Source: Fictibacillus terranigra (GTDB lineage: Bacteria; Bacillota; Bacilli; Bacillales; Fictibacillaceae). Taken from it: a stretch of 64,000 nucleotides of DNA. How positions within the stretch are numbered: position 1 is the stretch's first letter; each line of letters begins with the position of its first letter. The notes beneath the pieces are model-generated. The model worked only from the letters and a program-made list of their open reading frames with translations. It made no database searches and was not told the origin of the DNA. The translations under genes were made by a program, and so were the position numbers. The stretch spans positions 1-64,000 of the forward strand of contig NZ_JAUHLN010000003.1 in NCBI RefSeq assembly GCF_030412265.1, read 5' to 3'. This document shows, piece after piece, positions 1-64,000 of this stretch.

Positions 1-29
1 AAATTGGTTATTGTTTCCTGAGAAATAAT

Positions 30-494
<465 letters not shown>

Positions 495-511
495 GATGCG
501 GTTTGACAAAA

Positions 512-538
512 AAGAAGCTCATTGTAACTGAGCTTCTT
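512..538. terminator. Intrinsic terminator hairpin
   Basis: AAGAAGCTCA and TGAGCTTCTT form a perfect 10-bp stem with a 7-nt loop. A-rich and T-rich flanks on the two sides suggest it could work in either direction. It lies between the GntR and CotF remnants. Confidence 0.6.
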
Positions 539-539
539 A

Positions 540-755
540 AATCCGATTTGCATTGAATAAATGTATATTGACGATCCATGATATCTAACAGTTCTTGGTC
601 TTTTACATGAGGACGCAATAACATGTATTGATCGAGTGTGCTTACTGTTCCTGACAGGACTTCGTGTCAAAAACCTCATGTCCTCCATGATTCAGTTGTG
701 GGGAAATATTCCCTACATGCATATTTTGGTGCATCTGTTCCTGATTTTCCAACAT
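540..755 (-). pseudogene. CotF-like spore coat protein, frameshifted and truncated
   Basis: A good ribosome binding site (AGGAGG at about 762-767) precedes ATG at 755. The protein starts MLENQEQMHQNMHVGN, continues to NHGGHEVFDT and then hits a stop. The next frame continues VLSGTVSTLDQYMLLRPHV and KDQELLDIMDRQYTFIQ, which is the typical N-terminal half of the CotF coat-protein family. A small deletion after VFDT shifts the frame. The coding sequence then ends abruptly near 545, beside a terminator hairpin, so the C-terminal half is lost. It is a relic of a forespore/coat gene. Confidence 0.65.
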
Positions 756-837
756 TTATATCCTCCTAAAGAATTAGTCATAACAGCACCTTGTCACAAG
801 TAATCCCATCCCGTTCAGGGCATGAAAATTTGTGAAG

Positions 838-1959
838 TTAACGATGAATATCGTTTTTTTGCTTTGAACTTTTTTTTCGGTTTATAAAAAAAGCAACGAT
901 AAGAAGCAAAAGAGGTATTATCACTTGAAAAGGAAGATGGAGAATAAATGGAACCTGTCTTAACCCCTCCTGTAGATGTTCTGAAAAATTACTCGCAATC
1001 GTATTGGATAACAACAGCGTAACTATCCCAAGGGGATAAGCAAGGCTTGATGGTTTTTTGATCTTAAACAGACTTGCAGTTGCTGTTACAGTTACATAGA
1101 AAAAAAGGCCGATCTTAAAAAATCCATTAATAATCAGTGCAAGCATAAAAAATACATCTAGACGTTCCAAAAATTCTGCAATCGAGATCGATTGTACAGT
1201 TGATAGTAGGGGAAACTGTGAACGTGTCGCCAGATCCACCCCCAGCACACTAATGTTAATGGCCATAGCAATAGCAAGATTAAAGCCGCTTAAACCCAGC
1301 GCACACAAACCCGTCCATTTTAACTTTTTGGGGTTATTTAAATAGGGAAAAATCATTGCAAAAACAACAGATTCCCCAAAGGGTATAAATAGCGTTTGAG
1401 TAAGGGCAGTTTTCACCACAGGTCTAATACCTTCTTCTAGTATGGGTTTTATGTTATTCAAATCAATTAGACCAGAGGCAACGATCAAAACGAAACCCAC
1501 AGCAGCAAGAAGATACATTAAAACAAACAACAACTCTCCCGCCCTAGCCATTACTTCAATTCCTTTTCGGACTCCGTAAATTACTACAAGCATAAATAGC
1601 GTGTTGGTAATGAACAATGGTGTTTCTGGATAGGCAAAGGTGATTAACATCTCTCCAAAGTCTCGTAGTACCCTTGCGGCGAGATACGCAAAATAGAGAA
1701 TGTAAAAAAAAGCAATGCAGCGTCCTAGCCATTTCCCCATGATCCTTTGGGCATATTCTGTTGGAGGGATATCTGGATAATAGAAGTACAAGCGAAGATA
1801 GATAAAAAATAAGAAAAATCCACCCACCATCCCAATAAGAATGGCGATCCAGGCATCCTGTTTTGCTCCCATAGCAAGAGGAACTAATAAGGCACTGCCC
1901 AATTCAAATAAAAACATGAGGACAAATAGCTGGTATGAACTGATCTTCGCCTTCTCCAC
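838..1959 (-). CDS. Spore germination receptor subunit B (GerAB/GerKB family permease)
   Basis: A 373-residue integral membrane protein of the APC-superfamily spore germination permeases. It has about ten hydrophobic segments, starting with SYQLFVLMFLFELGSALLVP near the N terminus. The family forms the likely germinant-binding, channel-like subunit of Ger receptors in the inner membrane of the dormant spore. It is the third gene of an A-C-B operon, 27 nt after gerC. The length is normal for the family (about 360-370). The germinant specificity cannot be read from sequence. Confidence 0.92.
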   Translation of the reverse strand: MEKAKISSYQLFVLMFLFELGSALLVPLAMGAKQDAWIAILIGMVGGFFLFFIYLRLYFYYPDIPPTEYAQRIMGKWLGRCIAFFYILYFAYLAARVLRDFGEMLITFAYPETPLFITNTLFMLVVIYGVRKGIEVMARAGELLFVLMYLLAAVGFVLIVASGLIDLNNIKPILEEGIRPVVKTALTQTLFIPFGESVVFAMIFPYLNNPKKLKWTGLCALGLSGFNLAIAMAINISVLGVDLATRSQFPLLSTVQSISIAEFLERLDVFFMLALIINGFFKIGLFFYVTVTATASLFKIKKPSSLAYPLGIVTLLLSNTIASNFSEHLQEGLRQVPFILHLPFQVIIPLLLLIVAFFINRKKSSKQKNDIHR

Positions 1960-1986
1960 TGATTTCTCACTCCTTTGACCCGTTAT

Positions 1987-3201
1987 TTATTTTTCGAAAT
2001 TAGAAAGGAAAGGTTTATTTCGCAAACCGCTGCGTCGCACAAAGGCGTCTACCTTCACCTTCACCTTTACTTTAGGAAAGGCAGCATCATTCCAGTCGTG
2101 TTTTAGCTTCTTCCAAGCCGCCGGATCGGTTCGGTGCACCACTTCACCAAACCCAAAAATGTCCGATTTATCTTTTTGAGCGTGTTGGACAGCCCCTTGA
2201 ATCTCCTTTTGAATCTCTTTTTCCAAGGCTCTTTCTACAGCAAGAATTACATTCGGACTATTCAGATTAACCGGCACTTTTACTGCTCCAATTCCTCCCT
2301 CGGCACGGACATCTACTAACATAACAGGTACCCCTTTTTTCATAGAAGCTGAGACCTTTGTTTGTTGCCGGGTTACTTGATATGAAATCGCATCTTTTTC
2401 CTTCTTCCATAGGATATCGACATCTGTGGCTTTAATTTTATTCAGGATCCACAATGTACCACCTGCGTTTTTTCCTTCAATCCAATCGACTAACTTTCCA
2501 TCTTTAAAGACAGCTAATCCATCAGCTCGTATTGTTACCAGGGGATTGGTTTGTTGAATGTTCTGCATCGTTTTTCCAAGCGGACGATCTCCAAACAACC
2601 GGAATCCGCTTAGCACAAGCCCTTTTCCTGGAGAAATGAGGCTTTTCATCACATCTTGAAGGTTGACATCTAGAATTCTTCCCCATCTTTGTTCCGAAAA
2701 TTTCAATGTTTTTATTACTTTATTCGAAGGGATTTTATCGACAGGCGTCAATGTTTTCACAAAATCCGCGGCTTTTACGTCACGAGAAATCACAATACTG
2801 GCAGTATTCCTGAACTCTGGATCGCGATCAAAGGCGTCTATCAGTTTAAGTATTCCTTCCGTTTTTGCTAGCTTCTCGCTGATGACTAATAAGTTAGCGT
2901 GGGCATAATACATTTTACGAGATAACCTAGTCGTTGCTTTACGGCTTATTTCAACCAGATTGTCCCCTGTAACCGAAAAGGCAGTAATCGGTGGACCCTG
3001 TGCGCCACCACTTACTTGTTGTCCACCCGCCACGTTTCCGGGATTGACAATTTGAAAGGTCACAACATACCTTCCGTTTTCATTTTTATCGATTCCCAGG
3101 GCTGAAATAATCGCTAGGTCTGTTAATTCCTTTTGACTGTAGCATCCAGAGAGGAAGGCAACACTTAAGAATAAGATAAGAAATACTGTTTTACGATTCA
3201 T
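1987..3201 (-). CDS. Spore germination lipoprotein (Ger(x)C family)
   Basis: 404 residues with a lipoprotein signal: hydrophobic stretch then lipobox LSGC with Cys20. The body carries the GerC fold, with conserved segments such as ISALGIDKN and the C-terminal DAFVRRSG. GerC subunits are diacylglycerylated and anchor the receptor complex on the outer face of the spore inner membrane. The start overlaps the end of gerA by 11 nt, which implies translational coupling. Length is typical (about 370-410). Confidence 0.93.
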   Translation of the reverse strand: MNRKTVFLILFLSVAFLSGCYSQKELTDLAIISALGIDKNENGRYVVTFQIVNPGNVAGGQQVSGGAQGPPITAFSVTGDNLVEISRKATTRLSRKMYYAHANLLVISEKLAKTEGILKLIDAFDRDPEFRNTASIVISRDVKAADFVKTLTPVDKIPSNKVIKTLKFSEQRWGRILDVNLQDVMKSLISPGKGLVLSGFRLFGDRPLGKTMQNIQQTNPLVTIRADGLAVFKDGKLVDWIEGKNAGGTLWILNKIKATDVDILWKKEKDAISYQVTRQQTKVSASMKKGVPVMLVDVRAEGGIGAVKVPVNLNSPNVILAVERALEKEIQKEIQGAVQHAQKDKSDIFGFGEVVHRTDPAAWKKLKHDWNDAAFPKVKVKVKVDAFVRRSGLRNKPFLSNFEK

Positions 3202-4813
3202 TGCGGTCCCCTTGTTCCATGTCGGTATTTACTATACCGCGGCTTCGAGGAGGCTGCGGATGTTTGTTTTTCCCTTTGCGAGTACGATTCGAACTGATGA
3301 AGCTTGGTCTCCTCCATAAAGCCCACCAAGGTACACGGATGAAGGTATCACCTAACTCCGCAGGTATGACGGGGGCTATTGGTGTCATATAAGGTACACC
3401 AAAAGAACGCAACCCACATAAATGCAGGATCAACATGATAAGCCCTAGAATAACTCCATAAAAACCAAATAGTGCGGCTGCTACCATAAAGGCAAAACGA
3501 ATCAAACGGGCAGAAATGGCCATCGCAAAGGAAGGGGTCGCGAAATTGGCAATTGCCGTAATGGATACAATGATAACCATCGCTGGGGTAACAATACCAG
3601 CTTGCACCGCTGCCTGGCCGATGACTAAAGCGCCAACAATCGAGATTGCTGATCCAACCGCCCTTGGCAAACGAATACCGGCTTCCCGTAATATTTCAAA
3701 GGTTACCTCCATCATGGCCGCCTCAACAAATGCCGGAAAAGGAACTGTCTCCCTCTGTGCTGCAATTGCAATCACTAGGTTGGTTGGAATCATCTCTTGA
3801 TGGAAGGTCGTTGCCGCAACAAAAGTAGCAGGGGCTATTATTGAGATAAAGAAAATCAAGATCCGCAAGAAGCGAAGAGCGGTCGAGATATCGAAACGGG
3901 CATAATAATCTTCTACCGCTTGAAAAAACTGGATAAATATCGCTGGTGCAAGTAGTACAAACGGTGTACCATCCACAATGATAGCCACTCTTCCTTCAAG
4001 GAGGTTGCCTGCGACTGAATCCGGTCTTTCTGTATGATAAAGAGTCGGAAAGGTGGTTGAGGTCTGATCTTCAATGAGTTGTTCGATATATCCTGATTCC
4101 AGAATGCTGTCAATATCAATTGCCTTTAACCGCCTACGCACTTCATTAACGATTTTGTCATTTGCAATTCCATGGACATACACCATGGCTACCTTGGTGT
4201 TTGTCACCCTACCGATTTGCATGGACTCAACCCACAAATTAGGTGAATTAATACGCTTCCGTATCAGAGTTGTGTTGGTACTTAAAGATTCAGTGAACCC
4301 ATCTCTTGGACCCCGAACGGTTACTTGGCTCGAAGGTTCCTCAATAGCGCGTTTTTCCCCGCCTTTTGTACTAACATTCAATGCTTTTTTTACACCGTCG
4401 ACAAGAATAATAGTATTCCCTGACATTAGGGACAAAAACAGCGCATCCCATTCCTGAACCCACGTGACATGACCAAGCGAAACGACATCTTCAGCTAGTT
4501 TTTCTAAAGCTTCCTGTGGCCCTAATGCATTTAGGTCTTTACTGTTGTTCATCATCGATTCAATTAAAAAATCCTGGATAGATTGTTCGTTCACCATTCC
4601 TTCCACATACAAAACTGCTGTTGTCAATTGGGTATGAGTGCCGATTTTTTTCGTTCGAATCACAATGTCAGAACTATTTCCCGTTTTTTGATTGATGAAA
4701 TCCAGGTTCACTGCCAAAGATATGTTTAAGGGTTGGGGAAGGTTATGATTAATTCCGTCTTTTTTGTTTGGGTTGTTTTTCACTTGTTTTCCACGTTTGA
4801 AAAATGAAGGCAT
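3191..4813 (-). CDS. Spore germination receptor subunit A (GerA/GerKA family)
   Basis: 540 residues. The first 290 or so are hydrophilic. They are followed by four to six membrane segments from about residue 300 and the family signature FPAFVEAAMMEVTFEILREA near 365-385, then RLPRAVGSAISIVGALVIG. A basic, proline-rich tail follows. GerA subunits form oligomeric nutrient-gated ion channels in the spore inner membrane. A ribosome binding site (AGAAAGGATC) lies upstream of ATG 4813. First gene of the A-C-B operon. Such operons are expressed in the forespore under sigma-G, but I see no convincing sigma-G promoter here. Confidence 0.94.
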   Translation of the reverse strand: MPSFFKRGKQVKNNPNKKDGINHNLPQPLNISLAVNLDFINQKTGNSSDIVIRTKKIGTHTQLTTAVLYVEGMVNEQSIQDFLIESMMNNSKDLNALGPQEALEKLAEDVVSLGHVTWVQEWDALFLSLMSGNTIILVDGVKKALNVSTKGGEKRAIEEPSSQVTVRGPRDGFTESLSTNTTLIRKRINSPNLWVESMQIGRVTNTKVAMVYVHGIANDKIVNEVRRRLKAIDIDSILESGYIEQLIEDQTSTTFPTLYHTERPDSVAGNLLEGRVAIIVDGTPFVLLAPAIFIQFFQAVEDYYARFDISTALRFLRILIFFISIIAPATFVAATTFHQEMIPTNLVIAIAAQRETVPFPAFVEAAMMEVTFEILREAGIRLPRAVGSAISIVGALVIGQAAVQAGIVTPAMVIIVSITAIANFATPSFAMAISARLIRFAFMVAAALFGFYGVILGLIMLILHLCGLRSFGVPYMTPIAPVIPAELGDTFIRVPWWALWRRPSFISSNRTRKGKNKHPQPPRSRGIVNTDMEQGDRNES

Positions 4814-4931
4814 TAGCAGATCCTTTCTTTCTTTTTTTAAAGTTTCAGCGTAATCCTTCTCATTTATTCACTTTATCTTTTAAATAGAAAAACACATAGA
4901 AGGAAAACCTAATAGCTGGAGAGTGATAAAA

Positions 4932-5159
4932 GTGAAAATTATCTGTATCACTGTTTTGATTTTCGTGGTTTTATTAGGGTTTTCATTAGGAATGGATATT
5001 CTTGCAGGTTTTGAAATCCATACAGCAATAAAAAATGCCCTAAGTCCTTTTCGCGTGATGGAAGCTCCCGAGTTTTTTGTTTTCTTTTTATTAATTTTCT
5101 TTTTAGGATTGAATCTTGTACTATCGCCTCTTCTTCAAAAATGGAAGCAAAAAAAGTAA
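4932..5159 (+). CDS. Small two-TM membrane protein, divergent from the ger operon
   Basis: Starting at GTG 4932 the protein is about 75 residues. It has an N-terminal hydrophobic segment (IICITVLIFVVLLGFSLGM), a short polar stretch, and a second segment (FFVFFLLIFFLGLNLVL), ending in a basic tail. GGAG at 4918-4921 suits GTG 4932 better than the GTG at 4923. I do not recognise a family. Its position directly opposite gerA suggests, but does not show, a role in the spore membrane. Confidence 0.6.
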   Translation: MKIICITVLIFVVLLGFSLGMDILAGFEIHTAIKNALSPFRVMEAPEFFVFFLLIFFLGLNLVLSPLLQKWKQKK

Positions 5160-5535
5160 ACCAAGAATGCATTCCATATAAAATGTTGACAGTCTCAAAA
5201 CAAGAAAGAAAAGATGGATAACGTTGCAGCAAAACCGTTTCTTTTTTAGATCAATATTCGGTGTATAACCCCTTCGTTTCTAGGTCTTATCTCTCCCTCT
5301 ATTCGAAAAGTAAACAGTCATTGCTTAACAGGCTCTACTGAATTACAAGTGCATGTGTTTTTAACAAAACAAAAAACAGTCAGGACTGCTCCTGTCTGTT
5401 TTTTTATCTATTTTTTACATTTAGGAATGGTCTTCCACTGATCAGGTCACTTCCTCAACGTCATAATGAATTCCAAGTGTATAGATTTTTGTTTCGAACA
5501 CAAACTAACCACAAAAATGTTGAGGGGGCATATTT
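5160..5535. other. Intergenic stretch before the DUF3231 gene
   Basis: No coding sequence that I trust. Holds the terminator hairpin at 5371-5406 and presumably the promoter of the downstream gene. I see no clear promoter match. Confidence 0.5.
5371..5406 (+). terminator. Intrinsic terminator
   Basis: CAGTCAGGA and TCCTGTCTG pair around a CTGC loop, with one T-T mismatch, flanked by A6 and T7. Works best on the plus strand, ending the small membrane-protein transcript. Confidence 0.7.
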
Positions 5536-6540
5536 ATGGCTGAACACGACACTCCAATAAACTCAGCAGAAATTGCAGGGCTTTGGGGAATTTACATAAA
5601 TAATACGGCAGCGAGATGTGTGATGACTTATTTTTTAGAAAAGGTTGAAGATCCCGAAATTCGAGAAGTAATAAAACTAGGTTTTTCCCAATCCGAAAAA
5701 CAAATTCAGGATGTAAAGAAACTATTTAATGAAGTTCAACTCCCTGTACCGATTGGTTTTACAGAAGAAGATGTGTTTCCTGAAGCCCCTCGTTTATTTT
5801 CGGATCCCTTTTTCCTGCAATACCTCAATAATATGTCTATCCTTGGTATGACAGCTGGTTCATTCGCCTTAGCAACAGCCGCACACAAGGATGTTTTAAC
5901 CATACAAATCGGTGTGATTAATCAGGCCTTAGAACTGCACTTGATTGTAAAAGAACTTGCTCTTGAAAAAGGTATATTCATTCGTTCCCCCTATATCCCT
6001 TTCCCTGATACAGTAGAGTTTGCTTCTAAACAAAGCTATTTAGGAACTCTGTTTGGGAAACAACGACCATTGAATGTCATTGAAATGACTCATATATTTA
6101 ATAACATTCAAACTAATTTTATCGGTAAAAGTCTTATGTTAGGATTTGCCCAAGTTACTCAAGACCCCGAACTCAAGGCTTATTATTTAAGAGGAAAAAA
6201 CATCGCCCAAAAGCATATTACATTGTTTAGTACTATTTTAGAAAATGAAGACATTCCTGGTCCAAGATTTTGGGATACCATTGTAACGGCCGAAACCGCT
6301 GCACCTTTCTCCGACAAGCTGATGCTTTTTCATGCCTCCGCCATGTCAGCGGCCGGAATTGCAAACTATGGTGCCGGCATGGCAGCAAGTCCCCGACGTG
6401 ATATTGGATTGAAATACTCGCGCATTTTAGTGGAGGTTTCCCTTTATGCAGAAGACGGTGCGAACCTCATGATCGACAATGGCTGGTTAGAGGAACCACC
6501 TCAATCCCCCGACCGCGAACATTTAATAAAGAAAAAGTAA
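5536..6540 (+). CDS. DUF3231 family protein
   Basis: 334 residues made of two similar helical halves, each starting with a segment like SAEIAGLWGIYINNTAARC (residues 9-30) or TFSKYLIG-type helices in the second half. This duplicated four-helix layout is the DUF3231 family, common in Bacillus spore formers and distantly like CotF/ferritin-like bundles. The molecular role is unknown. A strong TGAGGGGG ribosome binding site precedes ATG 5536. Length matches the family (about 330-340). Confidence 0.8.
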   Translation: MAEHDTPINSAEIAGLWGIYINNTAARCVMTYFLEKVEDPEIREVIKLGFSQSEKQIQDVKKLFNEVQLPVPIGFTEEDVFPEAPRLFSDPFFLQYLNNMSILGMTAGSFALATAAHKDVLTIQIGVINQALELHLIVKELALEKGIFIRSPYIPFPDTVEFASKQSYLGTLFGKQRPLNVIEMTHIFNNIQTNFIGKSLMLGFAQVTQDPELKAYYLRGKNIAQKHITLFSTILENEDIPGPRFWDTIVTAETAAPFSDKLMLFHASAMSAAGIANYGAGMAASPRRDIGLKYSRILVEVSLYAEDGANLMIDNGWLEEPPQSPDREHLIKKK

Positions 6541-6632
6541 GTTCGACTGTAAAGCCCTCCATACTAACCATGGGTGACTAAATCAGAAGTCCCTTTGCAA
6601 CAATGAAGTCATGAAAGAAGGGGTAGGGTAAT

Positions 6633-7085
6633 GTGAATGATAAATGGGAGCGGCTCCTTTGGAGCGTTGCTTTGCCTGGAGTCGGCCAACTGTTAAACAA
6701 GGATTACATTAAAGGTTTTTTATTTCTGCTTTTGGAAATGATCATTAACCTTCAGGCAAACTTTAACCAAATCATCCTCCTGAGTTTTCATGGAAGAATT
6801 GAGGAAGCAATGTCCGCAACTCATTATAATTGGTTAATGTTTTATCCCTGTTTTTACTTTTTTTCCTTATGGGATGCCTATAAGAATGCAACTGACTCAT
6901 CTTCCAAATTTGCATTTTTTCCTTTTGTATTCGCTGCTTTTTCTGTAACCATCGGATTAATTTATTCCCCGGTTTTATATGTTTTCGGCAAATTGTGGGG
7001 ACCCGTATGGCTTCCTATACTTTTTCTTTTTCCTGGCTTGATGATTGGATTTATATTTCGAGGACTCGCCCGTCGGTATTTGTAA
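6633..7085 (+). CDS. Hypothetical multi-pass membrane protein
   Basis: 150 residues with four hydrophobic segments. The opening, LLWSVALPGVGQLLNKDYIKG, resembles the TM2-type motif of small membrane proteins (PGxGQhhxxxxxxG). GTG start at 6633 follows AAGGGGTAGGG. It lies about 90 nt after the DUF3231 gene and may be co-transcribed. Function unknown. Confidence 0.65.
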   Translation: MNDKWERLLWSVALPGVGQLLNKDYIKGFLFLLLEMIINLQANFNQIILLSFHGRIEEAMSATHYNWLMFYPCFYFFSLWDAYKNATDSSSKFAFFPFVFAAFSVTIGLIYSPVLYVFGKLWGPVWLPILFLFPGLMIGFIFRGLARRYL

Positions 7086-7552
7086 AGTGAAAAAAAGGAG
7101 TTCGAGGCTAAGGCTTTACTCCCCTCTATTCAGAAATTCCTTTCACTAAATCCGCCAGACTGTACCTCATTTCATTTTTACGTTTACATTTATTGCTACG
7201 CGGGCGTATCCTTTGTTCCAAGGTAAAATTAAAATGCGGAACTGTCTCTGTTCTGTGTCGTTTCATCAACAGAGAGCAAAGTGAAGAAAATTTCTCTATG
7301 TGGGAACCGAAATATGTACCGGGAGCAAATTACCCGCTCCAGTTCCCCCTCTTCATTAGCTGGAGAATATTTGGCAGTACTCTACGTTTAATTCATATAG
7401 AGTGCAGAAAAAAATCCGTTCTATTTTCCCACACCATTGATAGATTTCTTCATAGATTAATAGCAAGGCCAATCAGGGAACACCCCTCTTCGATTGGTCC
7501 CAAAAATAGGCTATATTTTTTTAAACCAAAAGCACAAGGGAGGTTGAAAGGT

Positions 7553-7816
7553 ATGGCAAATAGAAGGATGATTGCAGCAAAGCGCAATGGAAGGTGTAGT
7601 GCAGCACCACCACTCCAACCAGTAGATATTCCACCAAGAGACCCGATCGAAAGAGAACTATTGGCTCGGTTACGAGCAGAGGAAGCCGCACGAGAAGAGG
7701 CTGAACGCCAAGCAGCTCTTGCCGAAGCAGAGGCTGAACGAGCAAGGGCTGCCTTACGAGCATGCCTATGCCGCGAGAAGGAAAAGCAGCATAATCATTG
7801 TGGTTGTGATTGGTAA
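7553..7816 (+). CDS. Small Ala/Glu/Arg coiled-coil protein with Cys-rich tail
   Basis: 87 residues. The start at ATG 7553 is chosen because GGGAGG sits just upstream at 7538-7543; the open frame extends further 5' but with unlike composition. Residues 30-68 are a continuous charged helix (ELLARLRAEEAAREEAER and on). The C terminus is Cys/His-rich (ACLCREKEKQHNHCGCDW). No known family recognised. Cys-rich tails like this occur in small spore coat or crust proteins, so a spore role is a guess. Confidence 0.6.
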   Translation: MANRRMIAAKRNGRCSAAPPLQPVDIPPRDPIERELLARLRAEEAAREEAERQAALAEAEAERARAALRACLCREKEKQHNHCGCDW

Positions 7817-7869
7817 AAAGAGAAAGGGCAGAAATGCTCTTTCTCTGTATTTTTAGCTATTATTTGTGT

Positions 7870-8078
7870 CTATTCCAGCACGTTATAGGGCTTTTTCTCT
7901 TCTTCCTTCGCCTTTTGCGCCTTAATGGTCTTTTCTTTTTTCCGCTTGTTGTATTCCGCAACGGAAGGCACTTGAATCCCGAACAAGAAGAGCCGGAAAA
8001 GGCCTTATTGTTGATTAAAAAAAGATCGATCGCCGATTGTAGGTCACGAGTATCGTTTAGAATTTCCTCGGTCTGCCC
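7870..8078 (-). pseudogene. Unrecognised frameshifted gene remnant
   Basis: The minus strand shows EILNDTRDLQSAIDLFLINN in one frame (about 8001-8075). It then switches frame to QVPSVAEYNKRKKEKTIKAQ and a lysine/glutamate-rich tail ending EEEKKPYNVLE at a TAG (7870). Both halves look protein-like and have no start codon or ribosome binding site. Probably the 3' end of a decayed gene; family not recognised. Confidence 0.35.
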
Positions 8079-8100
8079 TCTGCAACAAGTTCTTGTATAA

Positions 8101-8345
8101 TTATTTTTCAGTTGCTATATTCCACATTGCAATAGAAATTCTATTCCAACTGTTAATTTGATTAATTATTAGTACAAGGTCAACCTATTCCTTTTCACTG
8201 TAATGTTTACGTATGCGATTATATACATTCATCCGGTACACGCTTATTCGGAATCAATGTCACATGTTCCGTTAACTCTAAAGCAACTTTTTCTGCATCT
8301 GTGTAAAATGTGCACTCTCTCCAAGCATTAATACAATAAACGTTG
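8101..8345 (-). pseudogene. Carboxymuconolactone decarboxylase/AhpD-family remnant
   Basis: The minus strand encodes INAWRECTFYTDAEKVALEL and TEHVTLIPNKRVPDECI, then in another frame RKHYSEKE, an in-frame TAG, and VDLVLIINQINSWNRISIA ending at TAA 8101. This is the second half of an AhpD-like alkylhydroperoxidase domain (AWRExxFYTxxERAALALTE...). The N-terminal CxxC half is missing. One nonsense codon and at least one frameshift make it non-functional. Confidence 0.65.
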
Positions 8346-8458
8346 TTCTTTGCTTTATTCTCCCGAAGTGAGAATGCCGAACCTTAAAAAAGAGACAGCA
8401 TATTGGACTTGTAAAATGAATCCAATGCCAAAAAATGGGCTACCCATGATGATCAACC

Positions 8459-8892
8459 TTATATTTTGGTTATTACGAATTGCCTGTTCTCATTTTTCAC
8501 CTGAAATAATTCGTCAAATCCTTCTTCGAAAGTGGGTATCTGTAATTTTTTTAGCGCGCTTCTAATTACCTCAGGCGGGACTTTTTGTTTTCCTTCGCGT
8601 CTATTATTCCTTTCTAAACAACTGTCAATGTCGGAATCCATAATATAACCGATGACCTTATAGTTAAATTGTTTTGATAAAGCAACGTACTTTTTTCTCA
8701 CTTCTTTCGTAAGATTCGTATTGTCCACTAAAATTTTTGCTTGGATTGGTAAGACGCGGCGAGATATAGATCTTCTCGATTCCGCGTCTTCAACATATCT
8801 AAATTAATTCTTACATGGGTATGGAAGAATTGCTCTTTGTAAAAAGTCGATTTCCCTGAGCCTTGTATACCAATGAAAAGCACACATTCCAT
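8459..8892 (-). pseudogene. AAA/P-loop kinase (PNKP-like, AAA_33) broken by a frameshift
   Basis: From ATG 8892, preceded by GGAGGGGGAGAC, the frame reads MECVLFIGIQGSGKSTFYKE with a Walker A motif (GIQGSGKST). It continues through NLDMLKTRNREDLYLAA and stops at about 8727. The rest of the domain follows in another frame: ILVDNTNLTKEVRKKYVAL, then GYIMDSDIDSCLERNNRR, and ends at 8459. The two parts fit end to end, so one single-base indel near the AAAAATTTT tract has split a normal gene of about 145 residues. The family phosphorylates small molecules or nucleic-acid ends; substrate unknown. Confidence 0.7.
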
Positions 8893-9244
8893 TGTGTCTC
8901 CCCCGCCCTCTGATTTTTTACAGAAACAATCTGTGAAGAACAGCAGAATTTTTTTCATTACCTAGGGGCTGCACACTGTCGCTATCGGCAACCGCCTATA
9001 TTGAAGTTGGACTTTATTATGGCAGATCAACATTAATACGGGTGAAATAATACATCTTATCGTGGAAGTGTGCCCCTATATTGGAATTTCAAATCCTTTG
9101 GCTTTGGTATGAAATGTACAGACATCTACTATTGCAGGTTCACTCTCACTCGTTTACGCGTTTATCAGCCCGTTTTTTCAGATCATGATACTTGTCCCTT
9201 TCTACAAACATCCGTACTGAATATAGTAAATTGAAAGGGGCAGT

Positions 9245-10402
9245 ATGATGTTAGACAAAAGAAAAGAGTCATCGAGTAGCCGTTACATCGGTTCTAACTG
9301 GGTTTTTCCAGTAAGGAACTCAAATGAGATGATGAGAAACGATAGCAAAAAGGCATCAAGCAGCAAACCCACCAATTTAAGCAGCGGTTCCACCGATCTA
9401 AGCAGCATTGCCAGCAATTTAAGCGGTATTGCTACCAATTTAAGCGGCATTGCCAGCAACTTAAGCGCCATTGCCAGCAATTTAAGCGGCGATCCCAGCA
9501 ATCCTGCCAGCGCCACCAGTCCAACTACAAGTCCTGAAAGTCCTACCAGTCCACCTACAGGTCCTGAAAGTCCCACCAGTCCTACCAGTCCACCTACAGG
9601 TCCTGAAAGCCCCACCAGTCCTACCAGTCCACCTACAGGTCCTGGAAGTCCCACCAGTCCTACCAGTCCACCTACGAGTCCTGTCAGTCCCACCAGTCCT
9701 ACCAGTCCGAGTGATACCCTTGGTTCCAGTTTGCCTAGATACCATTGGAGATATGAATCATCAAGCAGGTCCAGTACCTCCCTTAGTTCACCTAATAACA
9801 GGCAAGGAGAGTCATCAAGCAGCCGTTCAAGCAGTTCAAGCAGTTCACGTAGTTCAAGCAGTTCAAGCAGTTCACGTAGTTCAAGCAGTTCAAGCAGTTC
9901 AAGCAGTTCAAGCAGTTCAAGCAGTTCAAGCAGTTCAAGCAGTTCCAGTTCTTTTATGGGTAGAATGGGTACAATGGACTTCATTCATGAATTGCAACAA
10001 ATGAAAATGAGGAATAGCGGGAATGTATTAAATGTTACTCAAAGCTGTGACTGCGGTCAGCAAATGAATGAATGGCCTGTCATGAATGATTTGGACCAAC
10101 CTTATTTGTTGACGAAAGACGACAATCAGGGACAATACGTTTTGGAAACGATGAACACCAACGAAGACAGCAATTGGAGGTGTTGCGGCCCTGATCGAGA
10201 AGTTTTGGGAACTATGACTGATGGTTACGATCACAACTGTAGAATTTGTGGCACTCATGCAGACGATTGGGCAACCATGGACACTAGAGACGACGAAAAT
10301 TGGAGATCGTGTGGACCAGGTGGAGAGGTTTTGGGAACGAGGGACATCGATCACGACGATTGGAGATCAGTTGGCCCTTATGGAGACCTATACAGTATGT
10401 GA
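9245..10402 (+). CDS. Low-complexity Ser/Pro/Thr repeat protein, likely spore surface
   Basis: 385 residues in five parts: a charged N terminus (1-45); eight or so 7-residue repeats of type NLSGIAS (45-90); Pro-rich repeats SPTSPPTGPE (about 95-155); a serine run with periodic Arg (about 190-235); and a C-terminal domain with Cys/Gly repeats WRCCGPDREVLGT, WRSCGPGGEVLGT and WRSVGPYGDLYS. AAAGGGG precedes ATG 9245/9248. Low-complexity threads ending in a compact Cys-rich domain suggest an exosporium or coat filament. No named family recognised. A possible sigma-K-like -10 (AATATAGTA near 9218) would fit late mother-cell expression, but the match is weak. Confidence 0.65.
   Translation: MMLDKRKESSSSRYIGSNWVFPVRNSNEMMRNDSKKASSSKPTNLSSGSTDLSSIASNLSGIATNLSGIASNLSAIASNLSGDPSNPASATSPTTSPESPTSPPTGPESPTSPTSPPTGPESPTSPTSPPTGPGSPTSPTSPPTSPVSPTSPTSPSDTLGSSLPRYHWRYESSSRSSTSLSSPNNRQGESSSSRSSSSSSSRSSSSSSSSRSSSSSSSSSSSSSSSSSSSSSSSSSFMGRMGTMDFIHELQQMKMRNSGNVLNVTQSCDCGQQMNEWPVMNDLDQPYLLTKDDNQGQYVLETMNTNEDSNWRCCGPDREVLGTMTDGYDHNCRICGTHADDWATMDTRDDENWRSCGPGGEVLGTRDIDHDDWRSVGPYGDLYSM
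9363..9500 (+). repeat. 21-bp tandem repeats encoding NLS(G/A)IAS units
   Basis: Repeats of the form AATTTAAGCGGCATTGCCAGC run in frame with small variation. They encode a Ser/Asn/Leu heptad-like unit of the repeat protein. Confidence 0.8.
9526..9712 (+). repeat. Pro/Thr/Ser tandem repeats (about 36-39 bp)
   Basis: In-frame units built from CCTACCAGTCCACCTACAGG and GTCCTGAAAGTCCCACCAGT, about four copies. Near-identity of adjacent units suggests recent expansion and likely length variation between strains. Confidence 0.8.
9817..9952 (+). repeat. AGCAGTTCA 9-bp serine-run repeats
   Basis: About fourteen copies of the 9-mer AGCAGTTCA (Ser-Ser-Ser), with a few CGT (Arg) interruptions early in the run. 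Strong candidate for slippage-driven length polymorphism. Confidence 0.85.
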
Positions 10403-10494
10403 TTTCAATAAGGAATATTATTTCTTTAAGCTTTAACAATAAGTATTTATTTTCGCTGGTCAACATAACGGCAGTTAACCGAAGCAAGCAATAA

Positions 10495-10531
10495 CCCTGA
10501 ATTCAGCAGAATAGCAGAATTCAGGGCTTTT
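10495..10531 (+). terminator. Intrinsic terminator
   Basis: Perfect 10-bp stem CCCTGAATTC/GAATTCAGGG with a 12-nt loop followed by CTTTTG. Ends the repeat-protein transcript. Confidence 0.7.
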
Positions 10532-10612
10532 GCGTAGGGAAAATATATAAATGAAGTTTTAGTCCTAAATCCAAAGTAAAACCACAATGATAATGTCGTT
10601 ACAGCTTCGCCT

Positions 10613-12373
10613 TTAATAGGTCAGACCGGTTCCGTATGGATACAATCCTTCGATCGACACGGGCAGCTTTCCACCTGGCTGGGTTCCGAAGATCACGTCT
10701 ACTGCGGCTTTCCATGAGGTCGGCACAGGAGAGCCCCACCGTTCAACCGCATAAGTCGCCACATACGCGCCTACCTCTTGATATTGTTTAATATCGTAAG
10801 GAAGGCCAAGGGCAACCGCTACCAGAGGTTTTCCAGTTTTCTGCAGTTCCTTCACCAGCTTCGCCTGTCCGGCTGGAAGTTCACTAGGAGAGAAAGTCGG
10901 CACAATGATTTGATCCGCTTGCTTTGCGAGTTGTACCGCCTGCTGGATTTCAGTATCCTTCGAATCTGTTGAAGTAGTATAACTCATAACATTTCCGGCA
11001 GATTTTTCATCAACGATACTGGCAATATTGTTAATAAAATTAGTAGATCCATAGATTATCGGCCCTGTTACTAGTGTATTTTTCTTTTCTGCCGGGTTGA
11101 AAGGAAGTATCTTCTCATTTTTGACGACCGTAATGGACTTTCTTGCAACCTCTGCTGCCGTTTCTTTATGTGAAGGTTTGTTGACTACATTTACTGCTTC
11201 TTCTGGATCATCATAACGGTCACTAAAAAGCTTATACTTTATCTTCAGCGCCAGGACTCTTTTCACCGATTCGTTCACCCTGTTCTCTGATAGCTGGCCG
11301 GATTTAAGTGCATGAAAAAGGGCATCATAGGTTTCCAGCTGTTCATCCAAATTTCCTGTGGCCATTACAATATCCGCACCTGCGTTAACAGCCATCACAG
11401 CGGCTTGTCCAGCACCCCATTCTTTTGCGATGGCATGCATGCTCATGGCATCTGTAACGATCAAACCTTTAAAGCCCATCTCTTTTCTGAGAAGTCCGGT
11501 GAGCACTTTCTTGGAAAGGGTGGCGGGAAGCTCCTTATCAATGGCGTTAATAATGACATGAGCCGTCATAATGGAATCTACTCCTGCATCAATGGCAGCA
11601 TTAAAAGGAGGAAGATGCACGGTCTCGAGTGTATGGCGGTCATATGTAACTGCAGCTAATCCTAAGTGTGAGTCCACGCTCGTATCCCCATGACCCGGGA
11701 AGTGCTTTGCTGTCGCGACTACCCCCTTCTTCTGATAGCCTTTAATTTGGGCAGCCGTCATTTCAGAGACCAGGTTTGTTTTCTCCCCAAATGACCGTAC
11801 ACCGATTACAGGATTGGCAGGATTCGTATTTACGTCAGCGACCGGTGAATAGTTCCAATTAAATCCTGTAGCTTTTGCTTCTAACGCTGTGATCTTGGCC
11901 ACGTCCTCGGCGGTCTTCGTTTCTCTTGTTGCTCCGATTCCCATTTGCCGAGGGAAAGGCGTTGCGTCTGTCACATGTTGTTTCGTTCCAAACTCTAGAT
12001 CCGCTGATACTAAAAGAGGAAGCTTGAGACGTGTTTTGGAAGCCCACTTTTGCAGCTGATTATTATATTTTGCTGTCGTTCGGGCATCACGGGCACCATA
12101 AACGATGACGGAGCCAGCCTTGTAGTGTTGAATAAGTTGCCTGGTTGTGTCATCCGGCATTTTACTGGTATTATCGTGTGTTGATGGCATCACCAGCTGT
12201 CCTATCTTTTCCTTGTCAGTCATGTGGGCTACGATTCGTTCGACCACCCGGTTACTGGACGTGATGGATGGATCGGATTTACCGTTCGATTGATCAGCAC
12301 TGGCACTAAGAGGCAATAAGAAAGTAGAACTAAGAAGTACAGAACTGAATAAAGCACTCATCTTCTTCATCAC
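10613..12373 (-). CDS. nagZ: Secreted glycoside hydrolase family 3 beta-N-acetylhexosaminidase
   Basis: 586 residues with a Sec signal peptide (MMKKMSALFSSVLLSSTFLLPLSASA). The GH3 catalytic domain carries the NagZ hallmark KHFPGHGDTSVDSHLGL near residues 221-237, which holds the catalytic Asp-His pair. TDAMSMHAI near 303 holds the nucleophile Asp. A C-terminal GH3 alpha/beta sandwich follows. Gram-positive NagZ removes terminal GlcNAc from muropeptides outside the cell and feeds wall recycling. The two-domain length equals B. subtilis NagZ-type enzymes (about 600). Monocistronic, with a candidate CcpA site upstream. No anmK or murP genes are adjacent. Confidence 0.88.
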   Translation of the reverse strand: MMKKMSALFSSVLLSSTFLLPLSASADQSNGKSDPSITSSNRVVERIVAHMTDKEKIGQLVMPSTHDNTSKMPDDTTRQLIQHYKAGSVIVYGARDARTTAKYNNQLQKWASKTRLKLPLLVSADLEFGTKQHVTDATPFPRQMGIGATRETKTAEDVAKITALEAKATGFNWNYSPVADVNTNPANPVIGVRSFGEKTNLVSEMTAAQIKGYQKKGVVATAKHFPGHGDTSVDSHLGLAAVTYDRHTLETVHLPPFNAAIDAGVDSIMTAHVIINAIDKELPATLSKKVLTGLLRKEMGFKGLIVTDAMSMHAIAKEWGAGQAAVMAVNAGADIVMATGNLDEQLETYDALFHALKSGQLSENRVNESVKRVLALKIKYKLFSDRYDDPEEAVNVVNKPSHKETAAEVARKSITVVKNEKILPFNPAEKKNTLVTGPIIYGSTNFINNIASIVDEKSAGNVMSYTTSTDSKDTEIQQAVQLAKQADQIIVPTFSPSELPAGQAKLVKELQKTGKPLVAVALGLPYDIKQYQEVGAYVATYAVERWGSPVPTSWKAAVDVIFGTQPGGKLPVSIEGLYPYGTGLTY

Positions 12374-12424
12374 TATTTCCCTCCTTCAGTATATGAAACG
12401 CGAGAACAGACACTTTAAGTAAAA

Positions 12425-12438
12425 TGTAATTGCTTTCA
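12425..12438 (-). promoter_or_regulatory. Candidate cre (CcpA) site upstream of nagZ
   Basis: On the minus strand TGAAAGCAATTACA matches the cre consensus TGAAARCGYTTWCA except around the central CG. It lies about 55 nt upstream of the nagZ start, consistent with carbon catabolite control of wall recycling. Confidence 0.4.
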
Positions 12439-12565
12439 ATGACAGGTTAGCATCGAAATTCCAGAGTGGTCAATCATCATTTTACATAATTTAGAAAAAT
12501 GATTCGTATTCCATATTTGGACAATAGGCGTGCTTTCTTATTATGGTAGGTTGGTTGTATGTATA

Positions 12566-12596
12566 GAAAACACCTGGAAAAAAGCCAGGGGTTTTC
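12566..12596. terminator. Intrinsic terminator hairpin
   Basis: GAAAACaCCTGG and CCAGGgGTTTTC form a near-perfect stem around AAAAAAG. Located between the alcohol dehydrogenase end and the nagZ promoter. Confidence 0.5.
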
Positions 12597-12653
12597 TTTC
12601 TTCTTTAAAAAAAGCCCTCCTCTTTCTGCCTTTTTAAAATGGCAGTACGATTT

Positions 12654-13844
12654 CTATGATTTAATCGTTTGAGAACTAAACTGGTAATCATAACATAATT
12701 TGTACAGCTCCATTAATTCGATCTCATCCGGCACTTTCGGATTATTGCCGGGACTGCCGCTTGCCAGGGCATCTCTTGCCATCTTTTTTAGACTTTGCAA
12801 AAAAAGATCCTCTATTATCCCCCAACCTTTCAAATTAGGAATAGATAGCTCGACGCATAGGGCTTTTATTTCGTCTATTAGTTTCTGCGCTATTGCCTGT
12901 TTTGTAAGCCCTTGCGTGTCATGAAAAATGATATTCCCGATATCAGCTAGCCTCTCATAGCAATCTTCTAGACTATACTCCAGAACAACAGGAAGAAGCA
13001 TTGCATTCGAGATGCCATGAGGCACGTGGAACAAGGCTCCTATCGGGCGGGACATTCCATGAACCAAACAGACTGATGCATTCGAAAAAGCCATTCCTGC
13101 CTGGAGGGCAGCAAGGGACATTTTTTCCTTCGCCTTTATATTCTGAGGTTGATGATATGCATCCCGTATACTTTCCATAATGTGTCCAATGGCAGTTAAC
13201 GCCAAAGAATCGGTAAAAGGATGGGCACGCCTTGAAAGATAGGCTTCAATAGCGTGAGTAAGTGCATCAATGCCGGTTGCCGCTGTTATATTTTTAGGAG
13301 AAGAAATGGTGAGGACCGGATCTACAATGGCTGCTGCCGGCATGAATCCGGGCTGCTTAATCATCATTTTAATATCCAGCGCAATATCGGTTATGACGGT
13401 TACATCCGTTGCTTCAGATCCGGTTCCTGCCGTTGTAGGAATAGCAATTAAGGGAACGGCAGACTTTTGTGCAATCTTTCTGCTATTCATATAATCGCTG
13501 ATGGATCCCCCATTCGTACCCAGAACTGCAACTGCTTTTGCTGTATCAATACAGCTTCCTCCACCTAAGCCAATAATCACATTGCACGATTCCGCTTTAA
13601 GCGTGTCCAGCGCTTCATAAACAAACGTATCTGTCGGTTCAGAATCGATGTCCAAATACTTGACTGAGGATACTCCTGCTTGTGTTAAAAGATGTTGGCA
13701 TTCTTCAACGTACATCAGCTTCTCCATCATTCGGTCGCTGATGATGAGTGCTTTGTTTCCGAGTTTAGACGTTTCCTCCCCCACTTTCTGGAATGAATGT
13801 TGGCCGTAAAGTATCGTTCTTGGTATTTGCAGAACTGAAACCAC
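12654..13844 (-). CDS. Iron-containing alcohol dehydrogenase
   Basis: 396 residues of the Fe-ADH (group III) family. Motifs visible are GGGSCIDTAK near residues 94-103 (NAD binding), IPTTAGTGSEATDV near 136-149, GIDALTHAIEAYLS, and HGMSRPIGALFHVPHG, whose His residues with the Asp/His of the earlier motifs bind Fe2+. The family reduces aldehydes or oxidises primary alcohols or diols with NAD(P)H. Monocistronic between two non-coding stretches, so the substrate cannot be inferred. Confidence 0.88.
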   Translation of the reverse strand: MVSVLQIPRTILYGQHSFQKVGEETSKLGNKALIISDRMMEKLMYVEECQHLLTQAGVSSVKYLDIDSEPTDTFVYEALDTLKAESCNVIIGLGGGSCIDTAKAVAVLGTNGGSISDYMNSRKIAQKSAVPLIAIPTTAGTGSEATDVTVITDIALDIKMMIKQPGFMPAAAIVDPVLTISSPKNITAATGIDALTHAIEAYLSRRAHPFTDSLALTAIGHIMESIRDAYHQPQNIKAKEKMSLAALQAGMAFSNASVCLVHGMSRPIGALFHVPHGISNAMLLPVVLEYSLEDCYERLADIGNIIFHDTQGLTKQAIAQKLIDEIKALCVELSIPNLKGWGIIEDLFLQSLKKMARDALASGSPGNNPKVPDEIELMELYKLCYDYQFSSQTIKS

Positions 13845-14708
13845 AGAAAGAGCCCCCTTCCTAGTTTAATAACAATCCTTTTTAATAGTTATGAAAATTC
13901 AGTCTTTTTTGACGCAAGGTTTCCCAAGTATTACTTCTACAAGGTTAAAGAGAAACCTCTAAGTATATATGTTTTGTGGCTAATAACACCGGCAATTAAA
14001 AAAACTGTACTATCCCGGCTTTTCCAGATCGACCTTTGTGTGCACTGTTATGTGTAACGCGGTTCGTATCCTTGTCCAAATCGTTCTGATGCCCTGAAAG
14101 TCACAAAGCCAACACTAAACCTTGATTAATTTCTGCTTTTGTTAAAGTCAGTCTCTGCTTTTTGGTTTTGTATTTTCTTTTTCCATACGAATTTTTTGTC
14201 CATAAAGGACTGCACTCCTTTTGACAGTTTTTTCCCTAAACCTTGCTCTATCCGCTGAATCCAGAAAAAACAGTTTGACCCATTAAGCTGCCGTATTGTT
14301 GTGAAAAACCACCTCGCTGGTTTCCGCTGTTTTGTGAGTGAGTTCATGATTTCTTGTGTAACCGGTCCAATACTTAGCTTTTTCTGCCTCAAAAAACACA
14401 TTGTTTGTCAAAGAATTAGCGTTAAACTCTTGCCGCGCGGCATAAAAAACCTCACGATAAAAACCCCAAAGGAATGGGGGTTGAATGGTGGTCATGAAAT
14501 CAAAGGCAAGAGATAACCAAGGAAGTGTTTTGGCGAACAACAATGTTATCCCATGCCCATACAGACTAATATAACCAGAATAAATAACATTATCCAAAAA
14601 GCCTGCATAATCCTCTATATCAAATGCCTTTCGTGGTTTTTACATAAATTTCAAGGCATGTATTTGGCACAATTTCAGAAAATAACAGTGAAAAGGAGGT
14701 GAACAAAC
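13845..14708. other. Long stretch without a recognised gene
   Basis: Open frames on the minus strand (about 14597-14283, then in a second frame to about 14126) give protein-like but unrecognised sequence, such as WLSLAFDFMTTIQPPFLWGF and EAEKAKYWTGYTRNHELTH. There is no ribosome binding site, and the reading frame breaks in between. This may be a decayed gene. The last 60 nt carry the promoter and ribosome binding site of the SASP gene. Confidence 0.35.
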
Positions 14709-14927
14709 ATGGCAAATACTGGTGGAGGAAATCGTAATCGCCTTTTAGTACAAGGTGCACAACAAGCGATCGACCAAATGAAATACGAAATCGCTACTGA
14801 ATTCGGTGTACAACTTGGAGCTGACCAAACTTCTCGTGCAAACGGATCAGTTGGTGGAGAAATCACTAAACGTCTAGTGGCTACTGCACAACAACAGATT
14901 TCTGGATTTGGTGGGCAACAACAATAA
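14709..14927 (+). CDS. Alpha/beta-type small acid-soluble spore protein
   Basis: 72 residues: Gln/Asn/Gly-rich, with both conserved SASP segments. The first (residues 25-35, [12 protein letters not shown]) contains the cleavage site for the germination protease GPR. The second is [18 protein letters not shown]. Alpha/beta SASPs coat spore DNA, change it to an A-like form and protect it from UV and heat; they are made in the forespore under sigma-G. Ribosome binding site AAAGGAGGTG is optimal. Length is typical (60-75). Confidence 0.96.
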
Positions 14928-14960
14928 TTTTGTTAATTACAACAAAATATTGATGGACAA

Positions 14961-14990
14961 GGCTACCTATTCAATATAGGTAGCCCTTTT
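14961..14990 (+). terminator. Intrinsic terminator of the SASP gene
   Basis: GGCTACCTAT and ATAGGTAGCC form a perfect 10-bp stem with a 5-nt loop and a following CTTTTATATTTTG tract. Confidence 0.85.
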
Positions 14991-15078
14991 ATATTTTGTT
15001 GGGAAAGCACGAGTTGTTTGTTGTATGAATGAAAGCAGGTTGAAGAAAAATTATAATCGAAATGAAGGAGTTAAAAAA

Positions 15079-15276
15079 ATGAGAAAAAAACAAAGTAATG
15101 AAGGCAATACTGTGGGCGAAAGAAATTATGAGACTGAGGACTATAAAGGAAAAGATCAGGTTTCTGTAGGTATGGCCACTACACATGAACAAGTGAGTGA
15201 TTACTATATGAGTGGTGAATGTGTACCTGTATCGGATTCCATAGAGGACCAACCCCCTATGCCAAGAGAGGAATAG
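15079..15276 (+). CDS. DUF4025/YozQ-like small protein
   Basis: 65 residues from ATG 15079, chosen because AAGGAG lies 7-8 nt upstream; earlier in-frame starts lack one. The protein is hydrophilic, with core NYETEDYKGKDQVSVGMATT and HEQVSDYYMSGE. This matches the small YozQ-like (DUF4025) proteins of Bacillus. Function unknown; members are often sporulation-associated. Confidence 0.65.
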   Translation: MRKKQSNEGNTVGERNYETEDYKGKDQVSVGMATTHEQVSDYYMSGECVPVSDSIEDQPPMPREE

Positions 15277-15397
15277 AGCACGATACTTAACTCAAACCAC
15301 AACTGGCAATGTCCTTTTAACCATTAAGAATAAAAATACATTCGAGAGAAATGTTATAAAAAAGAAGGAAAAATACAGCAATCGTGATTGAGGTCGT

Positions 15398-15430
15398 AAA
15401 GTATGAAATCGCTACTGAATTTGGTGTGCA
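15398..15430 (+). pseudogene. Duplicated fragment of a SASP gene (GPR-site segment)
   Basis: Reads [12 protein letters not shown], nearly base for base the same as codons 24-34 of the SASP at 14709 (AAATACGAAATCGCTACTGA versus AAGTATGAAATCGCTACTGA). No start or ribosome binding site is in place, and a terminator follows directly. It is a leftover of a second SASP gene copy or a partial duplication. Confidence 0.65.
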
Positions 15431-15440
15431 TAAGAACGTT

Positions 15441-15474
15441 AAAAAACTACCTTGTGATCACGAGGTAGTTTTTT
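15441..15474. terminator. Bidirectional intrinsic terminator
   Basis: AAAAAACTACCT and AGGTAGTTTTTT flank a 10-nt loop that is itself partly palindromic (TTGTGATCACG). It terminates the dps gene on the minus strand and the SASP remnant on the plus strand. Confidence 0.75.
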
Positions 15475-15498
15475 ACAATGGACACGTATCAAGGATAC

Positions 15499-15933
15499 TT
15501 ACGCTAAAAATGATGTGAGCATCCAGGTGTGTTTATCCAATTGTGATGAAATACTTAGTAACATATCATGGGTAACTTCATCATTTTCTTTTTCCGTAAT
15601 TTCCATACCTTGCTTTAATTGATCTCTCATTAATGCAAAATCATCGATGATCTCTTGTACCATCCCTTCTGATGTTTCATTATTTGAAGCTTCTTTGACT
15701 GTAGCCAGTTCTAAATATTGTTTCATTGTTGCGGCAGGCTGTTGCTGTAACATAAGCAAACGTTCTGCTAATTCATCAATATGTTGATTGGCTTCATTAT
15801 ATAATTCTTCGAATTTCTCATGGAGAGTAAAAAAATGGGGCCCTTTTACGTTCCAGTGATAATTGTGAAGTTTAACGTATAATATGTTCCAATTGGAAAT
15901 TTGCTTGTTTAATACCTCGTATGTGCTGTCCAT
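15499..15933 (-). CDS. dps: Dps-family ferritin-like DNA-binding stress protein
   Basis: 144 residues. The ferroxidase ligands of the Dps family are visible: NYHWNVKG (His26) and HIDELAERLL (Asp53, Glu57). Helix 4 ends in DKHTWMLTSFLA. Dps dodecamers oxidise Fe2+ with H2O2 and store it, protecting DNA; in B. subtilis the close relatives are MrgA and Dps. Length is typical (about 145). Ribosome binding site AGGAGG precedes ATG 15933. I do not see a clear PerR box. Confidence 0.92.
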   Translation of the reverse strand: MDSTYEVLNKQISNWNILYVKLHNYHWNVKGPHFFTLHEKFEELYNEANQHIDELAERLLMLQQQPAATMKQYLELATVKEASNNETSEGMVQEIIDDFALMRDQLKQGMEITEKENDEVTHDMLLSISSQLDKHTWMLTSFLA

Positions 15934-16103
15934 ATAATCCTCCTATATCATTTTTGTCACCTAATTTGTCAGTATCTCCATATAGAAGGATTTGAAACGG
16001 ATAATGTAGATTAAGTGGGAATAATAAATGGAAACACGTTAGTTTTAAACGGTCGAGGTTTCTTTTAATTCAAGACGTTTTTTCAAGTTCTATCTTTTAA
16101 CCG

Positions 16104-16994
16104 CTAGTGGGTAATAAATAATTTTCGTTTTGCTTTGCTCGGCTGAAAGTTTCGATTCACAAGATAAATACCAGTAAGAATAAAGAAGCCTCCGACGATA
16201 AAGGACGGAAATAGAGGGTCGTTCAATAGTATACAGCCTGTTAATACACCAAAGAATGGCGCCAAAAATAAATAGGCACTTGTCTTTCCAGGATCCGTGT
16301 TTTGCAATAAGTAATACCACCCGGCAAACTGAACAATAGAGGACATGACACTCAGCCATAATAAAATGGATAATGAATGAGTATTAGGATGAAAAAAAGG
16401 ATGTTCAAGTAAAAAGCTCGCTGCCAAAAGGAGTAATCCACCAAAAAGCATCTGATACGCAGATAAAACCCATGTATCAAAATTCGTTCCCCATTTCTTA
16501 ACTAACAAGGTAGAAGCCGCCCACAGCAAAGCGGATAAAATTCCAAATAAAGTTCCAACCTCAAATTTAAGATGGGTTCCCTGTGTAATTACAACCCCTG
16601 TCAATCCCAACAGAACTCCTCCCCATTGATAAAGTTTGTAACGTGCTTTGAACAAAAAGGAGCCCAATACTACAACAAGTAAAGGGTTGGTAAACGTAAG
16701 TATAGAGGATTCACTAGCTGTAATCGAACGTAAACTTAAGAAAATACAACCCATGACACCTGCTGTTTGAAAAACACCGATCAGTAGCATCTTCACCCAT
16801 CCCTCTTTTGCAGCTGGATGTGCTCTTCTTAAAACACGTACAATGATCGCAAGGATGCTTCCGGCAAGTATAAAACGATAAGCTGCCAACAACAAGGGAG
16901 AAGAATAGGCCAAGCCAAGCTTTCCAACAGTAAAGGAAGAACCCATTAAAAATGTTGTAACAAGCACAAGTGATATCCATTTCAACTTATTCAT
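16104..16994 (-). CDS. EamA-family (DMT superfamily) transporter
   Basis: 296 residues with ten predicted TM helices arranged as two EamA repeats of five. The first opens ISLVLVTTFLMGSSFTVGKL and the second begins near residue 145 (GTLFGILSALLWAASTLLVK). DMT carriers export metabolites or amino acids; the substrate is unknown. A short GGAG ribosome binding site precedes ATG 16994. Single-gene unit. Confidence 0.85.
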   Translation of the reverse strand: MNKLKWISLVLVTTFLMGSSFTVGKLGLAYSSPLLLAAYRFILAGSILAIIVRVLRRAHPAAKEGWVKMLLIGVFQTAGVMGCIFLSLRSITASESSILTFTNPLLVVVLGSFLFKARYKLYQWGGVLLGLTGVVITQGTHLKFEVGTLFGILSALLWAASTLLVKKWGTNFDTWVLSAYQMLFGGLLLLAASFLLEHPFFHPNTHSLSILLWLSVMSSIVQFAGWYYLLQNTDPGKTSAYLFLAPFFGVLTGCILLNDPLFPSFIVGGFFILTGIYLVNRNFQPSKAKRKLFITH

Positions 16995-17136
16995 ACTTGA
17001 GTCTCCTTATTTATAATTTTGCCTTCTCCAGTATTATATAGATAGAATATTTCAATCCTCATCGAAGTATGGAATGATGCTCATAAACGTAATTAATACA
17101 GTAATACCTGTATATTGTGAAATCCTCGAATTGAAT

Positions 17137-17165
17137 AAAAAAGCCGAATAATTAGCGGCTTTTTA
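17137..17165. terminator. Bidirectional intrinsic terminator
   Basis: AAAAAGCCG and CGGCTTTTT around an 8-nt A/T loop. It stands alone between the EamA promoter and the TrpS fragment. Confidence 0.7.
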
Positions 17166-17278
17166 TGGAGGTTATCTTTATCCTTCTTCTTCTTTTTTAC
17201 CTTTTTACATACTAGAACCTCTGAAGGGCTGGAGGTACACTTCTAGCTTTTGCCGATCTCTTGGAATTTTTTCTCTAT

Positions 17279-17550
17279 TCATTTACGAAATGCATGATGA
17301 TATGCATAGGTTGGGCGAACTTAAGGATGACCGAGATCCGTTTTATGAATTCGGGCAGGGTCAGTTTTCGCCTTTTTAATCTTCTCATTAACCTCTTCTT
17401 TTGTAGAATCTAAATGAATGGCATTCCCGATGTTTTTTTCATTTTATTGTTTCCATCCAGCCCAACTAGACGAGGGACATCACCCACGAGTAGTTTCGGT
17501 TCCACTAAGACGGGCTGATAAAGTTGATTAAATCGATGTACATTTCGACG
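17279..17550 (-). pseudogene. Tryptophanyl-tRNA synthetase (TrpS) internal fragment
   Basis: The minus strand reads [20 protein letters not shown], then [17 protein letters not shown]. After a frame change it continues [20 protein letters not shown] and KAKTDPARIHKTDLGHP, a stop, and PTYAYHHAF. This is the KMSKS region and following segment of TrpS (DGxxKMSKSxGNAI...TDPxRI). The KMSKS loop is disrupted by an indel, and both ends of the gene are missing. A relic, perhaps of a duplicate TrpS that once gave indolmycin-type resistance. Confidence 0.7.
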
Positions 17551-17632
17551 TACATTCGGCTTTTTCGAAGAGTGTCTAAGCTACCACCTATCACGCTCGC
17601 GATGACAGTGTTTTTAAAAGAGGACATAAAAA

Positions 17633-17650
17633 AAGAGACCGAAGTCTCTT
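17633..17650. terminator. Short intrinsic terminator
   Basis: AAGAGAC/GTCTCTT 7-bp stem with a CGAA tetraloop, A-rich on the left, so it reads best as a terminator on the minus strand (T7 after the stem). Confidence 0.55.
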
Positions 17651-17886
17651 CATGTTCTTTTATCAACTTTCACATTCCCAATGGTTAATTGAACGAACCC
17701 TTAAATCTCAGCCGTACTTTCTGGAGATGATACTCTCAAAAACGGGTTTTAGCATTAGAACTTATACTCTCGTTAGTTCAAAATCCTTCATATGTCACCT
17801 CACCAGTTTATTTGTGGTGTATTTTAGTAAATGGATAAATTAATCGTGATGAGCGTAGAACTGAGGTTTTAATAATTTATATCACT

Positions 17887-18025
17887 TTACGGTACGTGAT
17901 TTTTATTATGGCTCGACGGAATCTTAGGTAAGCTTGAGTTAACATCCCATTTTATATAACGATAGCCATTATTTACAAAATACCTTTTTCTCTTCCAATC
18001 TTCTATCATAATCTTCTTTATTCAT
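17887..18025 (-). pseudogene. Small unrecognised gene with a frameshift in an A5 run
   Basis: ATG 18025 is preceded by GGGTGAG. It encodes MNKEDYDRRLEEKK and stops shortly after. Moving one base at the AAAAA run gives RYFVNNGYRYIKWDVNSSLP and then KIPSSHNKNHVP before a stop. The joined product would be about 46 residues, with codon use like its neighbours. Probably a recently broken small gene; no family recognised. Confidence 0.35.
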
Positions 18026-18213
18026 TTACTCACCCGTAACGCGATTTATCAGGCTGCCTTTGTCTGAAGGTTAAAGGTTTAATTTTTTCTTTTCTAATCT
18101 GCAAAGTTATAGACAATGTTCTACTCCGGGGTAACCGCCGTGTGAAATGCAGATTGATGCGAAAGTGCGCCGCGGTGACAATAGATTACCTGATCATGTC
18201 AACCGTATGGACA

Positions 18214-18253
18214 AGTTATTGATACTTACTCCTTGCTCCAGTAATCAATAACT
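18214..18253. terminator. Hairpin downstream of the TagC-like gene
   Basis: Perfect 10-bp inverted repeat AGTTATTGAT/ATCAATAACT with a 20-nt loop, about 40 nt past the stop of the minus-strand gene at 18292. It lacks a T tract, so it may be a weak terminator or a stability element. Confidence 0.4.
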
Positions 18254-18291
18254 ATCTTATTCGAATTCTCAATAAACTAAGTTTACCTTTT

Positions 18292-19335
18292 TTAATTATT
18301 AGAACCATTGATTTTTTTCTCAGATATTAATCGGTCCAAGTAATAAATATTCGCCAACCGGTTTGGTGTGAAATTAGAAGCAAAGCCGACACTTAGCTGT
18401 GCTTTACGAGGATGTTTGATATCCGGAATTCGGACCCCCATGCCTTCTGGCTCTCTATAGGTGAGATCATTTCCGCCAGTGAAAAGTTTTTTATCTACTG
18501 TTTTAGATGTAAACCAATCTACTGAGGTAATATAGGTATTGCCATAAGGTTCCACAGATCCACTCGCACCATAAGCGTTGCCTTCAAGTAAGTATAAATG
18601 CCTGCCAAACGATGCAAATCCCTGGAAGGTACCCATGGAGGGTTGCTCCACATCCGCAATAGGTTTATATACCTTTTGTTTTACATCTTGTAGATTATAC
18701 AATGCAAAGTAAAAACTACCATTTAATCTGTAACGCATGGTTAATAAGTTGTTGGCTGAATCAATATTCACAGTAGTACGGTCTGCACCCTGAATTAGCT
18801 GGTGTTTTTCTAATTCTGGACTATCAGGAGTCATTATAGCTCCGTCATTGAAAGGAAATCTGGCAAGCTTTGTACCCCAACCTTCTTTTCCTTCTGCCAC
18901 AGAATCTGTTTCAGACCAGATATATGCAGTTTCTCCATGAGTTTCCAGACCAATTTGGACACCATGACCGAAACCTTTAAGATACATATGCCCTAACTCG
19001 TTTCCTTCACTATCAAGTTTAGTTAAGGTCAAATCTCCGTTTAAACTTCTATTAGCTCCACTAACCGGTGCAGGTTCTCCAGGAAGCTGTATCCCTCCTG
19101 CGGTTAACTGTACAACGTAAGTATGTTTATGTACGTTATCGAAAGCAAACGATTGCAGGACCGTACCGTTGTGGAGTGGTTTATCTCGGAAAAACGGAGT
19201 TCCGGGAGCAGATAAATCAAATACTTTCGAAGTACAACTGATTGGTTGTGCACTTGTATTTGAAGAAATAGCAAAAATCATACTAGATAGAAGAAAACTA
19301 ATGGTTATTTTACCTAGTAATCTAGTTTTTTTCAT
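18292..19335 (-). CDS. Secreted TagC/helveticin J-like beta-propeller protein
   Basis: 347 residues with a signal peptide (residues 1-29, ending NTSA-Q). The mature part resembles the P68 RBP/TagC-like beta-propeller family, with repeats of the form FDNVHKHTYVVQL, DLTLTKLDSEGNELGHMYLK, GVQIGLETHGETAYIWSETD and PEGMGVR. The family includes B. subtilis TagC (DinC) and helveticin J-type bacteriocins. Known members bind teichoic acids or phage receptors; the exact activity is unclear. AAGGAGAG precedes ATG 19335. It lies downstream of mgtC and the phosphodiesterase gene, which may link it to teichoic acid handling. Confidence 0.75.
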   Translation of the reverse strand: MKKTRLLGKITISFLLSSMIFAISSNTSAQPISCTSKVFDLSAPGTPFFRDKPLHNGTVLQSFAFDNVHKHTYVVQLTAGGIQLPGEPAPVSGANRSLNGDLTLTKLDSEGNELGHMYLKGFGHGVQIGLETHGETAYIWSETDSVAEGKEGWGTKLARFPFNDGAIMTPDSPELEKHQLIQGADRTTVNIDSANNLLTMRYRLNGSFYFALYNLQDVKQKVYKPIADVEQPSMGTFQGFASFGRHLYLLEGNAYGASGSVEPYGNTYITSVDWFTSKTVDKKLFTGGNDLTYREPEGMGVRIPDIKHPRKAQLSVGFASNFTPNRLANIYYLDRLISEKKINGSNN

Positions 19336-19355
19336 ATCATCTCTCCTTAATTTTT

Positions 19356-19850
19356 CTACATGGTAATATTTTTAATTTTTTTTCGTTCTTTTAAGTTCAC
19401 TATTTTCCTTCTTTCAACCAAGTTACCGATTTTCGCTAAAACCAGCGATATGATGACGGCAAAGGAAACTATTCCGTAAAATCCAGCTCCAATTCCAATT
19501 CCGACTCCCCCAGCTAAAAATATCATAGCCGCTGATGTAAGACCTTTAACTTGAATTCCGTCTTTTAGAATGACCCCACCTCCTAAAAAACCGAGGCCTG
19601 CTACCACTTGAGCAGTCAATCGCATAGGATCCATTCTTATCGTGCTACTCATCGAACTGAATTTATCCACACTATAAATCGAGATTAACGTTATTAATGT
19701 ACTAGCTACACAAACATACATATACGTTTTTATTCCTGCTGGTTTGCTTTTAGATTCACGATCCCAGCCAATAAGAAAACCTAACAAAGCACTAATCAAC
19801 ACACGAACATACATTTCATAATCATTTGACCACGTAAAGGTAATATCCAT
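19356..19850 (-). CDS. MgtC/SapB family membrane protein
   Basis: 164 residues. Four to five TM helices with the family pattern RVLISALLGFLIGWDRESK (residues 16-34), VAGLGFLGGGVILKDG near 88-103 and LTSAAMIFLAGGVGIGIGAG. MgtC proteins modulate Mg2+/phosphate homeostasis and ATP synthase in pathogens; in spore formers the role is unclear. Starts 11 nt after the phosphodiesterase gene (ribosome binding site GGGGGG), so it is co-transcribed. Confidence 0.88.
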   Translation of the reverse strand: MDITFTWSNDYEMYVRVLISALLGFLIGWDRESKSKPAGIKTYMYVCVASTLITLISIYSVDKFSSMSSTIRMDPMRLTAQVVAGLGFLGGGVILKDGIQVKGLTSAAMIFLAGGVGIGIGAGFYGIVSFAVIISLVLAKIGNLVERRKIVNLKERKKIKNITM

Positions 19851-19861
19851 CCCCCCTCTGA

Positions 19862-20647
19862 TTAAGCACGTTCGTAGTTACTATTGCGTATTTTTAATGC
19901 TGGAATAGGATTATTACAGGTCATAAGAGTAATTCCGCATTCCAGTGATTGATATACCTGCTGATCATTGTCAGGACAATAACTCCAACATAAAATCCCT
20001 AGATCCTTAAATTCCTTAACTAAATCTGCGTTTAATAGTTTCATACTGATGCCTACTGCCCACATTTTTGAATACGTCCCATCTGCACCTGGTACAAAAT
20101 TGAACATACATTGTCCCGGAAATCCTTGTGTTTTCAGTTGATAGTTGTCATGGATATGCGCCACGATTTCCGCATCAAAACTAGTAAACACACATCGGGA
20201 GAGAAAATTGTATTCCTCCAGCTTTGCAATGGCTGCATCTGCTACTTCTCTTGCGTTACTACTCGGTTTGATTTCTACATTTAATAGAACTTCAGGATAA
20301 GATTTAAGCAGCCCGCAAAGTTCATCCAAGGTTGGTATTTGAAACTCTTGACCTGAAGTGCCATATCCCACTCCGGCATTTAGTTGTTTGAGTTGGTTAA
20401 GAGTGTAATCATTAATTTTTCCTTTACCATCGGTCGTTCGATTAAGTGTTTCGTCATGTATAACCATAAGAATATTGTCTTTGGAAAACCTTAAATCAAA
20501 TTCGAGCATGTCTACACCTAACCCCAGGGCTTTTTGGAAAGACAAGAGCGTATTTTCAGGATACTCTGCCATGTATCCTCTGTGCCCTGCAATATATAGG
20601 GAAGAATTATCTTTAAGACGGTCAATCAAATACCTCAGTCCTTTCAT
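19862..20647 (-). CDS. Cytoplasmic glycerophosphodiester phosphodiesterase (UgpQ-like)
   Basis: 261 residues, GDPD domain. AGHRGYMAEYPENT near residues 20-33 carries the catalytic His. LEFDLRFSKDNILMVIHDE holds the metal ligands and second catalytic His, and NVEIKPS the Glu-Lys pair. It hydrolyses glycerophosphodiesters to glycerol 3-phosphate plus the alcohol. There is no signal peptide, so it acts on imported substrate. The ATG at 20647 has no ribosome binding site; TTG at 20629, preceded by AAAGGACTGAGG, is a good alternative. A terminator-like hairpin lies just upstream, and the Ugp-like importer genes precede it. Confidence 0.88.
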   Translation of the reverse strand: MKGLRYLIDRLKDNSSLYIAGHRGYMAEYPENTLLSFQKALGLGVDMLEFDLRFSKDNILMVIHDETLNRTTDGKGKINDYTLNQLKQLNAGVGYGTSGQEFQIPTLDELCGLLKSYPEVLLNVEIKPSSNAREVADAAIAKLEEYNFLSRCVFTSFDAEIVAHIHDNYQLKTQGFPGQCMFNFVPGADGTYSKMWAVGISMKLLNADLVKEFKDLGILCWSYCPDNDQQVYQSLECGITLMTCNNPIPALKIRNSNYERA

Positions 20648-20655
20648 ATAAAAAA

Positions 20656-20721
20656 GGAGCCTGGAAAATCAATAGAAATCACAAATTTTTTGTAAATTTC
20701 ATCTGTATTTTTCTAGGCTCC
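20656..20721 (-). terminator. Long stem-loop with T6, between binding-protein and phosphodiesterase genes
   Basis: On the minus strand GGAGCCTaGAAAAAT and ATTTTCcAGGCTCC pair across a 38-nt loop and are followed by TTTTTT directly at the phosphodiesterase start. It looks like an intra-operon partial terminator or an mRNA 3'-end stabiliser that lowers expression of the downstream genes. Confidence 0.6.
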
Positions 20722-20736
20722 AAAGTATTTAAGAAA

Positions 20737-22020
20737 TTAATTTTCTGATAGTATTCTTTCTGTTTCTTTTTTGAACGTTTTAAGTGTTGGTTCAATCTTA
20801 GCATCATCGTACATAATGGCCTCTATAGCAGAGAAAAACTCATGCATGGTTTGCGGCCAAGCGACACTTTTGTTATTATCTACAGCATATTTGAGTTGAT
20901 CGTATGCGGTTTTACGATTTGGCTCCTTTGCCCAGAGGTCTTGTATTTCTTTCGACTCAGCCATCTTTTTCGTAAATGGAAGATAACCCGTATCTAAAAT
21001 AAACTGTAAAAGTCCATCTGGATCCTCCATCATAAAATCTATAAACTTCCAAGCAGCTTCTTTATTTTTTGATGAAGCAAGCATTGCCACGTTTCCTCCT
21101 CCAGTAGGAGTCGCATAAACATCATTTTTGGGCAAGAAAGCTGTTACATAATCAAACTTAGCATTTTGGCTGATATCGCCGATTGTGCCTGTTGATTGAA
21201 ACATCATAGGTACCTTGCCTGTTGTAAACATCTGGTTTACAATATTTCCGGAATCTTGGGATGGTGGGTAATATAACGCACCTGTTTTTTGCATATCCTT
21301 TAGATATTCGAAAACTTTAACTCCAACATCATTTTTCTCAAAGCCAATTGATGTTTTGTCTTTATTAAAGAAAGTTCCTTTGGATTGCGAAATCATCGCA
21401 ATTGGATACCAAGTATCATAAGGCATCGTAAACCCGTAGCGGTTAACTTTGCCACCTTCTTTAACAACCAGTGCATTTGCTACTTTTTTTAGTTCCTCCC
21501 AGTTTGTAGGAACTTTCAACCCTTTTTCATCCAGGATTGTTTTGTTCACATGTAAGATCGGTGTGGACCTGTTTAAAGGCAAAGACACCAATTTCTCATT
21601 AAAAGTTGAGTGGCCCATCAAACCCTTTGCGAAATCACTTTTCTTAAGGCCACTCGATTTTAGATACGAAGACATGTCTTCTAATACATCCGATTCTGCA
21701 AATTGTTGGACATATGCACGTTCCAGCATGGTTACATCAGGCCCTGTATTAGCTGAAATGGATTGTTGAAGCTTTGTTGCGGCTTCATCATACGATCCTT
21801 GAAAAGTTCCTACAACTTTTACCTCATCTTGGCTATCATTAAATCGTTGAATGAGGGCATCCATATATTCACCGTTCTTCCCATCTAATGAATGCCAAAA
21901 TTGAATAGTAGTTTTGCCGCCATTACCATTTGAACCGTTTGCTTTTTCTTCCCCATTACAGCCTGATAGAAGAACAAAAATCATAATAGCGACTAAACTC
22001 AATAAATAGCTTTTCTTCAT
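20737..22020 (-). CDS. ABC importer substrate-binding lipoprotein (UgpB-like, family 1)
   Basis: 427 residues. Lipoprotein signal with lipobox LSGC (Cys21), then a family 1 extracellular solute-binding fold: TIQFWHSLDGKNGEYMDALI at residues 40-59, TGPDVTMLERAYVQQFAES, and PMMFQSTGTIGDISQNAKF. It captures substrate outside the membrane and delivers it to the two permeases encoded just upstream. Similarity is to the glycerol-3-phosphate/glycerophosphodiester UgpB group, which fits the downstream phosphodiesterase. The ligand itself is inference. Confidence 0.88.
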   Translation of the reverse strand: MKKSYLLSLVAIMIFVLLSGCNGEEKANGSNGNGGKTTIQFWHSLDGKNGEYMDALIQRFNDSQDEVKVVGTFQGSYDEAATKLQQSISANTGPDVTMLERAYVQQFAESDVLEDMSSYLKSSGLKKSDFAKGLMGHSTFNEKLVSLPLNRSTPILHVNKTILDEKGLKVPTNWEELKKVANALVVKEGGKVNRYGFTMPYDTWYPIAMISQSKGTFFNKDKTSIGFEKNDVGVKVFEYLKDMQKTGALYYPPSQDSGNIVNQMFTTGKVPMMFQSTGTIGDISQNAKFDYVTAFLPKNDVYATPTGGGNVAMLASSKNKEAAWKFIDFMMEDPDGLLQFILDTGYLPFTKKMAESKEIQDLWAKEPNRKTAYDQLKYAVDNNKSVAWPQTMHEFFSAIEAIMYDDAKIEPTLKTFKKETERILSEN

Positions 22021-22052
22021 AATAAAGCCCCCTCATTATTAAATGATGAAAA

Positions 22053-22877
22053 TTATTTAATCCCTGAGTAAACAAACGCTTTAACAATATGTTTTGAACA
22101 TAACAAGTAGACAATAAGGATAGGAACAACTAAGACGACATTCCCTGCCATAATGATGTGCCAGTTACTAATTCCTTCTGATTGTTTAAGCATTGCAATT
22201 CCTAAAGTCAATGGCCTAACTTCATTTGTATCTGTCATGACAAGAGGCCAAAAATAATCGTTCCAATGACTGACAAAACTGAATAATGCAATAGTGGCTA
22301 ACGCCGGCTTAGCCATGGGTGTCATGATTTTCCATACGATCTTAAACTCACTGGCATTATCTAACCTTGCCGCCTCAATAATTTCTTCTGGGATCTGCAT
22401 AAAATATTGCCGCAATAGGAAGATTCCAAATGCATTAGACATAAAAGGCAGGATTTGTGGAACCAATGTTTTAATAAGTCCCCAGTCAGCCATCATTAAA
22501 TAAATAGGAATAAATGTAACCTGTCCCGGCATCATGAAGGCAATTAATACCATACCAAACAAAATTTTTTTCCCAGCAAAGTCATACTTTGCAAACGCAT
22601 AAGCCGCTGGAATCATTACGAGAAACTGTATAATTATGATGGATGAGGTAATAATTACGGAATTTTTTGCATAGGTGACAAAAGGGCCGGAACTCATTGC
22701 ATCCACAAAGTTAATCCACTGTGGAGATGACGGAAAAATGGTAGGCGGAATTTTAATGGTTTCTTCAAATGTTTGAAGTGATGTAGAAATCATCCAGATG
22801 AATGGAAAGACGAAAGATAATAAAACTGCAGCTTTTAATATATAATCCAATGACAACCATATGTTATATTTTTTCAA
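22053..22877 (-). CDS. ABC importer permease (UgpE/MalG-like)
   Basis: 274 residues, six TM segments. The EAA loop IPEEIIEAARLDNASEFKIV near residues 168-187 docks with the ATPase. First TM at about 14-32 (AAVLLSFVFPFIWMISTSL). MalG/UgpE-type inner-membrane subunit of a carbohydrate importer. Lies 32 nt after the binding-protein gene in operon order and 37 nt downstream of the partner permease. Confidence 0.92.
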   Translation of the reverse strand: MKKYNIWLSLDYILKAAVLLSFVFPFIWMISTSLQTFEETIKIPPTIFPSSPQWINFVDAMSSGPFVTYAKNSVIITSSIIIIQFLVMIPAAYAFAKYDFAGKKILFGMVLIAFMMPGQVTFIPIYLMMADWGLIKTLVPQILPFMSNAFGIFLLRQYFMQIPEEIIEAARLDNASEFKIVWKIMTPMAKPALATIALFSFVSHWNDYFWPLVMTDTNEVRPLTLGIAMLKQSEGISNWHIIMAGNVVLVVPILIVYLLCSKHIVKAFVYSGIK

Positions 22878-22914
22878 ATGATATACCCCCTTCTTGTATT
22901 TCTTTCATAGGTTG

Positions 22915-23793
22915 TCATTGATAATGCACCTTCCTGGAAAGTAACCAAAAGTAGATAATAGTCAGAATGCCGATAATCGCCATCAAAACTACCCCTGTAG
23001 CAGCTGCATAGCCAATATTAGTGGTCCGAAAACCGTAGATATAGTAGACAAGCGTGTTGGTTGCATTGTTTGGACCTCCTCCGGTCATGATCCTAACAGT
23101 ATCAAAGACCTTAAAAGAGCCTATCGTCATAATAATTAAGATGAAGAACATTTGAGGTGAAATCAGTGGCAGTGTGATCCTGTGAAATACTCTGAATTTA
23201 CTTGTATTATCCAATGCTGCTGCTTCGTATATGTTTGGTGATATTCCTTGAAGCGCAGCTACTAAAATTAATACATAGTAACCAATACCATGCCAAACTG
23301 AAACAATAATGATTGAAAATAGTGCTGTCTTTGAGCTTTGCAGCCATTGTGAAGGTGGTAAGCCCAAACTTTCTAAAACATAATTAAGAAATCCTAAATT
23401 GGGCTCCATCATCCATAGCCATACAAGAGAAACCGATACGATTGAAATGATATGAGGTGTAAATATTCCGGCTTGAACAATATAGTTCATTCTTGTTCTT
23501 TTACTTAGCCATACAGCAATGAGCAAGGATATAAGCATGGTTAATGTAACAACACCACCGGTATAAATCACCGTATTTAATAAGGATTTATAAAAATCTT
23601 CCCTGCTAAAGATTTGTATATAATTACTAAATCCAATGTATTTACTCATGGCACTGTTTAACAAGTTGTACTTAAAGAAACTTAAATAGAGCAGATAGAT
23701 CATAGGATAGATTACAAATAGGAATATGCCTATCATCGCGGGGCCTATCATTACATACGGCCTGAGTATTTCCCATACCTTATTGTTTTTCAT
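22915..23793 (-). CDS. ABC importer permease (UgpA/MalF-like)
   Basis: 292 residues, six TM helices. The EAA loop ISPNIYEAAALDNTSKFRVF lies near residues 192-211. MalF/UgpA class partner of the downstream permease. It follows the ATPase gene with a 1-nt gap, so translation is likely coupled. Confidence 0.92.
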   Translation of the reverse strand: MKNNKVWEILRPYVMIGPAMIGIFLFVIYPMIYLLYLSFFKYNLLNSAMSKYIGFSNYIQIFSREDFYKSLLNTVIYTGGVVTLTMLISLLIAVWLSKRTRMNYIVQAGIFTPHIISIVSVSLVWLWMMEPNLGFLNYVLESLGLPPSQWLQSSKTALFSIIIVSVWHGIGYYVLILVAALQGISPNIYEAAALDNTSKFRVFHRITLPLISPQMFFILIIMTIGSFKVFDTVRIMTGGGPNNATNTLVYYIYGFRTTNIGYAAATGVVLMAIIGILTIIYFWLLSRKVHYQ

Positions 23794-23794
23794 C

Positions 23795-24838
23795 TCAATA
23801 ACCTCTCAACGCCTCAAAGTAATCTCGATAGTGGATATGGTCTTTATGTATGCGGTCCCCATCATCCGCAAAGAAATACAATTTATCCGAATTGACACCG
23901 ATGTGTATTTTTTGATTTACACTGAACTTATCAATGAGACTTTTAATCATAAAGGAGGTTTCTTTGTACCTTATTTGATAGAGTGTTTCTGAACCAAGCA
24001 TCTCTCTTGTTGTAACTTCTCCCTGAAGGGTAAAAGGTGACTCAACTGGCTCAGTTGAAGCAGTTACACTCTCGGGGCGAAAGCCGAATCTAACTCCATC
24101 TACACCTAGCTCACCAATATTCATAGGTGGTGTGCCAATAAATTGAGCCACGAAAATGTTGTTAGGCTCATGATATATTTCCTCTGGAGGAGCTTCCTGT
24201 TGAATGAGTCCTTGATTCATTAGTACAATGGTATCTGCCATTGACATCGCTTCTACCTGATCATGTGTCACATAGACAAAAGTCGTTCCAAGTTTTTTAT
24301 GTAATTCTATGAGGTCGATACGCATCTGTGCTCTAAGTTTCGCATCAAGATTTGACAAAGGTTCATCCATTAAAAAGACCGAGGGTTGCTTAACCATCGC
24401 ACGGGCCAGTGCAACCCGCTGACGCTGCCCTCCCGATAAAGTGGATGGCTTGCGGCCAAGATACTCACTTAAACCCACTGCTTCACTGATGCTCTCCACT
24501 AATTTTTTTCTTTCAATTTTATTCACTTTATTATTTTTGAGTCCAAACTCAATATTTTCTCGAACAGACATCGTAGGGTATATTGCATAATTTTGAAACA
24601 CCATCGCTACCCCTCTTTTACCAGGGGCAATATTTGAAATATCTTTCCCATTAAGAAGGACTGAGCCAGAAGTTTGCGGACCTATTCCAGCAATCATTCG
24701 CAACAGTGTTGTTTTCCCGCATCCTGAAGGTCCAACTAAAACGGTAAATTTTCCATCTTCGATTCTTAGGTTTAAATCTTTAATGATTTCCTTTTTTTCA
24801 AATTCTTTCGTAACGTTAACAAATTCTATTGATGCCAA
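23795..24838 (-). CDS. ABC importer ATPase (UgpC/MsmK-like, MalK family)
   Basis: 347 residues. Walker A GPSGCGKTT at 38-46, Q-loop, signature LSGGQRQRVALARAM near 134-148, and Walker B SVFLMDEPLSNLDAKLR. A C-terminal TOBE-type regulatory domain starts near 235 (FGFRPESV). Energises the two permeases encoded downstream. First gene of the importer operon; its start lies about 40 nt from a cre site and about 150 nt from putative DeoR operators. Confidence 0.93.
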   Translation of the reverse strand: MASIEFVNVTKEFEKKEIIKDLNLRIEDGKFTVLVGPSGCGKTTLLRMIAGIGPQTSGSVLLNGKDISNIAPGKRGVAMVFQNYAIYPTMSVRENIEFGLKNNKVNKIERKKLVESISEAVGLSEYLGRKPSTLSGGQRQRVALARAMVKQPSVFLMDEPLSNLDAKLRAQMRIDLIELHKKLGTTFVYVTHDQVEAMSMADTIVLMNQGLIQQEAPPEEIYHEPNNIFVAQFIGTPPMNIGELGVDGVRFGFRPESVTASTEPVESPFTLQGEVTTREMLGSETLYQIRYKETSFMIKSLIDKFSVNQKIHIGVNSDKLYFFADDGDRIHKDHIHYRDYFEALRGY

Positions 24839-24871
24839 AAAAGATGCCTCCTTTCAATAAAAGCTTTTTAT

Positions 24872-24885
24872 TTAAAGCGCTTACA
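24872..24885 (-). promoter_or_regulatory. Candidate cre (CcpA) site of the importer operon
   Basis: TGTAAGCGCTTTAA on the minus strand matches the cre consensus TGWAARCGYTWNCA at all but one position. It lies between the putative promoter and the ATPase start, where CcpA binding would block transcription when preferred sugars are present. Confidence 0.6.
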
Positions 24886-24990
24886 TATTAAAAATGGTTA
24901 TATCTTTTGAGCAGGATGCTCTTTAATCATTTTCTTTGCTTCTCATTTACGTGAAAAAACAAAAAATGGTCCATAATTCGCGCTTGAAAT

Positions 24991-25028
24991 TGTTCATTTT
25001 TGTTGCTACATTTTGATCATTATTGCTC
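24991..25028 (-). promoter_or_regulatory. Putative DeoR-type operator, two copies, importer promoter
   Basis: TGTTCATTTTTGTTG and TGATCATTATTGCTC lie 23 nt apart and share the pattern TGNTCRTTWTTGYTS. The same pattern recurs before the TarJ-like gene, the kinase gene and the regulator gene itself, which is the basis for calling it the operator of the DeoR protein encoded at 25043. Confidence 0.5.
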
Positions 25029-25042
25029 AATTATAAATATAG

Positions 25043-25810
25043 TTACGCAAGATAAACACTTATTCCTATTTCCTCGAATTGTTGAATCTGCATTTCTGAA
25101 GCCTCTTCTCCAGTAACTAATTTATCAATCCCATTAGCCGGCACTACCCTGTGAAGTGAAACACCACCTATTTTAGTATGATCTGTAACTACGATTATCT
25201 CTTGTGCGGCACGGATCATACCTATCTTCGCTGGTACCATTTGTTCCTCAAAATGGGTAATGCCATGCTTTGGGTGGATAGCAGGCGTGCCAATGAACGC
25301 TTTGTGTACATGAAGTGTCTTTAACACCTCATTGGTAAACATGCCATTTAACATAAAACTTTCTGGAAAAAGGATTCCTCCCGTAACAATGACTTTAATG
25401 CCTTTTGAATCTTTAAATTCTGCAGCAATGTTTACGTCATTTGTCACTACGGTGATGTTTGATTTGTTTACAATATTTTTGGCGATTTGAAGTGTGGTAG
25501 TACCTGAATCTAAAATGATATGATCTCCTTCATTTATCATTTCTGCTGCCTTCACACCAATTCTCTGCTTTTCTTCCACTCTTTCCATCGCACGTACGTT
25601 AAATGAAGGCTCTGAGCTTATTCCTTCAGCTAAAACCACACCGCCATGGGTTCTTCTTAAGTGTCCCTCTCGTTCGATTTCTGACAAGTCTCTTCGTATT
25701 GTTGCTTCGTGAACCCTGAATTCTTCGGATAGTTGAGTAACTGAGGCAACGTGATTTTTTTTGACAAAGTCAATTATTTTTAACTTCCGTTCGGCTGCCA
25801 GCATTGAATT
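25043..25810 (-). CDS. DeoR-family transcriptional regulator
   Basis: About 255 residues from MLAAERKLKIIDFVKKNHVA (ATG at about 25804-25810; an upstream ATG at 25828 lacks a ribosome binding site, while AAAGGAGGGAATTC fits the later start). N-terminal DeoR winged helix with VHEATIRRDLSEIEREGHLR as recognition helix. C-terminal sugar-phosphate isomerase-like effector domain (ILDSGTTTLQIAKN, VVTNDVNIAAEF, VTGGILFPESFMLNG). DeoR regulators of this type sense sugar phosphates. It sits between the importer operon and the TarJ-like gene and probably represses both, the kinase and itself. Confidence 0.9.
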   Translation of the reverse strand, partial: NSMLAAERKLKIIDFVKKNHVASVTQLSEEFRVHEATIRRDLSEIEREGHLRRTHGGVVLAEGISSEPSFNVRAMERVEEKQRIGVKAAEMINEGDHIILDSGTTTLQIAKNIVNKSNITVVTNDVNIAAEFKDSKGIKVIVTGGILFPESFMLNGMFTNEVLKTLHVHKAFIGTPAIHPKHGITHFEEQMVPAKIGMIRAAQEIIVVTDHTKIGGVSLHRVVPANGIDKLVTGEEASEMQIQQFEEIGISVYLA

Positions 25811-25839
25811 CCCTCCTTTTGCTATCAATATTTAAAAAA

Positions 25840-25892
25840 TGCTTATTTATGTAGAGTTATATTAAAATTAAGTTCAGTAATGTTTATTTGTC
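25840..25892 (-). promoter_or_regulatory. Putative DeoR operators upstream of deoR
   Basis: TGCTTATTTATG (25840-25851) and TGTTTATTTGTC (25881-25892) resemble the motif found at the other three promoters of the cluster. They lie directly upstream of the regulator gene, suggesting autoregulation. Weaker matches than the others. Confidence 0.35.
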
Positions 25893-25924
25893 AAGTCTTC
25901 CGGCAGAGACTAGAGAGATTTTTT

Positions 25925-27028
25925 TCAAGTTTGTTCCCAGTCAAACTCTAAGACTATCTTCTCCCAACTTCTATGTTTAGCTGCAATATCCATCGCATGT
26001 TTAAAATCTTTAATACTTTTAACAGGGGTAAATTTCAATGGAAGAATGGCTCTTAATTTTTTTTGGTACTCTAAATCTTGCATTTCGGAAAGGACTGCGC
26101 GGTAATCCATACAAGAGCTGCGACTGCTCCCAAATAAGGTAATGCCTTTCTCCAACACATCCCTTGTATTAATTGGAACCCGTTCCTCACTAACACCCAT
26201 TAAAATTATTAAGCCTCCTCTTGCTAAAATATCAATTCCCTGATTAATCGCGCTTTCACTAAAAGATCCTCCTGTGCATTCCACTACCATATCCACTTTT
26301 TCACCGCTATGAAAATCATATTCCTGTACTAAAATTTGTTTCGCAAAGTCAAAATGCGCCAGCTTATCTGGAACTGCTCCAAAAACGGTCAATCGATTTG
26401 AGTCCAATCCGTATACATGATGAATCATTGCAGCGGTTAGGTAACCAACGGGACCATCTCCAAAGACAGCAACCCTTGTATTTGGCAAAGTGAGCTTATT
26501 CTTAACGCGGCTTAAGGCATGATAAGAAACAGTACATAATTCTGAAAGAAGTGCTATTTCATCAGGAATATTTTCGGGTATTGGAATTGCGCATTCTGCA
26601 GGTAGAATTAATCGATTTTGGGCAATTCCATCATATCCACTGCCTAAAAATATATTTTTTTCGCTATAATTGTCTATGAATTCTTGATCACATAACGAAC
26701 TGCATTCTTTCGAAAATCCATTTTGAAGAAGATGTCCAGGTATGTTGGGAACTATGACGACCTTTTGATTGACCTTTATGTCATTAGAAGTACTTTCTAC
26801 AACCTTACCAATTCCTTCATGCAAGAGTGCCATAGGCAATTTTTTAGAAAGTGCTTCCGGTCTTCTTTGTCCTATGTAATACCGTAAATCCGCATGACAA
26901 ATACTAGCAATAATGGGTTCTACAACTACTTGGCCCTCCTTTAGCGTTTGCTCAACCATCACTTCCTGTAATTGAAATGGACTAATCAGTCTATAAGCAC
27001 GTGATTGCAACTGCATTACCATATTCAT
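25925..27028 (-). CDS. Zinc-type polyol(-phosphate) dehydrogenase, TarJ-like
   Basis: 367 residues of the medium-chain dehydrogenase family. Closest recalled relative is TarJ, ribitol-5-phosphate 2-dehydrogenase. Shared features are SICHADLRYYIGQRRPEALS near residues 42-61 (Cys43 Zn ligand), KLPMALLHEGIGKV (His-Glu), the Rossmann GDGPVGYLTA near 187, ECTGGSFSESAINQGID and EKGITLFGSSRSSCMDYR. TarJ interconverts D-ribulose 5-phosphate and D-ribitol 5-phosphate. TarI, needed for teichoic acid synthesis, is absent here and a pentulose kinase gene is divergent, so a catabolic role is likelier. GAGGAGGAAAGAG precedes ATG 27028. Confidence 0.72.
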   Translation of the reverse strand: MNMVMQLQSRAYRLISPFQLQEVMVEQTLKEGQVVVEPIIASICHADLRYYIGQRRPEALSKKLPMALLHEGIGKVVESTSNDIKVNQKVVIVPNIPGHLLQNGFSKECSSLCDQEFIDNYSEKNIFLGSGYDGIAQNRLILPAECAIPIPENIPDEIALLSELCTVSYHALSRVKNKLTLPNTRVAVFGDGPVGYLTAAMIHHVYGLDSNRLTVFGAVPDKLAHFDFAKQILVQEYDFHSGEKVDMVVECTGGSFSESAINQGIDILARGGLIILMGVSEERVPINTRDVLEKGITLFGSSRSSCMDYRAVLSEMQDLEYQKKLRAILPLKFTPVKSIKDFKHAMDIAAKHRSWEKIVLEFDWEQT

Positions 27029-27052
27029 TCTCTTTCCTCCTCTTTATGAAAT

Positions 27053-27073
27053 AAAAAGGCAACCATTGCCTTT
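27053..27073 (-). terminator. Terminator-like hairpin in the leader of the TarJ-like gene
   Basis: On the minus strand AAAGGCAA-TGG-TTGCCTTTTT ends only about 25 nt before the gene start, upstream of its ribosome binding site. Any transcript from the operator region at 27112 must pass it, so it may act as an attenuator. Confidence 0.45.
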
Positions 27074-27111
27074 ACTTATCGAGAGTTAGGTTCTTATGAT
27101 TAATATGTCTA

Positions 27112-27220
27112 TGCTCGTTTTTGCTCGTTATTAACAATATATGTATATAAATTAAACCTGTCAACTATAAAATGCTCATAAACGAGTGTTTTTTTTATAT
27201 AAATGAACATATATTTGAAA
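27112..27220. promoter_or_regulatory. DeoR-type direct repeats between divergent tarJ-like and kinase genes
   Basis: TGCTCGTTTT and TGCTCGTTAT lie head to tail at 27112-27131. TGCTCATAAACGAGTG at 27174-27189 and ATGTTCATTTAT on the minus strand near 27200 are further matches. The direct repeat with 10-bp spacing, one helical turn, is typical of DeoR-family operators. No gene lies in 27225-27590. Confidence 0.5.
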
Positions 27221-27598
27221 AATAAAAAAGAATGTTTTTAATACCCAAACATTCTATAGGACTTTATTTTTAAACTATATTCTAGTTCTTCATCTCTCAA
27301 TGGCTCTATCGCCATTCAAAAGAGGTAACTTTATATTATTACTCTACCAAGTTATGTGTGATCGGCCGAAACGGCTTCTATTATACTTAATAGTTGTGGA
27401 ACCAAAGGGTCAGATGCATTCAAGTCGCTACGAATGGTGCTTCATGAAGATAAATACTTCTGAAAGCTTTGTTGCACATGCCCATTATTCTATTCACTTT
27501 CTTTCGGAAGCGAGAAAATCTTCTACTCATATCTTCATTAAGATGTTAGTATTGCGTAAAGTTTTTTTATCATATATTACATTTACAAAAGTTCGGAA

Positions 27599-27622
27599 TT
27601 GTTTATTATTGCTTATTTTGTT
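27599..27622 (+). promoter_or_regulatory. DeoR-type operator upstream of the kinase gene
   Basis: TGTTTATTATTGCTTATTTT contains two head-to-tail copies of TG(T/C)TTATT(A/T)T, about 60 nt before the start codon. It matches the motif at the importer promoter. Confidence 0.45.
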
Positions 27623-27679
27623 AGAATATGAGTATGAAAGGGCTTACATAATGGACTTACATAATGGAGGGATGCGGTA

Positions 27680-29359
27680 ATGAGTGCCAAATATTCAATC
27701 GGCATTGATTTTGGAACGGAATCAGGACGAGTTCTCGTAGTAAACGTTAATACCGGCGAGATTAAGAGCATGCACGTAGAATGCTATCCTCATGGTGTTA
27801 TAACGGATACTCTGCCAAGCCATTCAAACCTACTTCCAATTGGTAGCGCTTTACAAAATCCGAAAGATTATCTTCACGTTTTGCAAAATGGGATACCCCT
27901 CGCACTAGAAAAAGCAGGTTTACACCCCCACCAAATTGTAGGAATCGGAGTAGATTTTACTTCGTCTACTGTTTTACCTGTTGATAAATATTTGAACCCT
28001 TTATGCGACTATCCAAAATATCATTCCTCACCGCATGCATGGGTAAAGCTCTGGAAACATCATCCAACTAAAAATCGAACAGAGCAATTGTTAAAACTAG
28101 CGACTGAACGAAAGGAAAAGTGGCTGAATAAATTAGGTAATAACATTTCAGAAGAATGGATGATTCCTAAGATTGTAGAGGTCTTCGAAGAAGCCCCGGA
28201 TATTTACAGGGAAACAGAGTACTTTATGGAAGCAAATGATTGGATCGTCTCACTCCTAACAAACACAATTACGAGAAGTAATTGTTCACTCGCCTACAAG
28301 TCATTTTGGAATGAAGAAGACGGATTTCCAATCGAATTCTTTTCTTCCATCGATGTGAATTTTGGAGACACTATACTATCAAAATTAAAAGGCGAAATAA
28401 AAAATGTAGGCACATGTGCAGGCTATTTATCCGAAAAGTGGGCCGATCAACTCGACCTGCCAATTGGCCTGCCTGTTGCAACTGGTATCATTGATGCTCA
28501 TTCAGCAGTTTTAGGAACCGGTATTCACCATTCAGAAACATTATTAATGGTTATGGGAACTTCCACCTGCCATATGATGCTGAATAACAAACTTAAAGAG
28601 ATCTCTGGAATCTCAGGTGTCGTAAAAAATGCAATATTACCGGGTGTATATGCTTATGAAGCAGGTCAATCAGCTGTTGGTGACATCTTTGGTGCATACG
28701 TAAATAAGCATATCCCAGAAACATATTCACAAGAAGCAAGAATGAGAGGAATTTCTATTTTTGATTATCTTGAAGAAAAAGCAAACCAACTCCCGCCGGA
28801 AAACGGGTTGATTGCCTTAGACTGGCATAATGGAAACCGATCGATTTTGTGTAATACAGATTTAGTTGGAGCTTTAGTTGGATTGACTCTTCATACTAAG
28901 CCAGAAGAAATCTTTCGTGCTTATTTAGAGAGTACTGCTTTCTCAGCAAGAATAATATTTGAAACATACCAAAATTACGGATTAAATATTAAGCATGTTG
29001 TTGCATGCGGTGGATTGCCACAAAAAAATGCATTACTCATGCAGATCTATACAGATGTAATAAATATTCCTATCCAAGTTTCTAAATCAAATTACGCTCC
29101 TGCTATAGGTGCTGCAATTTTGGGAGCAACGGCTGCAGGAACACATAGTGGTGGGTTTGACAACATTAAAGAAGCAATAAAATCAATGTCCCAGCCTATC
29201 GAAAAAACATATTACCCGATTCAAAAAAATGTGCAATCGTATGAAAAAAAGTATCAAATATACAAAGACCTGCACGATATTTTTGGGATGAGTCATTCAT
29301 ATGTCATGAAGTCACTTAAAAGTAATAAAAACCCTAGTCCATCTTTAGAAAACATTTAG
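27680..29359 (+). CDS. FGGY-family pentulose kinase, AraB-like ribulokinase
   Basis: 559 residues. FGGY N domain starts YSIGIDFGTESGRVLVVNV (ATP phosphate-binding loop). The substrate-side motif GVDFTSSTVLPVD lies near 92-104. The C domain begins near 270 with GIIDAHSAVLGTGI and VMGTSTCHMM, typical of AraB, and ends with GGLPQKNALLMQIYTDV (adenosine motif). Length equals AraB (about 560). Phosphorylates L- or D-ribulose; AraB enzymes also accept ribitol. No araA or araD is nearby, so arabinose use is unlikely here. GGAGG precedes ATG 27680; divergent from the TarJ-like gene. Confidence 0.82.
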   Translation: MSAKYSIGIDFGTESGRVLVVNVNTGEIKSMHVECYPHGVITDTLPSHSNLLPIGSALQNPKDYLHVLQNGIPLALEKAGLHPHQIVGIGVDFTSSTVLPVDKYLNPLCDYPKYHSSPHAWVKLWKHHPTKNRTEQLLKLATERKEKWLNKLGNNISEEWMIPKIVEVFEEAPDIYRETEYFMEANDWIVSLLTNTITRSNCSLAYKSFWNEEDGFPIEFFSSIDVNFGDTILSKLKGEIKNVGTCAGYLSEKWADQLDLPIGLPVATGIIDAHSAVLGTGIHHSETLLMVMGTSTCHMMLNNKLKEISGISGVVKNAILPGVYAYEAGQSAVGDIFGAYVNKHIPETYSQEARMRGISIFDYLEEKANQLPPENGLIALDWHNGNRSILCNTDLVGALVGLTLHTKPEEIFRAYLESTAFSARIIFETYQNYGLNIKHVVACGGLPQKNALLMQIYTDVINIPIQVSKSNYAPAIGAAILGATAAGTHSGGFDNIKEAIKSMSQPIEKTYYPIQKNVQSYEKKYQIYKDLHDIFGMSHSYVMKSLKSNKNPSPSLENI

Positions 29360-29542
29360 AAATCCTAATCTCTTTGGAAAGCAAATCCACTTGATATGTA
29401 ATTATTATATAAATAGGATTATCTGACTGGAAATCTCGTTACTATTATAGAAAATCCCTTGCTTAGAAGGTTGGAAACCTTATCATACTGAACTGGGAAA
29501 TAAATATTCTTAAAATTCCAAAAATAAAAGGAGGCCGTGATT

Positions 29543-30802
29543 ATGTTACGCTCGAAAATGTTTTTTTTGATCGTTGCAGCAACTGTACTTCTCGGTATTA
29601 CAGCAGGTTTTACAAATCAAAACAACGAAAACACCAAAGTAAGGAACAAGAGCGACCATCATCTGAATTGGATCGGAGCCTGGTCGGCTAGTCCTCAATC
29701 ACCCTATGATAGTGGGATTTCCCAAGAAGGATTTGAAAATCAAACCGTCAGGATGATCGTCAATCCGCATGCATTTGGGGATCAGGTTCGACTTCGTTTT
29801 TCTAATACGTTTAGTTTACAACCATTGACTTTTGGAAAAGTAGGTATTGCGCTTTCAAACGGTGGGGCAGAAACCATACCTGGCTCACAAAAACACGTGA
29901 CTTTTTCAGGAAAGCAAAGTATTACACTACAGCCCGGCGCGGAAGTGATAAGTGACCCGCTCGCCTTCAAAGTGAAAGATGGCCAAAATCTCGCTATCAG
30001 TGTTTACGTTCCAGAAGCAAGTGGTCCCACCACGTGGCATCGCCTTTCTAGGCAAACTTCCTATATCTCTGAAAGCGGAGATCACACAGACGAAGCAGAC
30101 GGAAACGTTTATACTGATTCAGTTGTCTCCTGGTTTTGGCTCTCAGCAGTAGATGTGCTGACAAAGAACAATTATGGTCGCGTCATTGTTACATTAGGGG
30201 ATTCCATTACAGATGGCCATAGTTCGACGATCGATGCAAACTTACGGTGGCCTGATATTCTGGATGATCGACTTGATAAAAAGTATGCGAACAAAAATTT
30301 CTCCGTTTTAAACTCAGGTATTTCTGGTAATAAAATCTTAAGAGATTCTCCTTCATATGGTGCAAATGCTCTGGCACGACTTAACCGTGATGTATTGTCA
30401 CAAACAGGTGCAACCGATGTGATCCTGCTTGAAGGTATCAATGATATCGGCCATACTCCCCACACCTTGGATTCAGGAAAAATCATCGCTGGAATGGAAC
30501 AGATAGCTGCACAAGTCCATGCCAAGGGGTTACGAATTTATGCAGGGACACTATTACCATTTAGAGATACAACAATAAATGGATATTTTACGGAGGAGGG
30601 AGAGATCGTAAGACAAGAAGTGAACCATTGGATCCGTACAAGTGGAGTGTTTGATGATTTCATTGACTTTGACAAAGTTATGCAGGATCCAGAACATCCT
30701 CAAAAACTTCGAAAAGAGTATGATTCGGGGGATCATTTACATCCAAACGATGCAGGTTATCACGCGATGGCTGAAGCAATCGACCTTACTTTATTTCGTT
30801 AG
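29543..30802 (+). CDS. Secreted GDSL/SGNH-family esterase
   Basis: About 420 residues. ATG 29543 is preferred over GTG 29537 because AAAGGAGG ends 8 nt upstream of the ATG. Signal peptide MFFLIVAATVLLGITAGF. All four SGNH blocks are present: GDSITDG near residue 218 (Ser nucleophile), SGISGNKI (Gly), EGINDIG near 297 (Asn) and DHLHP near 396 (Asp-His). An N-terminal beta-sandwich domain (WIGAWSASPQSP) is typical of the subfamily of extracellular lipases/esterases. It likely deacylates carbohydrate or lipid esters outside the cell. Single gene with its own terminator. Confidence 0.88.
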   Translation: MLRSKMFFLIVAATVLLGITAGFTNQNNENTKVRNKSDHHLNWIGAWSASPQSPYDSGISQEGFENQTVRMIVNPHAFGDQVRLRFSNTFSLQPLTFGKVGIALSNGGAETIPGSQKHVTFSGKQSITLQPGAEVISDPLAFKVKDGQNLAISVYVPEASGPTTWHRLSRQTSYISESGDHTDEADGNVYTDSVVSWFWLSAVDVLTKNNYGRVIVTLGDSITDGHSSTIDANLRWPDILDDRLDKKYANKNFSVLNSGISGNKILRDSPSYGANALARLNRDVLSQTGATDVILLEGINDIGHTPHTLDSGKIIAGMEQIAAQVHAKGLRIYAGTLLPFRDTTINGYFTEEGEIVRQEVNHWIRTSGVFDDFIDFDKVMQDPEHPQKLRKEYDSGDHLHPNDAGYHAMAEAIDLTLFR

Positions 30803-30817
30803 TAACAACAGTTTATA

Positions 30818-30848
30818 GCCTCTCACTGTTAGTGAGGGGCTTAGCTTT
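30818..30848 (+). terminator. Intrinsic terminator of the GDSL esterase gene
   Basis: GCCTCTCACT/AGTGAGGGGC stem (one G-T pair) with a 2-3 nt loop, followed by TTAGCTTTATTT. Confidence 0.7.
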
Positions 30849-30850
30849 AT

Positions 30851-31227
30851 TTACTATTCAACCTGCCTGCAAATAATAAGCAACCAAGTATGAAAACATC
30901 ATTCCGCAGTTGGTCCTTGAGGAATACCCAAAATTCAAGGTGTCTTGATCGTTTTGGAGAGACGTTGAACCAGGCTTGCTATTGCTGAAATAATTTCATC
31001 TCTTTTCAAACCTTCCGTTTCCCTGGTTCTTGGAGACGGTCATTCGATCGGAGTACCTCGCCGTATCGGCTGGTTAATTGGTCTACATATACATTCAATT
31101 TTCGGTTTTACTTTTGCGACCATTTCTCAAACCATGTAGTACGTTCGTAATCATGCATTTCAATGATTTGATATTATAATGACCCCCTTCCAACCTTTAC
31201 ATTATTAGCTTCCTAAATTTCACTAAA
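30851..31227. other. Stretch without a recognised gene
   Basis: Short open frames on both strands. The minus strand has [20 protein letters not shown], a protein-like segment that soon hits stops and may belong to the same decayed element as the Rep_3 relic. Nothing else recognised. Confidence 0.35.
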
Positions 31228-31770
31228 TCAGCGTAATGCATCAACATGTAATAGTGAGTTATATATCCTTTTAATTTCACTATCTCTAAAATCTTCCTCT
31301 CTAAATTGAGGGAGCTGCAACTTTTCCTTTTCACGGATAATGTCACTAAAACAGCGAATTGCCTCTTCTTTAAACCGCTTCTCTTCGAGTGCTGGCTCCT
31401 TCCCCTCTTCGAAGATCTGCTTATCAAGATTTCTTTCCACTTGTTCATAACCGTAATCACTAATCAACGATTTTATAACCGGTTTAGATACTCCCATTCT
31501 TTCTAAGGATTATTGAATTTGTGCTTCGAATTCTAAGTCACCCGAAAAGTGGATCGCCTTGTTTGGCATGGTTTTTATAGATGTTAAACATAATAGAGGA
31601 TACCTTTCGACCGACTTTTATCTCCTCATACTCAAAACGCAAATCGGTTTTTTCCTCTAATTCCTTCTTTGCTACATTTAAAATTTAGTCTTTGAAGTGG
31701 CCAAATAATTTGTATTTGTTCGGCTCTATTCCAAGCAGCGACTTTAATCCACTGCAGCGTTTCTTATGAC
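31228..31770 (-). pseudogene. Plasmid replication initiator (Rep_3/RepB family) pseudogene
   Basis: The minus strand encodes LKSLLGIEPNKYKLFGHFKD, an in-frame TAA, then ILNVAKKELEEKTDLRFEYE, EIKVGRKVSSIMFNIYKN and a stop. After a frame change and another stop it continues LERMGVSKPVIKSLISDYGY and EQVERNLDKQIFEEGKEPAL to 31228. GIxPxKYKxxxxFKxRILxxAxxEL is the second winged helix of Rep_3 initiators, and the tail is typical of Bacillus plasmid Rep proteins. The N-terminal half is missing. It marks an integrated and decayed plasmid segment. Confidence 0.7.
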
Positions 31771-31854
31771 TGTCTGTAATTTAGGCGAAGATTTCATAAA
31801 ATCAGGGCATGATATGTACTAGATATGTACTACATAATAGGATGGAGGAACATG

Positions 31855-32028
31855 ATGAAAAGAAAAAACCCACAGTCCCTTTCTCCAAATGGAGAGAAAA
31901 ATGATAAGCAAACAGTAGATGGATTATTTGGTCTAGACCCGGAAACAAGTCTTCAATCGGTACGTTTCGCAACGACAGACAACCCTTATATAAATGGAGA
32001 TAATGGAGATAACATGGATAAACAATAA
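31855..32028 (+). CDS. Small hydrophilic hypothetical protein
   Basis: 57 residues from ATG 31855, preceded by GGAGGAA with 6-nt spacing. Asn/Asp-rich: MKRKNPQSLSPNGEKNDKQ, then VDGLFGLDPETSLQSVRFAT. No TM segment and no known motif. Size and composition are like minor spore proteins. It has its own terminator. Confidence 0.5.
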   Translation: MKRKNPQSLSPNGEKNDKQTVDGLFGLDPETSLQSVRFATTDNPYINGDNGDNMDKQ

Positions 32029-32055
32029 TTTTTGCAGCGATGCAAACGGATCCAA

Positions 32056-32087
32056 CAAAAAAACGGCCAAAGTTTGCCGCTTTTTTG
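32056..32087. terminator. Bidirectional intrinsic terminator
   Basis: AAAAAAACGGC and GCCGCTTTTTT around a CAAAGTTT loop. Shared by the convergent small gene and the DUF2188 gene. Confidence 0.75.
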
Positions 32088-32090
32088 ATC

Positions 32091-32357
32091 TTATTCAAAA
32101 TTATGCTGGTCCTCGATCCGTCCGTGTTCATTATGGATAACCGCCATCGTACCTGCTTCTTCGGCCAAACGGTCAGCCTCTTTTACCGCTTCCGTCTTGG
32201 AATCGGCTGTGTACTTCGGTTCATCGACACCTTCTTTTTTTACAGCCCAGCCCTCTTCCCCATGAGGTACTACATGAAAATGGGCTTCATTGGTTCCAGC
32301 CCGGTCCTCAAAATAAGAGTCTCGATCATTGTGAGTGCCATTGTTGTTTTGTGCCAT
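32091..32357 (-). CDS. DUF2188 family protein
   Basis: 88 residues. Core EAHFHVVPHGEEGWAVKKEG, then SKTEAVKEADRLAEEAGTM and VIHNEHGRIEDQHNF. This is the DUF2188 signature (HVVPxxxGWxVKxEG...KxxAIxxAxxxA...LxIHxxDGRI). Small cytoplasmic protein of unknown function, common in Bacillaceae. AAGGAGGTAG precedes ATG 32357. Confidence 0.85.
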   Translation of the reverse strand: MAQNNNGTHNDRDSYFEDRAGTNEAHFHVVPHGEEGWAVKKEGVDEPKYTADSKTEAVKEADRLAEEAGTMAVIHNEHGRIEDQHNFE

Positions 32358-32493
32358 AACAACTACCTCCTTATAAATGGTTTTGCATAGTAACCTATTA
32401 CCCGCAATGGCCAGTTGAAAACATGAATTTTATGTGCCGTCTTGCTCTGATGGCTCTTCTTGATACTGAAACGGAAAGCGTTATGAATTTGAA

Positions 32494-32518
32494 AAGGCCC
32501 CTTTGAACAAGGGGCCTA
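32494..32518. terminator. Perfect GC-rich hairpin
   Basis: AGGCCCCTT/AAGGGGCCT 9-bp stem with a TGAAC loop. It lies alone in the intergenic space and could terminate the small minus-strand gene that ends at 32623. Confidence 0.6.
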
Positions 32519-32622
32519 ACCGTTCTTTTTCAATTTAGGTATTCAGGGAACTTTTAGCTTCATTGATGCCGAAATCCGCTCAGTTTATGTATTTCGGTTT
32601 TGCCATCGGTCCCTATATCGTT

Positions 32623-32775
32623 TTACTCACTTGGGTCTACTTCGTCCCAAGACATCGTTGTTACTTCTGTATAATTGCCGCTTTCAATGTCTTCCTGTGT
32701 GGCTTCTTGGTCTAATTCTTCTGCATCATTCATGCCTGGAGCGACCGATGGCTTTTTTTCCTGGTGCTTCTTCAT
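32623..32775 (-). CDS. Small acidic protein (50 aa)
   Basis: ATG 32775 is preceded by AGAGG. The protein MKKHQEKKPSVAPGMNDAEE continues LDQEATQEDIESGNYTEVTT and ends MSWDEVDPSE. The pattern PGxNxAExLDxEAT...GxYTxVTTxxxDEVDPS is a conserved small Bacillaceae protein of unknown function as far as I recall. Hydrophilic, no membrane segment. Confidence 0.6.
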   Translation of the reverse strand: MKKHQEKKPSVAPGMNDAEELDQEATQEDIESGNYTEVTTMSWDEVDPSE

Positions 32776-32949
32776 GTCCCATAGCCTCTTTTCACTGTTA
32801 GTTTCTGTCTACACCTTAATAAAAGTTTTCCCATCAACAGAGAGTTTCATTCGCCTTTTCACTTCTGAGGAACACTAGTTGATCTATTGAGGAAAAAATA
32901 AAAACAATCGCTTCCCATGTTGAGGAAACGTCTGTGATTGATAGAGATG

Positions 32950-33387
32950 CTAATGAATTAGAGAAGCTCTCAAAGTGCTGATACCATTTTCCAGATACCC
33001 TTTTAAACAAGTTAACGTATATACCCAACCTTCTTTTTGTCCTAACATTTTAGCTATAATATCAGGATCATCCTCTTTCAAACCAGATTCATTCACTTCA
33101 ATAATTGTACTCTCATGCTCGTCTTTTAGCCTAATGGCAACAACGGTTTGTTCACCATATCCTCCCCATGAGAACACTATTTTCTTGTTATGCTCGACTT
33201 CCAGTACCTTGATTACCCCTTCTGCATCGTATTCATCATATCTCCAAGTAATCGCTTTTCCCTGTTCCACTCTTTCGGTTCCTGAAGAAAACCAGTAATT
33301 AGACATTTCTTCAGGGTTAACGATTGCTTCAAAAACTTCATTTGCCGGCTTCATAATTTTTAATTTCGTGGTTACGTCGGTATTCAT
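32950..33387 (-). CDS. SRPBCC/AHSA1-domain protein
   Basis: 145 residues from ATG 33387 (ribosome binding site AAAGGATGA). START/AHSA1 fold: VTTKLKIMKPANEVFEAIVN, VLEVEHNKKIVFSWGGYG and KEGWVYTLTCLKGYLENG at the C-terminal helix. Small ligand-binding or stress protein; substrate unknown. Third gene of an SRPBCC-ArsR-SRPBCC operon, 25 nt after arsR. Confidence 0.85.
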   Translation of the reverse strand: MNTDVTTKLKIMKPANEVFEAIVNPEEMSNYWFSSGTERVEQGKAITWRYDEYDAEGVIKVLEVEHNKKIVFSWGGYGEQTVVAIRLKDEHESTIIEVNESGLKEDDPDIIAKMLGQKEGWVYTLTCLKGYLENGISTLRASLIH

Positions 33388-33412
33388 GGCTAAATCATCC
33401 TTTTTATAGATT

Positions 33413-33766
33413 TTACAGGTTAGCGTCATTTGGATCATTACTCGCTTCCGCCATGCGCTTAATCCACTCCAATCGTTGATCCCAGTCGGCTGCCAGACTC
33501 TCCATCCACTTAGCCGTAGTGGAAAGTTGATGCGGACACACTGTGAATAGCACTTCCCGTCCAATCCGGTCCTTTTTCACTAATCCAGCTCCATTAAGGA
33601 CAGTTAAGTGCTTGACAACAGCCTGGCGAGATACAGTGACCGTCGCAGCTAATGCCGTTGCGGAAGCTTTCCCGCGAGCAGCAATTAAGGTAAGCAATTG
33701 GCGGCGAGTGGGGTCTGCTAAAGCAATTAAAACATTTTCAAAATGAGTCTCATCTGTTGATACCAT
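33413..33766 (-). CDS. ArsR-family transcriptional regulator
   Basis: 117 residues. Winged helix: LADPTRRQLLTLIAARGKAS at 16-35, then recognition helix TVSRQAVVKHLTVLNGAGLV and wing KKDRIGREVLFTV. No Cys cluster of the metal-sensing ArsR type is visible, so it belongs to the non-metal group that is usually paired with SRPBCC genes. Sits between the two SRPBCC genes and probably autoregulates through the palindromes at 34224-34277. Confidence 0.87.
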   Translation of the reverse strand: MVSTDETHFENVLIALADPTRRQLLTLIAARGKASATALAATVTVSRQAVVKHLTVLNGAGLVKKDRIGREVLFTVCPHQLSTTAKWMESLAADWDQRLEWIKRMAEASNDPNDANL

Positions 33767-33767
33767 T

Positions 33768-34199
33768 TCATTGCTCCGCCCGCTTCTTCAAAACTTCCAA
33801 TTGCTGCAGCCATCCGGACACATTTCCTTGTAGAAATTTACGTTGCTCCAGCTCTGATACGGAAAGCTTGGAAAAACCGCTTTCAACCACCTTCAGGAGA
33901 GTACCTCCATCTTTTTCAGTCAATGTAAACTCAACTAGTGTAGAATTTCCTTCTGTTGGTTCCTCTCCAGGAAATGAACTTGCCCATCGGCACGCAAGGC
34001 AGTTCGGCCGATCCATTTGTTCAATTAATACAGGGAATTTACCGTACTTTGTTTCAGCCACTACACGATTTCCATCGACCTGTACTCTGTCAGGTCCCGG
34101 GGCATCTCCCACCCACCATGCAGGCTGGTTAATCAACATCCAAACTGTTTGGATAGAAGCAGCAATGAAAATTTCTCGTTCGATTCTATCATTATCCAT
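33768..34199 (-). CDS. SRPBCC-domain protein (AHSA1-like)
   Basis: 143 residues: IEREIFIAASIQTVWMLINQ at 6-25, then STLVEFTLTEKDGGTLLKVV and a C-terminal helix GNVSGWLQQLEVLKKRA. First gene of the operon; its stop lies 1 nt from the arsR start. A paralog of the gene at 32950 but only distantly similar in sequence. Confidence 0.83.
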   Translation of the reverse strand: MDNDRIEREIFIAASIQTVWMLINQPAWWVGDAPGPDRVQVDGNRVVAETKYGKFPVLIEQMDRPNCLACRWASSFPGEEPTEGNSTLVEFTLTEKDGGTLLKVVESGFSKLSVSELEQRKFLQGNVSGWLQQLEVLKKRAEQ

Positions 34200-34223
34200 T
34201 TACCATTCCTCCTTGTTTTTATA

Positions 34224-34277
34224 TGTGCAACCAAATCATAGCACATAACGCCCAGAAGTGCAACCTATAGGTAGCAC
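34224..34277 (-). promoter_or_regulatory. Two palindromic operators upstream of the ArsR operon
   Basis: TGTGCAACCAAATCATAGCACA (34224-34245; arms TGTGC/GCACA) and GTGCAACCTATAGGTAGCAC (34258-34277), the second nearly perfect. Equal arm sequences, 34 nt from start to start (about three helical turns), lie just before the first SRPBCC gene. Likely bound by the ArsR protein. Confidence 0.55.
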
Positions 34278-34350
34278 ATTTAAGCAAATTGGACGCCCTG
34301 TTTCAATAAATCATTAAATCCAGTTTCATCATTTCCTCTGATCAATCTAT

Positions 34351-35247
34351 TCATTTTCGGGATTTAAGCATGGTTAATATTCGACTAATCCGTTCATTGT
34401 TTTGATTTCTTACTGCTTCATCCGGCCTGAAAATATCTCCTTTTTCCTTGATACGGTTTAATACTCTTTCCATTGTAAAATGACCGGGTTTGAACCCTTG
34501 ACTTACTTCCTCCCAGGTAACTGGTGTTGAAACTAAAGCATCGTTTGCTGCGCGGATGGAATAAGGAACAGCCATTGTTCTGCCCCTCCATAGCTGAAGA
34601 TAATCAAGATATAATTTTGTACCTCTTCTTTCTTTTACTCTTTCAATAGTGACCTTTTGGCTATACATTTCAAGCATATAGTCTGCAACAAATTTATTGA
34701 TTAACCTTGTCTCTTCAAATCGAAAAACGGGCTGGATGGGAACAAAAATATGTAAACCGGTTTTTCCAGAGGTTTTAACCGTGCTTCTCAGACCTATTCC
34801 ACCTAAAACCTGTTTTAATTCTAAGGAGATTTCTAAAGCAAGATCAATTTCGTTATTTGAAGGGTCTAAATCAAAAACAAGATCAGTGGGATAGTCTTGA
34901 CGGACATACCTGTCAAATGGAACATGCAACTCTATTGCCTCTATATTCGCCAGCCAAATCAAAGTAGCCCTATCATTCAGCAAAATTCTTTCCTTCTCTT
35001 TGTAAAAAGTGCTGCATACCCAACTCGGAGCGCTGGCAAGCAATGACCTCTTTTCGATCTTGGAGCGGTGTAATCCATGAGGAAACAACCAGTACATCAA
35101 CATCCGATCTTTGGTATAAGGCAATATATAATCGCATACTTGCAAGAGATAGTTGACATAATCCAACTTTGTCGTTTGGGAGTCCTTCCAGAGGATTTTA
35201 TCTGGTGATGTAATCTCGATTTCTCTGCCGTCCACTTGAACGATCAT
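34351..35247 (-). CDS. LigD-type polymerase/primase domain protein (NHEJ)
   Basis: 298 residues equal to the polymerase domain of LigD (archaeo-eukaryotic primase fold). Metal-binding DLVFDLDPS lies near residues 121-129 and the STVKTSGKTGLHIFVP nucleotide-binding loop near 155. The opening IEITSPDKILWKD is the usual LigD-Pol start. It adds ribo- or deoxynucleotides during non-homologous end joining. Here it is a free-standing gene, divergent from the ligase gene. No ku gene is inside the window. GAGGCATAAA precedes ATG 35247. Confidence 0.9.
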   Translation of the reverse strand: MIVQVDGREIEITSPDKILWKDSQTTKLDYVNYLLQVCDYILPYTKDRMLMYWLFPHGLHRSKIEKRSLLASAPSWVCSTFYKEKERILLNDRATLIWLANIEAIELHVPFDRYVRQDYPTDLVFDLDPSNNEIDLALEISLELKQVLGGIGLRSTVKTSGKTGLHIFVPIQPVFRFEETRLINKFVADYMLEMYSQKVTIERVKERRGTKLYLDYLQLWRGRTMAVPYSIRAANDALVSTPVTWEEVSQGFKPGHFTMERVLNRIKEKGDIFRPDEAVRNQNNERISRILTMLKSRK

Positions 35248-35278
35248 GTTTTATGCCTCCATTAATCTAAATTAAACG

Positions 35279-35309
35279 TTCATATTGTAAATCAGTTTCG
35301 TACAAACTA
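35279..35309 (+). promoter_or_regulatory. Possible sigma-G promoter of the ligase gene
   Basis: TTCATA (35279-35284), 18 nt, then CAAACTA (35303-35309), close to sigma-G consensus (GNATA, CATNNTA). Known LigD/Ku in B. subtilis is made in the forespore under sigma-G, which makes this plausible. Confidence 0.35.
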
Positions 35310-35326
35310 TTCCTGAGGTGAAATAA

Positions 35327-36271
35327 TTGAAACCGATCACACCGATGGAACCTAAAATGGCAGCTAGAATCCCCACAACGAGTGATTGGACGGCTCAAAT
35401 CAAGTGGGACGGTGTTCATGTCTTAACGTATTACGATGGTAGGGAGGCACATCTATTTAATCGAAAAAGACGTGAAAGAACGTTAAACTACCCTGAATTA
35501 ACGAATGTCCCCTCCTATTGTTCTGCTCATTCTGTGATATTAGATGGTGAAATCATTTCTTTAGCAGATGACGGCAGGCCCAGTTTCCATAAGGTGATGA
35601 AAAGAGACGGAATTCGTAACCCAAGCCGTATTCCAGCTATTCAAAGTCAGGTTCCGATCACCTACATGATTTTCGATGTTCTGTTTTACAATGGTGAATG
35701 GGTAACTGATCAACCCTTCAAAGAGAGACAGAAGTTATTATCCAATATAATTATCCCAAATGAACACGTGCAGCTGGTTCGATCACATGATGATGGTGAA
35801 GCCTTGTTTGACGCCATTAAACAGACGGGCATGGAAGGAATCGTTATGAAACAGCTGGATAGCCGTTATTACATCGGTGAAAAGAATGAGGTTTGGATAA
35901 AAATTAAAAATACGCGTGATCTGATTGCAGCAATCGGAGGTTTCACCCTTAGAGACGGCATCGTGAACTCCATTTTACTCGGATTATACGATCGATCAGG
36001 AGAATTTATCTATATAGGCCATACAGGAACGGGAAAACTTTCTGTCCTCGAGTGGCGGGAACTAACGAAGCAATTGCTACCTCTTGAAATCAAGCAGCCC
36101 CCTTTTATTAATTCTGTTGGGCGCCATTCTGACGCACATTGGGTTAAGCCGCATATCACGGCGAAAATTCATTTTGCAGAATGGACGGAAGGACAAAAAT
36201 TGCGTCAGCCGAGTATACAAGCATTTGTTGATGTGCCTCCGACAGAATGTGTCCTTGTGGAAGAAACGTAA
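35327..36271 (+). CDS. ATP-dependent DNA ligase (LigD ligase-domain type)
   Basis: 314 residues. Nucleotidyltransferase motif I is KWDGVHVL with Lys26 as the AMP-accepting residue. Motif III (YMIFDVLFYNG), motif IV (MEGIVMKQ) and motif V (WIKIKN) follow in order. The OB-fold domain runs from about 205. TTG start at 35327 has TGAGGTGA upstream. Seals breaks in non-homologous end joining, with the polymerase module encoded divergently 79 nt away. Length matches the ligase part of B. subtilis LigD. Confidence 0.9.
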   Translation: MKPITPMEPKMAARIPTTSDWTAQIKWDGVHVLTYYDGREAHLFNRKRRERTLNYPELTNVPSYCSAHSVILDGEIISLADDGRPSFHKVMKRDGIRNPSRIPAIQSQVPITYMIFDVLFYNGEWVTDQPFKERQKLLSNIIIPNEHVQLVRSHDDGEALFDAIKQTGMEGIVMKQLDSRYYIGEKNEVWIKIKNTRDLIAAIGGFTLRDGIVNSILLGLYDRSGEFIYIGHTGTGKLSVLEWRELTKQLLPLEIKQPPFINSVGRHSDAHWVKPHITAKIHFAEWTEGQKLRQPSIQAFVDVPPTECVLVEET

Positions 36272-36342
36272 AGAGAGTAGAGTTACTTTTAATAAATTCA
36301 GCCAAATTCAACATACTAAAATCAATTAAAGGAGTGATTCAA

Positions 36343-36495
36343 ATGTCAGAAAGAACAGGTCAGACGGATACCGATCAATATAAAATAAAAAACATAGGGC
36401 CAAAACAAACGCCAAGTGAAGTACATGAGATGGTCACTGCAGACCAACCCGACGAATTAGCTGCACGAGAACAAAAAAACAAATTTGGGGAATAA
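36343..36495 (+). CDS. Small hydrophilic protein (50 aa)
   Basis: ATG 36343 is preceded by AAAGGAG. Sequence MSERTGQTDTDQYKIKNIGP continues KQTPSEVHEMVTADQPDELA and ends AREQKNKFGE. Acidic, soluble, no cysteine. No family recalled with confidence; similar tiny proteins accompany spore NHEJ genes in some Bacillaceae, but this is from memory. Confidence 0.55.
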   Translation: MSERTGQTDTDQYKIKNIGPKQTPSEVHEMVTADQPDELAAREQKNKFGE

Positions 36496-36558
36496 ATAAC
36501 GAAGCCGCCTATGTCTACCTCAAAAATGAACGCAGCAATAGAAAAGGAGATAAATCTA

Positions 36559-36882
36559 ATGAGGTTCACCAAGAACTTCCGTTCTGCGACGGCAGAGGAA
36601 TGGTTCATTTTTCTCCCCTCATTTAGTGACCCTGCATCTCATGGCGCTGCCGGCAAAGCGATAATCCATTACAACCTTTACGGAAATCGTGATGTTTTTA
36701 TTAATACAACAGTGATTTTTGATGATCGCCGCCTACATAAGCCAGAGTATCACATGCTCGTTTACGCCCTGGCTGATGAAATCATAAATCGCCTTGTTGG
36801 ATATGCAGATACCCTGTTGTCCGTTCATTCTGGTCAGAATTCCTACCAGGCTGAATGTATCGAAAATGACCCATCCCCATAA
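36559..36882 (+). CDS. Hypothetical protein (107 aa)
   Basis: ATG 36559 is preferred because AAAAGGAGAT lies 8 nt upstream; an in-frame ATG at 36511 lacks one. Soluble alpha/beta protein: TAEEWFIFLPSFSDPASHGA, INTTVIFDDRRLHKPEYHML, YALADEIINRLVGYADTLLS. No known family recognised. Confidence 0.55.
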   Translation: MRFTKNFRSATAEEWFIFLPSFSDPASHGAAGKAIIHYNLYGNRDVFINTTVIFDDRRLHKPEYHMLVYALADEIINRLVGYADTLLSVHSGQNSYQAECIENDPSP

Positions 36883-36931
36883 AAATCTGCAGTTGAAAAG
36901 ACTTGAAATTAACCCGTAGGAGATCAATCTT

Positions 36932-37075
36932 ATGAAAGAAAAATGTTTTTATTGTGACCACGAATTCGAAGAAGGAAAACACTATACCGTTTCATTTTTA
37001 AGAGATGGTGATGAACAAATGGAACCATTATGTGCGGTTTGCTACACTGAATGGCTAGAAGGTATTAAAGAATAG
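36932..37075 (+). CDS. Small zinc-ribbon-like protein (47 aa)
   Basis: ATG 36932 follows TAGGAGATC. Sequence MKEKCFYCDHEFEEGKHYTV then SFLRDGDEQMEPLCAVCYTE and WLEGIKE. Two CxxC pairs (CFYC, CAVC) 30 residues apart would bind one Zn2+. Function unknown. Confidence 0.6.
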   Translation: MKEKCFYCDHEFEEGKHYTVSFLRDGDEQMEPLCAVCYTEWLEGIKE

Positions 37076-37076
37076 C

Positions 37077-37290
37077 CAACTTCATTGGGGTTATGGCCAT
37101 TGTTCTCTCCCGATCTACACCTAAGCTGCCTCCAAATATTATGGTTATCGTCATTGCTGTTACAGCAATATCCTCATTCACGATCCCTTCGTATGAGATG
37201 AGTACAACCATACGATTATTGACCTTTCCGCCCTTTCTTATTGCTTTAATCCCTAATGGAACGTACGAGATCGCTACCTTTTCCAAGTAT
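37077..37290 (+). pseudogene. GerA-family germination protein fragment
   Basis: The plus strand reads PPNIMVIVIAVTAISSFTIP and SYEMSTTIRLLTFPPFLIAL. This is the conserved membrane segment of GerA subunits (compare VTPAMVIIVSITAIANFATP in the intact gene at 3191). No start, no N-terminal 400 residues and no C-terminal tail. It is a relic of a second receptor operon. Confidence 0.55.
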
Positions 37291-37381
37291 GTGTCCTTTA
37301 GTTCTGTGACCTCACTTTCTTTGTCCCTTTCCTCTTCCTTATTGCTTCATTGATTTTTCGTCGAAAGGAGAAGAGCGAAAT

Positions 37382-37406
37382 GACGGAGCATCATCCGTCT
37401 TTTTTT
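37382..37406 (+). terminator. Intrinsic terminator
   Basis: GACGGA-GCATCA-TCCGTC followed by TTTTTTTG. It once ended the gene represented by the GerA fragment or the small genes before it. Confidence 0.75.
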
Positions 37407-37516
37407 GTTCCACCCCATTTTTGGAAAACACTCAATTCTTTCCATTATTCCACTATCTTTAATGTTATAATTGCTAAATATTAACCTACATGAAAATTGT
37501 AAGGAAGTGATGACGG

Positions 37517-38737
37517 ATGGAACGATGGAAGAGAAATATGTGGGTTTTATGGATCGGAGTTTTTTTCACTTCGGCCAGTTATTCTATGGTTATCCCCTTT
37601 TTGCCTCTGTTTCTTCTACAGATCGGTGTCCACCAGCACACTGAAATTTGGGCTGGAGTATTATTCAGTGCAGCATTTTTGGCAGGTGCCATCTCCTCAC
37701 CTTATTGGGGCATGTTAGCGGACAAATATGGAAGAAAGCCGATGATCATTAGAGCTGGTTTTTCTCTTTTTGTCATCTATACGCTTACCGCCTTTGTGAA
37801 CAATCCCTATGAATTGCTGCTTTTGCGGATCATGCAGGGGCTTCTGACGGGATTCATTCCAGGAGCCATCGCTCTAATTGGTACGAATACACCAAAGAAG
37901 AATGTAGGTTATGCACTGGCCATGATATCAACAGCAACGGCTTCTGGCGGTATCATTGGACCTCTGCTCGGTGGCGGTATTTCCACGTTAGTCGGAAACC
38001 GCTGGTCGTTTGCCAGCGGAGGACTATTGGTGCTATTATCAACGATTCTCGTCATCTATATGGTAACTGAGGATAATTTCACCCCATGTACAACGAGAGG
38101 ATCGGTCATTAATGATATACGTACAGCGAGAGCTAACCGCCCATTTATGTTGGTCCTGTTATTAACGATGGTGACTGTTTGCTCGCTAATGACCATTGAG
38201 CCTGTCCTGCCTTTATACATAAAAAAATTAGGCGGCTCTGTCGAGAATATTTCATTCCTGGCAGGTGTGATCTTTTCACTGCCTGGTATTGCAAGTATTT
38301 TATTTGGAGCGTTCTGGGGTAGATTAGCAGATAAAATCGGGTTCCGCACGATTTTGATTATTGGGTTATGCGGCGGCGGAATTGGCACGGTAGCACAGAT
38401 TTTGTTTCACGATATATGGGGATTCTCCATCATACGATTTATTTTCGGCATCTTCTTCTGCGCGGTCTTTCCTGCATTAAATGGTCTGGTTGTTAAACTC
38501 ACACCAGATGACTTTAGAGGCAGAGCCTTCGGACTCAATCAAACCGCTAATCAGATCGGAGGGATGCTCGGTCCCGTCCTGGGAGGTTTTATCGGTGGAG
38601 TTTTCACGATCCATACTGTCTTTCTCATAACGGGAATCTTCCTCCTGATCGCTATGGCAATCGCATGGAAGTCGAATTGGAAGAATACAAGTACTAAAAG
38701 GCACGAAAAATTCAGAAGCACCTCTACCTCGGTATAG
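37517..38737 (+). CDS. MFS multidrug efflux transporter (MdtG/Bmr-like)
   Basis: 406 residues, twelve TM helices of the DHA1 drug:H+ antiporter type. Motif A GMLADKYGRKPM near residues 65-76. A motif C-like segment GGIIGPLLGGG near 137-147, and its counterpart GGMLGPVLGGFIGG in the second half. Exports drugs or metabolites with proton exchange; substrate unknown. AAGGAAGTGATG precedes ATG 37517. Single gene. Confidence 0.87.
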   Translation: MERWKRNMWVLWIGVFFTSASYSMVIPFLPLFLLQIGVHQHTEIWAGVLFSAAFLAGAISSPYWGMLADKYGRKPMIIRAGFSLFVIYTLTAFVNNPYELLLLRIMQGLLTGFIPGAIALIGTNTPKKNVGYALAMISTATASGGIIGPLLGGGISTLVGNRWSFASGGLLVLLSTILVIYMVTEDNFTPCTTRGSVINDIRTARANRPFMLVLLLTMVTVCSLMTIEPVLPLYIKKLGGSVENISFLAGVIFSLPGIASILFGAFWGRLADKIGFRTILIIGLCGGGIGTVAQILFHDIWGFSIIRFIFGIFFCAVFPALNGLVVKLTPDDFRGRAFGLNQTANQIGGMLGPVLGGFIGGVFTIHTVFLITGIFLLIAMAIAWKSNWKNTSTKRHEKFRSTSTSV

Positions 38738-38812
38738 GTGTAATAGGTTACAATTTTTTTAATCCTGCCCCTTCAGCTAGATGGGCCTGTAACAGCAATA
38801 CGCAAGTAAAAA

Positions 38813-38840
38813 AGACAGAGAAATACCTCTGTCTTTTTTT
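38813..38840. terminator. Intrinsic terminator of the MFS gene
   Basis: AGACAGAG-AAATAC-CTCTGTCT followed by T6. Confidence 0.8.
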
Positions 38841-39085
38841 ATTAATAAAAATGGCATTTCTCTATCCAACGTAGTTTATGCAACGTAGAAGAACTGTTAA
38901 AAAAAGACAGCACTCGAAATTACAGATTTTTTATAACACCCATTTCCATGGTTTTTCATCAATATCTTGGGATTATAGATGTATTATTGAAGAAATCACG
39001 TTCGTTTAAAGCTATGTAAATTTAACAATTCATGTATTACATATAAAAGGAGAAGGGATAATAATTCCATAAGGGGGTGAACCAT

Positions 39086-39523
39086 TTGAGACATCTTAGA
39101 GCATTATTAATAAAATTCATTGCAAGTTTTGCTATTTTGTACATTGTCTTAGGATTCGTAGATGATGTATCTTTTCGGGATATATTTACCATTTCTCTCG
39201 TTTTAACAGTAGTGGCTTACGCTTTGGGTGATTTAACAATATTGCCCAGGACAAATAATACGGTGGCAACTGTATCTGATTTTGTATTAGCTTTTGCTGT
39301 TATTTGGAGTATGAGTGAAACGATGACGTATCAAGAAAACACGTTTTTTAATTCCTTTATTGCCTCTTTAGGAATCGCAATTGTTGAATATTTTTACCAT
39401 AAATATGTTTCTAGAGAGGTACTAAAAAACAGCTCTGATGCTCCTAATAGAATGCAATTTCAGACAGAAGCATCAGAAGAAATCAGTCCACATACTCGAC
39501 CAGAAAATAGAGACAAGGAATAA
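39086..39523 (+). CDS. DUF2512/YndM-family membrane protein
   Basis: 145 residues. TTG 39086 is chosen because AAGGGGGTG ends 6 nt upstream. Four TM helices: ALLIKFIASFAILYIVLGFV, ISLVLTVVAYALGDLTILP and TVSDFVLAFAVIWSMSE, then a hydrophilic tail. The GDLxILPRTNNxVAT segment is characteristic of DUF2512 (YndM). Role unknown; common in spore formers. Confidence 0.8.
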   Translation: MRHLRALLIKFIASFAILYIVLGFVDDVSFRDIFTISLVLTVVAYALGDLTILPRTNNTVATVSDFVLAFAVIWSMSETMTYQENTFFNSFIASLGIAIVEYFYHKYVSREVLKNSSDAPNRMQFQTEASEEISPHTRPENRDKE

Positions 39524-39535
39524 TCGTTGTATAAG

Positions 39536-39566
39536 AAAAAGGCCGGCATTCGAAGCTGGCCTTTTT
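39536..39566. terminator. Bidirectional intrinsic terminator
   Basis: AAAAAGGCCGGC and GCTGGCCTTTTT pair around ATTCGAA. Serves the convergent DUF2512 and hydroxyacid dehydrogenase genes. Confidence 0.8.
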
Positions 39567-39603
39567 CCTTCCCTTACCTGCTGTCCAGTTTTGGCAAGAT
39601 TTT

Positions 39604-40590
39604 TTAATACCCTCTTTTAAAATCCACCTTATTCTGAAGCACCCTGTTACCTTCGATTCTTTTAAGTGTTTCCACATAACAGGCTGCGCCCTCCTCAGGT
39701 GTGGTGACTGCTGAGATATGGGGGGTGATATGAACATCGGGATGATGCCAAAATGGGTGGTCTTCTGGCAGGGGCTCATGATTAAATACATCGAGCACAG
39801 CAAAACTGACTTGACCTTGATTTAAAGCCTGAATCAGCGCATGATCATCAACCGATGCACCTCTTCCTACGTTTATAAAACCTGCATCAGTTAAATGATG
39901 AAAGATTCGTCCATCAAAGAAATGGGCTGTTTGGTCCGTCAGGGGTAACGTATTAATGACATAGTTCATTTCTTGTAACCGCGAGAAATGAGAAGCTACA
40001 GTCAAGACCTCTTCAAAATATTCTTTGTTCTTCCCTGTTAACGACACCCCATATACTTCCATCCCTAATCCTGAGAAAATCTTCGCAGCCGTTTGGCCGA
40101 TCTCACCAGTTCCATATACCATGATTTTTTGTGTATTTAATAATCCAGGTGTCAAGGGATGCCATTTTTTTTGATTCTTTAATTTTTGAAAGGGGTCATG
40201 TAACTGTAAATCCTTAAGTATGTAGCTCAAGCAATATTCGGCAATTCTTTGTCCAAAGGAACAAATCGTTCTGGTTAATAAGACATCTTCGTTCCACTGT
40301 TTTTTGTATAAAAAACAGTCAACACCCGCTCCCAGGGAGTGCACCCACTTAAGTGAACTGTAGTCATAATCGGACTTCAAATTAAAGGAGGCATAAGCAT
40401 CCGCCCACACCAAATCCTCCTGCGTCATCTCCTCTTCAGGCAGAAAGCGAAAATTTTTATGAAGCTCCTCCTTATCAATAATCGTCTTAAGTTTGTTGTA
40501 CATGGGGCTTACGACTAGTAAATTATTAATTTTTATTTTTCTCACCTCTCTTTTTACTAAAAGGAACTGAATCACTTCATTATAATCCAA
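39604..40590 (-). CDS. D-2-hydroxyacid dehydrogenase family protein
   Basis: Up to 328 residues. NAD-binding domain with GTGEIGQTAAKIF near 160-172, then NTLPLTDQTAHFF, FINVGRGASVDDHAL (catalytic Arg-like position) and HPDVHITPHISA (catalytic His). The N terminus is uncertain: codons near 40590 have no good ribosome binding site, while GTG at about 40542 lies in AAGAGAGGTGAG. Reduces 2-keto acids or oxidises D-2-hydroxyacids; substrate unknown. A terminator separates it from the upstream AtuA operon. Confidence 0.85.
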   Translation of the reverse strand: MDYNEVIQFLLVKREVRKIKINNLLVVSPMYNKLKTIIDKEELHKNFRFLPEEEMTQEDLVWADAYASFNLKSDYDYSSLKWVHSLGAGVDCFLYKKQWNEDVLLTRTICSFGQRIAEYCLSYILKDLQLHDPFQKLKNQKKWHPLTPGLLNTQKIMVYGTGEIGQTAAKIFSGLGMEVYGVSLTGKNKEYFEEVLTVASHFSRLQEMNYVINTLPLTDQTAHFFDGRIFHHLTDAGFINVGRGASVDDHALIQALNQGQVSFAVLDVFNHEPLPEDHPFWHHPDVHITPHISAVTTPEEGAACYVETLKRIEGNRVLQNKVDFKRGY

Positions 40591-40609
40591 AAAGTCTTCA
40601 GCATGTTTA

Positions 40610-40637
40610 AAACACCCCTGTCAATACAGGGATGTTT
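40610..40637 (-). terminator. Intrinsic terminator of the AtuA/CoA operon
   Basis: AAACATCCCTG and CAGGGGTGTTT on the minus strand with a 6-nt loop and a TTTT end. Marks the 3' end of the operon starting at 47260. Confidence 0.65.
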
Positions 40638-40650
40638 ACCTCCTTCCATT

Positions 40651-40965
40651 TCAATCAGGCAGATCGATTTCCATATCCATCAGAGCTGAACTCAAACTTT
40701 TCCCATGGCGATCGATGGCAAGGGAGCGAGTTACACCCCCGCCTAATGCGTTTTCCATAACGAAATTTAGAGCTCCGATCTTAGGGAGTTCATATCGTTT
40801 CACGTCTCCCTTCACAATTTCCTGAAAATACTCTTTTACCCGATCCGCGGTTACAGTATTTTTCACCTTCTCATAATCACCCATTTCATAGACGATGACA
40901 GAAACATTCGAGATATTTCCTTTATCACCTGTTCTGGAATGGGCAATTTCCTTTAGTTTCAACAA
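40651..40965 (-). CDS. AtuA C-terminal ferredoxin-fold domain protein (stand-alone)
   Basis: 104 residues: IAHSRTGDKGNISNVSVIVY at 7-26, then GALNFVMENALGGGVTRSLA and DRHGKSLSSALMDMEIDLP. This equals the last 100 residues of longer AtuA (acyclic terpene utilisation) proteins (HxRSGDKGNxxNVGV...NFVLxxALGGGVxxSLxxDxxGK). Here it is a separate gene that starts directly after the AtuA-core stop, so the two products probably form one complex. Confidence 0.82.
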   Translation of the reverse strand: MLKLKEIAHSRTGDKGNISNVSVIVYEMGDYEKVKNTVTADRVKEYFQEIVKGDVKRYELPKIGALNFVMENALGGGVTRSLAIDRHGKSLSSALMDMEIDLPD

Positions 40966-42333
40966 TTACACCTCCTCGCAAAGAACGTCGATATGTATAT
41001 CACTTTCCGGGATGAGTATTGAGGCAATGGAAACGATATCCTCAATGTTGACCCTTACTCCCCCGCCTCCTGCTGGTCCATTCGTATAGAGGGCTTCTAC
41101 TTCTTGTCCTATTGCCAGGGCATCCTTCTGTTCGCTGGTCCTTGCCGCAATTCGTAACCGAACCTCTGAAGGCAAGTTGTTCGGATTCAATGATTTTGAT
41201 ATAGACTCCCCGTACAATGAGGAAACGCCGATAAAATCAATGGTAAAATCCTTCATGTGAATATTCGAGTGTTCGATCCTTTTCCTTATGATTTCCTCAG
41301 CCAGCTTTGCTCGATGAAAACAGCCTGAACCCCCATAGCTGATTTCGGCTTCTACAATGTAACCGTCCTGATATCCTACGCTTGTTTTATAAAAGCCGCT
41401 TTTTCTTGTTCCTGTCGCTCCCGTGACCAAAACATGATCAGGAGACGTCTCGTCCACTTCAATTTGGGAGAAATCCGCGATCACATCAGGGGTTAAATAC
41501 ATCGCCGGATCATGAATTTCATACACGATTTGTTCCTTTACTGTCGCAGTAGAAACAACCCCGCCTGCCTCAGGAAGTTTACTTAAAGTAATATCCCCAT
41601 TCTCATTGATTTCAGTGATAGGAAAACCGACATTCCATAGGCCTTCCACTTCTTTATAGCCAGGATCGGCAAAATATCCTCCAGTTACCTGGGCTCCACA
41701 TTCCAGTAGATGGCCTGCTGCCGTCGCTTTACCCAGCCGTTCGTAATCTGCAGGCTCCCAGCCGAATTCATGCATCAACGGGCCGACCGTTAGTGAAGGA
41801 TCAGAGACCCGCCCAGTTATCACGATATCCGCATTTTCTTTTAAAGCCCTAACAATTCCCTCCATGCCGATATAGGCATTCGCGGAAATAATGGATGTTT
41901 GGATTTCTTTCAGCTTCTTCCCAGTTTCCATCACGGTTAGCTCCAAATACTGCCCGATGTTCGAATACACGTCATCTCCTGTAACTGCAGCAATTTTGAG
42001 GCCGCGGATTCCCCGTTCCTGTGCCATTGCTTTGATTGCTTTCGCTGCTGAAACGGGATTGGCAGCACCCATATTCGTAATCACTTTAATAGGGTTTTTA
42101 GCACACAAGGGCAATATTTTATCCATTCGATACTCCAGCAATGGATTGAAGCCCTTTTCTGTATCCTTCAATTTTTCTTGTTGAGCTAAGGCAATGGTTC
42201 GTTCAGCCAGACACTCAAAAATGATATAATCCAAACGGCCGTTTTTCATTAATTCTACGGCAGGCTCAATCCGGTCGCCGGCATAGCCTGCACCTGCACC
42301 AATCCGTATCGTCCTCACGTTCTTCTCTCCCAT
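40966..42333 (-). CDS. AtuA-family core protein (DUF1446)
   Basis: 455 residues. Opening TIRIGAGAGYAGDRIEPAVE, then LDYIIFECLAERTIALAQ, ITNMGAANPVSAAKAIKAMA, ITGRVSDPSLTVGPLMHEFG and GATGTRKSGFYKTSVG. The DUF1446/AtuA family is required for degradation of acyclic terpenes in Pseudomonas, but its reaction is not firmly known. Neighbours are a CitE-like lyase, CoA-transferases and an HMG-CoA lyase, so it likely acts on a branched hydroxyacyl substrate. 12-nt gap to the CitE-like gene. Confidence 0.88.
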   Translation of the reverse strand: MGEKNVRTIRIGAGAGYAGDRIEPAVELMKNGRLDYIIFECLAERTIALAQQEKLKDTEKGFNPLLEYRMDKILPLCAKNPIKVITNMGAANPVSAAKAIKAMAQERGIRGLKIAAVTGDDVYSNIGQYLELTVMETGKKLKEIQTSIISANAYIGMEGIVRALKENADIVITGRVSDPSLTVGPLMHEFGWEPADYERLGKATAAGHLLECGAQVTGGYFADPGYKEVEGLWNVGFPITEINENGDITLSKLPEAGGVVSTATVKEQIVYEIHDPAMYLTPDVIADFSQIEVDETSPDHVLVTGATGTRKSGFYKTSVGYQDGYIVEAEISYGGSGCFHRAKLAEEIIRKRIEHSNIHMKDFTIDFIGVSSLYGESISKSLNPNNLPSEVRLRIAARTSEQKDALAIGQEVEALYTNGPAGGGGVRVNIEDIVSIASILIPESDIHIDVLCEEV

Positions 42334-42345
42334 CCGTTTGTCCGC

Positions 42346-43212
42346 TTAAGAAGAAAGGACCCCTGCTAATCTCAGTATCCTTCTGGCCCGATCCACAACT
42401 GGCAAATCCACCATTTTACCGTCCAGCTGCAAAACACCGGAGCCGTTTTCTAATGAATGTTCAAAGGCTTTCACTAATCTTTCCGCGTCTTCTATCTCTT
42501 CTTGTGTTGGAACAAAGACCTGGTTAACCAGCTCTATCTGGTCAGGATGAATAACCAGTTTTCCCTGAAAGCCCAGCTGTTTGATCAATGTCGTTTCTTT
42601 CAAAAACCCTTCGCTGTCTCTTATATCAACGTACACCGTGTCAATTGGAGCTTCTATGCGGGCCGCCTTGGATGCTATCACGATTTGGGACCGTGCATAA
42701 AGCAGCTCTAATCCGTCTTTCGTCAGATCCGCCTGGATATCCAATGCGAAATCCACGGATCCAAACGCCATCCGTAATACACGAGGGCTTGCTGACGCGA
42801 TTTCAAAGGCTTGATGCAGCCCTAAAGCGGATTCGATAAGAGGAACAATTTTAATATCGGGTGTATCCATGTTCCTATTTGCTTCTAATTCGCTGATCAT
42901 GCGGTCAAGAAAAAGGATTTGTTCGCTCGTTTCTGCCTTTGGCAAGACAATCCCTGATACACCCGCAGTTACCATACTCGTCAGATCCTCATAAAAGTAA
43001 GGAGAGTGGCAGCTGTTCACTCTTACAAAATTCACTTTTTGTTTATGAAGAGCGATTGCTTTTCTCACTCTTGACCTGGCCATTTCTTTTTCATTTGGAG
43101 ACACAGCATCCTCCAAATCAAAAATGAGCACATCAGCACTCAAGCTGCCTGCCTTCTGTAATTTCTTTTCATCCGACCCTGGAACAAACATCCATGTTCG
43201 ATATCCATTCAA
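42346..43212 (-). CDS. CitE-like CoA ester lyase (HpcH/HpaI superfamily)
   Basis: 288 residues, TIM barrel. RTWMFVPGSDEKKLQKAGSL, ADVLIFDLEDAVSPNEK (metal-binding Glu/Asp), VNFVRVNS (Arg), GIVLPKAETSEQI, VPLIESALGLHQAFEIA and RMAFGSVDFALDI. Family members cleave malyl-, citramalyl- or beta-methylmalyl-CoA, or hydrolyse malyl-CoA. In this operon it may cleave a citramalyl- or HMG-related CoA ester. Spacing of 12 nt to the next gene. Confidence 0.88.
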   Translation of the reverse strand: MNGYRTWMFVPGSDEKKLQKAGSLSADVLIFDLEDAVSPNEKEMARSRVRKAIALHKQKVNFVRVNSCHSPYFYEDLTSMVTAGVSGIVLPKAETSEQILFLDRMISELEANRNMDTPDIKIVPLIESALGLHQAFEIASASPRVLRMAFGSVDFALDIQADLTKDGLELLYARSQIVIASKAARIEAPIDTVYVDIRDSEGFLKETTLIKQLGFQGKLVIHPDQIELVNQVFVPTQEEIEDAERLVKAFEHSLENGSGVLQLDGKMVDLPVVDRARRILRLAGVLSS

Positions 43213-43236
43213 TCACATCACCACTCTCTTAAGCTC

Positions 43237-43688
43237 TTACAAAACTCCTATTGTCCGATAATTATCAATAAGAAGGTCATACGCTTTTTTATCTTTATAC
43301 GATCCATACGTTCCATACCCCGAAATTCCACAGATGATGAGATGCGGATACTTTTCCTTTAAAACATCGGAACCAACCCAAGCCGGTCAACTGCCCCAGG
43401 TTTTAGATTCTGAATAAAAACATCCGCTTCCGATAGAATTTTTTCCAATATACATTTTCCTTCTTGCTGCTGCAAATCAAGTGTGATTGACTCTTTTGAG
43501 CGATTGAGCCAGACAAAGTGGCTGGACATGCCCTTGGCGGCTGAATCATAATGACGGGCAAAATCCCCGGTGACCGGCCGCTCAACTTTTATGACTCGTG
43601 CCCCTAAATCCGCCAGTTGTCTGGAAGCAAAAGGCGCCGCTACGGCCTGCTCCAGCGTAACAACTGTTATTCCTCCTAACGGCAGCAT
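43237..43688 (-). pseudogene. CaiB/BaiF class III CoA-transferase, truncated and frameshifted
   Basis: N-terminal part of a class III CoA-transferase: GGITVVTLEQAVAAPFASRQ, LADLGARVIKVERPVTGDFA and SHFVWLNRSKESITLDLQ, ending at 43359. A second frame continues DVLKEKYPHLIICGISGYG, then YGSYKDKKAYDLLI, and stops at 43237. Intact members have about 400 residues; here about 250 C-terminal residues are gone and the catalytic Asp region ends just before the break. A complete homolog lies four genes upstream in the operon. Confidence 0.75.
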
Positions 43689-43716
43689 GTATATTCTCCC
43701 TCCTATTCAATGAAAT

Positions 43717-45024
43717 TTAGAAAGAAATAGCTCCGGTTATAAGCGCAACAACCGTCATAACGATCGTCGTCCCAAATGCCCAGAAGAAAATACTCTTTTG
43801 AAGGTCACCGAGATCCACCTTACACAACCCTAGCAGAACAAAGACCGATGGATTTAATGGGCTTAACGGAAACCCTGTTGTTGCGTTTCCGAGTAATGCG
43901 GCTCGGCCGATGTCTAAAGGATCAATACCGAAAGAGGCGGCTGATTCGCTAAGGATCGGAAGCACTCCATAATAAAAGGCATCTGGGGAGAAAATTAAGC
44001 TTAACGGCATACTAATGACGGCTATTAAAGTCGGCAGGTGCGGACCCATCCAATCCGGTATGATAGAGACCATAGACACGGCCATGGCATCGAGCATTTT
44101 TGTACCTGAAAGGACACCTGTGAAAATACCGGCTGCAAAAATGGTAAAGCACACCATTACCATGCTTTTTGCATGTGCGGCGATCTGTTCATTCTGTCTT
44201 TTAACATCAGGGAAATTCACGATTAAAGCAAGGGCAAACGCAAGGATAAACAAGACAGGTACCGGCATTATTTCCATGATTAAAACCGTTATAAGAACAA
44301 CTGTTAGAATAAGATTGAACCAGAACATTTTTGGCAGGCGAGTTGCCGGCATGTCCAAAGCGGCCGCTGTCTCTTCTTCCGCATTTTTCCCCTGATGATT
44401 CGTCCATTGAACAACTCCAAGACGTTTTCGCTCTTTTTTTCCAAGTACGTACGAAACAAACACAACCCAGGCCATACCTGCAAGCATGGAGGGAATAATC
44501 GGATTAAACAGTTGTGAAGAAGAGGCATCCAGTGAGACCATGGCTCTTGCCAGCGGTCCTCCCCAAGGGATGATGTTCATGACTCCTGCACCAAGGGCCA
44601 CGGTACTCGCCAGGATAAGAGGATTCATGCCCAGCCTTTTATAAACAGGGAGCAAAGCAGTGATTGTAATCATAAACGTCGCAGAACCATCACCGTCTAA
44701 AGCCACGATTAACGTAATGACAGCAGAGGCCATCACGATTTTGAGCGGATCTCCTTTTGCGAATCGAATCAAACGGGAGATCATCGGATCAAACAATCCT
44801 CGGTCAATCATCAATCCAAAATATAAGATAGAAAAGCCGATCATGATGCCCGTCGGTGTTACTTTCTGGACGCCTTCAAGCATCATTTGTCCCATTTCAA
44901 GCCGAAAGCCTCCGATCAGGCCAAAGACAACCGGCACGAGTGCGAAAGCAATTAATACTGAAATTCGTTTCGTCATGACCAAATAAAGAAACGTAGCAAT
45001 CATTAAAAAACCTAAAATAGCCAT
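43717..45024 (-). CDS. CitMHS-family carboxylate transporter
   Basis: 435 residues, about twelve hydrophobic segments: LGFLMIATFLYLVMTKRISV, then VTPTGIMIGFSILYFGLMID, VITLIVALDGDGSATFMITI and IPWGGPLARAMVSLDASSSQ. CitMHS carriers (CitM, CitH) take up citrate complexed with Mg2+ or Ca2+, with protons. The operon holds no citrate-specific enzymes but does hold an HMG-CoA lyase, so the substrate may be a related hydroxy-di- or tricarboxylate such as 3-hydroxy-3-methylglutarate. Inference only. Confidence 0.85.
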   Translation of the reverse strand: MAILGFLMIATFLYLVMTKRISVLIAFALVPVVFGLIGGFRLEMGQMMLEGVQKVTPTGIMIGFSILYFGLMIDRGLFDPMISRLIRFAKGDPLKIVMASAVITLIVALDGDGSATFMITITALLPVYKRLGMNPLILASTVALGAGVMNIIPWGGPLARAMVSLDASSSQLFNPIIPSMLAGMAWVVFVSYVLGKKERKRLGVVQWTNHQGKNAEEETAAALDMPATRLPKMFWFNLILTVVLITVLIMEIMPVPVLFILAFALALIVNFPDVKRQNEQIAAHAKSMVMVCFTIFAAGIFTGVLSGTKMLDAMAVSMVSIIPDWMGPHLPTLIAVISMPLSLIFSPDAFYYGVLPILSESAASFGIDPLDIGRAALLGNATTGFPLSPLNPSVFVLLGLCKVDLGDLQKSIFFWAFGTTIVMTVVALITGAISF

Positions 45025-45097
45025 TCCCTAAACCCCCTTAATATCCATTGATTAGAAAGCGGTTACAATTCCTTGATAGACGCTTAAACCACGTCTC

Positions 45098-46012
45098 CTA
45101 CACCCTCTGTTCCATATTCCCTCCTCTCACCTGCTGCAGGTGGCCTGTAAGCCTCCGTTCCGTCATTTCTTTAACCTGACTTACGCAATCCATCAGCCTG
45201 TCAAAATCAATGCCTGTTTCAATGCCCATTTCATTAAGCATAAATACAAAGTCTTCGGTCGAATCATTTCCTGCAGCACCTGGTGCAAATGGGCACCCCC
45301 CGAGACCGCCAATGGCAGTATCGAAAGAGGTAATTCCAGCCTGCAAAGCAGCGAATGAATTCGCTTTGGAAAATCCGTATGTATCATGGAAGTGTGCTGT
45401 AACTTTACCCTTTGTGCCGAGGTCTAATGTTTTTGAAAATAACTGATAGACCTGGTTTGGATTCGCACGGCCGATCGTATCGCATAAAACAATTTCATCT
45501 ACCTCTAACGTTCCCAATCTCTTCACGATATTCAATGTTTTTTCTTCTGCCACAAGACCTTCATACGGGCAGTGAAAGGCGGTAGCGATACTGAATCTTA
45601 CAAACATGTTCTCGCTTTTTGCCTCTTCTACTACTAATGATAGCTGGTGAAGTGATTCTTCTACGGACATCCGAACATTCTTCTTGTTAAACGTCTCGCT
45701 TGCCCCGGCAACAAGAGCAAGATTTTTAGCTCCCGCATCTCTTGCCCGTTCAAATCCTTTTTTGTTCGGAATAAGGACCAGGTATTGCACATCTGGCTGT
45801 TGATCGATGTTTCGATAGACCCTATCGGCGTCTGCCATTTGCGGCACATGCTTTGGCGAAACAAACGAGGTGGCCTCCATCCTTCTGATCCCCGTCTTTC
45901 CTAAGGCGTGAATAAGCTGCAGTTTCTTTTCGGTCGGGATAAACGTATTTTCATTTTGGATGCCATCCCGCGGTCCCGATTCAATGATTTCTACACGTTT
46001 CGGTAAATTCAT
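45098..46012 (-). CDS. Hydroxymethylglutaryl-CoA lyase
   Basis: 304 residues, DRE-TIM metallolyase fold. IIESGPRDGIQNENTFIPT near 8-26 (R of the DRE-type motif), ATSFVSPKHVPQMADADRVY, HFHDTYGFSKANSFAALQAG (metal-binding His pair) and the signature IGGLGGCPFAPGAAGNDSTE with the active-site Cys near 266. Splits HMG-CoA into acetoacetate and acetyl-CoA, last step of leucine and HMG catabolism. Second gene of the operon, 18 nt after caiB. Confidence 0.93.
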   Translation of the reverse strand: MNLPKRVEIIESGPRDGIQNENTFIPTEKKLQLIHALGKTGIRRMEATSFVSPKHVPQMADADRVYRNIDQQPDVQYLVLIPNKKGFERARDAGAKNLALVAGASETFNKKNVRMSVEESLHQLSLVVEEAKSENMFVRFSIATAFHCPYEGLVAEEKTLNIVKRLGTLEVDEIVLCDTIGRANPNQVYQLFSKTLDLGTKGKVTAHFHDTYGFSKANSFAALQAGITSFDTAIGGLGGCPFAPGAAGNDSTEDFVFMLNEMGIETGIDFDRLMDCVSQVKEMTERRLTGHLQQVRGGNMEQRV

Positions 46013-46030
46013 CAGCTGCTCTCCTTCCTG

Positions 46031-47260
46031 TCATTTCAGAATTCCTGTTTCGTTATTGATAATGATTCCTTTCTCTTGCCATTCTTCATATCGGGTCTTT
46101 GTGATACCCAGCTTTTCTTTTAAAACTTCTTCCGTATGTTCTCCAAGCTTAGGACCGGGCCAGTTAATCTTTCCAGGTGTCTTGCTCATTTTTGGAACAA
46201 TACCAGGAACCTTAAGTTTTCCCAGCCCTTCTACATCCAGCTCGCAAATCATTTTACGAGCAATAAAGTGCGGATCTTGCATCATATCTTCCACACTATA
46301 GATGGAGCCGGCAGGTATGTTGTATTCATCCAATATTTTTAGTGCATCCTTTAAGTTATGCTGTATTGTCCAGCCACCGATAACTTTATCGAGGTACTCC
46401 GCCTTCTGTACTCGTCCATGATTGAAAGCATAATCAGGATCATCTCGCAAATCTTCTCGATTGATGGCTTCCATCAGCCTTTTAAAGATGCCATCCCCAT
46501 TTGCTCCGATAACAACGTACTTTCCGTCTTTGCAAAGGTATGTATTGGAAGGTGCTATTCCTGGCAGAGTACTGCCCGTTCTTTCACGGATCACTCCGTA
46601 TTGGTCATACTCTGGGACAGCACTTTCCATCAAGCTGTAGATCGCCTCGTAAAGTGCGACATCCACACATTGCCCTTCTCCGGTTTGATCTCTATGATAG
46701 ACAGCCATTAAAGCTCCCATAACGGCATAGAGAGCAGTTACAGAATCTCCTAAACTGATTCCTACTCTTGTCGGAGGACGATCAGGATACCCGGTTAAAT
46801 ACCGAATTCCTCCCATTGCTTCCCCAATACTGCCAAAGCCCGGTTTATTCCGGTATGGGCCATCCTGGCCATAACCTGAAACACGAACCATAATGATAGA
46901 GGGATTATATTTCTTTAAGTCCTCATAACCAATGCCCCACTTTTCCAGCGTGCCAGGTTTAAAGTTTTCAATAATAATATCGATCTCTTTAGCAAGCTCT
47001 CGAATGATTTCCTGCGCTTCTTCCTTTCGAAGATCTAAAGAGATGCTTTTCTTATTCCTGGACTGCACATACCACCATAAAGAAGTCCCCTCATGCAGCA
47101 TTCTCCATTTCCGAATGGGATCCCCCTTTCCTGGCGGCTCAACTTTAATAACCTCAGCACCGAAATCCGCCAATAATCTTCCGGCGAACGGCCCCGCTAT
47201 TAAACTGCCGATTTCCAAAACCTTCAGCCCGTTTAACGGCCCGATCTTTTGTTTATCCAT
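46031..47260 (-). CDS. CaiB/BaiF class III CoA-transferase
   Basis: About 409 residues from MDKQKIGPLNGLKVLEIGSL. ATG 47260 is chosen because GGGGTGGAG lies just upstream. LADFGAEVIKVEPPGKGDPI and VSGYGQDGPYRNKPGFGSIG are family hallmarks. The catalytic Asp region follows in YDLLI-like position. Moves CoA between carboxylic acids (succinyl-CoA, formyl-CoA or acyl-CoA donors). Placed before HMG-CoA lyase, it would activate the imported acid to its CoA ester. First gene of the operon, opposite the GntR regulator. Confidence 0.9.
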   Translation of the reverse strand: MDKQKIGPLNGLKVLEIGSLIAGPFAGRLLADFGAEVIKVEPPGKGDPIRKWRMLHEGTSLWWYVQSRNKKSISLDLRKEEAQEIIRELAKEIDIIIENFKPGTLEKWGIGYEDLKKYNPSIIMVRVSGYGQDGPYRNKPGFGSIGEAMGGIRYLTGYPDRPPTRVGISLGDSVTALYAVMGALMAVYHRDQTGEGQCVDVALYEAIYSLMESAVPEYDQYGVIRERTGSTLPGIAPSNTYLCKDGKYVVIGANGDGIFKRLMEAINREDLRDDPDYAFNHGRVQKAEYLDKVIGGWTIQHNLKDALKILDEYNIPAGSIYSVEDMMQDPHFIARKMICELDVEGLGKLKVPGIVPKMSKTPGKINWPGPKLGEHTEEVLKEKLGITKTRYEEWQEKGIIINNETGILK

Positions 47261-47297
47261 CATACTCCACCCCATTTAGTAGATTAGCCCCGAATGA

Positions 47298-47311
47298 TGT
47301 AAGCGCTTTAC
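47298..47311 (-). promoter_or_regulatory. Candidate cre (CcpA) site
   Basis: TGTAAGCGCTTTAC, 13 of 14 bases identical to the site at 24872-24885. Lies about 40 nt upstream of the CaiB start in the divergent promoter region. Confidence 0.55.
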
Positions 47312-47384
47312 GTACGCATAAGCGAACTTGTTATCTGTTTCCAAAATTCTGATAATTATAATAATAATTATCTATGTTTTCTTT

Positions 47385-47404
47385 GTCAACGGTTAACCGT
47401 TGAC
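47385..47404. promoter_or_regulatory. Perfect 20-bp palindrome, putative GntR operator
   Basis: GTCAACGGTTAACCGTTGAC is an exact inverted repeat in the divergent caiB-gntR region, about 90 nt before the regulator start. Best candidate for the binding site of the GntR/FCD protein encoded at 47496. Confidence 0.6.
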
Positions 47405-47495
47405 GAAATTCTTTCACAAACTCCTTGAGTTGTTGTAAACTATTAATTAGACAGAAAATAACGACTTGAACTTATGTTTTATAGGAGGTCTTGAA

Positions 47496-48146
47496 TTGAG
47501 GGAAATACAAAAAACAGAACTTTTGCATAGTCAGGTGTATACGATCTTAAAAGCAATGATCATGGATAGTGAATTCCGACCTGGAGAACGATTGGTTGAG
47601 ACGAAGGTCGCCGTACAGCTTGGCGTCAGCAGAGGAACCGTTCGGGAAGCCTTCCAGATGCTGTTAAAAGATGGTTTGCTCACACGGGAAAATAATGTCA
47701 TATTTGTTTATAATCCTAGTGTTCAAGATATAGTGGATGTATATGAATGCAGGAAAAGTCTCGAGTCTCTTGCCGTCAAATTGGCAACTGCTCATATACA
47801 GGACGAGCAGCTGAATGAGCTCGGCTTTGTTCTTGAGGAATCAAAAAAGGCTGTAAAATTAAATGATGCACAAACCCTTACCAATCTAAATCAAAAATTT
47901 CACGATATGATTGACATCGCCTCCGATAATAAACAGCTCATCCAATTATGCGATGTGATCAAAACAAAAACGCTTTATATCAGGAATAATGTTTTAAAAA
48001 ATCATTTTAAGAACTTCTCAGATTTTGTTGATGATCACGAACGGATTTATTTGGCGATGAAGGAACGAAATGCCAGTAAAGCCGAACAGGAAATGCTTTC
48101 ACATATTGAAAAGAGCTTTGAAACGATTCAAAACGCTTTAAAATAA
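47496..48146 (+). CDS. GntR-family regulator, FadR subfamily (FCD domain)
   Basis: 216 residues from TTG 47496, preceded by TAGGAGGTC with 6-nt spacing. Winged helix FRPGERLVETKVAVQLGVSR, then GTVREAFQMLLKDGLLTREN. All-helical FCD effector domain from about 85 (CRKSLESLAVKLATAH; conserved Asp/His metal ligands in LNQKFHDMIDIASDN). Divergent from the CoA-transferase operon, which it likely controls with a carboxylate as effector. Confidence 0.88.
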   Translation: MREIQKTELLHSQVYTILKAMIMDSEFRPGERLVETKVAVQLGVSRGTVREAFQMLLKDGLLTRENNVIFVYNPSVQDIVDVYECRKSLESLAVKLATAHIQDEQLNELGFVLEESKKAVKLNDAQTLTNLNQKFHDMIDIASDNKQLIQLCDVIKTKTLYIRNNVLKNHFKNFSDFVDDHERIYLAMKERNASKAEQEMLSHIEKSFETIQNALK

Positions 48147-48178
48147 TCCAGGTGCCTGGCACGCGGTTATTAGTGAAC

Positions 48179-48212
48179 AAAATCCCTGATCCTAAACGGA
48201 TCAGGGATTTTG
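48179..48212 (+). terminator. Intrinsic terminator of gntR
   Basis: AAAATCCCTGATCC-TAAAC-GGATCAGGGATTTT, a perfect 14-bp stem. Confidence 0.85.
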
Positions 48213-48383
48213 CATTATTGCACTCATCCTGTTTCATCAGTTACTTTCTGCCTGATTCATTCTCCGACTATCTGCTGATTTTACTTTCGAAAAACTAGAA
48301 TTTTTTGGGATAAATTGCACTTAACATATTATTCCAACCGCGTTAGTCTAGGGTGGAATAAAAAAACGGGAGGATGGATAAGG

Positions 48384-48857
48384 TTGAGACTGATTAAAAA
48401 AGTAACATCCTGCATCTTTGTTGCCTTTTTAAGTATTACATTCCTCGTCGCCCCAGGGGGCTTTACGAGCAAAGCTATAGCGGAGACACACACCTATGAC
48501 GGTAAAGCCCCTTCCTACAACAATTGCGATGACTCTGGTGTGACGAAAAAATCCTTGAAGATCACCAATCCTGATGGCTCTTATGCCACCCTGCAATTGA
48601 GATTCAGCACCACATGCAAGACAGCGTGGGCCAAGATCACTTTGAGCAGACCAGCCAAAACAGATGGTGAAGCCACTGCCTTGGTCGTACGAAATACAGA
48701 TAATAAACAGTATGGGTGCCACAATGCTGGCGGTAACGGAGAAATCAACAAAGGGCAGACTTCCTGTTACACCCCTATGGTATATGACTTGGATCCCCGG
48801 AAAGCAAAGGCAGTTGGATTTTGGCCGTATACCCGTGGAGAGACAGATTGGTATTAA
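48384..48857 (+). CDS. Secreted DUF2690 family protein (copy 1)
   Basis: 157 residues from TTG 48384, 8 nt after GGGAGGAT. Sec signal peptide ending FTSKAIA-E. Mature domain with four Cys: YDGKAPSYNNCDDSGVTKK, LQLRFSTTCKTAWAKITLSR and NGEINKGQTSCYTPMVYDLD. This is DUF2690, a small secreted domain often with two disulfides, role unknown. Followed 17 nt later by a paralog. Confidence 0.8.
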   Translation: MRLIKKVTSCIFVAFLSITFLVAPGGFTSKAIAETHTYDGKAPSYNNCDDSGVTKKSLKITNPDGSYATLQLRFSTTCKTAWAKITLSRPAKTDGEATALVVRNTDNKQYGCHNAGGNGEINKGQTSCYTPMVYDLDPRKAKAVGFWPYTRGETDWY

Positions 48858-48877
48858 AAAAGAAAGGATGATTTTTG

Positions 48878-49354
48878 TTGAGGAAAAAGATCAAAGGATT
48901 TTTTTTGTCCATAGCGATCATTGCAGCTGCAATCATTACATCTTTCGGTACGTTTGAACAGTCTGCCCATGCAGAAAACCATTCGTATGACGGAAAGAGT
49001 CCATACTACAATAACTGTGATGACAGTGCGGTTACAAAAGATAAAAAATGGATCGACTCTGTTTCTTACGTAGAGCTGAAGTTTAGCACGGCATGCAAAA
49101 CCGCTTGGGCAAAGGTAACCATCACCCGAAAAGCGACATCCAATTATGAAGCGGATGCAAGGATTGTGCGCAGTACGGATGGCAAAGCGCTAACGTGCGA
49201 CAGTTCAGGCGGAAACGGTTCGGTAAATACGGGACAAACTTCCTGTTACACAGGAATGGTATATGATTATGACCCAAGAAAAGCAAAAGCACAGGGCAAA
49301 CATGCCATACCAAACAGTGATGCCTATAAAGTGGCCGAAACCATCTGGTACTAA
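48878..49354 (+). CDS. Secreted DUF2690 family protein (copy 2)
   Basis: 158 residues; TTG 48878 (or TTG 48875) follows AAAGGATG. Signal peptide ending EQSAHA-E. The mature domain matches copy 1 closely: YDGKSPYYNNCDDSAVTKD, ELKFSTACKTAWAKVTITRK, NGSVNTGQTSCYTGMVYDYD and DPRKAKA. The same four Cys are kept. Tandem duplication with a shared promoter is likely. Confidence 0.8.
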   Translation: MRKKIKGFFLSIAIIAAAIITSFGTFEQSAHAENHSYDGKSPYYNNCDDSAVTKDKKWIDSVSYVELKFSTACKTAWAKVTITRKATSNYEADARIVRSTDGKALTCDSSGGNGSVNTGQTSCYTGMVYDYDPRKAKAQGKHAIPNSDAYKVAETIWY

Positions 49355-49428
49355 GTAAAAAGCGTCATGAGTTCAGATTTGGGCTTATGATGCTTCTTTC
49401 ATGCTTCATAAAAGGAGGAGATGATCGC

Positions 49429-50790
49429 ATGGAGTTCCAAGCTCAGAAAAAAGTGGATGATGAAGGTGCAAGAGAATCATTGTTTACAAGATTGGCAAAT
49501 GTATTGTCAAACTGGTCCCATAAATATGTTCCGGATGCCTTTGTGATCGCCGTTCTTCTGACATTGTTCGTTCTGCTCATCGGCGTTTTTATGCATCCTT
49601 CAGAGCCGATGAGCATTATAAAATCATGGGGAGATGGCTTCTGGGCATATTTAGCTTTTACCATGCAGATGGTTTTGTTAATGGTGACTGGCATGACGCT
49701 GGCAAGTGTGCCTTTCTTGAATAAAGGACTTCAATCGATAGCAAGGTTAGCAAACACCCCACAGAAAGCGTATATACTGACATTCTTGATCAGTGCTTTT
49801 GCATACTATATCAATTGGGGATTGGCGGTCGTGGTTGGCGCCATCATGGCAAAAGAAGTAGCCTCTAAAAATGCTTATTCTCATTTCCCTTTGCTTGTCG
49901 CTGCTGCTTATGCTCCTACTGCCCTATATAGTGCAGGGCTATCAAGCTCAATTGGACTTACTGTTGCAACATCGGACCACTTCCTTATGAAACAAATGGG
50001 AGTCATTCCCACTTCACAGACCATTTTTAGTCCTTCCACAATCATAATTTTTCTTGTACTTTTAGTCACGATGCCTATTATCATCTTATTAATGGCCCCA
50101 AAGAAAAATATCGTTGCTTATAAAGGACAACCCCAGCCTTCAAATACAATAGTTCAACCCCAAAACGTAACAATAGCAGAAAGGTTAGAATGGACTCCTT
50201 TTTTGGGAATCGTTCTCGGTGCCATCGGGGTAATGTATTGCGGGTATGAATTCCTTCATGGACGCAGTCTGGATCTGAATATTATCAATATCTTTTTCTT
50301 GTCTTTAGGTTTGTTGTTACATGGCTCATTGAATAACTTTGCCAAAGGGTTTGAGGAGGCGACTCAAACCATATCTCCTCTTATTCTCCAATTTCCTTTC
50401 TATGCAGGTATCATTGGCGTTCTTGGAAGTTCAGGGCTTGGAGCAAACATTATTGAATGGATGGCCTCCATAGCCTCTAAAGACAACTTTGATCTCTTTA
50501 CATACTGGTCAGCAGGCTTAGTTAACCTTTTGGCTCCTTCAGGCGGCGGCCAATGGGCTTTACAAGGACCGCTACAAGTTCCCGCAGGTTTAAAACTAGG
50601 TGTTGATCCAGCAACCATTGCCATGGCTGTTGGGTGGGGAGATGCTTGGACAAACTTGATTCAGCCGTTTTGGGCACTTCCCTTATTAGGAGTACTTGGC
50701 TTAAAGATTAAAGATATCATGGGATACTGTTTTATTCTCTGCATTTGGACCGGGATTGTTACGAGTCTACTTATGTTGTTCTTATATTAA
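49429..50790 (+). CDS. AtoE-family short-chain fatty acid/acetoacetate transporter
   Basis: 453 residues from ATG 49429 (ribosome binding site AAAGGAGGAG). About eleven TM helices with family segments WSHKYVPDAFVIAVLLTLFV, SWGDGFWAYLAFTMQMVLLM, FAYYINWGLAVVVGAIMAKE, NLLAPSGGGQWALQGPLQVP and GWGDAWTNLIQPFWALPLLG. AtoE carriers move acetoacetate and other short-chain fatty acids. Near an HMG-CoA lyase that yields acetoacetate, import or overflow of that acid is a sensible role. Confidence 0.85.
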   Translation: MEFQAQKKVDDEGARESLFTRLANVLSNWSHKYVPDAFVIAVLLTLFVLLIGVFMHPSEPMSIIKSWGDGFWAYLAFTMQMVLLMVTGMTLASVPFLNKGLQSIARLANTPQKAYILTFLISAFAYYINWGLAVVVGAIMAKEVASKNAYSHFPLLVAAAYAPTALYSAGLSSSIGLTVATSDHFLMKQMGVIPTSQTIFSPSTIIIFLVLLVTMPIIILLMAPKKNIVAYKGQPQPSNTIVQPQNVTIAERLEWTPFLGIVLGAIGVMYCGYEFLHGRSLDLNIINIFFLSLGLLLHGSLNNFAKGFEEATQTISPLILQFPFYAGIIGVLGSSGLGANIIEWMASIASKDNFDLFTYWSAGLVNLLAPSGGGQWALQGPLQVPAGLKLGVDPATIAMAVGWGDAWTNLIQPFWALPLLGVLGLKIKDIMGYCFILCIWTGIVTSLLMLFLY

Positions 50791-50885
50791 ATTGAATATA
50801 AAGTCTCATTCTACTCCTCATCCCCTGTGTATAAGCATGATGGTGAAACAAAAATTCAATCCAAAATTTTGCAGAGGGGAATGAG

Positions 50886-51275
50886 ATGATGAAGCGAATT
50901 CGTGTCTGGTATTGGATCTTCACAGCATTATTGTCAGCCTTAATGCTAGCAGGTTCCATTCCTGATATTCTATCTGTTTCTAGTGCTGTCGATTTATTTA
51001 ATCATTTGGGCTATCCTGACTACCTTTTACCTTTTCTTGGCGTTGCCAAATTATTAGGTGTCATCGCCATTCTGGTTCCAGGCTTTCCAAGATTAAAAGA
51101 GTGGGCTTATGCGGGGTTTGTCTTTGATCTTGCCGGTGCCATGTATTCCACTATCGCAGTCGGAGATCCGTTCAGTTCATGGGTAGGTTTTTTTGTTGGA
51201 TTCATTCTTATTGCCGGTTCTTATGTTTTCCATCACAAAAAGTTAGCTTCAGCAGTGACGAAAGAATCAGTATAA
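50886..51275 (+). CDS. DoxX-like membrane protein
   Basis: 129 residues, four TM helices: VWYWIFTALLSALMLAGSIP, YLLPFLGVAKLLGVIAILVP, AYAGFVFDLAGAMYSTIAVG and WVGFFVGFILIAGSYVF. Fits the DoxX-like family (DoxD/SURF4 superfamily) with the typical GxxKLLGVIAIL segment. Function in Bacilli unclear. GAGGGGAATGAG precedes the ATG pair at 50886/50889. Confidence 0.8.
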   Translation: MMKRIRVWYWIFTALLSALMLAGSIPDILSVSSAVDLFNHLGYPDYLLPFLGVAKLLGVIAILVPGFPRLKEWAYAGFVFDLAGAMYSTIAVGDPFSSWVGFFVGFILIAGSYVFHHKKLASAVTKESV

Positions 51276-51297
51276 CAATAATTTGTCAAACATATAG

Positions 51298-51333
51298 AAG
51301 GCAGAATCCTTTTTCCAAAGGACCTGCCTTTCT
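51298..51333. terminator. Bidirectional intrinsic terminator
   Basis: AAGGCAG...TCCTTT and AAAGGA...CTGCCTT with a short loop. Lies between the convergent DoxX-like gene and the end of the ten-gene sigma-54 operon. Confidence 0.7.
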
Positions 51334-51347
51334 TCTTCATTCGAAAA

Positions 51348-52562
51348 CTACTTCAAAAAATTAAGAGCGGAAAATGTGTAAAGCTTCACTGTTTGAACAA
51401 GCTCCTCTATATCAACATATTCATCGGCATGGTGAGGGATATAGCGATCACCTGCTCCTGTAGTAATAATTGGCACCCCAGCAAGATGAAGGAACGTGCC
51501 ATCTGTTGCCCCCGGAACACCATTATAGATAGGAGGCTTTCCCGTCAATTCGGAATAAGCCTTTGCCACAGCCTGAACAACTTCATGATCTTTTGGTGTC
51601 TCTGTCCAAGGGCGGTCTTCGATCACTTCAAGAGATGCACTAAAAAGATCATCTTCATTGCTGAGCCGCTCAATGATATCTTCCATATTCCTTCTGAGTT
51701 GTGAATGATCCTGTCCAGGTACCGTCCGTATGTCGAGAGAGGCCATACATTGTGAAGGAACGACATTGATTTGTGGTTCTCCTTTTACGGGTGATTGAAG
51801 GATAGTTGGCGTGATACTCGGCCAGCCGAGATAAGGATGTTCTCCCAGCCTTTCTTTTTCCGCTTGTTCCAGTTTATCCAATTCCACAATCAATCTTGCC
51901 ATTCTTGTGACAGGATTGATTCCGGTGAGCGGCATTGCGCCGTGGGCCATTTTTCCAAACGTTTTCAAAACGATCCGCATTGCACCCTTTTGAGTTATAC
52001 ATAGCTGGTTTTCCTCTGGTTCACAAATAATCGCTCCATCCACATCTTTAGCCCAGCCATTATTAATAAACTCTTTTATTCCAATCATCATGCCTTCTTC
52101 GTCACAAGGAATACATAGTATAATTTTACCTTTGAAAGGAATCTGTGATTTTTTCAAAGAATGAACAGCAGAGATTGCAGCAGCTAAATTTCCTTTTGTA
52201 TCACAAGAACCTCTTCCGTATATTCTCCCGTTACTGATTTCTCCGCCAAATGGGTCATAGGTCCAGGAGTCCAGGTCCCCTTCAGTTACCACATCTGTAT
52301 GCCCTTCAAATAAAAGTGTTTTACCAGGAAGGCCAGAGTCATAGACCGCGATCACATTTGGCCGTCCTGGCACTACCTCTTCATAGTAGACCTCCAGCCC
52401 GATGTCCTTTAGGTAGTCAAGGAGGAAACGGGCAACCTTCTCCTCATTACCGCCTTCAACATTGGGACGATAAACACTCTTTATCCGGATGAGTCTTCTT
52501 GTCAGCTCGACTACTTCTTCTTCATCAACATGGTTCAGAATCGATTCAATGGCAGTTGTCAT
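51348..52562 (-). CDS. M20-family metallo-amidohydrolase/peptidase
   Basis: 404 residues. Di-zinc site motifs: LLFEGHTDVVTEGD (His, Asp near 84-86), YGRGSCDTKGNLAAAI (bridging Asp), CDEEGMMIGIKE (Glu-Glu), ICEPEENQLCI and PGATDGTFLH. Dimerisation domain between about 195 and 310. ArgE/DapE/CPG2-type enzymes hydrolyse N-acyl amino acid or peptide bonds. Last gene of the sigma-54 operon; its ATG overlaps the TAA of the P1 hydrolase gene. It may be the amidase for the imported compound. Confidence 0.88.
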   Translation of the reverse strand: MTTAIESILNHVDEEEVVELTRRLIRIKSVYRPNVEGGNEEKVARFLLDYLKDIGLEVYYEEVVPGRPNVIAVYDSGLPGKTLLFEGHTDVVTEGDLDSWTYDPFGGEISNGRIYGRGSCDTKGNLAAAISAVHSLKKSQIPFKGKIILCIPCDEEGMMIGIKEFINNGWAKDVDGAIICEPEENQLCITQKGAMRIVLKTFGKMAHGAMPLTGINPVTRMARLIVELDKLEQAEKERLGEHPYLGWPSITPTILQSPVKGEPQINVVPSQCMASLDIRTVPGQDHSQLRRNMEDIIERLSNEDDLFSASLEVIEDRPWTETPKDHEVVQAVAKAYSELTGKPPIYNGVPGATDGTFLHLAGVPIITTGAGDRYIPHHADEYVDIEELVQTVKLYTFSALNFLK

Positions 52563-53548
52563 TACTCCCTTCCTTTCCTAAGTGATTTTCTGACGTCTTT
52601 ACTTGAAGGAAAGTTTACAATTCCTTCAGCGTTCAGAATGGCTTGGATGACTGCTTCTGCTAAAACGTCTGCTGCCAGGGTTCCAATGAGGTCTACTGAA
52701 GCGCTCACTTCTCCAGTAGCGAGAGAAAATATGGTGTCCCCATCATACATCGTGTGCACAGGATAGATCGTTCTTGCTAATCCGTCATGAGCCATGGAGG
52801 CGACTTTTGTCGCTTGTGACTTTGTTAAATCAGCATTGCACGCGACCACAGCAATCGTTGTATTCGTACCGACAGTTAATGGAATCTCGGGCTGTTCAAG
52901 CATCCACTCCAAGCTGCTCCTGATATATCCCAGATCATCTCTTGCACCGGCAATCACTTCTCCAGTGTTCGGATATCTAATTTCGCCTATGGCATTGACA
53001 GCGACAATAGCACCTACGATTAAACCATTGGGCAGGTTGAAAGAGGCAGAGCCAAGGCCTCCCTTCATCGCACGATGATGGCCAGCCACTTTACCGACCG
53101 TAGCCCCGCATCCTGCCCCAGAGTTACCCAAGGGAAAATGTCCCTGTGCTGCATTTGATGCGGCCTGATAACCCATTTTTTGATCAGGCCTGGCCAAAGG
53201 ATCTCCAACCGGCAAATCAAACAGGACAGCTGAGGGAACAATCGGTACAACTCCTACGCCAACATCCAAGCCAACCCCTTTATCTTCCAAAAATCTCATA
53301 ACGCCGCTTGCCGCATCAAGTCCATAGGCGCTGCCTCCCGCCAGGCAGATACCATGTACCTTCTCCATGAGATTCAGCGGGTGAAGGAGATCCGTTTCCC
53401 GGGTCCCTGGAGCTGATCCCCGAACATCCACACCACAAACAGCACCATTTTCCATCACTAATACAGTACAGCCCGTATAGCCTTTGCTATCTTCTTCATT
53501 GCCGACTTTAATGCCCGGAACATCGGTGATATTCTGGAAATTACCCAC
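52562..53548 (-). CDS. P1/DmpA-family N-terminal nucleophile hydrolase
   Basis: About 328 residues if started at GTG 53548, which overlaps the TAG of the preceding gene and has TCTGGAG upstream; an ATG at 53605 would run 58 nt into that gene. Start MGNFQNITDVPGIKVGNEED is the normal P1 opening. VRGSAPGTRETDLLHP, GICLAGGSAYGLDAASG, GAGCGATVGK and KGGLGSASFNLPNGLIVGAI carry the self-cleavage/nucleophile region near 190-210. DmpA-type enzymes autoprocess and cleave N-terminal or beta-amino acid amides. Proposed here as the pantothenate amidase. Confidence 0.87.
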   Translation of the reverse strand: MGNFQNITDVPGIKVGNEEDSKGYTGCTVLVMENGAVCGVDVRGSAPGTRETDLLHPLNLMEKVHGICLAGGSAYGLDAASGVMRFLEDKGVGLDVGVGVVPIVPSAVLFDLPVGDPLARPDQKMGYQAASNAAQGHFPLGNSGAGCGATVGKVAGHHRAMKGGLGSASFNLPNGLIVGAIVAVNAIGEIRYPNTGEVIAGARDDLGYIRSSLEWMLEQPEIPLTVGTNTTIAVVACNADLTKSQATKVASMAHDGLARTIYPVHTMYDGDTIFSLATGEVSASVDLIGTLAADVLAEAVIQAILNAEGIVNFPSSKDVRKSLRKGRE

Positions 53549-54105
53549 TACATTTCTCCAGAGATCTTGGATTTTTTGTTTCCGCTGTGGTCCAGTCTTT
53601 TCCAAGCCACAACTACAGCCAGCGTGATGATCACGGAGACTATAGCTTCAGGAATCCCATTGGTAACTGCAATTGTAACCGCGACCCCAGGTGCAATATA
53701 GCCTCTGACTACAGCCATGATTAAAACGAGGAGGGTATTCGTAAATGCTCCTATAAAGCCTGCTACACCGATAGCGGCATATTCGTTTACTCTTTTCAAG
53801 GAGAGATATGAGAAGTAGGCTGTGACACCAATAAACAATCGAGGAAGAATCGCGACGAGAGGATCCTTGAAAAGCGGAATCGTTGCATCCAAAAAGGATG
53901 AAACTCCGAAGATTAATCCGATGACCAGTCCAACAAACGGACCTTGCATTACCCCTCCAATGATGGCAGGAACATGCATGATGGTTGCGTTCCCGGCTGC
54001 TGTTGGAACAGGAATGAAGCCTAACCGTGTGACACCAAGCAAAATAGCTACTGCCCCCAATACACCTGCAATGACAATCTTTCTAGTCGTTAATCCTCTT
54101 TCCAT
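53548..54105 (-). CDS. ECF transporter S component (PF12822-like, PanT-like?)
   Basis: 185 residues from ATG 54105 (ribosome binding site AGGAGGG). Six TM helices; KIVIAGVLGAVAILLGVTRL at 9-28, then ATIMHVPAIIGGVMQGPFVG and LVIGLIFGVSSFLDATIPLF. The HxPxIIGGxxxGPxxGxxxGxxFGxxS signature is that of the ECF_trnsprt S components, which include the pantothenate binder PanT. It binds the vitamin-like ligand and docks on EcfT. Substrate call is inference from family and from the neighbouring enzymes. Confidence 0.85.
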   Translation of the reverse strand: MERGLTTRKIVIAGVLGAVAILLGVTRLGFIPVPTAAGNATIMHVPAIIGGVMQGPFVGLVIGLIFGVSSFLDATIPLFKDPLVAILPRLFIGVTAYFSYLSLKRVNEYAAIGVAGFIGAFTNTLLVLIMAVVRGYIAPGVAVTIAVTNGIPEAIVSVIITLAVVVAWKRLDHSGNKKSKISGEM

Positions 54106-54167
54106 TTGATTACCCTCCTTATAATTGAAAGAATTGTAAGTTTTGCATTTTATGGTTAGGTTGATAT

Positions 54168-55022
54168 CTAGTAGGGAAATGGAAATAGCAATAAGAGAGA
54201 AGCGAATAAAATACAAAAAAGAATAGCGATATAATCTTTGTTCTGTGCTTTGTATTTTGTGTAAATGGACCGTTCGTTTCCTGGTGTGTAGCATCTTGCT
54301 TCCATGGCGAGCACTAAGTCTTCTGCCCGTGCCATCGCTACATTGAACAATGGGATAATGATCGGAAACACATCTTTTGTCCTCTGTATGATTCTCCACC
54401 AGGCACCTGTACCAAACTCTGCCCCCCTTGATGCCTGGGCCTTCATCATCTTTTCCATTTCCATTGCAAACGTTGGGACAAAACGGATAGCGATGGTAAT
54501 AATCAGTGCAAATTCATGAACCGGAAACTTTACATACTTTAATGGCCGTAATAAACTCTCAATCCCATGAGTGATCTGTGTGGTAGATGTACTTAGTGTC
54601 AGTACACTGCTCAAAAAGATGATTTCAATGAAACGCAATGCAGATACGATGACCAGCCGTATACTGTCAGAGGTAATCAGGATAAAACCATGATCAACTA
54701 AAACCGTTCCTCCGGAAGCCACTTTGTTATAGAACATCAATTGCAGTACGGCTAATATCAAAATGAATGGGATTGCCGGCTTGACACCTGACAAACCATA
54801 ACTTATCGGAATACGTGAGATATAAAATAAGCAAATGGCAAATGCGAGGGCAATAATATTACCTACATAGGTATCACATATAGCCATTGCAATGACCAGT
54901 ATGGTGAAGGACAATAGCTTCACACGCGGATCTAAACGATGGACAAGTGAACCTGTCGGCAAATACTGGCCAATGGTTATATTGCGAGATAATTCAAATT
55001 CAAAACCAGCCAATATTTTCAC
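54168..55022 (-). CDS. ecfT: ECF transporter T component (EcfT)
   Basis: 284 residues with five to six TM helices and two coupling helices: MKAQASRGAEFGTG near 192-205 and VLAMEARCYTPGNERS, the paired ARG-type motifs that touch the ATPases. GSLVHRLDPRVKLLSF is the conserved EcfT opening. Housekeeping ecfA1A2T usually sits in the ribosomal protein cluster, so this is a dedicated second copy. Overlaps ecfA2 by 4 nt. Confidence 0.9.
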   Translation of the reverse strand: MKILAGFEFELSRNITIGQYLPTGSLVHRLDPRVKLLSFTILVIAMAICDTYVGNIIALAFAICLFYISRIPISYGLSGVKPAIPFILILAVLQLMFYNKVASGGTVLVDHGFILITSDSIRLVIVSALRFIEIIFLSSVLTLSTSTTQITHGIESLLRPLKYVKFPVHEFALIITIAIRFVPTFAMEMEKMMKAQASRGAEFGTGAWWRIIQRTKDVFPIIIPLFNVAMARAEDLVLAMEARCYTPGNERSIYTKYKAQNKDYIAILFCILFASLLLLFPFPY

Positions 55023-55891
55023 CTCCTGAACGGCTGAAGAATAGATACGATTTCCTTGGCGGCAGACTCCCGCTCAAATGCTTTTAGATCAACGGAATAG
55101 CCCCGTTGTTTTAGATGTGCCAGGATCTCAACCGTTTGAGGTGCGGCAATATGGTGTCTGCGAAGTATTTCTGTATTGCCAAAAATCTCACGAGGCGTTC
55201 CATCTATGAGATTTTTTCCGTCAGCTAATACGTATATCCGTTGAGCTAAATAAGCGACTTCCTCCATATTGTGTGAGACAAAAATGACGGTCATCTTTTC
55301 TTGCTTATTCAACAGAGCAATTCTGTCCAATAATTCTTGCCTGGAAAAGGGATCCAGACCAGCTGTCGGTTCATCGAGCACCAAAATTTCTGGTTTGAGA
55401 GCCAGAACACCGGCTAGAGCTACCTTTCTTTTTTGTCCGCCGCTCAAGGCATAGGTCACCCTGTCTTTCAATTCCTCAAAAGACAGGCCCACCAGTTCCA
55501 TCGCCCACTTCACACGATCTCTTACTTCTTTTAGCGGCAGCCCCATTTTTAAAGGGCCATAAGCGATATCATCACCGATCAGCTTCTCAAAAATCTGATC
55601 TTCAGGATTTTGGAACACAAGTCCTACTTTTCTTCTCAACGCTTTAACATCCAGTTTTGGATCCGATAAATTCTGGCCATCCACTAATACTTCTCCCCGC
55701 TGAGGACGCATCAGTCCGTTAAAATGCTGAATTAATGTCGATTTTCCAGAACCGGTATGCCCAATAACCGCTACGCATTCTCCTTTTTTCACCTGCAGAT
55801 TAATCCCGGCCAGTGCCTTGTATTCAAGAGGTGTCTTTTCCATGTAGGTATGGTACAAATTGTTCACTTCTAAAATGGCAGATTCACTCAT
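55019..55891 (-). CDS. ecfA2: ECF transporter ATPase EcfA2
   Basis: 290 residues. Walker A GHTGSGKSTLIQHFNG near 43-58, Q-loop VFQNPEDQIFE, signature YALSGGQKRKVALAGVLA and Walker B PEILVLDEPTAGLDPFSR. The FQNPEDQIFE Q-helix is typical of EcfA. Pairs with EcfA1; ATG overlaps the ecfA1 stop by 4 nt. Confidence 0.92.
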   Translation of the reverse strand: MSESAILEVNNLYHTYMEKTPLEYKALAGINLQVKKGECVAVIGHTGSGKSTLIQHFNGLMRPQRGEVLVDGQNLSDPKLDVKALRRKVGLVFQNPEDQIFEKLIGDDIAYGPLKMGLPLKEVRDRVKWAMELVGLSFEELKDRVTYALSGGQKRKVALAGVLALKPEILVLDEPTAGLDPFSRQELLDRIALLNKQEKMTVIFVSHNMEEVAYLAQRIYVLADGKNLIDGTPREIFGNTEILRRHHIAAPQTVEILAHLKQRGYSVDLKAFERESAAKEIVSILQPFRR

Positions 55892-56751
55892 CCCACAAAC
55901 ACCCCCCGTTTGGCTGATAGACGGACAACCTCTTGTATAATCTCGTTATTCCGGATCAGATCTGACTGGAATTCTTCGTCATATTCATGAATCAATCTTG
56001 CTAATCGGCTCGCAACTGGAATATCAAGTTTCAATTGCTGCATCCTTTCATACTGTTGAAAAATCTCCCTTGGTGACCCATCCATAACAATTTGTCCCTG
56101 TTCAATGACGATGACCCGGCTGGCTTCTGCCACTTCTGACATATGATGAGTAACGGAAACAATGGTCATCCCGTCATCGTTCAGTTCGCGCACAACATTG
56201 AGTATGTCTCTTCTTCCGTAGGTATCCAGCATGCTGGTTGCTTCATCGAGCACTAAACAATCCGGTTTCATCGCAATGATACCCGCAATGGCAACCCGCT
56301 GTTTCTGTCCGCCGGATAGGTGATGAGGCGGTCTTTGCCGAAACTCACTCATCCCGACTGCTTCTAGTGCATAATCAATTCTATCCTTCATTGTTGCTGC
56401 AGGGATTTCAATATTCTCTAGACCAAAGGCCACATCGTCTTCAACAATGGTCGCAACAATCTGGTTATCGGGATGCTGAAATACCATACCTACCTTTTGC
56501 CGAATTTCGCGCAGCATTTGTAGTTCCTTTGTGTTGCTGCCACTTACCAGAACATCACCGCTGCTGGGTTTTAAAATCCCGTTCAAGTGCTTTGAAAGGG
56601 TAGACTTTCCAGAGCCGTTATGTCCGACGATCGCAACATATTCTCCCGGAAATATATCAAAGGAAACACCCTTCAATACGGGAATGGAGGTTTTATTATT
56701 TAACTTGTATTCAAAAGAAAGGTCGTTAACTTTAATAAGAGGTTCTATCAT
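55888..56751 (-). CDS. ecfA1: ECF transporter ATPase EcfA1
   Basis: 287 residues from ATG 56751, preceded by GGAAGGGGATATG. Walker A GHNGSGKSTLSKHLNGIL, Q-helix VFQHPDNQIVATIVEDDVAF, signature HLSGGQKQRVAIAGIIAM and Walker B DCLVLDEATSMLDTYGRR. C-terminal helical tail from about 230. First ECF gene in the operon, just after the MFS gene. Confidence 0.92.
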   Translation of the reverse strand: MIEPLIKVNDLSFEYKLNNKTSIPVLKGVSFDIFPGEYVAIVGHNGSGKSTLSKHLNGILKPSSGDVLVSGSNTKELQMLREIRQKVGMVFQHPDNQIVATIVEDDVAFGLENIEIPAATMKDRIDYALEAVGMSEFRQRPPHHLSGGQKQRVAIAGIIAMKPDCLVLDEATSMLDTYGRRDILNVVRELNDDGMTIVSVTHHMSEVAEASRVIVIEQGQIVMDGSPREIFQQYERMQQLKLDIPVASRLARLIHEYDEEFQSDLIRNNEIIQEVVRLSAKRGVFVG

Positions 56752-56778
56752 GCATATCCCCTTCCTCTGCGTGCACAT

Positions 56779-58095
56779 CTACAAAGATTTTGTTTCTACA
56801 AACGGTTCATCGGCTTTCATTCCTGAACCTTCCTTTTTTAAACTAAATACTAGCAAACTCGTAATGATTAAAGAAAAACTTAGAAAGAATAGTCCTGCTT
56901 CCATCTTTCCGGAGGCATCCTTTAAATATCCGATCATATAGGGTCCAACAAAACCTCCTAAGTTACCGATTGAATTAATGAGTGCAATCCCTACAGCGGC
57001 TGAAGCTTCTGTCAAAAAAAGTGCAGGCAATGACCAGAAAGGACCAAAAAAGCTGTAGATTCCAACGGTCGCAATAGACATCATCAAAATCGAAAGATAG
57101 GGATTTGACGTCATCCCAGCCCCAATCAAGCCTAGGGCTCCCAGTAAAGGCGGCAGTGCAGTAGATAATCTTCGCTCACCCGTTCGATCTGAACGCCTGG
57201 CCCACAAGATCATACAGATTCCTCCAGCAATGTAGGGCACCATGGAAATGAGTCCTACCTGAGTGTTAGAGAGCACCGTCGAGAAGGATTTAATGATGGT
57301 CGGCATCCAAAATCCAATGCCGTATAGACCGACTACGAGAGTTAGGTAAATCAAAGAGAACTTCCAAACCAGAGGGTTGGTCAGCACTTGTCGGGTTGAA
57401 GACTGTTTGAGGTTTCCTTTTTGGCTACTTTCACGCTCAATTTCTTTTATGAGCCAATCTTTTTCTTCCTGTTCCAGCCAATTCGCATCTTGAGGGCGAT
57501 CCGTTAAGTAAAAGTACGTAATAATACCTATAATGATGGCCGGTATTCCTTCTAAAACAAACATCCATCGCCATCCCGGCATACCTGCCCATTGAATGGA
57601 ATCCATGATCCAGGTCGATAATGGAGCTCCAATGATATTTGAGGCTGCCAGCGCAGTCATAAACAAGGCGAAAGCTCTGGCTTGTTCTTTTGCACGAAAC
57701 CAGTAAGTAATATATAAAATAATGCCTGGAAAAAATCCCGCTTCCGCTATTCCTAAAAGAAATCGCAGAACATAGAGATGTGCGGCGCTCTCTGCCCAAC
57801 CGGTCAAAATCACAACCAATCCCCAGCTGACCATGATCCGTGCGATCCACTTTCTTGCTCCAAATTTGTGGAGAAGTATATTGCTGGGAATCTCAAAGAG
57901 AAAGTATCCAAAGAAGAAAATACCTGAGATTAATCCGAAGGTAGAGCTGGCCAAGGCTAAATCTTTGTTCATATCCAGTGCAGCATATCCAAGGTTGACC
58001 CTGTCAAGAAAGGCTACAATGTATAACAAAAAAATAAACGGAATTATTCTCCAAAACACTTTTTTTGTTGTTCGCTCTTCAATTGATAGATTCAT
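56779..58095 (-). CDS. MFS transporter, anion:cation symporter (ACS) family
   Basis: 438 residues, twelve TM helices. DRVNLGYAALDMNKDLAL near 31-48 is the ACS family signature after TM1, and LLGIAEAGFFPGIILYITYW near TM4 is typical of phthalate/tartrate/glucarate permeases. Takes up organic acids with protons. In this operon it may import a free acid intermediate such as pantoate or a dicarboxylate, beside the ECF importer. Ribosome binding site AAGGGAGGTT. Confidence 0.88.
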   Translation of the reverse strand: MNLSIEERTTKKVFWRIIPFIFLLYIVAFLDRVNLGYAALDMNKDLALASSTFGLISGIFFFGYFLFEIPSNILLHKFGARKWIARIMVSWGLVVILTGWAESAAHLYVLRFLLGIAEAGFFPGIILYITYWFRAKEQARAFALFMTALAASNIIGAPLSTWIMDSIQWAGMPGWRWMFVLEGIPAIIIGIITYFYLTDRPQDANWLEQEEKDWLIKEIERESSQKGNLKQSSTRQVLTNPLVWKFSLIYLTLVVGLYGIGFWMPTIIKSFSTVLSNTQVGLISMVPYIAGGICMILWARRSDRTGERRLSTALPPLLGALGLIGAGMTSNPYLSILMMSIATVGIYSFFGPFWSLPALFLTEASAAVGIALINSIGNLGGFVGPYMIGYLKDASGKMEAGLFFLSFSLIITSLLVFSLKKEGSGMKADEPFVETKSL

Positions 58096-58144
58096 ATAAA
58101 CCTCCCTTTCTCTTTCTGATTTCTTTTAAAAGCATAAAATTAGA

Positions 58145-58918
58145 CTAGACCCCTCGGCCGCCATCGAGATTCATGATTTCTCCAGTGACCGCTTTTGCCA
58201 AGTCGGAAGCCAGATATAAAGCGGCCTGAGCAATGTCCTCCGGTTGAATCAAGGTGCCTAAAGGAACACTGTCCAGAAAAATTTTCTTTTTGTCTTCCTC
58301 AACTTTTTTTTCATCACCAGGCAGGAATTTTCCAAGCATCGGCGTTTCAGCGGGTCCTGGATTAATGGCATTCACCCGAATTTTAAAAGGTGCCAATTCA
58401 AGCGCCAGTGCTTTCGTTAACATAATCGCGGCGCCTTTCGATGCACAATAAGCGTTTAAACCAGGTCTTGCCCGTATACCCGCAATGGAAGCGATATTTA
58501 TAATCGAACCTTTCCTGATTCGTTTCATGTGAGGAACAAGGTGCCGTGTGGTCAAAAAAATCGACTTCGCATTGACGTTCATAATCTTGTCCCATTCATT
58601 TATGCTCATTTCTTCAATGGGAGTGAAAAACTGAGGTACTCCGGCACAATTCAGCAAAACGTCTAAATGCTGATATTGATGGACGGCTTCATTAACCAGC
58701 TTCTGGACACTTTCGTCTTCTCCAACATCTGTTTGAATCACCATTACTTCCCCTGTATTTCCTATTTCCCCAGCAGTACAATTGGCCGCTTCACGATTTA
58801 AGTCAGCTAAAACGACGTTTGCTCCTTCGGCTGCAAACAGCTTGGCTGCAGCCTTCCCCATACCAGAGCCCGCTCCTGTAATGATAGCTGTTTTTCCTTC
58901 AAGCAATCCCGCAGTCAT
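58145..58918 (-). CDS. Short-chain dehydrogenase/reductase
   Basis: 257 residues, classical SDR. GKTAIITGAGSGMGKAAAKL (TGxxxGxG cofactor motif at 15-22), VLADLNRE (Asp after beta2 favours NAD+), NCAGVPQF, catalytic Ser near 144 (SIINIASIAG) and YCASKGA (Tyr-Lys near 158-162). C terminus NLDGGRGV. Oxidises a secondary or primary alcohol; proposed pantoate 4-dehydrogenase step. ATG overlaps the aldehyde dehydrogenase stop by 4 nt. Confidence 0.9.
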   Translation of the reverse strand: MTAGLLEGKTAIITGAGSGMGKAAAKLFAAEGANVVLADLNREAANCTAGEIGNTGEVMVIQTDVGEDESVQKLVNEAVHQYQHLDVLLNCAGVPQFFTPIEEMSINEWDKIMNVNAKSIFLTTRHLVPHMKRIRKGSIINIASIAGIRARPGLNAYCASKGAAIMLTKALALELAPFKIRVNAINPGPAETPMLGKFLPGDEKKVEEDKKKIFLDSVPLGTLIQPEDIAQAALYLASDLAKAVTGEIMNLDGGRGV

Positions 58919-60363
58919 AGGTTAATCACCACCATTCGTTCGTCTGTCATTTCTTGAATCGCATAATGCGGCCCTTCTTTTCCGATCCCGCTGTTCTTAA
59001 CGCCGCCATATGGCATGACATCATTCCGATATGTTGATACATCATTTATGATCACTCCGCCATATTGCAGAACTTTGGCCGCTCTCATCGCCAGCTGTAA
59101 ATCCATTGTGAAAATACCCGCCTGAAGTCCATACTCTGATTGATTGGCAAACTGAAAAGCCGCATCAATATCTTGATAAGGAATGATGCTCACAATGGGA
59201 GCGAATACTTCCTTACAGACCACCTTCATGTCAGGTTTTGTGTTGACGAGCACTGTCGGGAATAACAGGGCACCTTCCCTTTTAACAGGAAGTAAGGATT
59301 TAGCTCCTTGTTCTATTGCTTCATTGATCCATTTCTCTGAACGAATGGCCTCTTTTTCACTGATCATCGGTCCTACGTCTGTTTCTTCTGCTTCAGGATC
59401 ACCAACGTTCAATTGTTGAACATGATGTAGATAACGCTCCGTAAACTCATTTAAGACTGATTGATGAACATAAAGGCGCTGTACTGCTATGCAGGCTTGT
59501 CCAGCGTTATGAAAACTGCGGCTTGCCGTTAGTTTCGCTGCCAACTCTAAATCTGCGTCACTGTGTACAATGTTCGGGGAATTGTTGCCCAATTCAAGAG
59601 CCACCGGCCTCAAGCCGCTTCGTTCTTTAATATGCCTTCCGACTTCACCTGAACCAGTAAATGTATACATTGCGATGCGCTCATCTTCCAAGAGCCATTC
59701 CCCCACTTCACTCCCTGCCCCAGTGACGATGTTGACGTAGCCTTTCGGAAGACCCGCTTCCTCCAAAAGTTCGACCAGCTGGAAAGTGGCCAATGGTGTA
59801 GTGGTAGCAGGCTTAATGACAATCGTGTTTCCGGCAGCAAGGGCGGGAGCGATCTTATGAACCCCTAATAACAAAGGATAATTGAATGGGGTAATCACTC
59901 CGATAACCCCTTTTGGAACGCGAATGGTAAAGCCTAACCGGTTGTCGGCTCCTTCCGTTGCCTGAAGGGGAATCATTTCACCTGCGATCCTTTTCGCTTC
60001 TTCTGCGGATAAACGGATCGTGTTAATTGTCCGGTCTAGTTCTCCTGCCGCATCTTTTAGGGTTTTCCCTACTTCTTTTACTAAGGAAAGTTCAAAATCC
60101 CTGCGCCTTTTTTCCATTAAATCAGCGGCTTTTGAAAGAATTGCAGATCTCTGGCAGGCTGTTAGCTGGTCCGCCTTAAAAACTTTTTCCGCAGCAGTCA
60201 CCGCCTGATCGACATGATGCTTACCTGCTTTCGCGATGGCAGCGATCACCTCCCCTGTGTATTTATGATACACAGGAATACTTTTCTCGGTTTGAACATG
60301 TTTGCCATCAATGTACAGATGCAATTTTTTGTCACTCTTTAATGGAGTCTGTGTGTCGGTCAT
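58915..60363 (-). CDS. Aldehyde dehydrogenase (NAD(P)+-dependent)
   Basis: 482 residues, ALDH superfamily. GVITPFNYPLLLGVHKIAPA (Asn of the oxyanion hole), IVIKPATTTPLA, FTGSGEVGRHI, LELGNNSPNIV (general base Glu), and FHNAGQACIAVQRLYVH with catalytic Cys near 285. EVFAPIVSIIPY and MPYGGVKNSGIGKEGP complete it. Closest recalled types are lactaldehyde/phosphonoacetaldehyde-like enzymes. Proposed to oxidise aldopantoate to dimethylmalate. 15 nt after the dehydrogenase gene. Confidence 0.9.
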   Translation of the reverse strand: MTDTQTPLKSDKKLHLYIDGKHVQTEKSIPVYHKYTGEVIAAIAKAGKHHVDQAVTAAEKVFKADQLTACQRSAILSKAADLMEKRRRDFELSLVKEVGKTLKDAAGELDRTINTIRLSAEEAKRIAGEMIPLQATEGADNRLGFTIRVPKGVIGVITPFNYPLLLGVHKIAPALAAGNTIVIKPATTTPLATFQLVELLEEAGLPKGYVNIVTGAGSEVGEWLLEDERIAMYTFTGSGEVGRHIKERSGLRPVALELGNNSPNIVHSDADLELAAKLTASRSFHNAGQACIAVQRLYVHQSVLNEFTERYLHHVQQLNVGDPEAEETDVGPMISEKEAIRSEKWINEAIEQGAKSLLPVKREGALLFPTVLVNTKPDMKVVCKEVFAPIVSIIPYQDIDAAFQFANQSEYGLQAGIFTMDLQLAMRAAKVLQYGGVIINDVSTYRNDVMPYGGVKNSGIGKEGPHYAIQEMTDERMVVINL

Positions 60364-60378
60364 GCTTTATCCATCTCC

Positions 60379-61464
60379 TTATTTAAAATTCATGCTCCTA
60401 CTCGTCATTTGTTCACGAATGGCACTTCCCATTTCAAATGTCGTGTGTTTCCCGCCTAGGTCTCTCGTGGAAACTTTTCCTTCCAGAAGGACCTCTTCGA
60501 TAGACTCAACAATCAAGTCTGCCATATCAGGAAAACCTAGATGCTGCATCATTAAGCTGAGACTCCAAATCTGGGCGATGGGATTCGCTATTCCTTTTCC
60601 GGCGATGTCAGGCGCCGACCCATGAATCGGTTCAAACATTGAAGGATACGTCTTTTCAGGGTTAATATTTCCTGAAGGTGCCAGCCCAAGACCGCCTACA
60701 ATAGCCGCCCCAAGATCAGTCAGGATGTCACCGAAAAGGTTGCTTGCTACAACCACATCCAACTCTTCTGGCCGTGTAATAAAATAGGCGGCAAGCGCAT
60801 CAATATGATATATATCCGTTCGTATAGAAGGATGAGTCCGGCTGACTTCCTTTACGATTTCATCCCAGAATGGCATTGAAAAATTAATTCCGTTTGATTT
60901 CGTTGCTGCGGTCAGCCGTTTTTTATTTCTTTTTTCGGCAAGTGAGTAGGCATATTTGATCACACGTTCGGTTCCATATCTAGTAAACACATTGTTTTGT
61001 ACTGCAAGCTCAAAGGGGGTATTCTCATGTAACCGCCCTCCCATGTTCGAGTATTCTCCTTCCGTATTTTCACGGATCACCACAAAATCCAGATCATGAT
61101 GCGCCTTATATCGGAGAGGGCTGTCCAATCCTCTCAGAAGCTTGATCGGACGTAAATTGATATATTGCTGAAAGGTCCTGCGAATAGGCAAGATCAGCTC
61201 CCAAACCGATATGTGGTCAGGTACAGTTGGGGCACCTATTGCGCCTAGAAGAATCACATCATAATCACGTAAAATTTTCAGGCCGTTCCCCGGCATCATC
61301 TTTCCATGTTTTAAATAGTAATCACAATTCCAATCAAACGAATCAATGGAAAAATGAATCCCTCCATGAAGTTCCCCTATCTTGGTTAACGTTTTTAATC
61401 CCTCTGCCATGACTTCAGGCCCTATTCCATCACCAGGTATGGCGGCAATTGAAAAGTGCTGCAA
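60379..61464 (-). CDS. Isocitrate/isopropylmalate-type beta-decarboxylating dehydrogenase (D-malate/tartrate DH-like)
   Basis: 361 residues from TTG 61464 (GAGGTGATAAC upstream). AIPGDGIGPEVMAEGLKTL, INLRPIKLLRGLDSPL (substrate Arg), DFVVIRENTEGEYSNMGGRL, AATKSNGINFSM, DVVVASNLFGDILTDLGAAI (metal Asp residues) and MFEPIHGSAPDIAGKGIANP. The TEGEYSNMGGR loop resembles tartrate/D-malate dehydrogenases, not LeuB. These oxidatively decarboxylate 2-hydroxy dicarboxylates; 3,3-dimethylmalate would give 2-oxoisovalerate. First gene after the sigma-54 promoter. Confidence 0.9.
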   Translation of the reverse strand: MQHFSIAAIPGDGIGPEVMAEGLKTLTKIGELHGGIHFSIDSFDWNCDYYLKHGKMMPGNGLKILRDYDVILLGAIGAPTVPDHISVWELILPIRRTFQQYINLRPIKLLRGLDSPLRYKAHHDLDFVVIRENTEGEYSNMGGRLHENTPFELAVQNNVFTRYGTERVIKYAYSLAEKRNKKRLTAATKSNGINFSMPFWDEIVKEVSRTHPSIRTDIYHIDALAAYFITRPEELDVVVASNLFGDILTDLGAAIVGGLGLAPSGNINPEKTYPSMFEPIHGSAPDIAGKGIANPIAQIWSLSLMMQHLGFPDMADLIVESIEEVLLEGKVSTRDLGGKHTTFEMGSAIREQMTSRSMNFK

Positions 61465-61501
61465 GTTATCACCTCATTTTGTATTGTTAGTAACATACAC
61501 T

Positions 61502-61517
61502 TGCAAGATTTGTGCCA
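61502..61517 (-). promoter_or_regulatory. Sigma-54 (-24/-12) promoter
   Basis: On the minus strand TGGCACAAATCTTGCA matches the consensus TGGCAC-N5-TTGC(A/T) at every fixed position. Lies about 40-50 nt before the TTG start of the ten-gene operon and beside the sigma-54 activator gene. Confidence 0.9.
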
Positions 61518-61579
61518 ATTTAGTTTATTTTAAATTTTCAGAAATTATAGCGTATAGAAAAGTATGATGCGGAACTCAC

Positions 61580-61596
61580 TGTTGCAAATTACAACA
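61580..61596. promoter_or_regulatory. Palindromic enhancer site for the sigma-54 activator
   Basis: TGTTGCAAATTACAACA is a near-perfect 17-bp palindrome (TGTTG-N7-CAACA) about 70-80 nt upstream of the -24/-12 promoter, the usual distance for an upstream activating sequence. Confidence 0.6.
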
Positions 61597-61615
61597 CTCG
61601 TTTCAAGATGAAACC

Positions 61616-63448
61616 TCATAATTGGTATTCCTTTATTTTTCTCCAAAGTGTCGATCGGTCAATCCCGAGAGAATGTGCCGCCTTTGCTTTACTGTCATAT
61701 TTAAGGAGTGCCTTCCGGATTAAATCCCTTTCACTTTCCTTTATGGTTGCTTCACTGCCCACTGTTTCCTTACTCTGTCTCTTCCTGAGTTTTGGATAAA
61801 AGAAGGAAGCATCCTTAGCTGAAATTTCTGTGCCTTTTTGCAGCAAAACAATCCTTTCCAAAACATTTCTTAATTCACGGATGTTGCCTGGCCAGTGATA
61901 ATCCTGCAAAACCGGGACAAAGCCATCTTCCACTTTGGCGATCTGCTTCCGATGCATTTCATTGAACTGCTCAAGAAAATGTCTCATAAGCAAAGGGATA
62001 TCTTCCAATCTTTCTCGTAACGCTGGCAATTCCAGTGACAGTACATTCAACCGATAATATAAATCCGTTCTAAACTCCTTCTTGTTCATTTCTTCTTCGA
62101 TGTCTGAGTTAGTTGCTGCAATAATACGGACGTTCACAGGTATATTTCGTTGGCCGCCAATTCTGCGGACAGATCTTTCCTGTAGAACACGCAACAGGTG
62201 AGCTTGTATCTGTAATGGCATTTCGCCAATCTCATCTAGAAACAAAGTCCCTCCGTGCGCTAATTCGAAGAGTCCTTGTTTCCCGCCTTTTCTTGCTCCA
62301 GAAAAACTTCCTTCCTCATATCCAAACAATTCACTCTCCAGGAGACTTTCAGGAAAAGCTGCACAATTAACAGCGACAAAAGGACCAATAGCGCGGCTGC
62401 TCCCCAAATGGATGCCTTGAGCAAACAGCTCCTTACCTGTTCCGGACTCCCCTGTAATCAGAACCGTTGCATCCGTTTGCGAAATAATTTTTGCTTGTTC
62501 TTTCGCTTCCTTAATCGTTCTTGATTCACCAATAATATCATCAAGCCTGTATTTTGCTTCTAACCCGCTCTCATGTAACTTTTTCCTCAGTTTCATCTCC
62601 ATTCTTTGAAGATCGGTAATTTCTTTAAAGTTGGATACAGCTCCAACTACAGTTTGATTAAGCATAACTGGAAAACGGTTAATAATAATCTGCCGATCAA
62701 GAATCTTGGCTACATCCCCTATTTCTTTTCGTCCAGTCTGCAGCACTCTGAGCATATCGGAGTGCGGAATAAATTCCGTTATGTGTTTTCCAACTACCTC
62801 ACCTTCAAGTCCCAGATACTTTTTTGCATTTTCATTGGTTAGAGTAATTTTTCCTTGGCGGTCTACCGCTATTAATCCATCATGTGCAGAATCGACGATG
62901 GCTTTCACCTGATATTTTTCTTTAAACATCTCTCTCGTTATACCTATGAGATTGATCGCCTGCCGTACTGCGGAAAATATGGTGTCCTTCGACGGCTGGA
63001 CATAATAAATGTGTTCTTTGGTTTGTTGGGACATAGGCAGATGACTTTCCCAGGAAGGAACAAGAAATGAGGTATTGGTCTTTGCATTCGCAAGGTTAAC
63101 TTGCTCCCTGCTCCTGATTTCCAATATACTTTTTTGATTGGCATTTTCAGCATCCAGCCATTTTTTCTCTTCACCAGAAACAATGATCAAAGGATTTTTG
63201 TTAGTTAGTGAATTGACTTTAATTGTTTGTTCGAAGTCACTTAAATGCAAGGATAAGGGGACAATGGGAATTGAAAAAGAACGAACCTCGTTAACATAAA
63301 TGGATGGAGTGATGAGGACAAAAGGGTTCATGACATGATCCATGACCGTTTTTCTTGAGTGAAAGGATAATGCTTGAATCCCGCTCTCTTTTAATATATG
63401 AGCGATGAATTCCTCCAGCTCCTTATCCACTTTGTATAAAGCAATCAT
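61616..63448 (-). CDS. Sigma-54-dependent transcriptional activator (PAS-AAA+-Fis)
   Basis: 610 residues. N-terminal sensory part (1-185, PrpR-N-like), PAS domain about 190-300 ([20 protein letters not shown]), AAA+ domain about 315-550 with Walker A GESGTGKE near 340, GSFSGA loop near 380 (variant of GAFTGA), Walker [13 protein letters not shown] and the R-finger region, and a Fis-type HTH at the end ([18 protein letters not shown]). ATP-driven remodelling of sigma-54 polymerase at the adjacent -24/-12 promoter is the expected role. Transcribed in the same direction, upstream of the operon. No receiver domain, so it likely senses a ligand. Confidence 0.92.
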
Positions 63449-63534
63449 TGATCAACCTCTTTTCTTATAGGCTTAGAACCAGTGTACCATAGTTATTTTT
63501 TTACTAGCATTCTATTAGCGAATAAACTTAATAG

Positions 63535-63566
63535 GGCCTTTCTCTATGAAGAGAAAGGCCTTTTTA
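63535..63566. terminator. Bidirectional intrinsic terminator
   Basis: GGCCTTTCTCT-ATGA-AGAGAAAGGCC followed by TTTTTAT. Ends the ABC exporter gene at 63588 on the minus strand. Confidence 0.85.
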
Positions 63567-63587
63567 TATACGTCTTACAAACTCCGT

Positions 63588-64000
63588 TCACCCTACTTCA
63601 AGCCTTTTAAATTGTGAAAGGACCAGCCGGTAATATTCCTTTTCCAGTTCCATCAGTTCATCATGGCTTCCTTGTTCAACAATGTTGCCGTGGTCAAGCA
63701 CGATGATAGTATCTGACTCACGAATAGTAGACAAGCGGTGCGCAACGATGATGGCGGTCCTCCCCGCAAGAAGGGTCTTAAGTGCTTTTTGAATATTGAC
63801 TTCCGTTTCTGTATCAATACTTGCTGTCGCCTCATCTAAAATGAGGATTCGTGGATCGGCAAGCAAGGCTCTTGCAAATGATAAGAGCTGCCGCTCACCT
63901 ACAGACAGAACATTTCCCCGCTCTTCTACTTCTGTATGGTAGCCGTCTTTCAGCTTGTTGATAAATAAGTGAGCTCCAACTGCTTCTGCAGCATGTTCTA
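63588..64000 (-). CDS. ABC exporter (MsbA/multidrug type), C-terminal part of ATPase domain
   Basis: Runs off the window end; only about 137 C-terminal residues are seen. Signature [16 protein letters not shown] (serine-rich variant), Walker [19 protein letters not shown]-loop VAHRLSTI and [24 protein letters not shown] and the [14 protein letters not shown] form are typical of heterodimeric Bacillus exporters of the YheH/YfiC kind. The TM domain lies outside the window. Confidence 0.85.

Follow-up and report, generated by a model that had tools for sequence, protein, structure and literature searches.

A sigma-54-controlled operon in Fictibacillus terranigra with a probable role in the use of pantothenate as a carbon and nitrogen source

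A ten-gene operon of Fictibacillus terranigra, controlled by sigma-54, is likely to serve in the use of pantothenate, and probably of pantetheine from CoA debris, as a source of carbon and nitrogen, as judged from comparisons of sequence. It lies in the window (the whole 64,000-nucleotide stretch of DNA analyzed) as ten contiguous minus-strand genes from position 61464 to 51348, all of them open, that encode in order an IPMDH-type dehydrogenase, an aldehyde dehydrogenase (ALDH), an SDR, an MFS carrier, EcfA1, EcfA2, EcfT, an ECF S component, a P1/S58 hydrolase, and an M20 hydrolase. The successive intergenic gaps are 15, −4, 49, 0, −4, −4, 62, −1, and −1 nt, the largest being 62 nt. This closely spaced run, proposed in the first-pass annotation, was confirmed by an open reading frame check and by family profiles (Pfam, NCBIfam); the S component starts at ATG 54105, and P1 most likely at GTG 53548, which overlaps the S stop codon, has GGAG upstream, and replaces TTG 53605. 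No Rfam family at gathering score and no tRNA was found in the window. Bacterial pantothenate degradation was described biochemically decades ago, as activities in pseudomonads, and involves pantothenase (EC 3.5.1.22), pantoate 4-dehydrogenase (EC 1.1.1.106), and dimethylmalate dehydrogenase (EC 1.1.1.84). Gene calls and family profiles agree with the earlier statement that every step of this degradation has a fitting enzyme class in the one operon.

The operon has the two hallmarks of sigma-54 dependence, an adjacent enhancer-binding activator and a −24/−12 promoter, in keeping with its first-pass description as a sigma-54 operon. Directly upstream on the minus strand, a gene at 61616 to 63448 encodes a sigma-54-dependent activator with Sigma54_activat, PAS, and Fis-type helix-turn-helix domains (Pfam), the probable regulator of the operon; a gene of this kind also stands ahead of the operon in Fictibacillus relatives and at several other loci. 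A strict promoter match occurs just once in the whole 64 kb, counting both strands: TGGCAC-N5-TTGCA (61517 to 61502, minus strand), which begins 53 nt ahead of the first start codon. Among 20 related regulator loci, 15 have a significant −24/−12 site between the regulator and the first gene (a score attained in no more than 5% of 200 base-shuffled sequences), and five do not (L015, L018, L024, L077, L083). A TGTTG-N7-CAACA repeat at 61580 to 61596 (minus strand) is a putative upstream activator site, and repeats of this kind occur upstream in three of 10 relatives examined (L009, L025, L040). At the other end, a minus-strand hairpin at about 51296 to 51333, just downstream of the M20 gene (−19 kcal/mol, z = −4.06), is a possible terminator, with a weak T tract and absent from a simple terminator scan.

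The transporter genes, all on the minus strand, encode the ATPases EcfA1 (55888 to 56778) and EcfA2 (55019 to 55891), above the cut-offs of TIGR04520 and TIGR04521, EcfT (54168 to 55022; PF02361, above cut-off), and an S component (53548 to 54105) with a PF12822 domain whose nearest solved homolog is PanT. The only significant sequence matches of the S component among solved structures are the PanT entries 4rfs (E = 4.6e-15) and 6zg3 (E = 1.7e-9), followed by RibU at an E value of 6.6, and a Foldseek search with its predicted fold places the same two entries at the top. Two of the three pantothenate-binding residues named for Lactobacillus brevis PanT in the available excerpt of PMC7755397, R95 and N131, match R89 and N123 of the S component, which are invariant in 35 S sequences; the third, W64, aligns with Phe, which counts against the pantothenate reading. 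The kinship with PanT raised in the first-pass annotation therefore holds by sequence, by predicted fold, and at two of three binding residues, and we propose that the S component binds pantothenate and imports it with its ECF module.

Import of this kind might instead supply the vitamin: the hydrolases would release pantothenate from conjugates to feed CoA synthesis, and the dehydrogenases would have some unrelated role. We consider this very unlikely. The same ECF-M20-P1-S set does adjoin CoA-pathway genes, without oxidation genes, in Chloroflexi that lack PanC, where destroying pantothenate would be odd, so that the presence of M20 and P1 there counts against degradation. However, the genome of the window has PanB and PanC, and so does not depend on the importer for the vitamin; regulation through a sigma-54 activator and cotranscription with three oxidoreductases fit catabolism; and Bacillus subtilis, according to excerpts of PMC11487621, takes up pantothenate with a biotin-type S protein, PanU (YhfU), unlike the S component here. 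PanC was found in all 18 oxidation-locus genomes searched (of 27). We dropped a separate idea, namely pantothenate auxotrophy of the PanC-less genomes, as seven of 13 still have PanB; an archaeal-type synthetase was found in none of 15 genomes.

Gene neighborhoods were compared across 80 loci related by their S component, several of the neighbors coming from MAGs. S is followed directly by a gene for type III pantothenate kinase in three loci (L076, L083, L087), and in Chloroflexi the ECF-M20-P1-S genes sit beside PanE-PanB (L066, L079) or beside both PanE-PanB and CoaX-CoaBC (L056). An omega-aminotransferase and a malonate-semialdehyde dehydrogenase (MMSDH) follow M20 directly in L011 and L025 and, in L062, lie upstream of the ECF operon in divergent orientation (67 to 68% identical), a pair fit for beta-alanine use by homology; MMSDH of the L011 type also occurs farther off in L014 (in a cluster that looks inositol-like by eye) and L088, and the aminotransferases of L061 and L070, only 33% identical to that of L011, were left out of the count. 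The conserved neighborhoods, which would have spoken for another substrate had they held unrelated genes, point to pantothenate. The search for the same gene set in other genomes, suggested as a check, shows its recurrence in part: an oxidation gene is present in 27 of the 80 loci, all 27 also with an amide hydrolase, and the oxidation trio recurs with a hydrolase, but the whole set is not one unit in all transporter-bearing relatives, since some genomes split the modules and some are without the dehydrogenase.

The oxidation genes, likewise on the minus strand, begin with a beta-decarboxylating dehydrogenase (60379 to 61464; PF00180), the proposed 3,3-dimethylmalate dehydrogenase. It scores 524 bits against the tartrate dehydrogenase model TIGR02089, above the curated cut-off of 470.4, and its nearest solved chain is the tartrate dehydrogenase 3flk. 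Both matches would suit oxidation of a C4 sugar acid, from threonate or erythronate through tartrate to tartrate dehydrogenase, with the vitamin transporter merely a neighbor, as would the ability of the oxidation module to stand alone: it forms a separate operon in all five Brevibacillus regions fetched, three of them with a TRAP-type transporter in place of the MFS carrier (families checked in one). Yet all 27 oxidation loci hold an amide hydrolase, useless for a sugar acid; three loci have the beta-alanine-fit genes next to the operon; and the specificity helix of the dehydrogenase reads WELILPIR, not the WGSLLKFR of 3flk, with W-[ED]-L in 29 of 29 module dehydrogenases and in none of eight paralogs from other contexts. 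A C4 sugar acid pathway therefore seems highly improbable, and we rank it and a D-malate pathway low because both leave the amide hydrolases and the CoA-pathway neighbors unexplained. A repeated origin of the W-E-L helix was dropped as a claim; the tree needs two changes but is compatible with one origin.

The ALDH (58915 to 60363; PF00171) is a proposed aldopantoate dehydrogenase, and the 25 NCBIfam matches listed include no equivalog above cut-off for it. Pairwise identities separate the ALDH types from MmsA, and those of L029 to L032, L034, L037, L040, L041, and L062 (the SDR-adjacent copy) form a third type, about 31 to 34% identical to both references. The SDR (58145 to 58918; PF00106/PF13561) is the proposed D-pantoate 4-dehydrogenase, and the MFS carrier (56779 to 58095; PF07690) is proposed to import pantoate or a similar acid. 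Counting against the pantothenate reading, five loci (L017, L033, L035, L043, L044) have SDR and ALDH without the dehydrogenase. Elsewhere in their genomes we found no match for L035 and L043, one W-G type match each for L017 and L044, and for L033, whose locus is visibly broken, a match at 47% that lies outside the helix comparison; among the helices compared, none from these five genomes is of the W-E-L type.

All 27 oxidation loci contain either M20 (22 loci) or an unrelated amidase (five), never both, and on this ground we take M20 (51348 to 52562, minus strand; ArgE/DapE-type, above the TIGR01910 cut-off) as the proposed pantothenase and P1 as accessory. The sequence of P1 (52562 to 53548, minus strand) places it among the P1/DmpA (S58) N-terminal-nucleophile hydrolases, with PF03576 and a nucleophile after the cleavage site; Thr holds the nucleophile position in 49 of 49 aligned sequences and Asn precedes it in 48, an Asn-Thr site that we take to be the site of autoproteolysis and the nucleophile. 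The pattern points to P1 as perhaps a pantetheine hydrolase, though its best solved relative is the nylon hydrolase 9cxr, which scores above ThnT and counts against a pantetheine substrate. The opposite assignment, with P1 as the pantothenase and M20 taking something else, such as an acyl or aminoacyl moiety, off a pantothenate conjugate, strikes us as rather unlikely. P1-family enzymes include beta-aminopeptidases, P1 is present in 50 of the 80 loci versus 40 for M20, and the three oxidation loci without P1 in place (L024, L055, L061) all have one elsewhere in the genome; against this, the amidase replaces M20 and not P1 in five loci, with P1 retained in each, and P1 accompanies S in PanC-less genomes with no close M20 found (L067, L068, L076), in which a pantothenase would mean loss of the vitamin. 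L014 and L022 have both P1 and M20 at the locus without oxidation genes, and in the rest of the genome only a W-G type dehydrogenase (L014) or none (L022), which counts against the pantothenate reading as a whole.

With M20 as pantothenase, we infer the substrates of the individual proteins as follows. Pantothenate would be imported by the ECF transporter, which has a PanT-like S component of its own, and P1 would probably also release it from pantetheine-like amides; M20 would cleave it to D-pantoate and beta-alanine; the SDR would oxidize pantoate to aldopantoate, the ALDH aldopantoate to 3,3-dimethylmalate, and the tartrate-dehydrogenase-like enzyme would convert 3,3-dimethylmalate to 2-oxoisovalerate by oxidative decarboxylation. 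Pantoate itself may enter through the MFS carrier. Homology and gene order suggest that host genes could use both end products: the genome has an aminotransferase/MMSDH pair in a cluster for reductive pyrimidine degradation, another source of beta-alanine, and, for 2-oxoisovalerate, a cluster arranged like a Bacillus bkd operon. We assign the latter presumptively, from gene names and order, and the family models matched by its E1 subunits are those of pyruvate dehydrogenase (the alpha subunit below the cut-off, the beta subunit above). The original claim that the operon imports and degrades pantothenate or a pantetheine-like amide is thus supported by the PanT-like S component, the CoA-pathway and beta-alanine neighbors, and the recurrence of the trio with a hydrolase. 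An improbable, wider conjecture is that all the following hold jointly: the operon provides genes for three sequence-less enzymes (M20 as pantothenase, the SDR as pantoate dehydrogenase, and the W-E-L enzyme as dimethylmalate dehydrogenase) and P1 as a bacterial pantetheinase, and in Chloroflexi with PanB and PanE but without PanC or an archaeal-type synthetase the same hydrolase pair has a part in a route to pantothenate that does without PanC, at the extreme by forming the pantoyl-beta-alanine bond.

According to the excerpt of a 2023 paper (PMC10393543), the pantothenase protein is still unknown; the passage of PMC4231531 gives a model reaction for EC 3.5.1.22 without a gene, and that of PMC13404326 a reaction list. 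Our literature search, which covered few subscription papers, found none on genes for pantothenate degradation, as judged from listings and from excerpts of PMC10393543, PMC4231531, PMC9320016, and PMC13404326. If our reading is correct, the operon holds the genes for an old degradation pathway whose first enzyme has no known protein, offers a short list of clonable pantothenase candidates with a clear growth phenotype, shows that bacteria able to synthesize a vitamin can devote an ECF importer of it to catabolism, and provides a means to recognize pantothenate degraders in genomes.

The operon resembles the known degradation pathway in having a fitting enzyme class per step, together with uptake and with host genes that could use both end products, and differs in that genes are proposed here, in Bacilli and with an ECF importer. 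Its S component shares the family of the ECF-PanT transporters (4RFS, 6ZG3), its nearest relatives by sequence and fold, and their conserved R and N residues, whereas F stands in the place of W64 of PanT, the genes for A1A2T lie with that for S, and S is linked to catabolic genes. PanU, from a relative in Bacillus, likewise serves pantothenate as an S component, but it resembles biotin S proteins, and the excerpts of PMC11487621 describe no degradation genes with it. The dehydrogenase belongs to the family of tartrate/D-malate dehydrogenases (TIGR02089; 3FLK), above the curated cut-off, and departs from them in its helix (W-E-L-I-L-P-I instead of W-G-S-L-L-K-F) and genomic context. P1, finally, shares its sequence family and Asn-Thr site with the pantetheine hydrolase ThnT and the P1/DmpA enzymes, but nylon hydrolase 9cxr outscores ThnT against it, and its activity is a predicted one.

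The operon at positions 61464 to 51348 of the minus strand comprises ten genes, for an IPMDH-type dehydrogenase, an ALDH, an SDR, an MFS carrier, EcfA1, EcfA2, EcfT, an ECF S component (S), a P1/S58 hydrolase (P1), and an M20 hydrolase (M20). The gene set and close spacing reported in the first-pass annotation were borne out, the largest gap being 62 nt. Judged from its sequence, the operon most likely serves the uptake and catabolism of pantothenate, a reading we consider highly probable. P1 most likely starts at the GTG at 53548, on the stop codon of S, rather than at the upstream TTG of the ORF list. The proposed sigma-54 control also holds up: a sigma-54 activator gene (domain assignment) lies directly ahead of the operon, and the sole strict -24/-12-type site within the 64-kb window, TGGCAC-N5-TTGCW, begins 53 nt 5′ of the first gene. 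The interval from regulator to first gene was scored in 20 related loci against 200 base shuffles; in 15 of them, at most 5% of the shuffles reached the promoter-type site. A possible activator site is a TGTTG-N7-CAACA repeat, which lies upstream here and likewise in 3 of the 10 relatives inspected, and a hairpin lies downstream of the operon.

A scan of genome contigs yielded 83 loci, of which the best 80 were analyzed; these are mainly from Bacilli, the rest being from Chloroflexi and a handful of other bacteria. Among them, Fictibacillus loci stand nearest to the window (S 97% identical in L009). At family level S turned up in 8 of 34 genomes (E up to 1e-10), and at order level in 4 of 299 sampled (E up to 1e-30), the window's own genome counting in both; its occurrence is therefore patchy.

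A relationship of S to PanT had been suggested, and PanT indeed proved nearest by sequence profile, single sequence, and fold. A profile of 35 sequences (the window's and 34 from the 80 loci) matched the solved chains 4rfs (E = 4.6e-15) and 6zg3 (1.7e-9), followed by RibU only at 6.6, and the single window sequence gave the same top two. Foldseek with an AlphaFold2 model of S (mean pLDDT, 76.7) also placed 4rfs and 6zg3 first (2.2e-6 and 7.3e-5); RibU and ThiT entries scored no better than 1.3e-3. Both chains are identified as PanT by their structure titles and in the accessible text of PMC7755397, whose discussion names R95, N131, and W64 of Lactobacillus brevis PanT as important for pantothenate binding. 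Counting along the alignment, R95 and N131 correspond to R89 and N123 of S, both invariant (35/35), while the W64 position is Phe in the window's S (pairwise alignment), so that Trp is not kept.

The search for this gene set in other genomes, suggested in the first-pass annotation, found pantothenate kinase, PanB/PanE/CoaX/CoaBC, and an aminotransferase/MMSDH pair adjoining S loci. Type III pantothenate kinase is encoded directly after S in L076, L083, and L087. In the Chloroflexi locus L056, CoaX-CoaBC is followed by PanE-PanB on the opposite strand and then by EcfA1-EcfA2-EcfT-M20-P1-S; PanE-PanB occupies the same place in L066 and L079, and each of these enzymes scores above a curated cut-off (L056:599-10543, L066:1964-10540, and L079:2036-10540, each with PanB and PanE beside ECF-M20-P1-S). 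Neither PanC nor the archaeal-type pantothenate synthetase was found in these three genomes, which leaves the enzyme that forms pantothenate unaccounted for. MMSDH and omega-aminotransferase genes directly follow M20 in L011 and L025; in L062 the same pair (67% and 68% identical to L011) is divergent and upstream of the ECF operon. Copies of both genes (75% and 70% identical) also adjoin each other in the window's own genome, where they are grouped with genes of the dihydropyrimidine-dehydrogenase, amidohydrolase, and CN-hydrolase types, a set that fits the reductive degradation of pyrimidines, which yields beta-alanine. From this placement we infer that the pair acts on beta-alanine. In L062 (2494-7112) the two genes are oriented divergently from a PucR-type gene; in the genome of the window (L136) they likewise lie next to a PucR gene.

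One or more oxidation genes (dehydrogenase ≥55%, SDR ≥45%, or ALDH ≥50% identical) occur in 27 of the 80 loci: dehydrogenase in 22, SDR in 23, and window-type ALDH in 14. Each of the 27 has one of two hydrolases, never both: M20 in 22 and an AS-family amidase in 5. Searching all ORFs of the loci placed this amidase in those five alone, except for a match of 27% in L071, a non-oxidation locus. M20 (E up to 1e-70) was not found in four of the five amidase-locus genomes; the fifth, that of L031, has a copy elsewhere (66%). This replacement of M20 by an amidase points to M20 as the splitter of the pantoyl-beta-alanine amide, and on sequence grounds we lean toward M20 as the pantothenase. P1 is in place at 24 of the 27 oxidation loci; for L024, L055, and L061, which lack it there, the genome holds a copy (60 to 68%) at another site. 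Among the 53 non-oxidation loci, M20 occurs in 18 and P1 in 26. Ten Brevibacillus loci have ECF, P1, and M20 without an oxidation gene; all nine genomes searched (L077 left out) encode a 75 to 79% identical dehydrogenase elsewhere. It is grouped with ALDH and SDR in 5/5 regions examined, with an unrelated ORF between dehydrogenase and ALDH in one; TRAP-type transporter genes follow in three (families checked in one, L127). L014 and L022, where P1 and M20 stand without oxidation genes at the locus, count against the pantothenate reading. A peptidase gene follows M20 in the Brevibacillus operons L015, L016, L018-L021, L023, L026, L058, and L077 (M3 family in L015, the one checked).

The dehydrogenase scores above the cut-off of the tartrate dehydrogenase model. 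In this superfamily a helix known from isopropylmalate dehydrogenase work sets substrate choice; it reads W-[ED]-L in 29/29 readable module dehydrogenases (23 from S loci, counting the window's, plus 6 from stand-alone modules; the second L038 piece, an unreadable fragment, was left out) and in 0/8 paralogues from other contexts, seven being W-G and L139 neither. Whether this signature arose a single time does not follow from the tree. Counting against the pathway, L017, L033, L035, L043, and L044 have SDR and ALDH without the dehydrogenase at the locus, and their genomes yielded no W-E-L type: L035 and L043 gave none at E up to 1e-90, L017 and L044 have the W-G type, and L033, which looks decayed, has a 47% match with its helix unread. 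W-G paralogues 62 to 63% identical (L131:7088-8218, L132:6939-8018, L135:6819-7913, L137:6710-7789) lie, by eye, beside thiolase-like (4/4), acyl-CoA-dehydrogenase-like (3/4), and ETF-like (2/4) genes, another pathway.

Of 40 genomes searched, 27 encode PanC: that of the window, every one of the 25 Bacilli-type genomes sampled (the Bacillota MAG L086 among them), and that of L088. These include the genomes of all 18 oxidation loci (out of 27) that the search covered, and the importer is thus unneeded for vitamin supply in these bacteria. PanC was not found in the other 13 (Chloroflexi, two Halanaerobiales-type MAGs, an Atribacteria MAG, and L087), 7 of which have PanB; the archaeal-type synthetase was found in 0/15 genomes. 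All 13 are MAGs by title, so genes may be absent from the assembly. Eleven of these 13 have P1: seven carry it at the locus, and a genome search picked it up in L082, L083 (with an internal stop), L084, and L085, though not in L074 or L087. ThnT cleaves pantetheine. Given this precedent and the wide occurrence of P1 in oxidation loci and genomes and in PanC-less genomes, P1 may supply pantothenate from pantetheine, and we give its assignment as a pantetheine hydrolase roughly even chances; its best solved match is nylon hydrolase. The solitary-S genomes L036, L042, L047, and L050 (Neobacillus niacini type) yielded no M20 (E up to 1e-70) and no P1 (E up to 1e-30), as expected if S there only imports. 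Two conserved proteins of ~130 aa, by eye seemingly VOC-like and globin-like, come immediately or almost immediately after ECF and S in the Neobacillus-type loci L042, L046, L047, L049-L051, L053, L054, and L057, which lack P1 and M20.

Elsewhere in the window, a second carboxylate cluster on the minus strand (40966-47275) encodes an AtuA-family protein, an HpcH/HpaI-type lyase, a CitMHS carrier, an HMGL-like lyase, and a class III CoA transferase, beside a plus-strand GntR-like gene (47466). Separate divergent genes encode a LigD-type primase-polymerase and an ATP-dependent DNA ligase (34351-36271), and two similar tandem proteins whose starts look signal-like by eye lie at 48315-49354, the first of them matching DUF2690.

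Another cluster in the window's own genome runs sigma-54 activator, ptb, bcd, buk, lpdV, E1 alpha, E1 beta, and E2 (names by eye), the gene order of a Bacillus bkd operon. NCBIfam models name its E1 subunits pyruvate dehydrogenase (alpha below cut-off, beta above), so it is gene order that favors the branched-chain reading.

As for known systems, the accessible portion of PMC12570885 makes no mention of pantothenate degradation, hydrolase, or catabolism, our literature search on the pathway enzymes turned up no genes for them in the text available, and the pantothenase protein is stated to be unknown in the available part of PMC10393543. Import has a counterpart in Bacillus subtilis, which, according to the text available of PMC11487621, takes up pantothenate with PanU, a protein similar to biotin S proteins.
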